From: Rubrobacter sp.
Lineage (GTDB): Bacteria; Actinomycetota; Rubrobacteria; Rubrobacterales; Rubrobacteraceae
Direction: 5' to 3'
Assembly (NCBI GenBank): GCA_013695475.1
Contig: JACDAJ010000173.1
Span: 1 to 32,890 of the forward strand
Length of the DNA stretch: 32,890 bases
The translations under genes and the position numbers were made by a program. Of this stretch, positions 1 to 32,890 are shown piece after piece. The notes beneath the pieces were generated by a model. It searched no databases and was not told the DNA's origin. It saw nothing but the letters and a program-made list of their open reading frames with translations. The stretch's first letter is position 1, and each line of letters starts with the position of its first letter.

Positions 1-44
1 TCCCGGAAAGACGGATGGTCGTCCACGAGAAGCGTCTTTATCAA
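1..44 (-). CDS. Response regulator, N-terminal fragment (cut by window edge)
   Basis: Only the first 14 codons are visible. Read on the minus strand from a TTG start at 44, they give (M)IKTLLVDDHPSFR, the usual opening of a receiver domain: a hydrophobic first strand, then the paired acidic residues that help bind magnesium. The TTG start overlaps the TGA stop of the upstream kinase (TTGA), a translational-coupling arrangement, so the two probably form one two-component operon. VDDHP openings are common in NarL/FixJ-type regulators, but the output domain lies outside the window. Confidence 0.75.
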   Translation of the reverse strand, partial: MIKTLLVDDHPSFR

Positions 45-1621
45 GCGTCTCTTTCCAACTCGAACGCGAAAACAGACCCTTCCCCGGACGTGGATTCGAG
101 CGAAAGCCCCCCCCCATGCCGACGCACGATTCGGCGCGACAAATACAGCCCGAGTCCCGCCCCCGGAACCTTCCCACCCGAGGCGTCCCGCCCGCGCCCG
201 AACTTCTCGAAGATCCTCGCCACATCGCCCGGATGAACCCCGAACCCCCGATCAGCGACCTCGATGCGGACGAATTCTTTCCCGTTTTTACTTTCCGCAG
301 TCGCTCGAAGTTCGATGTCCGCCCCCGCCGGCGAATGCTTCGCGGCGTTCGAGATGAGGTTCCGAAGAACCTGCCCGATCCTCCCCGAGTCCGCGAGGAC
401 TTTCACACCTTTTTCGACCTCGGAATCCACGATGAGCTTCCGTTCTCCGGGGAGGGTTCGGTGGAAGGAGGCGGCTCCGGCGATGATGCCGTCGAGCGGG
501 GTCGGTCGCATCTCCACGTGGAAGTCGCCGCGCTCGACGCTCCCGGAGGTTCGCACGTCCTCGACGAGCGCGTTCAGCGAGTCGGTCTGCGACTGTATTT
601 CATCGAGGACGCGCTTCCGCTCGACGCTCGAAAGCTCCCCGCACGAGAGCATGTCCGAGAGGTTCCGGACGGCGGAGAGCGGGCCGTTGAGTTCGTGGGC
701 AACCATCGCGGTGAAGTCGGCCTTCATCACACCGAGTTCTTCGAGGCGATGGTTCGTCTCCTTCTCGGCGGAGAGGAGGTTTTCGCGCTCGGCGGCGATG
801 AGGCGGAGTTTGAGGATGCCCCCGAGGGCAACGACGGCGGCGAAGCCGAGGTGGAGGAAGTCGGCGGTCGTGATGACCGTGCTGTACGCGGTCGGCTGGA
901 AAACGGCTCGAAGCTGGGAGCCAGTGAGAAGCACCATCGCCACGAGGAGCCACCCCGCCGGATGCCCGCTCCGATAAAGCGAAGCCGCCCCGAAAGTTGC
1001 CGCAACCGCCAGCCCGAGCGGGACCATCGAGACCACCCAGTTCCACCCAGTCGCCTCATACGCGAGGGAGGACACCTCGGGGTTCGCGATGAGATGCGGC
1101 AGAAAAGCCCCGAACTCATGGGCGACGAAACCCGCCGCGACACACCCGGCCAATATCCCCGCGACGTGGCTCCGAGTCAGCCGCGGCGGATTCTTCATGA
1201 CAAGCCCCACCACGAAAAGAGCCGCCGTCATAATCCACACGAGGAGCGACTCATAAGTCGCCACGTTCGGGTCGTGCGGGCTTCCGAACAAAAGATTCTT
1301 ATATTGGAGGACAAGCCCCCCGACCCCCGACACGAAAAGTCCGGCAGCCACCCACAAAAGCCGGTCGCCGTGCCTCTCGGTGACGAACATGCTGAGGACG
1401 AGCGCGCCGAACAGCCGCGCGCTTGCGGTCGCCACGACCACTGCCACATGCGCCTGCGGCGCGAAGACCGCAAACCGCAATTGATCCGTATACAACGTCA
1501 CCGAAGACCATACGACGATGGCGAGCGCGAGAGCCGCCGCGAGGGCGATCACCCCCGGACGCAGCCCATAAAGCGTCGCCGCCATCCCATTTATCCCCGG
1601 ATGCCGAGACCTCCGTAACAT
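41..1621 (-). CDS. Membrane sensor histidine kinase
   Basis: About 526 residues. Residues 1-270 hold roughly eight hydrophobic segments with short loops, a membrane-embedded sensor without a large extracytoplasmic domain. The catalytic core follows: an H-box with H309 in VAHELNGPLSAV (the usual HELRTPL is altered to HELNGPL), an N-box NLISNAAKHS near 421, a G1 box DRGFG near 457 and a G2 box GAGLGLYLSRRI near 487. It should autophosphorylate H309 and pass phosphate to the receiver encoded just downstream. The start is uncertain. I chose ATG 1621, preceded by GGGGTGG; TTG 1627 and ATG 1585 are alternatives. The signal sensed cannot be read from the sequence. The gene is divergent from the SulP/DAB cluster, so it may regulate that cluster, but this is only inference from position. 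Confidence 0.9.
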   Translation of the reverse strand: MLRRSRHPGINGMAATLYGLRPGVIALAAALALAIVVWSSVTLYTDQLRFAVFAPQAHVAVVVATASARLFGALVLSMFVTERHGDRLLWVAAGLFVSGVGGLVLQYKNLLFGSPHDPNVATYESLLVWIMTAALFVVGLVMKNPPRLTRSHVAGILAGCVAAGFVAHEFGAFLPHLIANPEVSSLAYEATGWNWVVSMVPLGLAVAATFGAASLYRSGHPAGWLLVAMVLLTGSQLRAVFQPTAYSTVITTADFLHLGFAAVVALGGILKLRLIAAERENLLSAEKETNHRLEELGVMKADFTAMVAHELNGPLSAVRNLSDMLSCGELSSVERKRVLDEIQSQTDSLNALVEDVRTSGSVERGDFHVEMRPTPLDGIIAGAASFHRTLPGERKLIVDSEVEKGVKVLADSGRIGQVLRNLISNAAKHSPAGADIELRATAESKNGKEFVRIEVADRGFGVHPGDVARIFEKFGRGRDASGGKVPGAGLGLYLSRRIVRRHGGGLSLESTSGEGSVFAFELERDA

Positions 1622-2053
1622 CCGCAAACCACCCCATCAAACATCGGAAAATCGAATGCAATTTCCATTATATACGAACGACCGTTCCCCCCCGCCGGAA
1701 AGACGGTGAGTGGCGAATGGTGAATGCTTTTTCTCGACCGTCTCTTCCCGGACACTTTCGCCTCCCCGCCCGGCGAACTCCCGATAAATTCGAGACGATG
1801 CTTCGACAGCGAAAGTTTCGATATCCGCCTTTCCCGACCCCCGAAACGAGCGAAGCGAGTGCCTCCCGACTCCCGGCATTTTCGCAATTTGGCTATTTTT
1901 GGGGATGCGGCGGTCATATCGGAAGGCTCAAAATGTATCTCGGATGCACGGGAAAGATTTTGTATGGTGGATGCTCAAGCGGAAGTCTGTCTGGTTTTCG
2001 GCCTCTTCTTTGTCGGGGGCGCGTTTTTCGGGCGGGCGGGAAGAGGGTGAGAG
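1622..2053. other. Divergent intergenic region, kinase / sulP
   Basis: There is no credible gene here. The region holds one copy of the dispersed element (1700-1892), and the ribosome binding site of the SulP gene (GAAGAGGGTGAGAG, ending next to ATG 2054). Promoters for both flanking operons must lie here, but I could not pick a clear -35/-10 pair. Reading frames across the area are short and have the composition of the repeat. Confidence 0.6.
1700..1892 (+). repeat. Dispersed heptamer-headed element, copy A
   Basis: It begins with a degenerate 7-bp repeat (GGTGAAT-like, 1706-1727). It then carries TTCGCCTCCCCGCCCGGC at 1757-1774, which is found exactly on the other strand at 27448-27465. 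It also has ATGCTTCGAC near 1798 and ends with TCCCGACTCCCGG at 1864-1876 followed by a TTTTCGCAATTTGG tail. The same blocks occur in the same order in copies B (18455-18630), C (27351-27586) and D (13979-14145). It has no coding capacity. Confidence 0.6.
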
Positions 2054-3754
2054 ATGAGCAGCGACGAGGTAGGCCGACAGCCAGTGGCCGGGGGCGAGCC
2101 GGAGCCGGAGCGCCCGGAGCCGCCGAAGGATTATTTGCCGGGGCTGGCCGAGAACTGGAAGAATGACGCGGTCTCCGGGTTCGTCATCTTCCTCATCGCA
2201 CTTCCGCTGTGCCTCGGCATCGCGCTCGCTTCCGGGTTCCCGCCGATAGCCGGGATCATCTCCGGCATCATCGCGGGCATGCTCGTCTCGCTGATCAGCG
2301 GCTCGCATGTCACGATAAACGGCCCGGCGGCGGGTATGATCGTGATCGTCCTCGGAGCCGTCCAGGAACTCGGCGGCGGAGACGCGGCTCTCGGCTACCA
2401 ACTCGCGCTCGCCGTCGGCGTCGTGGCCGGGGTCATCCAGATCGGACTCGCGTTCATACGAGCCGGGAAACTCACCGGGTTCTTCGCCTCTTCGGTGATC
2501 CACGGCATGCTCGCCGGGATCGGCCTCATCATCATGGCCGGGCAAATCCACATCGCCCTCGGACGCGAAAACCCCGGCGAACACGGACTCGGAATTCTCA
2601 CCGCCATCCCACCGACTTTCTTGAATTTGAATCCGTATGTCGCGCTCATCGGGCTGGCGGCGGTTCTCATCATGGTTTTCTGGCCGAAGATGGGGAGGAT
2701 CGCCGGGATCGTCCCCGCCCCCCTCGTCGCGGTGGTCATCGGGACGCTCATGGCTATCGGCCTCGGCGTCGGGAGCGGCGCCCCGTATACGCTTTTCGGG
2801 AACACATACGAGACGGGGGCGCAGTTCCTCGTCCCGCTGCCGGAGGGCGGACTCCTCGCGGGATTCGCTTTCCCGGACTTCTCGCAAATACTCACCGGGA
2901 CTTCCATAAAGTGGATCTTCCTCTTCGTCTTCGTGGCGAGTTTGGAATCCCTCCTCACCGCCGAGGCGGTTGACAAAATAGACCCGTACAAACGCCAGTC
3001 GAACATGAACAAGGAATTGTTCGGCAAGGGCGTCGGGAACGCGCTTTCGAGCGGCATCGGCGGGCTGCCCATGATCGCCGAGGTCGTCCGCAGCAAAGCG
3101 AACATTTTGCAGGGCGCGAAAACCCGGTGGTCGAACTTCTTCCACGGCTTCTTCCTCCTCGCGTTCGTCCTCGCGGTGCCGGGGCTTTTGTCGCAGATTC
3201 CACTCTCCGCCCTCGCCGGAGTCCTTCTCGTCATCGGCTTCCGGCTCGCCCACCCGAAAGAATTCGGCCACGCGCTCCACGTCGGACGCACGGAGTTTTT
3301 GTTCATGCTCGTCACGGCGATCACCGTTCTTTTGACCGACCTCCTTATCGGGGTGGCGACCGGACTCATCGTGGCGTTCATCATCGCGTTCGTCGTCGGG
3401 CGCACGAAGCCGTCGAACGTTTTCAAGCCGAAGGTGGATATCCAGTCGGAGAACGGGACGGTTCCGGTCAATTTCTCGGGGGCGCTCGGGTTCCACAACT
3501 TCCTCGGGATTCGGAGTCGGTTGGATTCCGTGCCGGAAGGAAAGAACATCGTGATGGATTTCTCGGGGGTTCATTTCATAGACCACACGGTCATGGATCG
3601 CCTCTCCGACTTCGACCGCGTATACACCGACAACGGCGGCGAGGTCGAGTGGCGGAACATGGACCACCTCGAAGCCTCCGGCCACGACGACCTCTCGCCG
3701 AGGCGCGGGACGCCCGTGGCGGCGGAGGAGACAAGAACCCCGACTTCGGTATAG
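2054..3754 (+). CDS. SulP family anion (probable bicarbonate) transporter with STAS domain
   Basis: A 566-residue membrane protein. After a proline- and glutamate-rich tail of about 35 residues, it has the SulP core of about 12 hydrophobic segments (residues 38-450). This includes the early GSHVTINGPAAGMIV block, where the substrate site of SLC26/SulP proteins is built. Residues 465-545 match a short STAS domain (VNFSGALGFHNFL, then NIVMDFSGVHFIDHTVMDRL). SulP proteins move sulfate, bicarbonate or dicarboxylates, and BicA is the cyanobacterial Na+/HCO3- member. The position at the head of a DabA/antiporter cluster makes bicarbonate the best guess for substrate, but the sequence alone does not prove it. 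The start is set by a GAAGAGGGTGAGAG binding site next to ATG 2054. The stop lies 10 bp before the CBS gene. Confidence 0.88.
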   Translation: MSSDEVGRQPVAGGEPEPERPEPPKDYLPGLAENWKNDAVSGFVIFLIALPLCLGIALASGFPPIAGIISGIIAGMLVSLISGSHVTINGPAAGMIVIVLGAVQELGGGDAALGYQLALAVGVVAGVIQIGLAFIRAGKLTGFFASSVIHGMLAGIGLIIMAGQIHIALGRENPGEHGLGILTAIPPTFLNLNPYVALIGLAAVLIMVFWPKMGRIAGIVPAPLVAVVIGTLMAIGLGVGSGAPYTLFGNTYETGAQFLVPLPEGGLLAGFAFPDFSQILTGTSIKWIFLFVFVASLESLLTAEAVDKIDPYKRQSNMNKELFGKGVGNALSSGIGGLPMIAEVVRSKANILQGAKTRWSNFFHGFFLLAFVLAVPGLLSQIPLSALAGVLLVIGFRLAHPKEFGHALHVGRTEFLFMLVTAITVLLTDLLIGVATGLIVAFIIAFVVGRTKPSNVFKPKVDIQSENGTVPVNFSGALGFHNFLGIRSRLDSVPEGKNIVMDFSGVHFIDHTVMDRLSDFDRVYTDNGGEVEWRNMDHLEASGHDDLSPRRGTPVAAEETRTPTSV

Positions 3755-3764
3755 CGAGGACTCC

Positions 3765-4166
3765 ATGCTCATCGAATCATTCGTGACTCGGCGGGAGATC
3801 CTCTCCGTGGAGCCGGGCGACACCCTCGCCGAGGCGGCCCGGCGAATATGGGAGCGCCGCGTGGGTTCGGCGGTGGTGATCTCCGGCGACGACCCTCCCG
3901 GAATCATCACCGAGCGGGACATCCTCCGCGCGGTCGCCGAAGGAGCCGACCCGACGGGCGTGAAAGTCGGCGAATACATGACCTCCCGGGCGGTCGCCAT
4001 CACCCCGGCGTGGCACGTCGAGGACGCCGCCCGAACCATGATCGAGCGCGGTTTCCGGCACCTCATCGTGATCGAAGAGGAAAGTGGAGAAATCGCGGGC
4101 ATACTCTCGATCCGGGACATGATGAGGGCGATGCTCGAAACGAAAAAAAGGACGCTCGCCGGATGA
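3765..4166 (+). CDS. Two-CBS-domain protein
   Basis: A soluble 133-residue protein built of two CBS motifs, about residues 8-60 and 68-127. Hallmarks are GSAVVISGDDPPGIITERDILRAVAEG in the first and FRHLIVIEEESGEIAGILSIRDMMRAM in the second. CBS pairs bind adenine nucleotides or S-adenosylmethionine and often gate a partner transporter or enzyme. It lies 10 bp after the SulP stop and 39 bp before the first NuoM-like gene, so it is almost certainly cotranscribed. By inference it could report energy state to the SulP transporter or the membrane complex. The ligand is unknown. Confidence 0.88.
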   Translation: MLIESFVTRREILSVEPGDTLAEAARRIWERRVGSAVVISGDDPPGIITERDILRAVAEGADPTGVKVGEYMTSRAVAITPAWHVEDAARTMIERGFRHLIVIEEESGEIAGILSIRDMMRAMLETKKRTLAG

Positions 4167-4205
4167 GGCCGACGAGGACATGAGGACGACGACGAGGAGC
4201 GTGTC

Positions 4206-5684
4206 ATGGCTGTCATGAACAACATCCCTATCCTGAGCTTGATCGTCTGGCTGCCGCTCGTCGGCGTCGCGGTCGTCCTCTTCCTGCCCGCGAAGCAGGT
4301 GAAGGCGATTCAAGCCGTCGCGGTCGGGTGCGCCGGGGTGTCGTTCCTCCTTTGCTGGAGCCTCCTCTTCGCCTTCGACCGAGGCACGAGCGAACTCCAA
4401 TTCACCGAGCGAGCCGAGTGGATCCCCGACCTCGGCATGACATACTCCCTCGGCCTCGATGGCCTCTCTTTCCCCCTCCTTCTTCTCACCACCCTCGTCA
4501 CCCTCGCGGCGGTCGTCGCTTCTTTGAGCCTCATCCACGACCGGATAAAGGGATATTTCGCATGGTTCCTTCTTTTGGAGTTCGCGGTTCTCGGGGTTTT
4601 CGTGGCGCAGGATTGGTTCCTGTTTTACGTTTTCTATGAGGTCGGCCTCGTCCCGATGTTCTTCCTGATCGGCTTGTGGGGAGGGACGAGAAAAGACGTC
4701 GCGGCGATGAGCTTTTTCTTGTATACGCTCGTCGGTTCGATCTTCATGCTCCTCGGGATCATCGCGGTTTATCTCAACTCGGACCCCGGCACGTTCGATA
4801 TGCGCCAGCTTCTCGAGTCCCGCGACGGATGGACGGAGACGTTCCAGACCGGAGCTTTCCTCGCGTTTCTCGTCGGGTTCGCGGTGAAGATCCCGATCTT
4901 CCCGCTCCACGGCTGGCTGCCGCTCGCGCACGTCGAGGCCCCGACCCCCGTGAGCATGGTCCTCTCCGGCCTCCTCCTGAAAATGGGCGCATACGGCCTC
5001 ATGCGGGCCGGGGAGCTTTTGCCGCTCGGCCTCGAATGGTTCGCGCCGATTCTCCTCGCGCTCGGATTCATAAATATTTTGTATGGCGCGCTCCTCGCGT
5101 GGCGTCAGACGGACTTGAAATCCATCGTGGCCTTCTCATCCATCGACCATATGGGGTTCGTCCTCGTCGGCATCGCCGCGCTGAACGTCCTCGGGTTCAC
5201 CGGGGCTGTGATGATGATGGTGACGCACGGCATCATCTCGGCGGCTCTATTTTTCCTCGTCGGGGTTATTTATGAGCAGGCGCATACCCGCGACATGACG
5301 GATTTCAGCGGGCTTATGTCGAGTGTGCCGGTGTTTTCGATCCTCATTTCGCTTTCGTTCCTCGCTTCGATGGGGCTTCCGGGTTTGGCGCAGTTCGTGA
5401 GTGAGTTCCACGTTCTCGTCGGCGGTTTCCAGGAATGGGGGTTGTGGATCATCATCGCCCTCCTCGGGATCCTTCTCACGGCGGCGTATTCGCTGCGGAC
5501 CATCGGACGGATGGTGATGGGCGATGTGGACCCACGATGGGCGAACCTGAAAGACATCGGCGGGAGCGAACTCGTCGTCATCCTCCCCCTCGCCGCGCTC
5601 ATGCTCATACTCGGACTTTATCCGAGCGTGGCTCTCGGACTCATGAACGAAACGATGGCTCAATTTGCTGCCCTCTTCGGCTAG
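4206..5684 (+). CDS. NuoM-like antiporter subunit 1 of DAB-type cluster
   Basis: A 492-residue integral membrane protein of the Proton_antipo_M family with about 14 hydrophobic segments. It keeps the charged residues of the ion path. These are E145 in VFYEVGLVP, K228 in FAVKIPIFP, K259 in LLLKMGAYG and E400 in VSEFHVL, with the canonical HGWLPLAHVEAPTPVS loop between the lysines. Of the five antiporter-like proteins here it is closest to true NuoM. The start is ATG 4206 with GAGGAG upstream. The stop is 10 bp before dabA, with the dabA binding site in the gap. With no NuoBCDI genes around, a role as proton or sodium channel in a DabA complex is more likely than complex I. Confidence 0.88.
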   Translation: MAVMNNIPILSLIVWLPLVGVAVVLFLPAKQVKAIQAVAVGCAGVSFLLCWSLLFAFDRGTSELQFTERAEWIPDLGMTYSLGLDGLSFPLLLLTTLVTLAAVVASLSLIHDRIKGYFAWFLLLEFAVLGVFVAQDWFLFYVFYEVGLVPMFFLIGLWGGTRKDVAAMSFFLYTLVGSIFMLLGIIAVYLNSDPGTFDMRQLLESRDGWTETFQTGAFLAFLVGFAVKIPIFPLHGWLPLAHVEAPTPVSMVLSGLLLKMGAYGLMRAGELLPLGLEWFAPILLALGFINILYGALLAWRQTDLKSIVAFSSIDHMGFVLVGIAALNVLGFTGAVMMMVTHGIISAALFFLVGVIYEQAHTRDMTDFSGLMSSVPVFSILISLSFLASMGLPGLAQFVSEFHVLVGGFQEWGLWIIIALLGILLTAAYSLRTIGRMVMGDVDPRWANLKDIGGSELVVILPLAALMLILGLYPSVALGLMNETMAQFAALFG

Positions 5685-5694
5685 AAAGGGACAC

Positions 5695-8600
5695 ATGCTC
5701 CCCGACATCACAAACGAAATGCGCCACCACCTCAAGCACGAGGTGGATCATTTCAGCCACCTCCTCGCCGGACAAGGCCCGATCGAAACCTTCGTCCACC
5801 ACAACACACTCCACGGCCTCCAACATCTCCCCTTCGAGGTCGCGGTCGTCGAGGCCGAACGCATTCTCGGAGGCCGCGGATATTTGCCGAACGAAGAATT
5901 CCGCGCCCTTTACGCGAGAGGCCGCATCTCCGACGACGACATATCCGCCGCCTTCGAGAGACGCGAATTCCCCGACGAACCGAACGTGGAGGTCGGGAAA
6001 TGGCGCATCGAAGCCGGGGAGGTCCGGCGCGTCCATCTCCTCCGGGGCATCGAGCCACTCGATCCCGCCCGGCTCGGCTTCGAAGTCCACGAACGAGGCG
6101 CGACCCGCCGCCTCCACGACGACGTCCCGGACGACACCCGGGCATCGCTCATGGAAAAAGCGAAAGACGAACTCGCCCGGAGCATGGACCGCATAGGCCG
6201 CGAATGGACGCTCTCGGACTGGATCGGCGTCCATCTCAATCTCGATCCGGCGAAACGCCTCCGCGTCGAAGTCCGAGGCGAAATGGAGGAAGGCCGGGGC
6301 GAATCGGGAAATACGGAAGCCGGACTTCGAGCGATGGGAATCCCCGAAGAACGGTGGGACGGGTACCTCGCGTGCATAGACCGGCGTTTCGGAGGCGCGT
6401 CTGTGAAAGATGCCGAGCGCGGTCGAGCCGGAGACAAGCCTGTGAAAGACGCGAAGCGCGGACAAATTGAAGATGCGTCCGTGAACGATGCCGGGCGCGG
6501 TCGAATCGGGGACGCTCCCGTGACCGAGGCGGAGCGAGATCAAATACGCCGTCTCTGGCTCGATGCGGAGGCGCGTATTGTGAGGAGGCTCGCCCGGCGG
6601 CATTTCGGAGTGCGCGGGACTTTTTCTGACATCGCCCGTCGTTTCGAGGCGGATTTGGAGGGGTATGCGGTTCTTTCGCTTTGGGGGGCGTGCCTCGGGG
6701 CGCATGGCCTCGAAGACCCGCTCTCGACGACGGATTCGGAGCATTTCGGGGAGCGGAATCCGGACGGGGCGGCGGAGCGGATGGAGGAGCGTTTCCGGCA
6801 CATGGAGCGGTGGGGAGGGCCGCCCATCCCACTCACCGAAGAACTCGGGAACGCCGTCCGGGAAGTCGTGCATGGGGAGATGTCTCGTTTGGAAGGAAGC
6901 TCCGAAAACGGCGGCGGCGACGAGGCTTCGACTTTGGAGGCGGCGCATCTTTGCTGGCTGGTTCTCCACGACCTCGGGAAGGCCGGGCTGAATCGGAGGG
7001 GGCTTGCCGCGCTCGAGATTCTTCTTTCTTTGCGGGGGGAGCATTCCGAGCTTTTGGCGGAGCTTCACAGGCGGGACCCGCGGCGCCGGATGCGCGAGTT
7101 CATGAGCCGGAGCATCGAGGCGGAGATGTGTCGGCTCGGGCGCGACAAATCCCACAGCGATTTCTTGATGGAGATCGTCGGTGAGGACGTGAGCGGGCGG
7201 GTGAACGAGTATGTGATCAAACGCTGCGCGGCGTTCCTCGACGAGGGTTTGGCGGCGTGGCGGCTTCCGGGACGCGCTCTCGGGTTTTATGACTCGTGGA
7301 AGAGCCTCGCCGGGAAAGACCGGACTTTGGAGTTCGACAACCTTCCCGGATGGCGCGACTCACTCCATCATTTGCCCGCGCTGGCGAGGGATGCGGTTAT
7401 ACAAAGGCTTCGGGAGCTTGGCGTTCGGGAGGAGGATTGGGGGGATTATCTGGGACGTTTGATCCTTCAGCTTCCCGGATGGGCGGGCATGATCCAATGG
7501 CGAGAAACCCACCCGCAATACGCCCGCCAGGAAACACAACCGATCGACCTCATCCAATACCTCGCCGTCCGCCTTTTCTACGAAACACTCCTCATCCAGA
7601 AAATCTGCGGCGAAACGTGGCGCCTCGACGGAAGCGTACACAGCCTCCGCGCATACTTCGAGTCCCACCCCTCCGAATTCTTCGTCCGGCGCGAAATGCG
7701 GAAAGGGAACCTCCCCGACTACCTCGCCGAACAATCCCGGAACCTCGCCGCCGACCCGTCCGCTTCCGGCGGCCCCGAAGACGAACGCTGGCAAACCCTC
7801 GCCGACATGATCTGGGCGCACCGCGAAAGCGACGCCGCCTCGGCGATATGCGGCGACACATGGCGACTCTTCCATCTCGCGCAATTCCTCGCCCTCACAG
7901 GCGAGGAAATCCGTTCGCTCTCCGAAAAAGAAAGAGTGCGTTTGCTCGGAATCGTGGATGGGTTTCCGGGTTCGGAGCATGGGCCGGTTTGGCTCACGGC
8001 TTATGAGCGGAATTATCGGGACGGGATTTTGAACGCGCTCTCCGAGAATCGTGGGCGGGGTCGCTGGAAGACGCGGGAGACGCGCCCGAAGGCGCAGGTC
8101 GTGTATTGCATTGACGAGCGCGAGGAGGCGATTCGCCGCCACTTCGAGGAGATAAACCCGGAGTATGAGACATTCGGAGCGGCGGGGTTCTTCGGGGTTG
8201 CGATGCAATATCAGGCTTTGGATGACCACGGGACGACCCCGCTTTGCCCGGCGGTTGTCAGCCCGATAAACAAGATCGTGGAGGTTCAGCGCCCGGAGGA
8301 GGCCGAGCGGCTTGCGACGCACAATACGCGCTCGAAGTGGGAGGAGACTTTCCACAACGCATACTGGGAGACGGAGCGGAACTCCGTTTCGGCGTATTTC
8401 CTCATCCACCTCGTCGGGCTTTTGCAAAGCGTGCCTTTGATCGGGAGGATCCTCGCCCCCCGCGCATATTCGGTGGTCGCGGATAAAGTCCATCACCGCG
8501 TCGTCCCATCGGTCCGGACCTCCCTCGCGCTCGACGCCGGGGAGACTCACAAGCTCGACGGCGCGTACAAAGTCGGGTTCGTCATCGAGGAGCAGGCGAA

Positions 8601-9684
8601 TCAAGTCGAGACGATGCTCCGGAACCTCGGCCTGACATACGGTTTCGCTCGCATCGTGCTTTTCAGCGGACACGGCTCCGCGAGCATAAACAACCCCCAC
8701 GAATCGGCGCACGACTGCGGAGCATGCGGCGGAAAACACGGCGGCCCGAACGCCCGAGCCTTCGCCGCGATGGCGAACCGCCCGGAAGTCCGGGAAATCC
8801 TCCGGGAGCGCGGCATCGAAATACCGGACGACACATGGTTCGTCGGTTCGCAGCACAACACGGCCAACGAGCTTTATACGTACTCCGACATCGAGGACAT
8901 CCCGGAATCTCTCCGCGAGGATTTCGCGAGCCTCACCGCCGACCTCGACGAGGCGCGCGCCCGCTCCGCGCAGGAAAGATGCCGACGCTTCGCCTCCGCC
9001 CCGAAGGACGTCTCCCCGAAGAAATCCCTCCGCCACATCGAAGGTCGATCCGTGGATTTGAGTCAAGTACGGCCGGAATGGGGCCATGCGACGAACGCCT
9101 TCGCCGTCGTCGGGCGGCGCTCGATCACGCGCGGGCTTTTCCTCGACCGGAGGCCGTTCCTCATTTCGTATGACCCCACACAAGACCCGGACGGAACCAT
9201 CGTCGAGAGGATACTCCTCGCCGTCGGTCCGGTCGGGGCGGGCATAAACCTCGAATATTATTTCTCCACCGTGGACAACAAAAAGTATGGCTGCGACACG
9301 AAAGTTCCGCACAACGTGTCCGGCCTCATCGGGGTGATGGAGGGGGCGATGAGCGACCTCCGGACCGGGCTTCCGCGGCAGATGGTGGAGATCCACGAGG
9401 CCATGCGCCTCCAACTCATAGTGGACGCGAAACCCGAGATACTCGGCGAGATATACGGTCGCCAGCCCGGAATTCAAGAACTTCTCGACAACGCATGGGT
9501 GCATCTCATCGCAATGGACCCGGACACGGAGGAGTTCCATATGTTCGTCCCCGGAGTCGGTTTCGTACTCTGGGACGAGCCGTTGAAACCGCTTCCGAAA
9601 GCAGATTCCTCCTTCGAATGGTATCGGGGGAAGACGGACTTCCTTCCTCCGGCGCACATCGTCCATAATGGAGGGGGGAGATAA
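5695..9684 (+). CDS. dabA: DabA-type inorganic carbon transporter subunit (UPF0753/DUF2309), oversized
   Basis: About 1329 residues, against roughly 800-1050 for most DabA proteins. DabA resembles a beta-carbonic anhydrase and with DabB hydrates CO2 one way to bicarbonate in the cytoplasm. The N-terminus has the family block GPIETFVHHNTLHGLQHLPF. A zinc site like that of Halothiobacillus DabA2 (C351, D353, H524, C539) is visible as C805 and D807 in CIDEREE, H993 in FSGHGSA and C1008 in DCGACGG, with the same C-x-D and 15-residue H-to-C spacing. LPGWAGMI, a conserved patch, lies near 595. Residues 235-286 are four 13-residue tandem repeats within a charged insert. An upstream in-frame ATG at 5665 lies inside the previous gene; ATG 5695 follows AAAGGGA and is preferred. 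The protein is soluble and probably docks on the membrane subunits. Confidence 0.93.
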   Translation: MLPDITNEMRHHLKHEVDHFSHLLAGQGPIETFVHHNTLHGLQHLPFEVAVVEAERILGGRGYLPNEEFRALYARGRISDDDISAAFERREFPDEPNVEVGKWRIEAGEVRRVHLLRGIEPLDPARLGFEVHERGATRRLHDDVPDDTRASLMEKAKDELARSMDRIGREWTLSDWIGVHLNLDPAKRLRVEVRGEMEEGRGESGNTEAGLRAMGIPEERWDGYLACIDRRFGGASVKDAERGRAGDKPVKDAKRGQIEDASVNDAGRGRIGDAPVTEAERDQIRRLWLDAEARIVRRLARRHFGVRGTFSDIARRFEADLEGYAVLSLWGACLGAHGLEDPLSTTDSEHFGERNPDGAAERMEERFRHMERWGGPPIPLTEELGNAVREVVHGEMSRLEGSSENGGGDEASTLEAAHLCWLVLHDLGKAGLNRRGLAALEILLSLRGEHSELLAELHRRDPRRRMREFMSRSIEAEMCRLGRDKSHSDFLMEIVGEDVSGRVNEYVIKRCAAFLDEGLAAWRLPGRALGFYDSWKSLAGKDRTLEFDNLPGWRDSLHHLPALARDAVIQRLRELGVREEDWGDYLGRLILQLPGWAGMIQWRETHPQYARQETQPIDLIQYLAVRLFYETLLIQKICGETWRLDGSVHSLRAYFESHPSEFFVRREMRKGNLPDYLAEQSRNLAADPSASGGPEDERWQTLADMIWAHRESDAASAICGDTWRLFHLAQFLALTGEEIRSLSEKERVRLLGIVDGFPGSEHGPVWLTAYERNYRDGILNALSENRGRGRWKTRETRPKAQVVYCIDEREEAIRRHFEEINPEYETFGAAGFFGVAMQYQALDDHGTTPLCPAVVSPINKIVEVQRPEEAERLATHNTRSKWEETFHNAYWETERNSVSAYFLIHLVGLLQSVPLIGRILAPRAYSVVADKVHHRVVPSVRTSLALDAGETHKLDGAYKVGFVIEEQANQVETMLRNLGLTYGFARIVLFSGHGSASINNPHESAHDCGACGGKHGGPNARAFAAMANRPEVREILRERGIEIPDDTWFVGSQHNTANELYTYSDIEDIPESLREDFASLTADLDEARARSAQERCRRFASAPKDVSPKKSLRHIEGRSVDLSQVRPEWGHATNAFAVVGRRSITRGLFLDRRPFLISYDPTQDPDGTIVERILLAVGPVGAGINLEYYFSTVDNKKYGCDTKVPHNVSGLIGVMEGAMSDLRTGLPRQMVEIHEAMRLQLIVDAKPEILGEIYGRQPGIQELLDNAWVHLIAMDPDTEEFHMFVPGVGFVLWDEPLKPLPKADSSFEWYRGKTDFLPPAHIVHNGGGR
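6397..6552 (+). repeat. Four 39-bp in-frame tandem repeats inside dabA
   Basis: Four consecutive 39-bp units start at 6397, 6436, 6475 and 6514. They encode the 13-residue blocks ASVKDAERGRAGD, KPVKDAKRGQIED, ASVNDAGRGRIGD and APVTEAERDQIRR. The repeat is charged and likely forms a flexible or helical linker. It keeps the frame because 39 is a multiple of three. Units have diverged, so the expansion is not recent. Confidence 0.85.
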
Positions 9685-9713
9685 ATGTCCCTCGCGGCGG
9701 GTTCCACGGGGCG

Positions 9714-9743
9714 GGTTTCAGGTTTCGGGTTTCAGGTTTCAGG
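9714..9743 (+). repeat. Heptanucleotide tandem repeat GGTTTCA x4
   Basis: Four uninterrupted 7-bp units, GGTTTCA, GGTTTCG, GGTTTCA, GGTTTCA, followed by GG. One unit differs by one base. It lies 30 bp after the dabA stop, as other heptamer runs in this window lie next to gene ends. Confidence 0.85.
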
Positions 9744-9875
9744 AAAAGCTCCGGTGCGCGGGGCGCGCCGTCTCGCCGGATGTGGATTTCCGCCCGACAT
9801 CGCCGCCTCCCCCATAGAGACGACCCGCCGAGCCCTCTCCCCCGCCGCGAAGAGAGGTATGCCGAGAAGCAAGGC

Positions 9876-9953
9876 GCATCGGGCGGAGACGCATCGGGGT
9901 GAGGCGCGACGGGGTGAGACGCGACGATGGGACGAGGCGCGGCGGGATGGGAT
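9876..9953 (+). repeat. Degenerate 15-bp tandem repeat
   Basis: Five units of the type GCGACGGGGTGAGAC start at 9876, 9891, 9906, 9921 (18 bp) and 9939. The plus strand is almost free of pyrimidine runs. It ends about 75 bp before the NuoL-like start codon. Function unknown. Confidence 0.7.
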
Positions 9954-10027
9954 GCGCCATTGGCACATCTCTATGGCAGGGAAGGTTTGTCGAAGTTTGA
10001 ATTTCATTCCGAACGGGGGCCGATAAT

Positions 10028-12364
10028 ATGTTCGAACTTCTCGTGATCCTCATCGTCGCGCTCCCGCTTTTGGCGGCTCTCGCCAATGGAGTGAACGCGC
10101 TCTTCGGCGAGCGGTATTCGTATGTCGCCACGTATCGGGTGGCGTGCGGCGCCATATTTCTCTCCTTCCTCGGGGCGGTGTGGATTTTCGTCGGGGTTCT
10201 TCTCGACCCGGCGCCTCGGGAGGTCGTTGTTTATCGGTGGCTTTTCAGCGGCGACCTCAATGTGGACTTCGCTTTCCTCATAGATTCGCTTTCCGCGATC
10301 ATGATGCTCGTCACGACGGGCATCGGGTTTTTGATCGCCGTCTTCTCCGTGAACTATATGCACAACGAGCGGGGCTTCTCGCGCTTCTTCACGGTGACGC
10401 CTTTGTTCGTGTTCGCGATGCTCGTTTTGGTGATGGCGAATAACTATGTCCTTCTCTTTCTCGGGTGGGAGAGCGTGGGAGTTTGCTCGTATTTGCTCAT
10501 AAGTTATTACTACGAGCGACCCGCCTCCGCGAAGGCCGGGACGAAGGCGTTCGTCATGAACCGCATCGGCGACGCGGGGTTCCTCATCGGCGTTTTCCTC
10601 ATCGTCGCCACTTTCCAGACGACGGACTTTTCGGGCGTATTCTCACAGGCCGAGTCGGCGAGTACGGCGACGCTCACCGCCATCGGGCTTTGCCTTCTCG
10701 TCGGGGCGGTCGGGAAATCGGCGCAACTTCCGCTCACGACTTGGTTGGCGCGGGCGATGGAGGGGCCGACGCCGTCGAGCGCGCTCATCCACGCCGCGAC
10801 GATGGTGACGGCGGGGGTGTATATGATCGCCCGCAGCCACGTCATCTACGACCTCGCCCCGAACGCCCTCCTCGCAGTCGCCATAGTCGGCGCGGCTACG
10901 GCTCTCTTCGGGGCGATGGTCGGCCTCGTCCAGACGGACATAAAAAGTATTCTGGCGTATTCGACGACCTCGCAACTCGGACTCATGTTCCTCGCGTGCG
11001 GCCTCGGAGCTTATCCGGTGGCAATTTTCCACCTCGTCGCGCATGCTTTTTTCAAGACGCTTCTTTTCCTCACCGCGCCCTCGATACTCCATCATCTCCA
11101 CGGCGGGGCGGATGCCCGGAAGGTCGGGCGGGTGAAACAGAGCGTCCCGGTTTTGTATCAGTTTTTCCTCATCGGGGCGGTGGGGCTTATGGCGCTTCCG
11201 TTCGTTTCGGTATGGTGGCAGAGTGATGCCCTCGGGGCGTTTTCGGGCGGTTTGTATATCCTCGTCGCGGTCGGTGTGATCGCGGTTTTCGCCGCCGCTT
11301 TCGCCACGAGCCGGATGGTTCATGAATCGTTCTTCGAGGACGCGCATGGAGATCATGGCGCGTCGGCTTCGCCGTGGAAGTTTGTGGCGCCGCTCGTTAT
11401 TTTGGCGGCGGTCGGGGGGGTCGGGGTGGCGGTCGGGATATTGCCGGGCGGACTCGATGGGACTTGGTTTCAGGAATTTCTGGCTCCGGTGGTTTCGGCG
11501 CAGCCGGGGGTTCCGGGGGGGAGTGTGCCGCTCGCGGCGGCTTTGCTCGGGCTTTTGATCCTCCTTCTCGTCGTCGGGTGGTTCGCGCCACTTTTCCTCG
11601 ACCGTTTCAGGCCGGAGCGTCCGGGACTCCTCTTTTTCAAGACGCGGGGGATTTACAACCTCGCCCTCAACCGTTTCTGGCTGGATGAGATGTATGACGC
11701 GGCTTTCGTTCGGACGAGCAAGAAACTGGGGCATCTCCTCGAACGGGTGGACGCGGCGTTCATTGACCGGGCGACGGGCGTCGAGGCTCCGGCGAGGCGT
11801 GTTCAGACGGCGCGGGAAACTTGGGAGGAGCAACGCCTCATCAGCCACGCCGCCACCGAGCCGACCTCGACGTGGGATGAGGAGGAAAGGAAGGAGAAGG
11901 CCGCTCTCGGTGGCGCGGCGGGGGTTCTCGGGGCTTTGACGCAGGCGGGAGGCGGGGCTTCGGGGTGGGTCGAGCGGGAGGGGGTCAGTCGGGCGCCGGG
12001 GATTCTCGGGACTTTGACGAGGGTGAGCGGCGGTGCTTCGGATTTCGTGGAGAGGGGAATTCGGCGGGCGCCGGGGGTTCTCGGGTGGCTGACCGGGTTG
12101 AGCGGGAGCATCTCGAACTCGATGGAGAGGGGTGTGGACCGGATCCCGGACATGCTCGAACGACTGACCGAGGGTGTGGTTTCGCTCTCGGTGTGGGTTG
12201 AGAAGGCCACGTTCACCGGGGTTCATGTGAGCATGCCACAGGCGAGCGGCTTCCTCGGACGCGCCATGACGAAGACCGAGGAGGTCATCGGGCGCCCGGT
12301 GGTCATCGGGGGGATCATTCTGGTTTCACTCTCCGCCATTTTAGTGAGGGCGATGTGGCTATGA
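10028..12364 (+). CDS. NuoL/DabB-like antiporter subunit with enlarged C-terminal arm
   Basis: A 778-residue membrane protein; E. coli NuoL has 613 residues. The core (1-545) has the NuoL signatures E148 in LGWESVGVCSYLLI, K230 in VGKSAQLPLTTWL, AMEGPTPSSALIHAATMVTAGVYMI, K306 in DIKSILAYSTTSQLG and K343 in FFKTLLFL. LNRFWLDEMYD near 550 is the usual sign before the lateral helix. Instead of a short arm there are about 200 residues containing four 25-26-residue repeats (632-732), then a final hydrophobic segment (about 757-778). This is the best DabB candidate of the cluster. It ends in an ATGA overlap with the next gene. By inference the arm runs along the neighbouring antiporter subunits. 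It is predicted to carry protons or sodium ions. Confidence 0.88.
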   Translation: MFELLVILIVALPLLAALANGVNALFGERYSYVATYRVACGAIFLSFLGAVWIFVGVLLDPAPREVVVYRWLFSGDLNVDFAFLIDSLSAIMMLVTTGIGFLIAVFSVNYMHNERGFSRFFTVTPLFVFAMLVLVMANNYVLLFLGWESVGVCSYLLISYYYERPASAKAGTKAFVMNRIGDAGFLIGVFLIVATFQTTDFSGVFSQAESASTATLTAIGLCLLVGAVGKSAQLPLTTWLARAMEGPTPSSALIHAATMVTAGVYMIARSHVIYDLAPNALLAVAIVGAATALFGAMVGLVQTDIKSILAYSTTSQLGLMFLACGLGAYPVAIFHLVAHAFFKTLLFLTAPSILHHLHGGADARKVGRVKQSVPVLYQFFLIGAVGLMALPFVSVWWQSDALGAFSGGLYILVAVGVIAVFAAAFATSRMVHESFFEDAHGDHGASASPWKFVAPLVILAAVGGVGVAVGILPGGLDGTWFQEFLAPVVSAQPGVPGGSVPLAAALLGLLILLLVVGWFAPLFLDRFRPERPGLLFFKTRGIYNLALNRFWLDEMYDAAFVRTSKKLGHLLERVDAAFIDRATGVEAPARRVQTARETWEEQRLISHAATEPTSTWDEEERKEKAALGGAAGVLGALTQAGGGASGWVEREGVSRAPGILGTLTRVSGGASDFVERGIRRAPGVLGWLTGLSGSISNSMERGVDRIPDMLERLTEGVVSLSVWVEKATFTGVHVSMPQASGFLGRAMTKTEEVIGRPVVIGGIILVSLSAILVRAMWL
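11921..12223 (+). repeat. Four 75-78-bp in-frame repeats encoding the lateral arm
   Basis: Units begin at residues 632, 658, 683 and 708 of the NuoL-like protein. Each reads like RAPGILGTLTRVSGGASDFV followed by ERGIR. The first three are close copies in DNA and protein; the fourth is diverged (RIPDMLERLTEGVVSLSVWV). The pattern is amphipathic, with Gly/Ser turns in the middle. It is absent from ordinary NuoL and DabB as far as I know these families. Confidence 0.8.
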
Positions 12365-14175
12365 ACGAAGTCACGGCGATGGAGCAGATCGGGTTCCCCA
12401 TTTTGAGCGTTTTGCTTTTCCTCCCGGTGGTGTTCATGGTCGCCCTCGCTTTCGTGAAGAACGAGCAGCTCGCGTACCGGATCGGGCTGGCGGGGGCGGC
12501 ACTCACTTTCATCCTCGCGGCGTTCCTCGCGTACAGTTTCCGGATCGGGACGTCGGACATGCAATTCGTCGAACGGCTCGGGCCGCTTCCGGGGATCGGG
12601 GTCGGATATTATCTCGGCGTGGATGGGGTGAGCATTCTTTTCATCCCGGTTACGGCACTTCTCGCTTTGCTCGTCGTGCTTTATGCGGAGTATTCCGTTC
12701 AGGCGGACGCCCGGCATTATTTGATGGCGACGCTCGGCCTCGAAGCGACCATGCTCGGGGCTTTCCTCTCCCTCGACCTCGTGCTTTTCTGGGCTTTCTT
12801 CGTCCTCGAACTCGTTCCGGCTTATTTCCTCATCACGCGGTGGGGAACCGGGGATCGGCGGCGGGAGGCGGCTTTCTCGTATATTTATTTCATGCTCACG
12901 GGGGCGGCGCTCATGCTCGTGGGGATGGTTCTCCTCGCGGTGAATCACAGCATGGTCGCGGGGTCGGGACTGTCTTTCGATTTCGTCGCGCTCCTCGATG
13001 TCCCGGTGTCGGAGAGTTTGCAGACCGTTATTTTCTTCCTTTTGTTCATCGGGTTCGCGGTGAAAGCTCCTTTGTTCCCGCTCCATACGTGGATGCCGAA
13101 GGTTTTGGAGGAGGGGCCGGTTGTGGGGATGAGTGTTTTTCTGGTGGGGATCAAGCTCGGGACGTATGGGATGCTCCGGTTCATCATTCCGCTTTTGCCG
13201 GAGGCCGCGAGGGAGTGGCTGTGGCTCATGGCGGTTCTCGGAGCGGTGAGCATTGTGTATGGAGCCATGATCGCACTCATACAAACGAACCTTCGGCGGC
13301 TTCTCGCGTTTGCGAGCGTGAGCCATATGGGGGTCGTGGTTTTGAGTATTTTCACGCTGAATATTTATGGCCTCGAAGGCGGGCTTTTGCAAATGATCAA
13401 CTTCGGCGTGGCCGGGGCGGGACTCTTCTTCGTGGCGGGGTTCATAAACACCCGCGTCGGGCCGCCGGAACTCTCATCGCTCGGCGGCGTTTCGACGAAC
13501 GCCCCGTGGCTGACCGTCGCCTTCCTCGTCATCGCGCTCGCGACGGTCGGGCTTCCCGGCACGGGTGGGTTCAATGGGGAGCATCTCGTTCTCATCGGGG
13601 CGTTCGAGGTTCATTGGGCGTTGTCCATAGCCGCCGGGTCGGCCATATTTTTGACGGCGGCGTATTTCCTGTGGTATTTCCAGCGGGCGTTTCTCGGCGA
13701 CGTCAACGAGCGCACCGTCCACAAAATGAAGGATCTCCGGCTTCGGGAGATGGTCATCACGCTCTCGCTCGGGGCTGTGATCTTTTGGATCGGCCTCGCG
13801 ACAACGCCGTTCGTCGAAAGAATGCGCCCCTCCCTCGAAGCATTGGAAACCCGCGCCGGAGTCACTTCGCCCGACAGCTTTGCCGAGAGTGGTGAGGGGC
13901 AAAGTTCCGAGGCGTCCATCGCACGTGTGAATGATGTTCCGTTTGCGGGTGCGGAGGGTGGAAACCCGGAGCCGATCTCCGATGCCCGCCTCGAAAACCG
14001 TGAGTCGGGGAAGGCGAGGGAGCGAGGTATTCGCCGCCGAAGCCTCCACCGTATCCGGCGAAAGTACGTCGAGCGGGAAGGCGCGAGCGTCGGAGATGAG
14101 CGGGTCGAGAATGACCCCACTCCCCACTCCCCACTCCCCACTCCCGATCTTTCCGACCGAAGGGAGCGACCATGA
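12361..14175 (+). CDS. NuoM-like antiporter subunit 2, with repeat-derived C-terminal tail
   Basis: About 604 residues. The start is ATG 12361 in the ATGA overlap with the NuoL-like stop; GTG 12355 is an alternative. The ion-path residues fall at nearly the same numbers as in E. coli NuoM: E150 in FVLELVPAY, K235 in FAVKAPLFP, K265 in VGIKLGTYG and E407 in NGEHLVLIG. The loop after HTWMP is KVLEEGPVVGMS in place of the usual AHTEAPT, a feature shared with the next gene. The membrane part ends near residue 490. The remaining tail of about 110 residues is hydrophilic and of low complexity, and residues 540-595 are encoded by a copy of the dispersed element found between genes elsewhere in this window. 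The stop overlaps the next start as ATGA. Confidence 0.87.
   Translation: MNEVTAMEQIGFPILSVLLFLPVVFMVALAFVKNEQLAYRIGLAGAALTFILAAFLAYSFRIGTSDMQFVERLGPLPGIGVGYYLGVDGVSILFIPVTALLALLVVLYAEYSVQADARHYLMATLGLEATMLGAFLSLDLVLFWAFFVLELVPAYFLITRWGTGDRRREAAFSYIYFMLTGAALMLVGMVLLAVNHSMVAGSGLSFDFVALLDVPVSESLQTVIFFLLFIGFAVKAPLFPLHTWMPKVLEEGPVVGMSVFLVGIKLGTYGMLRFIIPLLPEAAREWLWLMAVLGAVSIVYGAMIALIQTNLRRLLAFASVSHMGVVVLSIFTLNIYGLEGGLLQMINFGVAGAGLFFVAGFINTRVGPPELSSLGGVSTNAPWLTVAFLVIALATVGLPGTGGFNGEHLVLIGAFEVHWALSIAAGSAIFLTAAYFLWYFQRAFLGDVNERTVHKMKDLRLREMVITLSLGAVIFWIGLATTPFVERMRPSLEALETRAGVTSPDSFAESGEGQSSEASIARVNDVPFAGAEGGNPEPISDARLENRESGKARERGIRRRSLHRIRRKYVEREGASVGDERVENDPTPHSPLPTPDLSDRRERP
13979..14145 (-). repeat. 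Dispersed heptamer-headed element, copy D, inside a coding region
   Basis: Read on the minus strand it starts with four CCCCACT/AGTGGGG heptamers (14115-14142). It then has CTCGACGTACTTTCGCCG (14056-14073), 16 of 18 bases identical to copy B at 18567-18584. It ends with CCGACTCACGG and a GGCGGGCATCGG tail. On the plus strand it is translated as residues 540-595 of NuoM-like subunit 2 without a stop. Confidence 0.6.
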
Positions 14176-15731
14176 TTCTCGAAGAAGTGTTCGCCATCGA
14201 GCAGATCGGGTTCCCCATATTAAGCACGCTCATCCTCCTTCCCGTGCTTTGCGCGGTGGTTCTCGCTTTCGTCCGGGACGACGGACTCGCCCGGAAGGTG
14301 GCTTTCGGGGGGGCTTCGCTGACGCTCGTTCTCGCGCTCGTTATGGCCGTCGGGTTCGTTTCGGGGACGTCGGATATCCAGTTCGCCGAAAGGGCGGAGT
14401 GGATGCCGAGCATCGGGGTCGGGTATTTCGTGGGGGTGGATGGGATAAGCGTCCTCTTTATTCCACTCACGGCTTTCCTCACCCTGCTCGTGATGCTTCT
14501 TTCGTGGGGGACGGTCCGGTTTTTGACGAAGGGGTATTTGATCGCCCTTCTCGGACTCGAAGCGGCGACCATCGGGGTCTTCGCTTCGCTCGACCTTCTT
14601 TTGTTTTTCGTGTTTTGGGAACTCATGCTCGTGCCGAGCTATTTCCTTTTGAAGATGTGGGGAACGGGGCCGCGCCGCCAATACGCCGGGACGAAGTATG
14701 TGATGTATATGCTCGTCGGTTCGGCGCCGTTGCTCGTCGGAATAGTCGTTCTCGGGGTGAATCATTTCAATGTGACGGGGGAGTATTCGTTTGATTTCGT
14801 CGCGCTTTTGGAGACTCCGGCTTCGGCGGGCATCCAAACTTTGATCTTTTTCCTCCTCGCGTTCGGGTTCGCGGTGAAGGGGCCGCTTTTCCCGTTCCAC
14901 ACGTGGATGGCTTCAGTGTTCTCGGAGGGGCCGGTGGGGATGAGCGTGATGCTCATCGGGCTGAAAATGGGGATTTACGGATTCATCCGCTTCGCCATCC
15001 CGCTCGCCCCCGAGGCGGCGAGCGAATGGTTTTGGCTCATCGCCGTCCTCGGTTTGATCGCGATTATTTATGGCGCCCTCATCGCGCTCGTCCAGCCGAA
15101 CCTCCGCCGCCTCCTCGCTTTTTCGAGCGTGAGCCACGTGGGACTCGCGACGCTCGGGATGTTCACTTTGAGCACTCAGGGTTTTCAGGGCGGCATCCTC
15201 ATGCTCGTGAACATGGGCATCGCGAGCGCCGGGCTTTTCTTCCTCGCGGGCTTCCTTTATGCGCGAACCGGGTCGTGGGAACTCGGGTCTTTCGGGGGAG
15301 CGGCGCGGACTATGCCGCTCCTCGCGGTGTTTTTCTTCATCGTCGGTCTGGCGAGCATCGGGACGCCCGGCACGAGCGGGTTCCCGGCGGAGTTCCTTAT
15401 TTTCCTCGGCGCTTTCCAGGTTCATTGGGCGCTCGCGGTCGTGGCGGTGGTCGGGATAATTTTGAGTGCGGGATATTTCTTTGTTTATTATGAGCGGGCG
15501 TTTTTCGGGCCGGTCACGCGCGACGCGGTTCGGAAGGCGACCGACCTCCGGCCTCGGGAGACGGCCATCGCGGCGGCTCTCGTCATCGTCATTTTCTTCA
15601 TCGGGCTTTTCCCCGCTCCGCTTTTGAACATGACGAGCGGCTCGACGGAGGCTCTGGCGGAGAGGATCGAAGCCGGCCCGTCCACGCAACTCGCACAGGA
15701 TGAACTCCGGGGGGTGGGAGATGGAGATTAA
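14172..15731 (+). CDS. NuoM-like antiporter subunit 3
   Basis: A 519-residue membrane protein and tandem paralogue of the preceding gene. The starts of the two proteins align (EQIGFPILS), and 20 bases at 14199-14218 are identical to 12382-12401. It keeps E150 in FWELMLVPSY, K236 in FAVKGPLFP, K265 in IGLKMGIYG and E407 in PAEFLIFLG. The post-HTWM loop (ASVFSEGPVGMS) departs from NuoM as in its twin. ATG 14172 overlaps the previous stop (ATGA) and has AGGGAG upstream. The end overlaps the next gene by 11 bp. It is expected to add one more proton or sodium channel to the membrane assembly. Confidence 0.88.
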   Translation: MILEEVFAIEQIGFPILSTLILLPVLCAVVLAFVRDDGLARKVAFGGASLTLVLALVMAVGFVSGTSDIQFAERAEWMPSIGVGYFVGVDGISVLFIPLTAFLTLLVMLLSWGTVRFLTKGYLIALLGLEAATIGVFASLDLLLFFVFWELMLVPSYFLLKMWGTGPRRQYAGTKYVMYMLVGSAPLLVGIVVLGVNHFNVTGEYSFDFVALLETPASAGIQTLIFFLLAFGFAVKGPLFPFHTWMASVFSEGPVGMSVMLIGLKMGIYGFIRFAIPLAPEAASEWFWLIAVLGLIAIIYGALIALVQPNLRRLLAFSSVSHVGLATLGMFTLSTQGFQGGILMLVNMGIASAGLFFLAGFLYARTGSWELGSFGGAARTMPLLAVFFFIVGLASIGTPGTSGFPAEFLIFLGAFQVHWALAVVAVVGIILSAGYFFVYYERAFFGPVTRDAVRKATDLRPRETAIAAALVIVIFFIGLFPAPLLNMTSGSTEALAERIEAGPSTQLAQDELRGVGDGD

Positions 15732-17217
15732 TTCGTTCGCGCCTTTTCTGGCGATGGCGGTTCCTTTGCTCGGGGTCGCGCTCATATATGCGGCTCGGAA
15801 CAGTCCGAATGTCCGGGAGGGATGTTCACTCGGGGCGGCTTCGATCCAGTTTCTCGTCGTCCTCACGATGGTTCCGGCGGTGCTTGCCGGGAACACGCTT
15901 CACTTCACGCTTTTCCCGTTTTTGCCGCAAGTTTCGATCGCGCTCCGGGTGGACGCGCTCGGGATTTTGCTCGCTCTCGTCGCGTCGTTTTTGTGGCTTC
16001 TCACGGTGGTTTATTCCATCGGGTACATGCGTGCGCTCGGGGAGAGCCATCAAACGAGGTTTTTTGCGTGCTTTGCGATCACGCTCGCGGCGACGATGGG
16101 GATCGCGTTTTCGGCGAACCTTCTCACGATGTATGTTTTCTATGAAATCCTGACGTTTGTGACGTATCCGCTCGTTACTCATGAGGGGACTCGGGAGGCT
16201 GTGGCGGCTGGGCGGAGGTATCTTTTTTATCATCTCGGGGCTTCGCTCGTGTTCATGATGCCCGCTGTTTTCCTGACGTACATCATCTCCGGCACGTTCG
16301 ATTTCCAGTCGGGAGGGGTGTTTGCGGCTGGGGCGGGCGGGGCGGTTTTGGTGATTGTTTATTTCATGTTTTTGGCGGGGGCGGCGAAGGCGGCTCTCAT
16401 GCCCCTTCACGGCTGGCTGCCGAATGCGATGGTCGCGCCCGTTCCGGTGAGCGCGCTTTTGCATGCGGTGGCCGTCGTCAATGTGGGCGTATTCGTGATA
16501 CTCCGGGTGATCCTCGATGTTTTCGGGCCGGAGCTTATGGGGGAATTGAATCTCGGGTTCGTGACGGCGATCATCGCTTCGTTCACTATTTTGGTGGCTT
16601 CGTTTTATGCGTTCACGGTTGACAATATAAAGGGGATTCTCGCGTATTCGACCATCGGGCAGCTTTCTTATATGGTGCTTGGCGTGTCGCTTCTCAGCCC
16701 CGAGAGCATGACGGGTGGGATCATCCACATCGCCAACCACGCCTTCGGGAAGATCACGCTGTTTTTCTGCGCCGGATCGATATATGTCGCCGCCCGCACT
16801 TTGAAAGTTTCGGAGATGGGTGGGATCGCCCGTCTCATGCCGTGGACGGCGGGGGCGTTCGCGGTTGGGGCGGTGAGCATCGTCGGCATTCCGCCGACCG
16901 CCGGGTTCATCACGAAATGGTACCTTTTCATCGGAACGATTCAGGCCGGGCAGATCGCATTCTTCTTCGTCCTTTTGATAAGCACGCTCCTCTCCGCCGC
17001 ATATTATTTGCGGGTGTTCCGCATGATCTTCCTCGGAAGCTCCGAGGAGAGCAGCGAAGAACCTTCCGAACCCGCCAAAGATTCGTCCTCGAAGGGTTCA
17101 GTCAAAGAAGGCGCCTTCTTCATTGTTTTCCCGCTGGCATTGTGCGCGGCCATATCCATCGGGCTTGGGATTTATCCGAACTTCCTTCTCGAGTTGGCGC
17201 GGCTGGCGATTCCGTGA
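15721..17217 (+). CDS. MrpD/NuoN-like antiporter subunit
   Basis: About 498 residues from ATG 15721, which has GGGGGTGGGAG just upstream; ATG 15700 is also in frame. It has about 14 hydrophobic segments. E142 lies in VFYEILTFVTYPLV, K223 in GAAKAALMPLHGWLPNAM, and further lysines in DNIKGILAYSTIGQ and HAFGKITLFF. The wording resembles MrpD and the membrane subunits of energy-converting hydrogenases more than NuoN of complex I. A serine- and glutamate-rich loop near residues 440-465 (SSEESSEEPSEPAKDSSSKG) is unusual. As the last gene of the cluster it would be the fifth antiporter-like subunit. Its stop is followed directly, in the same frame, by a vapC remnant. Confidence 0.87.
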   Translation: MEINSFAPFLAMAVPLLGVALIYAARNSPNVREGCSLGAASIQFLVVLTMVPAVLAGNTLHFTLFPFLPQVSIALRVDALGILLALVASFLWLLTVVYSIGYMRALGESHQTRFFACFAITLAATMGIAFSANLLTMYVFYEILTFVTYPLVTHEGTREAVAAGRRYLFYHLGASLVFMMPAVFLTYIISGTFDFQSGGVFAAGAGGAVLVIVYFMFLAGAAKAALMPLHGWLPNAMVAPVPVSALLHAVAVVNVGVFVILRVILDVFGPELMGELNLGFVTAIIASFTILVASFYAFTVDNIKGILAYSTIGQLSYMVLGVSLLSPESMTGGIIHIANHAFGKITLFFCAGSIYVAARTLKVSEMGGIARLMPWTAGAFAVGAVSIVGIPPTAGFITKWYLFIGTIQAGQIAFFFVLLISTLLSAAYYLRVFRMIFLGSSEESSEEPSEPAKDSSSKGSVKEGAFFIVFPLALCAAISIGLGIYPNFLLELARLAIP

Positions 17218-17223
17218 ACGAGT

Positions 17224-17424
17224 CCGTTCCCGAGCCTCGTGCTCGACGACCGGGCGACGGAGGAATACGGCCTCATCCGAGCCGACCTCGAAAGGGCGGA
17301 AACCCCCATAAGCCCGAACGACTTCCTCATAGCCTCCCTCGCCCGATTCCGGGATCTCACGCTCATGAGTTTAAATATGCGTGAGTTCGAGCGAGTCGTC
17401 GGCCTCAAAGCAGCGAGCTGGTAG
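17224..17424 (+). pseudogene. vapC 3' remnant (PIN domain C-terminal half)
   Basis: Translation from 17224 gives 66 residues that align without gaps to residues 66-131 of the intact VapC at 31147-31542, with 50 of 66 identical by my count. It includes LIRADLERA, SPNDFLIA and the C-terminal REFERVVGLKAASW. The first half of the toxin, with the first catalytic acids, is absent, as is any antitoxin. It starts two codons after the stop of the MrpD-like gene and in the same frame, so an insertion or deletion joined the two. GTG 17239 could in theory start a 61-residue peptide, but a functional product is unlikely. Confidence 0.85.
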
Positions 17425-17446
17425 CGTGTCCTCCGGACAAACGAAA

Positions 17447-17470
17447 GGGCGGAGGAAATCCCCTCCGCCC
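17447..17470 (-). terminator. Rho-independent-like terminator after the SDR gene
   Basis: Stem GGGCGGAGG/CCTCCGCCC (9 bp) with a 6-base loop. On the minus strand it is followed by TTTCGTTTGT, so it fits the end of the minus-strand SDR transcript 33 bp away. On the plus strand it is followed by A residues only. Confidence 0.75.
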
Positions 17471-17478
17471 AAAAAGCC

Positions 17479-17502
17479 GACAAGCTGACAAGCTGACGAG
17501 CT
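17479..17502 (+). repeat. Octanucleotide tandem repeat GACAAGCT x3
   Basis: Units GACAAGCT, GACAAGCT, GACGAGCT directly abut the stop of the SDR gene. A shorter form (GCTGAGAAGCTGACAAGCT, 23515-23533) abuts the stop of the GNAT gene, so the word is dispersed and gene-end associated. Confidence 0.8.
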
Positions 17503-18273
17503 TTAAATCACCGAACTCGAAGGCCCGCCCGCCACGTATATCGTCTCGCCGCTTATGTACGAAGCCTCGTCCGAGACGAGGAACGAGACGACGTTCGAAA
17601 TGTCCTCGACGCGCCCGAACCTTTTGAGCGGAATGTTTTTGGCGAAGCGGTCTTTCATTTCATCCATGGACATGCCGGCTCGCTCGGCAGCTTCTTTGGT
17701 CATCTCGGTCTCGACCCAGCCGGGGGCGACGGCGTTGACGTTCACGTTGAAACGACCGAGTTCGACAGCGAGGGTGCGGGCGAGCGACTGGAGCGCGCCC
17801 TTCGCCGCCGAGTAGTTCGCCTGTCCGCGGTTGCCGAGCGCCACGATGGAGCTCGTCATGATGATCTTGCCGTATTCCTGCTCGACCATGTATTTCTGGA
17901 CGGCCTTCGAACAAAGGAAACTGCCCTTGAGATGCACGTCGAGAACCATGTCCCAGTCCTCCTCGCTCATCTTGAACGAGAGGTTGTCGCGCAGAAGCCC
18001 CGCATTGTTCACGAGGATGTCGATCCGACCGAACTTATTGGCGATCTCATCGAACGCCGCCTCGACTTGCTGCGAACTCGATACGTCGCAGGCTACGGCG
18101 AGAGCCTCGGCCCCCGTCGCCTCGATGGCCTCGACCGTCTCCTGGCAAGCCTCCGCCGAAAGGTCGAGAACCGCCACGTTCGCCCCGTCCTGCGCCAGAC
18201 GGATAGCCTCAGCCGCCCCGATTCCCCGCGCAGCACCCGTAACAGCCGCGATCCTTCCACTCAGCCTGCCCAT
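17503..18273 (-). CDS. SDR family oxidoreductase (FabG-like)
   Basis: A 256-residue classical short-chain dehydrogenase. The NAD(P)-binding motif TGAARGIG is at 12-19, NNAG at 89-92, and the catalytic set is S141, Y154, K158 (YSAAK). The C-terminal SGETIYVAGG also fits the family. These enzymes reduce 3-oxoacyl-ACP or 3-oxoacyl-CoA. Next to a PhaB-like paralogue, thiolase and phasin genes, a role in making (R)-3-hydroxyacyl-CoA for PHA is plausible, but FabG function in fatty acid synthesis is equally possible. D37 after the second strand (VLDLS) favours NAD(H) over NADP(H). AGAGAGGTGG upstream of ATG 18273 supports the start. Confidence 0.9.
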   Translation of the reverse strand: MGRLSGRIAAVTGAARGIGAAEAIRLAQDGANVAVLDLSAEACQETVEAIEATGAEALAVACDVSSSQQVEAAFDEIANKFGRIDILVNNAGLLRDNLSFKMSEEDWDMVLDVHLKGSFLCSKAVQKYMVEQEYGKIIMTSSIVALGNRGQANYSAAKGALQSLARTLAVELGRFNVNVNAVAPGWVETEMTKEAAERAGMSMDEMKDRFAKNIPLKRFGRVEDISNVVSFLVSDEASYISGETIYVAGGPSSSVI

Positions 18274-18454
18274 GCGACCACCTCTCTAAATACATTCCGA
18301 CAACCGTCATTCCATAAACGATGACTCTCTGTTTCAGCACCATTAATTGTATACGGTTAGAATGTATGTGTCAGACGCAGCTAGGAGATGGGCCGGAATA
18401 TGCAGCGAAACCGGGCGGAAGTTTCCTCCCTCCGGCCAATGAGTGAATTGTATA

Positions 18455-18630
18455 CCAATGCGGAAGTACCGGGAGTCGGGTCGCTCCGCCCTCGGAAGAG
18501 ATGGAGGGGGTCGGAGAAAAACGGTGGAGCGGCGAGGAGTCCGCCGTCGAAGCATCCGGTCGAGGTCGGCGAAGGTTCGTCGAGCCAAAAGACAGTGAGT
18601 GGTGAATAGTTTTCTATTCACCACTCACTA
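18455..18630 (-). repeat. Dispersed heptamer-headed element, copy B
   Basis: On the minus strand it has a GGTGAAT-type head folded as a hairpin (18594-18629), then CTCGACGAACCTTCGCCG, CTCGACCGGATGC (shared with copy C at 27421-27433), ATGCTTCGAC (shared with A) and CCCGACTCCCGG followed by TACTTCCGCATTGG (shared with A). Confidence 0.6.
18594..18629 (-). terminator. Perfect 16-bp hairpin downstream of phaB-like gene
   Basis: Arms AGTGAGTGGTGAATAG and its exact complement are separated by TTTT (18610-18613). It lies 15 bp past the stop of the PhaB-like gene and can act as a terminator structure, although a clear T-tract is lacking after the stem. It is also the head of dispersed element B. 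Confidence 0.55.
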
Positions 18631-18643
18631 TTCTTCACCATCT

Positions 18644-19387
18644 TTACATATACACGCCGCCGTTCACGCTGAGGGTTTGTCCGGTTATATAGTCGCCGTC
18701 CGCGCAGAGATATTTCACGGCTTTGGCGACGTCTTCGGGCTGGCCGATTCTTCCGAGTGGGATCAGCGGCACTATCTTCTCGTCCACGACTTTTTGCGGG
18801 ACGTCGGCGAACATGTCTGTCTCGATGAAGCCGGGGCAGACGGCGTTGACGGTTACGCCGTGGCGGGCCATCTCCTTCGCCGCCGACTTCGTGAAGCCGA
18901 TGATCCCAGCCTTCGCCGCCGCGTAGTTCGCCTGCCCGAAGTTCCCCGCCTGCCCGACGAATGAGCTTATGTTCACGACCTTCCCGCCGCTCTCCGTGAG
19001 ATGCTCCATCGCGGGCTTGAACGTATAGAAGCAACTGTTCAAGTCAACCGACACGACCTTGTCCCAGTCGTCGGACGTCAGCTTCTTCATCGTTTTGTCT
19101 ATCGTGATCCCGGCGTTGTTCACGAGGATGTCGAGCTTGCCGTACTTCTCGACCGCCTGCTCGACGAGCTTCTCGGCCTCCTCCGGGTTCGACACGTCGC
19201 CCTGTATGGCGGTCGCCTCACCGCCATTCGACTCGATGGCCTTCACCAACTCCTCGGCAGGCTCTTTGCTCTTCGAGTAATTGACGACGACTTTCGCCCC
19301 GCCATTCGCAAGCTCGGTGGCTATCGCCTTGCCAAGCCCCCGCCCCGCCCCCGTCACTATCGCTACCGCTCCATCCAAACTACTCAT
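18644..19387 (-). CDS. phaB: Acetoacetyl-CoA reductase (PhaB-like SDR)
   Basis: 247 residues, the size of Cupriavidus PhaB (246). It has TGAGRGLG at 13-20, NNAG at 90-93 and the catalytic set S142, Y155, K159. The stretch VVNISSFVGQAGNFGQANYA followed by AAKAG is very close to the PhaB version. It should reduce acetoacetyl-CoA to (R)-3-hydroxybutyryl-CoA with NADPH in the cytoplasm. The start is ATG 19387, after GGAGAG; ATG 19405 is in frame but poorer. It is divergent from a PadR regulator and phasin genes and shares their control region. FabG function cannot be excluded from sequence alone. Confidence 0.85.
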   Translation of the reverse strand: MSSLDGAVAIVTGAGRGLGKAIATELANGGAKVVVNYSKSKEPAEELVKAIESNGGEATAIQGDVSNPEEAEKLVEQAVEKYGKLDILVNNAGITIDKTMKKLTSDDWDKVVSVDLNSCFYTFKPAMEHLTESGGKVVNISSFVGQAGNFGQANYAAAKAGIIGFTKSAAKEMARHGVTVNAVCPGFIETDMFADVPQKVVDEKIVPLIPLGRIGQPEDVAKAVKYLCADGDYITGQTLSVNGGVYM

Positions 19388-19573
19388 CTTCTCTCCTTCT
19401 CCCATGTTCCATTGCCTGACAACCCAGTCTACCCATCCCGCGAATTTCCCTCACTAGGTACTTTTCGCATATATAGGTGCGGCAAAGCGTTACAATGTCA
19501 GGAAACCTTCGCCGATTCGCTTGACGCATCGGTATATAGGTGTAAACTGCACATAGATATGGAAGAGAGAGCC
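19388..19573. promoter_or_regulatory. Divergent phaB / padR control region with repeated TATATAGGTG
   Basis: The 10-mer TATATAGGTG occurs at 19470-19479 and 19533-19542 in direct orientation, 63 bp apart, a spacing of six helical turns. On the plus strand TTGACG (19521-19526) and TAAACT (19543-19548), 16 bp apart and preceded by TG, form a plausible promoter for padR that overlaps the second copy. This is a reasonable place for PadR autoregulation. The binding itself is inference. Confidence 0.5.
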
Positions 19574-20026
19574 ATGAGCAACGAGGAGAAGGATCGCGAG
19601 GATTTGCCAAAGTGCCGTGTCGGGGGGAAAGACCCGAGCGGGTCGGAGGCTCGTCCGAGGAACTGGCTGGTGCCGGTGATTTTGCTGTCGCTCCGGGACT
19701 GGAACTCTTATGGGTACGAGTTGATGGAGCGTTCGACGCGGTTCGGGTTCGATGCGATGAACCCTGGGACTCTGTACCGGACCCTCCGGCAGATGGAGAA
19801 GGACGGCATCGTCGAGTCCTCGTGGGAGACCTCGCGGGGTGGCCCGGCGCGCCGGATGTACTCCATCACGGACGCGGGGATGACGTACCTCGACTTTTGG
19901 GCCAAGTCGCTGGAGCAGTACCAGCGGACGATGGACACTTTCTTTCGTATGTACACGGGGCAGCCGCTCCCCAGTGATGAGAACGAAGAGAACGAAAAAG
20001 AGAGCGGCGAAGGAAATTCGCGGTAA
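19574..20026 (+). CDS. PadR family transcriptional regulator (PhaQ-like position)
   Basis: About 150 residues from ATG 19574 with GAAGAGAGAG upstream; ATG 19559 is in frame. Residues 31-112 form the PadR winged helix: VILLSLRDWNSYGYELMERS, then MNPGTLYRTLRQMEKDGIVE and GPARRMYSITDAG. A short helix follows, then an acidic tail. In Bacillus megaterium the PadR-like repressor PhaQ controls itself and the phasin gene phaP in response to PHB. The same order, regulator then phasin genes, is seen here with a 24-bp gap. I infer that it represses the phasin genes until polymer or a precursor is present. Confidence 0.88.
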   Translation: MSNEEKDREDLPKCRVGGKDPSGSEARPRNWLVPVILLSLRDWNSYGYELMERSTRFGFDAMNPGTLYRTLRQMEKDGIVESSWETSRGGPARRMYSITDAGMTYLDFWAKSLEQYQRTMDTFFRMYTGQPLPSDENEENEKESGEGNSR

Positions 20027-20050
20027 GTCCGCGAGAAAGGAGTTAGCGAA

Positions 20051-20371
20051 ATGGCTAACCAGGAAAAGGCCAACAAGGCCGCCGAGAAGCTCGCACACAC
20101 GACGAGGGACTCGTACCAGACGGTTCTCGACCATGTGGTTGGGATGCAGGAGCGGAACGTGAGGTTCGCGCAGGGGATGGTTGACAGCTCGATCAAGGAG
20201 CTTCGCCAGCAGGCCGAGACGAACCAGGCGATGACGCAGGAACTGGTGGAGCGTACCGAGAAGCAGCGCGGCGCCTACCAGACGCTCGTGCAGGAGAGCG
20301 TTGACGCGTACATGGACTTCGCGTTCACGCCGTTCAATTTCTACAAGAAGAACTTGCAGGCGGTCAAGTAG
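20051..20371 (+). CDS. Phasin-like protein 1
   Basis: 106 residues, nearly all predicted helix, rich in Gln, Glu and Ala: an amphipathic coiled-coil type such as phasins that coat PHA granules. It ends in a small hydrophobic-aromatic patch (YMDFAFTPFNFYKKNL) suited to a granule surface. It has an AAAGGAG binding site and follows the PadR gene. It is related to the next gene in layout (QERNVRFAQ against QERNINRAK, and QSTKAY/QESVDAY). It is called phasin on context and composition, not on a diagnostic motif. Confidence 0.7.
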   Translation: MANQEKANKAAEKLAHTTRDSYQTVLDHVVGMQERNVRFAQGMVDSSIKELRQQAETNQAMTQELVERTEKQRGAYQTLVQESVDAYMDFAFTPFNFYKKNLQAVK

Positions 20372-20400
20372 CAGAGCGGCTACGGTTCGGTGCGTTTAGT

Positions 20401-20428
20401 GGGAGCGGACTACGGGTATTCCGCTCCC
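20401..20428 (+). terminator. Hairpin between the two phasin-like genes
   Basis: Stem GGGAGCGGA/TCCGCTCCC (9 bp) with a 10-base loop, followed by GCGTCTTTT. It lies 30 bp after the first phasin stop and 81 bp before the second phasin start, so it may act as a terminator or as an attenuator that sets the ratio of the two proteins. Confidence 0.7.
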
Positions 20429-20508
20429 GCGTCTTTTCGGGCAGAAGTTTCGAGTGGCCTGAAGAGAGTACGAAAATCAAGTGAAGCTAAAGCAAGCAAA
20501 GGAGAATC

Positions 20509-20859
20509 ATGGATAACAAGCAGCAGAAGCAGATCAACCAGGCGGCCGAGAAGTTCGCCGAGGCGGTCAAGGAGTCCAACCAGGCGGTCGCCGACCGGGC
20601 GGTAAACGCCCAGGACATGAACTCCCAGCTCACGCAGAGCTTCTTCAACCAGGTCATAAACAACCTCCAGACGCAGTCCGAGGCGAACAAGTCGCTGGCG
20701 CAGGACTTGGCGGACCAGCAGCAGAAGCAGCGTCAGGCGGCTCAGGAGATGTTCCAGCAGTCCACGAAGGCATACAACGAGTTCATCAGCTCGATGTTCG
20801 CCTACCAGGAGCGGAACATCAACCGGGCGAAGGAAGACGCAGGGAAAGACAGCAAGTAG
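20509..20859 (+). CDS. Phasin-like protein 2
   Basis: 116 residues, very rich in Gln, Asn, Ala and Lys, predicted as long helices: MDNKQQKQINQAAEKFAEAV, then SQLTQSFFNQVINNLQTQSE and YNEFISSMFAYQERNINRAK. A short aromatic patch near residue 95 (FISSMFAYQ) could contact a hydrophobic surface. It has a strong AAAGGAG binding site. Paired with protein 1 and placed between PadR and thiolase, it is most likely a granule-associated phasin. A strong terminator follows, so its mRNA ends here. Confidence 0.7.
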   Translation: MDNKQQKQINQAAEKFAEAVKESNQAVADRAVNAQDMNSQLTQSFFNQVINNLQTQSEANKSLAQDLADQQQKQRQAAQEMFQQSTKAYNEFISSMFAYQERNINRAKEDAGKDSK

Positions 20860-20889
20860 CGAGCGGGAAAAACATTCTGGGGAGATCCC

Positions 20890-20917
20890 AGGCCGAGCCT
20901 CTTTCGAGGTTCGGCCT
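20890..20917 (+). terminator. Strong rho-independent terminator after phasin operon
   Basis: Stem AGGCCGAGCCTC/GAGGTTCGGCCT (12 bp with one G-U pair), loop TTTC, then TTTTGCTTTT. It separates the padR-phasin unit from phaA. Confidence 0.9.
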
Positions 20918-20930
20918 TTTGCTTTTGGTG

Positions 20931-20956
20931 CTATGCTTCGCGTACTGCAAGCATAG
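20931..20956 (+). promoter_or_regulatory. Inverted repeat in the phaA promoter/leader
   Basis: Perfect 8-bp arms CTATGCTT (20931-20938) and AAGCATAG (20949-20956) around 10 bases, directly followed by the GGGAAGGAG binding site of phaA. TATGCT within the left arm could serve as a -10 box. It could be an operator or a leader hairpin. Confidence 0.5.
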
Positions 20957-20970
20957 AGGGAAGGAGCATT

Positions 20971-22179
20971 ATGAGTTTTGGCAATGGCAACGGTACCGAG
21001 ATCGTCATCTCGACGCCCCTCAGAACCGCGATAGGCACGTTCGGGGGCGCGATCAAGGACATCCCGGCGACCGACCTCGGGGCGACCGTCGGCAAGGAAG
21101 TCGTCTCGAAGTCCGGCGTCTCGCCGGAGAACGTGGATCAAATCATCGTCGGCAACATCCTCTCCGCCGGACAGGGCATGAACCCCGGCCGCCAGGTCGG
21201 CATGAAGACGGGCCTCCCCGTCGAAACCCCCGCACTCACCCTCAACCGCATGTGCGGCTCGGGACTTCAGGCCATCGTCTCCGCCGCGCAGGAAGTCGCG
21301 CTCGGCGACGCGGAGTGCGTCATGGCGGGCGGCATCGAGAACATGGACATGGCCCCCTTCCTCCTCCCGAAAGGCCGGTATGGATACCGGATGGGGATGC
21401 CGAAAGCCGACATGTACGATCACATGGTCTATGACGGGCTGTGGGATATTTTCAACGACTATCACATGGGCGTCACGGCTGAGAACGTCGCCGAGCAATA
21501 CAACGTCAGCCGCGAGGATCAAGACGAGTACGCGGCTCGCAGCCACCAGCGGGCGCAGAAATCCATCAACGAAGGCTACTTCGACGAGCAGATAGTCCCC
21601 GTGGACATAAAGTCCCGCAAGGAGACCATCCAGTTCACGAAGGACGAGCACGTCCGCGAGAACGCCACCGCCGAAAGCCTCGGCAAACTCAAGCCCGTTT
21701 TCAAGCGCGACGGCGGAACCGTCACCGCCGCGAACGCCTCCGGCATAAACGACGGCGCGGGCATGATGCTCGTCACCTCCGCCAAAAAAGCCGAGGAACT
21801 CGGGCTTCCCGTCGCCGGGCGGCTCGTCTCGGCGGCTGTGGCGGGCGTTGACCCGTCCATCATGGGCGTCGGCATGATCCCCGCCTCGCAATCCGCGATA
21901 AAGAAAGCCGGAATCTCCGTGGACGACATAGACGTCGTGGAGGCGAACGAAGCATTCGCCTCGATCGCCGTCACCGTCGGACGCGAGCTCGGCGTCCCGG
22001 ACGAGAAGATGAACCCGATGGGTGGAGCCATCGCCCTCGGCCATCCCATCGGCGCCTCGGGCGCGATTTTGACGGTCAAAATCCTCCACGAACTCGCCCG
22101 CACCGGAGGGAAGTACGGCCTCGTCACGTTGTGCATCGGTGGCGGAATGGGCATCGCGGCCATCTTCGAGAGGGTGTGA
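20971..22179 (+). CDS. phaA: Acetyl-CoA acetyltransferase (thiolase)
   Basis: 402 residues, the full length of a biosynthetic thiolase. The acyl-accepting C95 lies in NRMCGSGLQA, H358 in GGAIALGHPIGASGA and the second active-site cysteine C388 in CIGGGMGIA, matching the C89/H348/C378 set of Zoogloea PhaA. It condenses two acetyl-CoA into acetoacetyl-CoA, the first step of PHB synthesis, supplying the PhaB-like reductase 1.6 kb upstream. The start is fixed by GGGAAGGAG 5 bp before ATG. It is separated from the phasin genes by a terminator, so it has its own promoter. AtoB-type degradative use is possible. Confidence 0.93.
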   Translation: MSFGNGNGTEIVISTPLRTAIGTFGGAIKDIPATDLGATVGKEVVSKSGVSPENVDQIIVGNILSAGQGMNPGRQVGMKTGLPVETPALTLNRMCGSGLQAIVSAAQEVALGDAECVMAGGIENMDMAPFLLPKGRYGYRMGMPKADMYDHMVYDGLWDIFNDYHMGVTAENVAEQYNVSREDQDEYAARSHQRAQKSINEGYFDEQIVPVDIKSRKETIQFTKDEHVRENATAESLGKLKPVFKRDGGTVTAANASGINDGAGMMLVTSAKKAEELGLPVAGRLVSAAVAGVDPSIMGVGMIPASQSAIKKAGISVDDIDVVEANEAFASIAVTVGRELGVPDEKMNPMGGAIALGHPIGASGAILTVKILHELARTGGKYGLVTLCIGGGMGIAAIFERV

Positions 22180-22205
22180 ACGCCGGAATTCGTTAACTTT
22201 CAGCC

Positions 22206-23391
22206 ATGACGAACTCCTCGACGCCCGGTGATGAACGCCGGGTGTCGCTGCTTTCGCTCGACCGCTTCGCCGGAAAACTCGACGTGTTCTTTTCTTCTCC
22301 TCGATGGTCGCGGTGGGGTGGGGTGTCGCTCGTTGTGGCGGGAATTTTGGGGTTCGCTCTGTCTGCGTGGTTTCTCTTTCTGACTATTTCTTATTCGCCA
22401 TCTTCCGAGTTTGTGCCAGGCGGGATCGAAGAGATGGTGACGAGTATTGGCAACGTTTTGTGGCCCGTGAGGGACTTCTTCGTTCTCCCCGGTCTCGCCG
22501 GAGTTTATGCGCTCGTTTCCGGGGAGAGTTCGCGCGATGGTCGCGGCGGGTGTGATCCTCGCGGCCTTCCCGGTCGTGTTTTGGTCGCAGATTTTGCTGC
22601 TTGACTGGCTCTCCGACGCGCCCGACCCATACTATTCTTCACAGTCGGGCTTCATGAACTCCGAGGCTTTCTTTTTCCTTATGGGCTATGGAGGCTCCAT
22701 CGGGATCTTCCTCGTCGGTATCGCCGCTTTACGAGCGAAGGGACTCGGATTTTTCCGCTTCCTTCCGATCATAATCAGCGTTTTATCCGCGCCGTTGATC
22801 GGCTTCATCATTTTCCGGCTTTACTCGGGCGGGACGATCGTAATCGTGGAGCCGAACGTGTGGGTGGATGTCGCCGTGGCGACGCCATCATTCCTCGCCA
22901 GCCTCGGATGGATCGCCGTCGGAGTAATGATGTTCGGCGCAAAGGAACGCGAAGCAAAAACCATCTCGAAAGAGAGGCATGAAACCGAACAAAGAAACCT
23001 CGCCCTCGCCCGCCGACTTTATAACGAAGCGTGGGGAGAAAAGAAACTCCTCGTCGTGGACGAAATCGCCTCGGAGGATTTCTTCGACCGTCGCCGGAAC
23101 CGCGAGGGATCGGCGGCTTTCAAACAAGCGATCTCCGACCTCCACCACGCTTTCCCCGACTTGAATGTCGAGATCGAGGAGCAAACCGCCGAAGGCGACG
23201 CCGTGGCGACCCGCATCATATTCTCCGGCACCGACCGGGGCGGCGTACTTTATTACCCGCCGACGTATGAAACCGCGACCTTTGACGGAACTTTCACCGA
23301 CCGTTTCGAGGACGGAAAACTAATCAAACACGACGGCGAGATGGACGAAGAAATTTTGATGGAGCAACTCGGCCTTCCGTCGGAGAGATGA
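22206..23391 (+). pseudogene. Frameshifted membrane protein with SnoaL-like C-terminal domain
   Basis: Two frames together make one protein collinear with the intact gene at 24705-25892. Frame 1 (22206 on) gives the first membrane segments and runs to LPGLAGVYALVSG. Frame 2 (used from about 22525; open from 22507 to 23391) continues AMVAAGVILAAFPVVFWSQI through more hydrophobic segments to a SnoaL-like domain (NLALARRLYNEAW, HHAFPDLNVEIEEQ, GTDRGGVLYYPPT). Removing one G from the GGGG run at 22521-22524 restores a single frame. It may be a true pseudogene, a phase-variable switch or a base-call error. Alternatively the second frame is translated alone from ATG 22507 as 294 residues. Ligand and reaction are unknown. 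Confidence 0.7.
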
Positions 23392-23531
23392 TCGGCAACG
23401 ATTCCGGGACGATCCACTGGAATGTATCCTAATTCCACCGGAATGTCTCTGCGACGGGGAACGTGGGAGTATGCCTCATTCCTCGACCGGACTTTCGTCA
23501 AAAAAGTGAAGTCGGCTGAGAAGCTGACAAG
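23392..23531. other. Convergent intergenic region
   Basis: This holds two near-copies of a 13-mer (CCACTGGAATGTA, then CCACCGGAATGTC), and the AAGCTGACAAGCT words at the end next to the GNAT stop. No clear terminator was found. Confidence 0.4.
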
Positions 23532-24056
23532 CTATCCACGCAAGTCCATCGCCACATGCTCCGCGCCGTTCTCCCACCGGAACTCCTCCGGCAAGTCGAG
23601 GGCGCGAAGGAGATTTAGCATTTGCCGGTTCTCGTGGAGAACGAGCGCGAACATGTGCTTTATGCCCCTCTCCTTCGCGGCTTCGATGAGGTGCTTCGTC
23701 ATCCCGATGCCGAGTCCTTTGCCCTGGAATTTGTCCTCGACGAGAGCAGCGTACTCGGCGGCGTCGTCGGTGTTGTTTTCGCGGTCGTAGCGCACGACGG
23801 CGACTATTTCATCCTCGTCGTCGGGGTCGAGGGCGACGAGCGCGAAACGGTCTTTCCCGTCAACCTCGGCGAAGTGGCGGGCCTTCCTGTCCGAGAGTTC
23901 CTTCATCGGGCCGAAGTAGCGAAGATAAACCGTCCGCTCGCTCAAACGACCGATGAGCCGCTGAAGAGCCGGGGCGTCGCCGGGCCGTATCTCCCGTATC
24001 TCCACGCACGTCCCGTCCCGCAACGCCAACGTCCTTTGTGTATGTGTGGAACGCAT
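23532..24056 (-). CDS. GNAT family N-acetyltransferase
   Basis: 174 residues. The acetyl-CoA binding motif is QGKGLGIGMTKHLIEAAKER at 111-130, preceded by AALVEDKF on the fourth strand, and followed by ALVLHENRQMLNLLRALDL, the usual second half. The N-terminal ALRDGTCVEIREIRPGDAPA followed by LQRLIGRLSERTVYLRYFG is typical of the GNAT domain found alone or fused to acyl-CoA synthetase-like modules in protein lysine acetyltransferases (Pat type). The substrate cannot be assigned; a protein lysine or a small amine are both possible. It stands alone between repeats. Confidence 0.85.
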   Translation of the reverse strand: MRSTHTQRTLALRDGTCVEIREIRPGDAPALQRLIGRLSERTVYLRYFGPMKELSDRKARHFAEVDGKDRFALVALDPDDEDEIVAVVRYDRENNTDDAAEYAALVEDKFQGKGLGIGMTKHLIEAAKERGIKHMFALVLHENRQMLNLLRALDLPEEFRWENGAEHVAMDLRG

Positions 24057-24121
24057 ATAGCCGTATGGTATCGCATCGAATACGGAGCCGTGTTAAATGT
24101 CGTGGGAGGTTTTACATGAGA

Positions 24122-24194
24122 GCGCGAATCGCGAATGGTGTTTTTCGATTCGCGACTCAACGATTCGCGCGTTTCTCGCGATTCGCGGCTTTCG
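24122..24194 (+). repeat. GCGAATC heptamer repeats with inverted copies
   Basis: GCGAATC, GCGAATG at 24124-24137, then inverted copies at 24146-24154, 24161-24169 and 24177-24187. CGCGAATCG (24123-24131) pairs with CGATTCGCG (24146-24154) as a hairpin. The last copies form the 3' coding end of the next minus-strand gene, giving its C-terminus ANREKRANR. Confidence 0.75.
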
Positions 24195-24582
24195 GGAACT
24201 TCACGAGCTCGAGGAATTGATCGCCCTCGATTTCCATGTATCGGGCGGCGCTTTCGGGGGTGAGGGCGCCGGCCATGGCTTCGGTGAGATGGGCGCGGGT
24301 GGTTTGGAGGAGTTCGAGGGCGTGGTCGTGGTTCTCTTCGAGGGAGCCGCTCCAGCTTTCGTCCGCCTCTTCGGCTGCCTCCGCGAACGACTTTCCTTCG
24401 AGGACGAGGGCGGCGAGTTCGATGGCGCGGTACGTCGAGGGGGCGAGGCGACGCTCGGGGGAGACGAGGCCGACCGTCGTGTTCAGGCTCACGGCGTAGC
24501 GGAGGAGGTCGGCGACGCGCCTTGCTTCATCTTCGGATACGCGGAGTTCGGTCTTATGCGCTTTGCTCTCCTCTTTGTCCAT
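24157..24582 (-). CDS. Small hypothetical protein
   Basis: About 141 residues from ATG 24582, which follows GGGGAAAGG; ATG 24621 is in frame but lacks a good site. It is charged and largely helical: DEARRVADLLRYAVSLNTTV, then PSTYRAIELAALVLEGKSFA, then a short hydrophobic stretch LTEAMAGALTPESAARYM. I do not recognise the family. It lacks membrane segments and metal motifs. The last nine residues (ANREKRANR) are encoded by heptamer repeats, so the original C-terminus may have been replaced or extended. Confidence 0.6.
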   Translation of the reverse strand: MDKEESKAHKTELRVSEDEARRVADLLRYAVSLNTTVGLVSPERRLAPSTYRAIELAALVLEGKSFAEAAEEADESWSGSLEENHDHALELLQTTRAHLTEAMAGALTPESAARYMEIEGDQFLELVKFPKAANREKRANR

Positions 24583-24673
24583 AAAATGCCTTTCCCCTCG
24601 AAGTCGTGGTGAATGCTTCACTCTATCTTAATCGCTGCGCGTTCGGGCTTCTATTTTACGCGCCGGTCGGGGA

Positions 24674-24679
24674 TATACT
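24674..24679 (+). promoter_or_regulatory. Possible -10 box (TATACT)
   Basis: TATACT lies 31 bp before the TTG start at 24705, in an AT-rich patch (ATATACTATATTCATG) unlike its surroundings. The -35 region is poor. Confidence 0.35.
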
Positions 24680-24704
24680 ATATTCATGTGAGGAGTGGTG
24701 CATT

Positions 24705-25892
24705 TTGGCTCTCGAAACCACACAAAGACCTCCGGGACGCGGCTTCGACTTCGTGGCGGCGTTGTCGGGAGCGCCGCTGATGGTGTGGTGGGGAGGGGTA
24801 GCCGTGATCTCGGGCGGAACCATGTTCGTGCTTGCGGCCTTCGTTTCGTTTGCGCTGGCGGTCGGCCTCATCTCCCCGCTCTCACCCGGATACGAGATGT
24901 TCGCCGAGGAATACGCCGCCAAAAGGATGCTTCTCATGGCATACGAGCTCACGGGACCGCTTGGAAGCCTTCTCGTTGCGACGGGTATGTTCGGGGTACT
25001 CGCCTTGTCGCGGATGCGTTTCGGGAAGCTCTCCGGCACGACGAAAACGGGCGTCGTGATCTCCCTCGTATCCGGCTTTTGCGCGGCGGCGATCATCGTC
25101 TACGCGTACTTGCCGCGTTATTCCACGCCGGAGCCGATCGTGTTTTACGTGTCTCATGGCGCATACGCCGCCTCGTTTCTCGGTTGGATATGCGGCGTCC
25201 TCCTCGTTGGAATTCCCGCTTTTCGGGTGGGATCCCTCGGGCGGTGGAGGTTCATGTTCGCCCCGCTCGCGCTCGCATGCTTTCCGGCGTACCAGATCGT
25301 CTTCTTTCTCATATACCCGATGGGCTTCTTCTCCCTCATGGAGCCGGGTTTCGCGCTCGCTGCGGCCATCGAGACGCCGAGGGCGCTGGGCGGCGTCGGA
25401 TGGATCCTCTTCGGCCTCGTCCTCCTCGGCGCGCATGAAAAGGAACTCGCCTTGAAAAAGAAAGAAAACCTCGCCCTCGTGCGCCGTTTCTACGAGGAAG
25501 TATGGAATAAAGGAGCCTTCGACCTCGCGGACGAAATCCTCGCCCCCGGCTTCGTGAATCATCGCCACAGAGCCGAAGGAGCGGAGAACTTCAAACATTA
25601 CCTCGCCGCCCTCCACGCCACCTTCCCCGACCTCGACCTCGCAATCCAAACCCAAACCTCCGACGGAGAGAACGAAGTCGCCACCCGCTGCGAGATGCGC
25701 GGAACCGACCGGGGCGGAGTCCTTTACTATCCGCCGACGAACAAAATCGTCGCCTTCACCGGAATATTCACCGACACGGTGAGAGACGGTCGCATCACCG
25801 CACATCGCGGAGAAATAGACGAAGCCGCCCTCTTCGAGCAGCTCGGCCATGAAAAGCCGCGGATAGCGAATCGAGAGTCGCGAATCGAATAA
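24705..25892 (+). CDS. Membrane protein fused to SnoaL-like domain
   Basis: About 395 residues from TTG 24705, preceded by AGGAG; ATG 24606 in the same frame lacks a binding site and would add 33 unlikely residues. Residues 10-245 hold six or seven hydrophobic segments. From about 255 a SnoaL/ester-cyclase-like domain follows: NLALVRRFYEEVWNKGAFDL, then FVNHRHRAEGAENF, FPDLDLAIQTQTSDGENEVA and FTGIFTDTVRDGRITAHRGE. Such small alpha+beta barrels bind hydrophobic ligands. The fusion to a membrane domain is unusual, and the function is unknown. The last residues (RIANRESRIE) come from GCGAATC heptamers. It is a paralogue of the frameshifted gene at 22206-23391. Confidence 0.8.
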   Translation: MALETTQRPPGRGFDFVAALSGAPLMVWWGGVAVISGGTMFVLAAFVSFALAVGLISPLSPGYEMFAEEYAAKRMLLMAYELTGPLGSLLVATGMFGVLALSRMRFGKLSGTTKTGVVISLVSGFCAAAIIVYAYLPRYSTPEPIVFYVSHGAYAASFLGWICGVLLVGIPAFRVGSLGRWRFMFAPLALACFPAYQIVFFLIYPMGFFSLMEPGFALAAAIETPRALGGVGWILFGLVLLGAHEKELALKKKENLALVRRFYEEVWNKGAFDLADEILAPGFVNHRHRAEGAENFKHYLAALHATFPDLDLAIQTQTSDGENEVATRCEMRGTDRGGVLYYPPTNKIVAFTGIFTDTVRDGRITAHRGEIDEAALFEQLGHEKPRIANRESRIE

Positions 25893-25910
25893 GAACGACT
25901 CGCGGCTCTT
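25854..25910. repeat. GCGAATC heptamers and hairpin between convergent genes
   Basis: GCGAATC, GAGAGTC, GCGAATC run in 7-bp register at 25866-25886. GAGTCG (25875-25880) can pair with CGACTC (25896-25901), and outer AGCCGCG with CGCGGCT (25901-25907). It covers the end of the plus-strand gene and lies just before the stop of the minus-strand one, so it may terminate both. Confidence 0.6.
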
Positions 25911-25911
25911 C

Positions 25912-27159
25912 TCACGTCGCAGCCGGACGCGGCGCGAATGCCCGATGCCCGGTTATCGCCTGTCCCACGATGAGCGTGTTCACGTCGTTGGTTCCCTCGT
26001 ACGTGTACACGCCCTCGATGTCCGCCATGTGTTCGATGACGCGGTAGTCGAGGAGGATGCCGTTCCCGCCGAGAACCTCGCGGGCGAGGGCGGCGATGCC
26101 ACGCGCCTTCGAGACGTTGTTCATTTTGAACATCGAGACGAGCGGCGCGTCGAGTTCCCCGGCGTCTTTCAGTCGGGCTATGTGGATGGCGAGGAGTTGC
26201 ATTTGCGAGATGTCGTTTACCATGCTCACGAGCTTTTGCTGGACGAGCTGGAACGAGGCGAGCGGATGCCCGAACTGCTCGCGCTCCTTCGTGTACGCGA
26301 GCGCGGTTTCATAGCAATCCATCGCCTGACCGAAGCCGTCCCACCCCACGCCGTAGCGCGAATGAGTGAGTATCGAGAGCGTCGAGCCGAGGCCGTCCGC
26401 CTTCGGAAGGCGGTTCTCCTCCGAAACAAAGCAGTCTTTCATCGTGATGTGCGTTTGCCACGCGGAACGCTGCGAGCCTTTCCTCGGAAGCACGTCGGCC
26501 TCGAAGCCGTCGGTGTCCGTCCCGCCCTCGACGAGGAAGCCGGAGACTTTTCCGTCGTCCATCTTCGCCCATATCACGGCGACGTCGGCGAAGGAGGCGT
26601 TCCCGATCCACCGCTTCTCCCCGTCGAGGACGTATCCCCCCTCGACTTTCCTCGCGGTCGTCTCCATCGCGGACGGGTCGCTCCCGGCGTTCGGCTCGGT
26701 CAGCCCGAAGCACCCGATCTTCTCGCATTTCGCCATCGCGGGGAGCCACTTCTGTTTTTGCTCCTCGCTCCCAAGCTCGTGAATGGCCGTCATAGCCAGC
26801 CCCGACTGAACATGGAGAAAAGTCGCCAACGACCCCGAACCCCGCGCAATTTCGGCGATGGCAAGCCCATACGCGACATTGTTCCACCCCGCGCACCCGT
26901 ACTCCTCGGAGAATACGCCCCCCATCACCCCCGTCTCCCCGAGCTTCGGAAGCACATCGAACGGAAACTCCGCCCGATCCCAATTTTCAGCCGCGCCCGG
27001 AATCACATGCTCGTCCACGAACGCCCTCACCGAGTCCCGAACCGCCGCCTCATCCTCCGTGAGGAGCGCCCCCGACCTCACAAAATCCGCCGCTCGCGTG
27101 TCCCTCCGGGTTCCCTCCGGCGTCATCGTCATAGCCCCGTCCCTTCGCGTATTTTCCAT
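25912..27159 (-). CDS. Acyl-CoA dehydrogenase, glutaryl-CoA dehydrogenase-like
   Basis: About 415 residues from ATG 27159, which has GGAGAGAGGG upstream; ATGs at 27204, 27132 and 27126 are alternatives. The FAD enzyme signatures are GCFGLTEPNAGSDPSAMETT, then GEKRWIGNASFADVAVIWAK and FGHPLASFQLVQQKL. The C-terminal part (SRYGVGWDGFGQAMDCYETA, then LGGNGILLDYRVIEHMADIE and VYTYEGTNDVNTLIVGQAIT) closely follows glutaryl-CoA dehydrogenase. The catalytic base is E388 in TYEGT. Glutaryl-CoA dehydrogenase oxidises and decarboxylates glutaryl-CoA to crotonyl-CoA in lysine and tryptophan breakdown, which could feed C4 acyl-CoA into the PHA pool. Another short-chain substrate is possible. Confidence 0.88.
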   Translation of the reverse strand: MENTRRDGAMTMTPEGTRRDTRAADFVRSGALLTEDEAAVRDSVRAFVDEHVIPGAAENWDRAEFPFDVLPKLGETGVMGGVFSEEYGCAGWNNVAYGLAIAEIARGSGSLATFLHVQSGLAMTAIHELGSEEQKQKWLPAMAKCEKIGCFGLTEPNAGSDPSAMETTARKVEGGYVLDGEKRWIGNASFADVAVIWAKMDDGKVSGFLVEGGTDTDGFEADVLPRKGSQRSAWQTHITMKDCFVSEENRLPKADGLGSTLSILTHSRYGVGWDGFGQAMDCYETALAYTKEREQFGHPLASFQLVQQKLVSMVNDISQMQLLAIHIARLKDAGELDAPLVSMFKMNNVSKARGIAALAREVLGGNGILLDYRVIEHMADIEGVYTYEGTNDVNTLIVGQAITGHRAFAPRPAAT

Positions 27160-27220
27160 GACCCTCTCTCCGGCAAGGATATGCCGCCCCGCCTCCGTGG
27201 TCAATGCGGGTCGCTTCGCG

Positions 27221-27279
27221 GGTCGCTTCGCTCCGGTTGTTGGTTATTGGTTATTGGTTATTGGCAAAAACCAATAACC
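27221..27279 (-). repeat. AACCAAT/GGAGCGAAGCGACC element, copy 1 with hairpin
   Basis: On the minus strand CCAATAACCAATAACC-type heptamers run into CAACAACCGGAGCGAAGC and then GACC. GGTTATTGG (27256-27264) and CCAATAACC (27271-27279) form a 9-bp hairpin with loop CAAAAA. Confidence 0.75.
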
Positions 27280-27350
27280 CGGATTATTCATGAAGAGGCC
27301 GCCGGAGAGTGGGACTTTCCTCGAAAGGCGAGAGTCCGAGGGGTCGGGAG

Positions 27351-27586
27351 CCGGAAGCCGTTCGCTGGCGCCCGCTTCGGGAGTCGGGGAAAGGAGTGGG
27401 CGCGAGGCTCGCGCCGCCCGGGCATCCGGTCGAGTCTGGCGCGGGTTTGCCGGGCGGGGAGGCGAAGGCGCCGAAGGAGAGAAGGCCGCGAAGGTCGAAA
27501 ACGCCCCCCGACTCCCGGCTTTTCACACGGAAATCTCGTGAACAATCCGTGCCAAAAACCAATAACCAAAAACCAATAACCAAACC
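27351..27586 (-). repeat. Dispersed heptamer-headed element, copy C
   Basis: On the minus strand it has a GGTTATT/GGTTTTT heptamer head (27552-27586), then TTCGCCTCCCCGCCCGGC (27448-27465, exact match to copy A), CTCGACCGGATGC (27421-27433, exact match to copy B) and CCCGACTCCCG further on. Confidence 0.6.
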
Positions 27587-27616
27587 GGGAGCGGAGCCGC
27601 AGGCGGAGCGACACCC
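27552..27616 (+). repeat. AACCAAT element, copy 2
   Basis: AACCAAT and AACCAAA heptamers at 27557-27584 are followed by CCGGGAGCGGAGC and, after a short insert, GGAGCGAC. It resembles copies at 27221-27279 (opposite strand) and 31064-31114. Confidence 0.65.
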
Positions 27617-27659
27617 GTGATCACGTTTACGTCCTCCCCTTCATGGCGATACTCCTTCT

Positions 27660-27687
27660 CGTAAGATACATGTCTGGTATATTTACG
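27660..27687 (+). promoter_or_regulatory. Imperfect inverted repeat upstream of hydrolase
   Basis: Arms CGTAAGATAC (27660-27669) and GTATATTTACG (27677-27687), with a single inserted base, lie 39 bp before ATG 27727. TATATT in the right arm could be a -10 box, so this may be an operator on the promoter. Confidence 0.4.
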
Positions 27688-27726
27688 TGCGTAATGCACT
27701 TAGTCGAGTATGAGGAGGTGAGGCGT

Positions 27727-28626
27727 ATGCCGGTCGCTATAACGGAGAGGGTGAGCATAGATTACGACGAGGCTGGGGAGGGATTTCCGCTCTTTTTGAT
27801 CGGGGGCCTCGGGTTTGGTCGATGGGGGTGGTTTCGGCAGGTTCCGGCTTTGTCGAGGCATTTCCGGGTCGTCACCTTCGATGTGAAGAGGGAGCGGGTT
27901 TTGCGGGACGGGGTCGGGGATCTCGCCTCGGACGTGGTCGCGCTCATGGACTATCTCGGGGTCGGGAAGGCTCATGTGCTTGGGGCTTCGCTCGGGGGGT
28001 TCGTCGCGCAGGAACTCGCGCTTCTCCGCCCGGATCTCGTCGAGCGGCTCGTCCTCATATCCACGAGCTATGGCGGCCGGGGCCGCGAGACGATGTCGCC
28101 GTCCGCCCTCATGGACATGCTCGGATGGGGTTCCTTCACGCCGGAAGGAAGCGTCCGGCGCGGTTTGGAAGGGGCGACTTCGGAGAAGTATCGGTCGGAG
28201 CGTCCCGACGAGTTCGAGGAGATCGTCCATTCGAGGCTCGCCGATTCGCCGTCGCCGAGCGCGTATTTCGATCAAATGCAAGCCGGGGCGAGCTTCGACA
28301 TCTCCGGCTCCGTCGAGGACATAACGGCCCCCGCGCTCGTCGTCCACGGCGGCGAAGACCGTTTCGTGCCGCCCGCGAACGCCGCCGCCCTCGCCGAGAA
28401 CCTCCCGGAGGCGAAGCTCCGCGTCCTCGACGAGGCGGGGCATCTCGTCTTCATCGAACGCTTCGCCGACGTGAACCGCGAAATCGTGGGCTTCCTCAAA
28501 CCCCGGAAGTCCCGTCCTCCCGAGGCCGAGGAAAAAGGCACGTTCGAGGAGATCCTCGCCGGATGCGCCGGAGTCGTATCGCGCACCGGGAAGCGGCTGT
28601 CGTCCCTCGTTCGGCCCGGCGGATAG
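27727..28626 (+). CDS. Alpha/beta hydrolase
   Basis: About 299 residues from ATG 27727, chosen for the strong GAGGAGGTGAGG site; the frame is open from 27643 but no better start exists there. It has the catalytic triad S88 in GASLGG, D211 in GGEDRFV and H239 in AGHLVF. The oxyanion region is LIGGLGFGRWGW. After the fold comes a tail of about 40 residues (RKSRPPEAEEKGTFEEILAG and on) not usual for the family. The enzyme could be an esterase, a lactonase or a PHA-related thioesterase. It lies 457 bp upstream of phaC on the same strand, which hints at but does not show a polymer role. Confidence 0.87.
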   Translation: MPVAITERVSIDYDEAGEGFPLFLIGGLGFGRWGWFRQVPALSRHFRVVTFDVKRERVLRDGVGDLASDVVALMDYLGVGKAHVLGASLGGFVAQELALLRPDLVERLVLISTSYGGRGRETMSPSALMDMLGWGSFTPEGSVRRGLEGATSEKYRSERPDEFEEIVHSRLADSPSPSAYFDQMQAGASFDISGSVEDITAPALVVHGGEDRFVPPANAAALAENLPEAKLRVLDEAGHLVFIERFADVNREIVGFLKPRKSRPPEAEEKGTFEEILAGCAGVVSRTGKRLSSLVRPGG

Positions 28627-29083
28627 TGGCTCTCCTTCGCCGAGCCGCCGGAAGCCGCGCCACTCCGCCTCCGCCCCACCCACCCCGAAGGCCGGGCGCG
28701 AAGGCGAGACACTCTCCGAAAATACCCGCCAAACCAGGCGGGAGGATGCCGCCGAACCCGAAACAGCGCCGTCCGAGCGCGGCGTTCCCGAATGCGGCGT
28801 TCCCGGGCGCGGCCGTCGGCTCGTTCCCGCGACACGGGTGGGCGGTCGCCTCGTTTCCGGGGGGTTTTCCGGCGAGGCGCCTATGCGAAGTGGATGTTTT
28901 GCAAAGGTCGGCATCTCCGGTCGGGCATGGTACGGGATCCTCGCGGGAGAAGGGATCGAGAGCATCTCGAACTTCCGCTTTCGACGGGTTTCGTGCGTTT
29001 CGTGAAGTGGGAAGAATTGATGGGCGAGGCTCCATGCCACGCGATAGACTTTGGATGGAAACGCGAGGAAAGGGAAGCAGCTT
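28627..29083. other. 457-bp intergenic region upstream of phaC
   Basis: I see no gene. It contains a short direct repeat (GCGGCGTTCCCG at 28780-28791 and 28795-28806) and the phaC binding site GGAAAGGGA. The long open frame on the minus strand through this region is a shadow of phaC and the hydrolase. A promoter for phaC probably lies within 100 bp of the start, but no clear boxes were identified. Confidence 0.5.
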
Positions 29084-30946
29084 ATGAGCGAAGAAAGACC
29101 GCAGCCGACGATGCCCTTCGACGTTTGGTCGGAGTGGTTCAAAAATAATATGCAGGAAGGCGCACCGTGGATGATGCTCTCCCCCGGTGAGGAGGCGCAC
29201 GTGAAAACGCGGGCATCGTCCGGCAAAGACCCGCTCCTCTCGGTCGTCGAGAAGGCGTGGGAGGCGAATCCGCTTCAAAGCGTGTTGCCGATAAACTGGG
29301 TTGAGATCACACGCTCCCTCCAGACTTTGTGGATGCGCGAGATGCGCGACCCCGCCCAAGCGACCGCGCGGGCCATGGATTACAACATGCGGGCGTGGAG
29401 CGCGGCGATGGAATCGTGGAACAAAACCGTCTCGCGCATATGGGGAATTCCGGTGGAGGAGGACGACGGCGGCGGCTCCGACAAGCGTTTCTCCTCCCCC
29501 GAGTGGGAGACGAACCCGTATTACCACACGCTCAAAGAGACGTATAACCTCGCCTCCGAATACCTCCTCACCGAGATCGAGGAGACGGACGGAGAGGCCG
29601 GAACCGAGGAGCAAAGACGGCTCCGGTTCCATCTCAAACAGTTCGTGGACGCGATGGCGCCCGTCAACTTCCTCCTCACGAACCCGGCGGCGCTCCGTCG
29701 CGTCGTCGAGACGGGCGGGGCGAGCGTGGCCGAGGGGACGCGGAACCTCCTCGCAGACGTTCAAGAAGGCAAGCTCACCATGACCGACGTGAACGCCTTC
29801 GAGCCGGGCGAGAACCTTGCGATAACGCCCGGAAAAGTCGTGTACCGGAACGGGCTCATCGAGCTCATCCAATATGAGCCGCAAACCGAGAAGGTGCATG
29901 AGGTTCCGATGGTTTGGATGCCGCCGTGGATCAACAAATACTACATTCTCGATATGCAGCCCAAAAACAGCTTCGTGAAATACATGGTCGAGCAAGGCTA
30001 CACGCTCTTCGTCGTAAGCTGGAAAAACCCCGACGCCTCGATGGACGAGACATCCTTCGAGGACTATATGCACAAAGGGCCGCTCGCCGCCGCCGAAGTC
30101 GTACGCGAAATAACCGGGAGCGAGACTGTCAATCCGATGGGATATTGCATCGGCGGGACGCTGCTCGCGATGACGCTCTCGTATCTCGAAGCGAAGGGCG
30201 AGAACAAGTTCGGCCCGGCTACTTTCATGGTCAGTTTGCAGGATTTCTCGGAGGTCGGGGACACGTCGGTGTTCATAGACGACGAGCAGGTGGATTTCAT
30301 GGAGCGCCAAATGCTCGAGCGCGGCTATCTCGACAGCAGCTCGCTGTATAACATGTTCAACCTCCTCCGCTCCAACGACCTTATATGGTCGAACGTTGTA
30401 AATAATTACCTCATGGGGCAAAAGCCCCCGTCTTTCGACCTCCTCTATTGGAACTCGGACAACACGAGGATGGCGAGGAACGCCCACAGTTTCTATATTC
30501 GGAACACGTACCTCGAGAACAACCTCGTCGAGCCGGGCAAAGTCGAACTCGACGGAGTGCCGATAGATCTCGGCCGCATAAAGCAAGATATTTATGCCGT
30601 CGGCGCGGAGAAAGACCACATTGTGCCGTGGAAGTCGGCGTGGAGCATAAGCCAGCTTGCGGGCGGGAACACCCGGTTCGTCCTCGGACACAGCGGCCAC
30701 ATCGCGGGGATAATCAACCACCCCGGCAAAGGCAAAGGCGCTTTCTGGACGAACGACGCCGCCGAAAAAGCGAACACCCCCGAGGAATGGTTCGAGGCCA
30801 CCGAAAAACACGACGGCTCATGGTGGACGGACTGGGCGAAATGGCTCGAAAAACGAAGCGGCGAGAAAACCGAGCCGCCGAAGATGGGAAGCGAAAAACA
30901 CCCGCCCATCGAAGACGCGCCCGGCTCATACGTCAAAGAACGGTAA
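29084..30946 (+). CDS. phaC: Poly(3-hydroxyalkanoate) synthase, class I-like
   Basis: About 620 residues from ATG 29084, placed after GGAAAGGGA; ATG 29051 is in frame. The PhaC N-terminal domain (about 75-250) is followed by the alpha/beta core. The catalytic C355 is in the lipase-like box GYCIGGT, D511 in GAEKDHIVPW and H539 in GHSGHIAGII, matching C319/D480/H508 of Cupriavidus PhaC. PMVWMPPWINKYYILDMQPK is close to the conserved core sequence. It joins hydroxyacyl-CoA units into granule polymer. No phaE or phaR subunit gene is next to it, which together with length supports class I or II. It lies 7 kb from phaA, so PHA genes are split over two sites in this window. Confidence 0.94.
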   Translation: MSEERPQPTMPFDVWSEWFKNNMQEGAPWMMLSPGEEAHVKTRASSGKDPLLSVVEKAWEANPLQSVLPINWVEITRSLQTLWMREMRDPAQATARAMDYNMRAWSAAMESWNKTVSRIWGIPVEEDDGGGSDKRFSSPEWETNPYYHTLKETYNLASEYLLTEIEETDGEAGTEEQRRLRFHLKQFVDAMAPVNFLLTNPAALRRVVETGGASVAEGTRNLLADVQEGKLTMTDVNAFEPGENLAITPGKVVYRNGLIELIQYEPQTEKVHEVPMVWMPPWINKYYILDMQPKNSFVKYMVEQGYTLFVVSWKNPDASMDETSFEDYMHKGPLAAAEVVREITGSETVNPMGYCIGGTLLAMTLSYLEAKGENKFGPATFMVSLQDFSEVGDTSVFIDDEQVDFMERQMLERGYLDSSSLYNMFNLLRSNDLIWSNVVNNYLMGQKPPSFDLLYWNSDNTRMARNAHSFYIRNTYLENNLVEPGKVELDGVPIDLGRIKQDIYAVGAEKDHIVPWKSAWSISQLAGGNTRFVLGHSGHIAGIINHPGKGKGAFWTNDAAEKANTPEEWFEATEKHDGSWWTDWAKWLEKRSGEKTEPPKMGSEKHPPIEDAPGSYVKER

Positions 30947-30962
30947 AGAAGAACGACGAAGG

Positions 30963-30988
30963 GGGGCGGAGAAAGTTTTCTCCGCCCC
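30963..30988. terminator. Strong hairpin between phaC and vapC (convergent)
   Basis: Stem GGGGCGGAGAA/TTCTCCGCCCC (11 bp) with loop AGTT, 16 bp after the phaC stop. No T-tract follows on the plus strand; on the minus strand it is followed by TTCGTCGTTCTTC. It is similar in sequence to the hairpin at 17447-17470. Confidence 0.6.
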
Positions 30989-31063
30989 TCGCCGCGATAG
31001 CCACCGAGTTCGCAGAAAGATCGCCGCGACTCCCCGCTCCCGAAGCGGAGTCGCCTCGCGCCC

Positions 31064-31114
31064 GTTATTGGTTTTGCCAATAACCAATAACCAACAACCG
31101 GGAGCAAAGCGACC
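31064..31114 (+). repeat. AACCAAT/GGAGCAAAGCGACC element, copy 3 with hairpin
   Basis: GTTATTGG (31064-31071) and CCAATAAC (31077-31084) form a hairpin with loop TTTTG, the exact reverse complement of the loop type in copy 1. Then come two more AACCAAT/AACCAAC units, and CCGGGAGCAAAGCGACC (31098-31114), nearly identical to copy 1 read on the other strand. Confidence 0.75.
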
Positions 31115-31146
31115 TTCACGCATCGAGCGCGAGCTTGCCCGCTGGC

Positions 31147-31542
31147 TTACCAACTCGCCACTTTGAGGCCGATCACCCGCTCGAACTCGCGCACGTTGAA
31201 ACTCACGAGCGTGAGGTCTCGTGAGCGGGCGACGGCGGCTATGAGGAGGTCGTTCGGGCCGATGAGCGTCCCCGCCCTTTCGAGATCGGCTCGGATGAGG
31301 CCGTATTTCTCCGATGCCCGGTCGTCGAACGCGAGACTCGGAAACGGAGCGAAAAACCGCGAGAGGACGGCCAGTTTATGGCTCGTCCTCTCGCTTTTCC
31401 GGGCACCATAATATAGCTCGGCCTTCGTCGCGGATGAGAGAGCCACCTCCTCGGGCGTTCGCTCCCTCAGCCGCTCCACGGTCTCTTCCCGGCCTTTGAT
31501 CAGCGCGATGGCCGTGTCCGTGTCGAGGAGATACTCGATCAC
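31147..31542 (-). CDS. vapC: VapC-type toxin (PIN domain ribonuclease)
   Basis: 131 residues from GTG 31542, which overlaps the antitoxin stop (GTGA). PIN-domain acids are D7 in LLDTDTAI, E42 in TKAELYYGA and D98 in GPNDLLIA, with N116 in VSFNVREF at the fourth position, as in many VapC. Such toxins cut tRNA or rRNA when the antitoxin is lost. The C-terminal half has a close relative in the remnant at 17224-17424. The longer reading frame upstream runs into the antitoxin and is not the start. Confidence 0.9.
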   Translation of the reverse strand: MIEYLLDTDTAIALIKGREETVERLRERTPEEVALSSATKAELYYGARKSERTSHKLAVLSRFFAPFPSLAFDDRASEKYGLIRADLERAGTLIGPNDLLIAAVARSRDLTLVSFNVREFERVIGLKVASW

Positions 31543-31763
31543 AACGCTTCCCGCGCCTCGTAATCCCCCTGCCCGCCGCGCTCGACCTCGCCCTCCCAAC
31601 TTCCCAATACCTCATCGAAAAAACCCTCGGGCCACCGCTCCTCATCCACCTCCCGAACCACGATCTCCGCCAGATACCCCGACAAAGATTTCCCCCGCTC
31701 CCGAGCCTTCCGCCTTAAAATCTCCGCCGTACCCTCCGGCACATACAAATGCAACTGCGGCAT
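31539..31763 (-). CDS. vapB: VapB-type antitoxin
   Basis: 74 residues from ATG 31763 with GAGAGGAGG upstream. The N-terminus MPQLHLYVPEGTAEILRRKA followed by RERGKSLSGYLAEIVV is a ribbon-helix-helix DNA-binding domain: a strand, then two helices. The acidic, aromatic tail (WPEGFFDEVLGSWEGE) should wrap the toxin. It overlaps vapC by four bases and probably represses its own promoter. The frame continues upstream but that part is antisense to the neighbouring gene. Confidence 0.87.
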   Translation of the reverse strand: MPQLHLYVPEGTAEILRRKARERGKSLSGYLAEIVVREVDEERWPEGFFDEVLGSWEGEVERGGQGDYEAREAL

Positions 31764-31792
31764 ACGCCTCCTCTCAAAACGAGTGCGCCAAG

Positions 31793-31807
31793 TATATGTG
31801 CTATATG
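31793..31807 (-). promoter_or_regulatory. Possible vapBC operator/promoter
   Basis: TATATG occurs twice, separated by TGC, 30 bp before the vapB start. On the minus strand this gives CATATAGCACATATACT, which could include a -10 (TATACT). Ribbon-helix-helix antitoxins bind short repeats of this size near their promoters; binding here is inferred. Confidence 0.4.
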
Positions 31808-31858
31808 CGCGAACGTGGCAAACGTGACGAGGATCGGCGGAAATTCTCCTTCTCCGCT

Positions 31859-32845
31859 TTACGGATTGAGGACGAGCTTGCCCGTCGTCTTCCGGCCCTC
31901 GAGGTCGGTGTGGGCCTCGGAGGCTTTTTCGAGCGGGTATTTTCCGCCGACGTTGAGTTCGAGGTCGCCCTTTGCGAGCCAGCCGAGGATTTCCTTCATG
32001 CTCGACGCCATGAGATTTTGATCCGCCATGATCCACGGTAGGAAAAACCCGCTCACCGTTTGCTGCTTCCTCATCATGCGGAAGAGTCCGACCGAACTCG
32101 GCTCCCCGCTCGCCGCCCCGAAAACCACCATCCGACCGAACGGCGCGAGACAACCGAGGTTCTTCTCCGGGAAATCGCCGCCGACCATCTCCAATATTAC
32201 GTCCGCGCCGTTGCCGCCCGTCGCGGTCTTCACCGTCTCCGGCCAACCGTCATCCGTATAGTCAACGAGGACATCGGCGCCGAGATCCTTCGCCATGTTC
32301 AGCTTTTCCTGATTGCTCGCCGTCGCGATGACGTTCCCCGCCCCCATGAGCTTCGCCATCTGAACCGCGAGATACCCGACCCCACCCGCCGCCGCATGCA
32401 CGACGATGGATTCTCCTTCCCCCATGCGCCCCGTCGTCTTTATGAGGTGGTACGCGGTGAGTCCTTGAAGCGGAATCGCCGCCGCCGCGTCGAAGCCGAG
32501 GCCGTCCGGTATCGGGATGACCGAGTTCGCCGGAGCAACGGCATACTCCGCGTATCCCCCATCGTTTCCGAGGACGACGACCTCGTCACCCTCCGAGACG
32601 TCCGAGACACCGGAGCCGACGGCTTCGACGGCTCCGGCGACTTCGGAGCCGGGGGTGAAGGGGACGGCCTGCTTTTTGAGGTATTCGTTCTTCCGACGCA
32701 TCGTGTCGGCGAAGTTCACGCCGGACGCATGGACACGAATCAAAACCTCGCCCTCGCCCGGCTCCGGTCTCTCGACTTCCGCGAGTTTCAAAACGTCCGG
32801 CCCGCCGAACTCCTCGACCACTATGGCCTTCATCGTCGTCGTCAT
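31859..32845 (-). CDS. Zinc-less quinone oxidoreductase (MDR superfamily)
   Basis: About 328 residues from ATG 32845, which follows GGAGGAA. It has the GroES-like N-terminal domain (VHASGVNFADTMRR; PGSEVAGAVEAVGSGV at 65-80) and the Rossmann motif VHAAAGGVGYLAVQMAK with AAAGGVG at 151-157. The zinc ligands of alcohol dehydrogenases are missing, and ASGVNFAD is typical of NADPH:quinone reductases. The C-terminus KYPLEKASEAHTDLEGRKTT followed by GKLVL also fits that group. It probably reduces quinones or enones with NADPH. The stop is 96 bp from the vapB start; I see no functional link to its neighbours. Confidence 0.88.
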   Translation of the reverse strand: MTTTMKAIVVEEFGGPDVLKLAEVERPEPGEGEVLIRVHASGVNFADTMRRKNEYLKKQAVPFTPGSEVAGAVEAVGSGVSDVSEGDEVVVLGNDGGYAEYAVAPANSVIPIPDGLGFDAAAAIPLQGLTAYHLIKTTGRMGEGESIVVHAAAGGVGYLAVQMAKLMGAGNVIATASNQEKLNMAKDLGADVLVDYTDDGWPETVKTATGGNGADVILEMVGGDFPEKNLGCLAPFGRMVVFGAASGEPSSVGLFRMMRKQQTVSGFFLPWIMADQNLMASSMKEILGWLAKGDLELNVGGKYPLEKASEAHTDLEGRKTTGKLVLNP

Positions 32846-32890
32846 GGGTTCCTCCATTTCGCCTTTATCGAATCCACGCGAATATATCAG

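Follow-up and report, generated by a model that had tools for sequence, protein, structure and literature searches.

A conserved gene cluster of Rubrobacter sp. with one long DabA and five antiporter-type subunits: a possible motive-force-driven carbonic anhydrase on a complex-I-like arm

The window analyzed here, the whole 32,890-nucleotide stretch of DNA from the soil actinobacterium Rubrobacter sp., carries at positions 2054-17217 a cluster of plus-strand genes that, according to Pfam, comprises SulP, CBS, M1, one DabA, L1, M2, M3, and D. Its gene content and order, the substitutions and partial duplication in DabA, and the extension and repeats of L1 are direct observations. On balance, we think it probable that the cluster encodes one large vectorial carbonic anhydrase, driven by proton motive force and built on a complex-I-like arm free of redox subunits. 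By analogy with DAB2 of Halothiobacillus neapolitanus (PMC13144422), CO2 hydration driven by proton motive force is the obvious model. The single complex, the direction, the ion and its stoichiometry, CO2 as the substrate, and the roles of SulP and the kinase are inferred from sequence. DabA, a zinc carbonic-anhydrase-like protein, would dock on an arm of L1, M1, M2, M3, and D, and the proton (or sodium) motive force would drive ions through this arm, causing DabA to hydrate CO2 to bicarbonate in one direction. The features are as follows:

41..1627, minus strand: sensor histidine kinase with HisKA, HATPase_c, and a multi-TM N-terminus (Pfam), divergent from the cluster
2054..3754, plus strand: SulP-family anion transporter with STAS (Sulfate_transp PF00916, E=4.9e-58)
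3765..4166, plus strand: protein with two CBS domains (Pfam)
4206..5684, plus strand: M1, NuoM-type antiporter-like subunit (TIGR01972, E=2.5e-158, above cut-off)
5695..9684, plus strand: long DabA, 1,329 amino acids from the ATG at 5695 (PF10070, E=4.7e-251, whole model covered)
5962..7188, plus strand: insert in the N-terminal part of DabA (TTG ORF residues 100-508), without counterpart in short DabAs
8107..8124, plus strand: C815, D817, R819, and E820, aligned with C351, D353, R355, and S356 of DAB2
8407..8409, plus strand: His915, aligned with the DAB2 finger residue Glu444
8671..8718, plus strand: Zn ligands H1003 and C1018, corresponding to H524 and C539
9085..9087, plus strand: His1141, aligned with DAB2 Leu658
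9685..10027, plus strand: non-conserved spacer
10028..12364, plus strand: L1, NuoL-type subunit with an extended C-terminal lateral-helix region (passes TIGR01974 and the NuoL equivalog model PRK06590)
11210..11227, plus strand: TM12 site of L1 (VWWQSD), where NuoL Lys399 is lost
11921..12223, plus strand: four repeats of ~25 residues within the lateral-helix region of L1, with the last TM helix from 12299
12355..14175, plus strand: M2, NuoM-type subunit (TIGR01972, above cut-off)
14172..15731, plus strand: M3, NuoM-type subunit (TIGR01972), nearest to M2 in the tree
15700..17217, plus strand: D, MrpD-like antiporter subunit (PRK08375-1, E=9.8e-184, below its cut-off)

Pfam detected Proton_antipo_M domains in five window proteins. 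The earlier note on this DNA had described a single DabA among NuoM, NuoL, two further NuoM, and MrpD-like genes, all on the plus strand and headed by SulP and CBS genes; the Pfam and NCBIfam models and the coordinates agree with this description. M1, M2, and M3 each exceeded the NuoM cut-off, and D, which NCBIfam names "putative cation/H+ antiporter subunit D," stayed below the curated cut-off. In the tree, M1 grouped with NuoM of complex I, and D clustered with an antiporter-like protein of the same genome (L050). The host genome encodes one DabA. Its start had been placed at TTG 5665; ATG 5695 is more probable, since the DabAs of relatives begin there. The genes mostly overlap or are less than 15 bp apart, as the note had stated, with the exception of two larger gaps, one of 39 bp between CBS and M1 and one of 343 bp between DabA and L1. 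The latter contains a 113-amino acid ORF (9685-10026), part of which is a heptamer repeat array also present elsewhere in the host genome. This ORF was rejected as a subunit because of the repeat matches and the lack of conservation (the DabA-L1 gap is 1 bp in loci L055 and L067), and from its sequence it is probably not a gene.

Apart from the antiporter-like genes, no homologs of NuoA to NuoK were found among window ORFs of at least 30 amino acids, which bears out the absence of NuoB/C/D/I claimed previously and extends it to NuoH, A, J, and K; the related DabA loci had no such homologs either. The note had also raised the case that the subunits might serve a complex I encoded elsewhere. Contig C158 of the same genome carries a complete set, nuoA-B-C-D-H-I-J-K-L-M-N, and contig C75 a second nuo cluster. 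Since complex I is thus encoded elsewhere, the cluster subunits are not its orphans, and this assignment was rejected.

The order SulP-(CBS)-M1-DabA-L1-M2-M3-D is kept in Rubrobacteraceae as well as in two more families of actinobacteria. It is preserved even in loci that diverge from the window by about one third in the DabA core residues, so the cluster is more than a chance arrangement. Wherever the contig extends far enough, long DabAs are accompanied by the multi-subunit cluster, and they form one clade (support 100/100) in a tree from which the diagnostic columns had been left out; the short-DabA loci of the phylum had a single adjoining DabB in 7/7 examined. Scans of genome contigs yielded only two close relatives and those of viral contigs none. 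A tblastn search of plasmids with DabA gave no full-length long DabA, and a search of the same type with the N-terminal insert alone gave no match.

The trees do not support the antiporter-like proteins as added DabBs. In the best trees, none of the five falls into the DabB clade, and L1 groups with NuoL (99/95 and 96/95); it scored 329 bits against PDB NuoL and 116 against DabB2. The "five DabBs" assignment was rejected on these trees, although a DabB+L1 clade is statistically not rejected (p-AU 0.23 and 0.18). The full NuoL ion-pair set (E144, R175, D178, and K229) is present in 8/8 L1 proteins, and DabBs lack the TM5 Glu, as expected if L1 couples to its neighbors. Lys399 of TM12 is missing in 8/8 L1 proteins, and the adjacent Asp400 position is D/E only in the Rubrobacteraceae copies. 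Since this Lys is also missing in DabB, where the DAB2 DabA finger inserts, DabA probably caps the L1 end of the arm. The TM7 Lys is kept in all five subunits; the TM5 Glu, which the note had likewise assigned to all five, is kept in M1, L1, M3, and D, while M2 has Val in 8/8 orthologs (window codon 12802-12804) and carries a Glu two positions further along.

Counted onward from the D-E-x-Y-D motif to its end, the L1 tail measures 201-243 residues vs. 73-101 in three complex I NuoLs, and the lateral-helix region is longer than that of NuoL by ~100-150 residues. The autocorrelation of the repeats at 25 residues reached z=6.2 relative to shuffles; a periodicity of ~25-29 residues was present in 5/8 L1 orthologs, and the f2-family repeats were weaker. 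Judged from sequence, the extended repeats fit a single large assembly, in which the helix would strap the adjoining subunits together. A 26-residue HL insertion is described for unusual complex I in which a pump subunit has been added (PMC9040806). The repeats equal the neighbor subunits in number (four each), which may be coincidence. An AlphaFold2 model of L1 from a 3-row alignment had a mean pLDDT of 34 and a pTM of 0.23, too low for use.

Loss of Lys399 in both L1 and DabB, together with the p-AU values above, would also suit two machines encoded in one operon, with DabA working with one subunit, most likely L1 as a DabB substitute, and M1, M2, M3, and D forming an Mrp-like cation/H+ antiporter of their own, the source of the ion gradient. 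DAB2 indeed functions as a heterodimer (PMC13144422), and D is MrpD-like. We nevertheless regard this arrangement as unlikely. M1-M3 are of the NuoM type and not of Mrp types, M1 lies upstream of DabA, apart from M2, M3, and D, and the long lateral-helix region of L1 would have nothing to span. Mrp antiporters require the small subunits MrpB, C, E, F, and G. In the cluster ORFs, all but the very short ones, Pfam and NCBIfam detected no small Mrp subunit, in agreement with the note for Mrp E/F/G, and the intergenic gaps leave almost no space for them.

The single-machine reading draws on DabA itself. The activity of DAB2 requires the Zn ligands and the Asp-Arg dyad (PMC13144422). The Zn-ligand Cys and the dyad are conserved in 26/26 DabAs compared, and the other two Zn ligands are invariant in all of them. 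The long DabAs differ at the following positions. That of S356 is Glu in 11/11; that of Leu658 is His in 11/11, where DAB2 and 15/15 short DabAs in the comparison have Leu; and that of the finger residue Glu444 is His, Gln, or Asp in 11/11, with Gln in seven, as opposed to Glu in 15/15 short DabAs. Leu658 is strictly conserved across 150 DabA2 homologs and corresponds to the transition-state position of beta-carbonic anhydrases, occupied there by Gln/His; Glu444 is essential, and E444Q is inactive (PMC13144422). With Gln in seven long DabAs, the DAB2 proton path cannot be copied unchanged, a point counted against the single machine, and the substitutions together suggest that coupling is not simply that of DAB2 multiplied. 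These substitutions and the divergent histidine-kinase gene had been overlooked in the note. The N-terminal insert (~370 amino acids in relatives) had no Pfam match; its profile matched that of the following domain (hhalign probability 95%, E=4.9e-8, 140 columns), and by this comparison it partly duplicates the N-terminal helical domain. AlphaFold2 modeling of DabA 1-800 gave a mean pLDDT of 44.7, again too low for use, and a Foldseek search with this model returned no match at E≤0.001.

The conserved Zn-site residues also bear on the proposal of a bicarbonate/cation transporter that does not hydrate CO2, with the extra subunits serving Na+ handling and pH homeostasis. MpsAB, the staphylococcal homolog of DabAB, has been argued to use sodium, as a Na+/HCO3- symporter (PMC13144422), and the MrpD-like D and the SulP gene lie within the cluster. 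However, conservation of the Zn site in every long DabA points to catalysis, and we give the transporter alternative little credence.

The opposite direction, or a different reaction, was also considered, in which an exergonic step at DabA, e.g., hydration of metabolic CO2, would pump ions out through the arm; the authors of COGNAT first supposed ion pumping for the YbcC family (PMC5700660). The complex-I pumping residues are kept in the subunits, the beta-carbonic-anhydrase-type His at the Leu658 position could permit freely running catalysis, and the window's genome (92% complete) gave no RuBisCO match. However, the relatives studied take up CO2 or bicarbonate (PMC13144422), and the energy of CO2 hydration is far too small to move several ions against 100-150 mV, which makes this direction quite improbable. 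By calculation, one H+ at 150 mV corresponds to a ~10^2.5-fold disequilibrium and five to ~10^12.7.

For motive-force-driven hydration, the same value means that five ions would be sensible only where the motive force is low or where some of the subunits do not conduct. Five ions per CO2 at normal motive force are extravagant, a point counted against the large machine. RuBisCO was found in 5/13 genomes searched that have a long-type DabA; its absence among the matches in the window's genome puts the need for bicarbonate in question and was likewise counted against the large machine. A more specific version, in which the five-subunit arm couples several ions per CO2 to drive a single DabA bearing the transition-state residue of beta-carbonic anhydrases, and forms an independent, purely motive-force-driven counterpart of NDH-1MS that concentrates bicarbonate at very low motive force, is tentative and, in our view, rather doubtful.

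The flanking genes suggest further components. SulP is the conserved first gene in relatives and probably handles bicarbonate or a counter-anion; its scores against the BicA, DauA, and SulP models were weak, all far under the cut-offs. The CBS gene is present in the Rubrobacteraceae loci L055, L063, and L067 and was not detected in the f2-family loci; its product is possibly a nucleotide sensor. Relatives carry a kinase at the place of the divergent one, often accompanied by a response regulator. An ortholog of the divergent kinase occupies this place in L063 (650 bits), and an OmpR-type regulator and/or kinase lies upstream of SulP in L057, L061, and L069. Judging by this position, the kinase system likely regulates expression of the cluster.

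Several known systems share parts of this arrangement. NDH-1MS of cyanobacteria likewise mounts carbonic-anhydrase activity on complex-I-type NuoL/NuoM subunits, but it runs on redox energy and has NdhF3/NdhD3, CupA, and the complete NDH-1 modules, whereas the window cluster has DabA and no redox subunits; L1 reached 223 bits against the NdhF3 model (cut-off 588.7). L1 and M1-M3 are of the NuoL and NuoM types common to respiratory complex I and group 4 hydrogenases, here without a redox module. The 2M complex I of Nitrospira and Complex_I_3 of Manganitrophaceae have additional NuoM/MrpD subunits, and their lateral helix is longer; Complex_I_3 also has five pump subunits. Both retain a quinone/ferredoxin redox arm, for which the window cluster has DabA as the catalytic partner (PMC9040806). 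DAB2 (PMC13144422; PDB 9rd0) shares the PF10070 DabA with C351/H524/C539, D353, and R355 and an antiporter-like membrane partner. It differs in having one DabB instead of five NuoL/NuoM/MrpD-type partners, Leu658, Glu444, and Ser356 in place of His, His/Gln/Asp, and Glu, and no ~370-residue, partly duplicated N-terminal segment; in addition, DabB2 lacks the NuoL ion-pair switch kept by L1. The note had taken described DAB systems to be one DabA plus one DabB. This overlooks the "clade C" YbcC operons of COGNAT, in which the gene arrangement was already glimpsed in 2017: ybcC/dabA lies upstream of a nuoL homolog, with SulP (COG0659) and NuoM (COG1008), and the authors already suggested a relation between the number of subunits and that of ions (PMC5700660). 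That description is in outline and predates the function of DabA; its main text does not include the active site, finger, lateral helix, duplication, or five-subunit order.

If the single-machine reading is true, the antiporter arm of complex I can run as a motor on motive force alone and drive a soluble-type enzyme, the number of subunits would act as a gear, and the way in which antiporter-like subunits couple in series would become testable. The natural replacements in the long DabAs also test two points made for DAB2, namely, the role of the finger Glu444 in carrying protons and the association of the lacking transition-state residue (Leu658) with silence in the absence of motive force.

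The identities of all genes named in the earlier note were upheld by Pfam and NCBIfam. The DabA gene, the only one in the whole assembly, probably starts at the ATG at position 5695.

Genes of the cluster, assigned with Pfam and NCBIfam, and the kinase gene adjoining it
41–1627, minus strand, divergent sensor histidine kinase
2054–3754, plus strand, SulP with STAS
3765–4166, plus strand, two-CBS protein
4206–5684, plus strand, M1, NuoM-type
10028–12364, plus strand, L1, NuoL-type
12355–14175, plus strand, M2, NuoM-type
14172–15731, plus strand, M3, NuoM-type
15700–17217, plus strand, D, MrpD-like

The claimed absence of other nuo genes was also borne out, with zero homologues among all window ORFs of at least 30 aa. 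The possibility that the five antiporter-like subunits (M1, L1, M2, M3, and D) are lost pieces of complex I was ruled out, because contig C158 of the same genome holds a full nuo set and contig C75 another nuo cluster. The 3.3 Mb genome has 17 Proton_antipo_M matches; more antiporter-like genes lie outside the two nuo clusters on contigs C23, C239, C56, and C48 (loci L050–L053), and C23 carries three in tandem, one of them close to D. The gap between DabA and L1 departs from the spacing described as mostly overlapping or below 15 bp: it is 343 bp in the window and 1 bp in the related loci L055 and L067. This insertion (9685–10027) is not present in the closest relatives, and its GGTTTCA heptamer array has short matches at seven other genome sites.

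DabA was detected in 22 of 397 sampled genomes of the phylum. The comparison took in 11 long DabAs (1,288–1,344 aa as called), and the gene order SulP-(CBS)-M1-DabA-L1-M2-M3-D was identical across all loci to the extent that their contigs reach, the CBS gene being found only in Rubrobacteraceae copies. A single DabB gene adjoins DabA at each of seven short-DabA loci examined in the phylum. In another actinobacterial family, locus L054 encodes a natural single-chain DabB-DabA fusion (5685–9887, 1,400 aa), which resembles the fusion reported for Acidimicrobium ferrooxidans. Loci L061 (genome G301) and L073 (G201), assigned to different families, shared 99.96% identity over 7 kb; therefore, one of these MAG contigs was probably mis-binned. 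After G301 was dropped, the families with the long-DabA cluster were still three (f1, f2, and f44). Several relatives likewise carry a kinase gene, often with one for an OmpR-type regulator, in divergent orientation to SulP; a two-component system probably controls the cluster. The downstream region (17503–32857) encodes two SDRs, a PadR regulator, two SnoaL-like proteins, an acyl-CoA dehydrogenase, an alpha/beta hydrolase, a PhaC-type PHB synthase, and a zinc alcohol dehydrogenase.

The positions of 26 DabA proteins were compared with DabA2 and mapped onto the structure of the Halothiobacillus neapolitanus DAB2 complex (PMC13144422). Every one of the 26 kept the full set of Zn ligands and the Asp-Arg dyad, and four positions (DAB2 numbering) distinguished long from short DabAs. 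In all 11 long DabAs, S356 was replaced by Glu, L629 by Phe, and L658 by His, while E444 was replaced by His (3), Gln (7), or Asp (1); both E444 and L658 were present in 15/15 short DabAs. In DAB2, L658, reported as invariant in 150 homologues, occupies the Gln/His site of beta-carbonic anhydrases, and activity is lost in E444A and E444Q (PMC13144422). On a tree built without the four diagnostic columns, the long DabAs formed one clade (100/100) with a long stem. Its nearest neighbour on the core tree (99/95) was the DabA of L074, a Nitrobacter hamburgensis plasmid locus with two tandem DabB-small protein-DabA (1,037 aa)-PII cassettes adjoining RuBisCO. The N-terminal insert of the long DabAs (~370 residues) had zero Pfam matches and is partly a second copy of the helical domain that follows it (hhalign probability 95%, E=4.9e-8, from two profiles compared directly, without database correction). 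A 78-bp tandem duplication within the insert region (6397–6545) occurs in the window copy only and adds ~40 residues.

When 68 antiporter-like proteins were placed on one tree, all 15 DabBs fell into a single clade (100/99), L1 clustered with NuoL, M1 and M2/M3 with NuoM, and D with an MrpD-like protein from its own genome. L1 again fell among the NuoLs (96/95) after NuoL references were added. A topology uniting L1 with DabB was not rejected (p-AU 0.23 and 0.18), and one uniting DabB with NuoL without L1 was rejected (p 0.01). L1 scored 329 bits against NuoL (PDB) versus 116 bits against DabB2, and the NuoL ion-pair residues were kept in L1 and partly lost in DabB2. The TM5 glutamate ascribed to every antiporter-like protein was not found in M2, which has Val there in 8/8 orthologues and Glu two residues on. 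TM12 Lys399 is lost in L1, as in DabB, and the DabA finger of DAB2 inserts at the matching DabB site (PMC13144422); thus, L1 would most likely be the docking subunit, with DabA likely placed at the distal end of the arm.

The segment of L1 that runs from the conserved D-E-x-Y-D motif to the C-terminal end is 201–243 residues long, compared with 73–101 in three complex I NuoLs. The extra stretch has a period of 25 residues in Rubrobacteraceae copies (z 5.5–6.2; 95% of shuffles below z 3.4), 27 in L061 (z 7.6), and 29 in L059 (z 4.3), and weak periodicity in L056, L057, and L068. In an unusual complex I, a 26-residue lateral-helix insertion accompanies an extra pump subunit (PMC9040806); the match between the four repeat units of the window L1 and its four neighbours is suggestive only.

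The gene arrangement itself is not wholly new, because the 2017 COGNAT study described a clade C of YbcC (DabA) with SulP and NuoM genes; it also proposed that membrane-subunit number relates to ion number (PMC5700660). In the literature searched, mostly without subscription papers, no description of the DabA substitutions, the domain duplication, or the lateral-helix repeats was found.

The best-supported reading is that the cluster would encode a vectorial carbonic anhydrase that is driven by PMF and sits on a complex-I-like arm without redox subunits. Both AlphaFold models, built on three-row alignments, were unusable. The computed disequilibrium at 150 mV is 10^2.5-fold for one coupled H+ and 10^12.7 for five; at 40 mV, five give 10^3.4. 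Since five H+ at 150 mV already allow 10^12.7, coupling more ions to each CO2 would be worthwhile only when the motive force is low, for instance in cells starved of energy. RuBisCO was not found in the window's assembly (92% complete) and was present in 5/13 searched genomes having long DabA; therefore, some hosts may use the bicarbonate for autotrophy, and the others may supply it to other carboxylases.

Follow-up and report, generated by a model that had tools for sequence, protein, structure and literature searches.

Multiplied arm units in the NuoL-like subunit of a DabA-linked array of antiporter-like genes

The NuoL-like subunit (L) encoded in the window, by which we mean the whole 32,890-nucleotide stretch analyzed, carries a greatly lengthened lateral arm that contains four tandem units, and its gene lies next to a gene for DabA. 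Arm length is likely not set by the number of antiporter genes in the DabA-linked family to which the cluster belongs. Our main reading, to which we assign a probability of roughly 0.5, is that the products of the cluster would make a DabA-linked, complex-I-like machine in which ion flow is coupled to CO2 hydration, with the arm as a strap and its surplus units at the DabA end.

The genes of the cluster stand in the order SulP-M1-DabA-L-M2-M3-D, and five of them (M1, L, M2, M3, and D) are antiporter-like:

2054..3754, + strand: SulP-family anion transporter (Pfam PF00916, E 4.9e-58)
4206..5684, + strand: M1, NuoM-like antiporter subunit (TIGR01972, E 2.5e-158)
5665..9684, + strand: DabA, large form (PF10070, E 4.7e-251)
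10028..12364, + strand: L, NuoL-like subunit with the long arm (778-aa ORF)
12355..14175, + strand: M2, NuoM-like subunit (TIGR01972)
14172..15731, + strand: M3, NuoM-like subunit (TIGR01972)
15700..17217, + strand: D, MrpD-like subunit (best NCBIfam model NF006236, 611.9 bits, cut-off of 663 not reached)

The cluster is flanked by SulP before M1 and by an SDR gene after D, where SDR, SDR, PadR, thiolase, SnoaL-like, abhydrolase, and PhaC genes follow (Pfam/NCBIfam). The SulP product scores under the NCBIfam cut-offs for the SulP subfamily and BicA, and a SulP gene adjoins the cluster in related Chloroflexota loci too. DabA is 1339 aa long from a TTG, with an uncertain start (an ATG lies at 5695). 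The original prediction placed L in a complex I setting and missed DabA as its neighbor. No nuoN, nuoH, nuoJ, or nuoK and no peripheral electron-transfer genes were found among the annotated neighbors, so a complex I with extra subunits is rejected; the cluster is a headless array, linked to DabA, in which five genes are antiporter-like. Other PF00361 genes of the same genome, which is 92% complete, lie on contigs C158 and C75 (complex I antiporter genes) and elsewhere, and NuoN/H/J/K and the peripheral subunits may be supplied in trans. No MrpB, C, E, F, or G gene stands beside the cluster, and the overlapping L, M2, M3, and D leave no room for them. RuBisCO was searched for in the same genome and not found, so any use of inorganic carbon is probably not for RuBisCO.

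The cluster, or contig-edge fragments of it, is present in 13 Chloroflexota loci: the window, L018 (a named Chloroflexi MAG), L103, L104/L137, L105, L106/L134, L132, L133, L141, L142, L144/L145, L147, and G540, the last counted only through its 93%-identical L; contig ends cut some of the 13, and not all seven genes are visible in each. Separately, internal repeats occur in the window DabA too: its insertion holds a 78-bp tandem repeat at 6397-6545 (1.9 copies, 76% match; SVKDAERGRAGDKPVKDAKRG-like).

L scores 556.8 bits against NF005141, the NCBIfam NuoL model, barely above the cut-off of 556, and matches TIGR01974 at an E value of 7.8e-166; both NuoL models end on L near residue 595. The parts of its arm are as follows:

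11681..11698, + strand: LDEMYD motif, start of the lateral arm (residues 552-557)
11915..11992, + strand: repeat unit 1 (residues 630-655)
11993..12067, + strand: repeat unit 2 (residues 656-680)
12068..12142, + strand: repeat unit 3 (residues 681-705)
12143..12217, + strand: repeat unit 4, diverged (residues 706-730)
12290..12361, + strand: last hydrophobic segment, the transmembrane (TM) anchor of the arm (AlphaFold2 model: helix 747-777)

The last TM begins at residue 755, and the stretch between it and LDEMYD, estimated beforehand at about 200 residues, measures 197; it was correctly recognized as a NuoL lateral arm and is far longer than the canonical one. The four tandem repeats of 25-26 residues are likewise borne out, the units beginning at residues 630, 656, 681, and 706 (nt 11915-12217) at spacings of 26, 25, and 25. 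Any two of units 1-3 agree at 11-14 of 25 residues, while unit 4 is identical to the others at only 7 of 25. The best ungapped self-alignment of the arm scores 99, compared with a mean of 7.7 (SD 7.6) and a maximum of 37 in 500 shuffles of the arm, so the repeats are real. They are visible only as protein: DNA identity between units is 41-67%, and Tandem Repeats Finder run on the DNA does not list them. Across 11 window-type arms the best periods are 25-29, with none of 60 shuffles reaching the observed score in 10 of the 11 and a single shuffle of 60 doing so in the eleventh, L141. The description of the repeats as amphipathic stands in part, as hydrophobicity, averaged over the units, peaks at an angle of 95-100 degrees, near the alpha-helical value, but Gly and Pro make up 21% of the units versus 11% of canonical arms.

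One explanation for such an arm, in line with the original proposal that arm and subunit number grew together, is that each repeat spans one neighboring antiporter, so that the four repeats would correspond to M1, M2, M3, and D. Arms were therefore compared across loci, taking as length the stretch between the conserved DE motif and the last TM, and for complex I the loci with adequate flanks were counted. Here the proposal holds. The arm is 54-59 residues long (~55) in 22 of the 25 measurable complex I loci with three antiporter genes and 80-82 in 14 of 14 measurable loci with four (Fisher p 4.5e-8 for arm class against gene number; L066, with an atypical arm of 19, was left out, and two three-gene loci were not measurable). 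A separate four-gene deltaproteobacterial locus, L083, fits this relation, which is nevertheless not phylogenetically independent, as most four-gene loci are Nitrospirota. Three complex I loci with three antiporter genes (L042, L055, and L090) also speak against the proposal, having arms of 80-81, lengthened by one 26-residue unit; they resemble Complex_I_1 of the Manganitrophaceae as reported, with three genes and one extra arm unit. In its favor, a helical unit of 26 residues is ~39 Å long, near the spacing of antiporter subunits, and the window offers a rough match of four repeats to four other antiporter genes. The model is also already in print, both for 2M complex I and for MrpD2 of Manganitrophaceae (PMC9040806).

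The DabA-linked clusters depart from this pattern. Window-type clusters have five antiporter genes throughout, and yet their arms range over 179-220 residues, changing by whole units: with the same genes as the window, L018 has one unit fewer and L144 an extra one of 27 residues. The window arm, 202 residues by the DE-to-TM measure, compares with ~107 expected from gene count, a surplus of 3-4 units. A second DabA-linked type, found in Nitrospirota/Nitrospinota, has the order SulP-DabA-MrpE-F-G-MbhDE-B-C-D-L-M, with D, L, and M as its only antiporter genes, and is exemplified by one locus:

L161:4697-17709: DabA, a nearly complete Mrp set, NuoL, and NuoM in one operon

The same operon, often with SulP, occurs in L162, L166, L167, L169, L170, and L209-L212. 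Although all have the same D, L, and M, the arms of this Mrp type come in three sizes: 55 (L167), 109-111 (L161, L162, L166, and L206-L208), and 135-138 (L169, L170, and L209-L212). Long arms are thus present in 12 of 13 loci, L167 being the exception, and among the loci with DabA in the operon 27-residue repeats occur in the arms of all but L167; the surplus over gene count is ~2-3 units. Overall, arm sizes are quantized, at 55, 80-82, 109-111, and 135-138, with 179-220 in the window type. The predicted growth of arm and subunit number together therefore describes complex I but fails for DabA-linked clusters, whether at five genes or at three, and one repeat per neighboring antiporter is unlikely as the explanation of the window arm.

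Phylogenetic comparison points to the source of the arm. In a tree of 89 antiporter-like proteins, L nests in the NuoL clade of Nitrospirota 2M complex I, with L019 as its sister (support 0.967). M2 and M3 pair with a support of 0.999 and fall jointly within the distal NuoM clade of 2M complex I, arguing for a duplication; M1 forms its own clade and does not come from a 2M NuoM, and D groups with an MrpD-like protein on contig C23 of the same genome. None of the five window antiporters groups with DabB, and this is also the outcome of a second tree, in which L and DabB are more densely sampled. Together the trees show the L gene to derive from a Nitrospirota-type 2M complex I. The identification of L as a DabB was considered and is rejected by the trees. 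The Mrp-type L, on the other hand, is sister to DabB in the second tree (support 0.992). A Nitrospirae MAG, G298, has a 2M complex I whose L is the sister of the window L and also a window-type DabA, a 1482-aa open frame (L172:8979-13424) on a contig without any PF00361 gene.

The repeats themselves tell a similar story. Among long-armed complex I NuoLs, L042, L090, L041, L023, and L086 show a period of 26, and no shuffle of 60 reaches their scores; for L055 one of 60 does, and L019 has no clear period. Judged by this periodicity, the arm insert of these NuoLs repeats the lateral-helix element in tandem. The 2M insert, used as a profile, matches the repeats in register in the window (units 1 and 4), L103, and L225 (p 0.004-0.006) and in L018 (22 bits, with none of 500 shuffles as good). 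Matches at p<=0.006 extend over the window, L103, L018, L225, L141, and L133, and L105 and four f2-type arms give 0.06-0.37, all these p values being somewhat optimistic, as the 'EK/ER' anchor at which units were cut was picked by eye. With a profile of the Mrp-type unit, 53 of 71 complex I arms show the canonical lateral element at p<=0.005, but most window-type arms give no clear match, and we therefore do not claim direct homology of the two repeat sets. The window repeats are very likely multiplied, homologous lateral-helix units. The suggested link to complex I with a second NuoM is thereby upheld, with trees and in-register matches tracing the window arm to the 2M insert, and the comparisons show that it grew through repeated tandem duplication of a lateral-helix unit of ~26 residues.

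Would such an arm be a straight rod? The same AlphaFold2 pipeline that gives one continuous 74-residue arm helix (557-630) for a 2M NuoL control, L041, breaks the window arm into helices 549-583 and 589-607 followed by short ones, for example 683-702 and 706-727, which match units 3 and 4; pLDDT in the repeat region is below 50 and just two sequences cover it, making this weak evidence for broken helices. Arms of the window type have a mean of 10.4 prolines, versus 0.9 in complex I. With ~10 prolines, 21% Gly and Pro, and no continuous modeled helix, the window arm is probably a segmented strap and not a straight ruler. A straight helix over the whole arm was rejected as unlikely on account of the prolines and the AlphaFold2 breaks. 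In Foldseek searches the window L model falls on complex I NuoL chains.

These features bear on the idea that the arm is a ruler for copies of an antiporter subunit, with one gene product, M for example, reused, so that length follows stoichiometry and not genes. This modular scheme, in which unit count would set the number of antiporter modules per complex, accommodates the gain and loss of whole units, the surplus (~2-3 units for Mrp-type and 3-4 for window-type arms), and the tight complex I relation. If it were true, a DabA-driven CO2 pump could shift its ion-to-CO2 ratio by gaining or losing repeats of 75-81 bp. We know of no complex-I-type array with two copies of one antiporter subunit, however, and the prolines and low helix confidence of window-type arms argue against a straight ruler there; we consider this scheme improbable.

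The repeats might instead have expanded in tandem within a flexible cytoplasmic linker that tolerates them and whose length has no role. Copy number does vary among relatives, and the repeats are rich in Gly and Pro and modeled at low confidence. Against this, dN/dS of the repeats is 0.12 relative to G540, the 93%-identical relative, where the membrane core gives 0.07, and 0.25 relative to G260; at 0.12-0.25 the repeats are not free-running junk and are, by this measure, under purifying selection. A long arm and a terminal TM are moreover kept in every measured window-type locus (families f1, f2, and f44), and long arms prevail in the Mrp type. We regard a length without role as doubtful, slightly less likely than one repeat per antiporter and slightly more so than the ruler for copies.

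Evidence for the DabA-linked machine comes from the TM12 region of L. The DabA finger of the DAB2 structure is inserted into DabB2 at TM12-13, with DabA Glu444 in the place of NuoL Lys399/Asp400, and changing this finger-tip Glu to Gln abolishes activity (PMC13144422). The corresponding site of L, by alignment, is:

11219..11233, + strand: TM12 site of L, where complex I 'SKDEI' is replaced by 'QSDAL' and the Lys is lost

Complex I NuoLs in the alignments keep SKDxI/V. The motif is deleted in f2 members of the window type (L142 is unreadable in that alignment), Mrp-type L proteins have an SGPYE-like motif without the Lys, and DabB has lost it as well. Since the two L types have separate origins, the window type in a 2M NuoL and the Mrp type next to its sister DabB, this loss looks convergent. 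M1, M3, and D retain TM5 Glu, TM7 Lys, and TM12 Glu/Lys; in M2 the TM7 Lys and TM12 Glu are present and the TM5 Glu is displaced. As L lacks the TM12 Lys, like DabB, and M1, M3, and D keep a TM12 Glu/Lys, L is the probable dock of DabA, a placement we favor somewhat over others. The window DabA conserves the Zn ligands of DabA2 (9rd0_A) as Cys815/His1003/Cys1018 and has the Asp-x-Arg motif; by analogy with its DAB homologues, it is predicted to hydrate CO2. Position Glu444 of DabA2 is His915 in the window DabA (nt 8407-8409); the finger-tip residue is mostly Glu in two-gene DABs, Asp in the Mrp type, and His, Asp, or Gln in the window type.

The antiporter subunits show changes of their own. 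M2 of the window (12355-14175) and of L103, L018, L105, L106, L132, L133, and L141 reads 'FFVLELV' or 'FFVAELI' where other NuoM-type proteins have 'FWE', displacing the proton-path TM5 Glu in all aligned M2 copies. In the second NuoM of Nitrospirota 2M complex I, 'SIAP' replaces the TM7 Lys motif 'VKxP', a substitution that calls into question whether this subunit would pump protons in the usual way:

L019:13380-15209, L020:11999-13612, L023:13624-15219, L041:6151-7803: 'SIAP' NuoM copies

We therefore envisage the DabA-linked machine as follows, on the strength of homology and gene order. The gene products would form one putative complex, with L in the role of DabB and the membrane finger of DabA seated in L at the TM12 site, as in DAB2. 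Through L and the attached antiporters, DabA would couple ion flow to CO2 hydration. The arm may lie on the cytoplasmic side, where DabA is, as short amphipathic helices broken at 'APG', acting as a lateral strap that touches DabA and ties L to the four other antiporter subunits and the DabA-bearing end. Surplus units might then be spent on this docked end, with its displaced TM12-TM15 and DabA contact, rather than on more pumps. A surplus over gene count in two separately derived DabA-linked L lineages favors such a role. The machine as a whole has against it the long arms of L206-L208, which lack DabA in the operon position (two have a divergent DabA-DabB pair nearby), and the His, Asp, or Gln that window-type finger tips carry in place of Glu. 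That surplus units serve the DabA end is thus a tentative proposal, somewhat short of even odds.

Several known systems are close to the window cluster. Nitrospirota 2M complex I (Chadwick 2018), as described in citing papers, has a NuoL with one 26-residue arm insert (PMC9040806, PMC6606698). Like the window, it combines a NuoL with ~26-residue arm units and tandem NuoM genes; its L gave rise to window L and its distal M to M2/M3, and its insert profile matches the repeats. The window differs in having more than one unit, an arm of 197-202 versus 80-82 residues, an L without the TM12 Lys, and DabA in place of adjacent NuoN/H/J/K and a peripheral arm. Complex_I_3 of "Ca. Manganitrophaceae" likewise counts five pumping subunits, and the lateral helix of its distal MrpD2 holds a 26-residue insert, but, unlike the window, it is described as complex I, with one insert only and no mention of DabA (PMC9040806). 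The MrpD-like subunit recalls Mrp antiporters, in which the lateral helix of MrpA lies on the cytoplasmic surface (PMC9568556); the window lacks MrpB/C/E/F/G genes, whereas the Nitrospirota/Nitrospinota sister type has them.

Gene neighborhoods of this kind were drawn in 2017 as COGNAT "clade C" operons, with ybcC/DUF2309 upstream of nuoL and with SulP and NuoM genes, and membrane subunit number was proposed to relate to the number of ions moved (PMC5700660). As far as the main text of that paper goes, the neighborhood logic is that of the window cluster, and the arm, the repeats, and a 2M origin are not mentioned. No description of multi-unit arms, Mrp-DabA hybrid arms, TM12 loss in window-type L, or arm variation at fixed gene content was found in the open-access literature searched. 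The cluster type was therefore already sketched, and the arm units appear undescribed. For complex I it is an open question what role the NuoL lateral arm plays and whether the arm is matched in length to the number of pump modules, and DabA-linked clusters are natural variants in which arm units vary at fixed pump genes and the two can be separated.

Another known system is the DAB complex (DAB2 structure 9rd0, PMC13144422), which shares with the window a DabA with all Zn ligands and an adjoining NuoL-like partner without the TM12 Lys. The differences are that L lies outside the DabB clade, that there are five antiporter-like genes versus one, that DabB2 has only a short lateral helix, and that the finger-tip Glu of DabA is His in the window. 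Through a 2M NuoL that lost its TM12 Lys, DabA would be coupled to complex-I-type pumps by a second route, and the cluster suggests that uncultured Chloroflexota may accumulate CO2 with a multi-pump machine.
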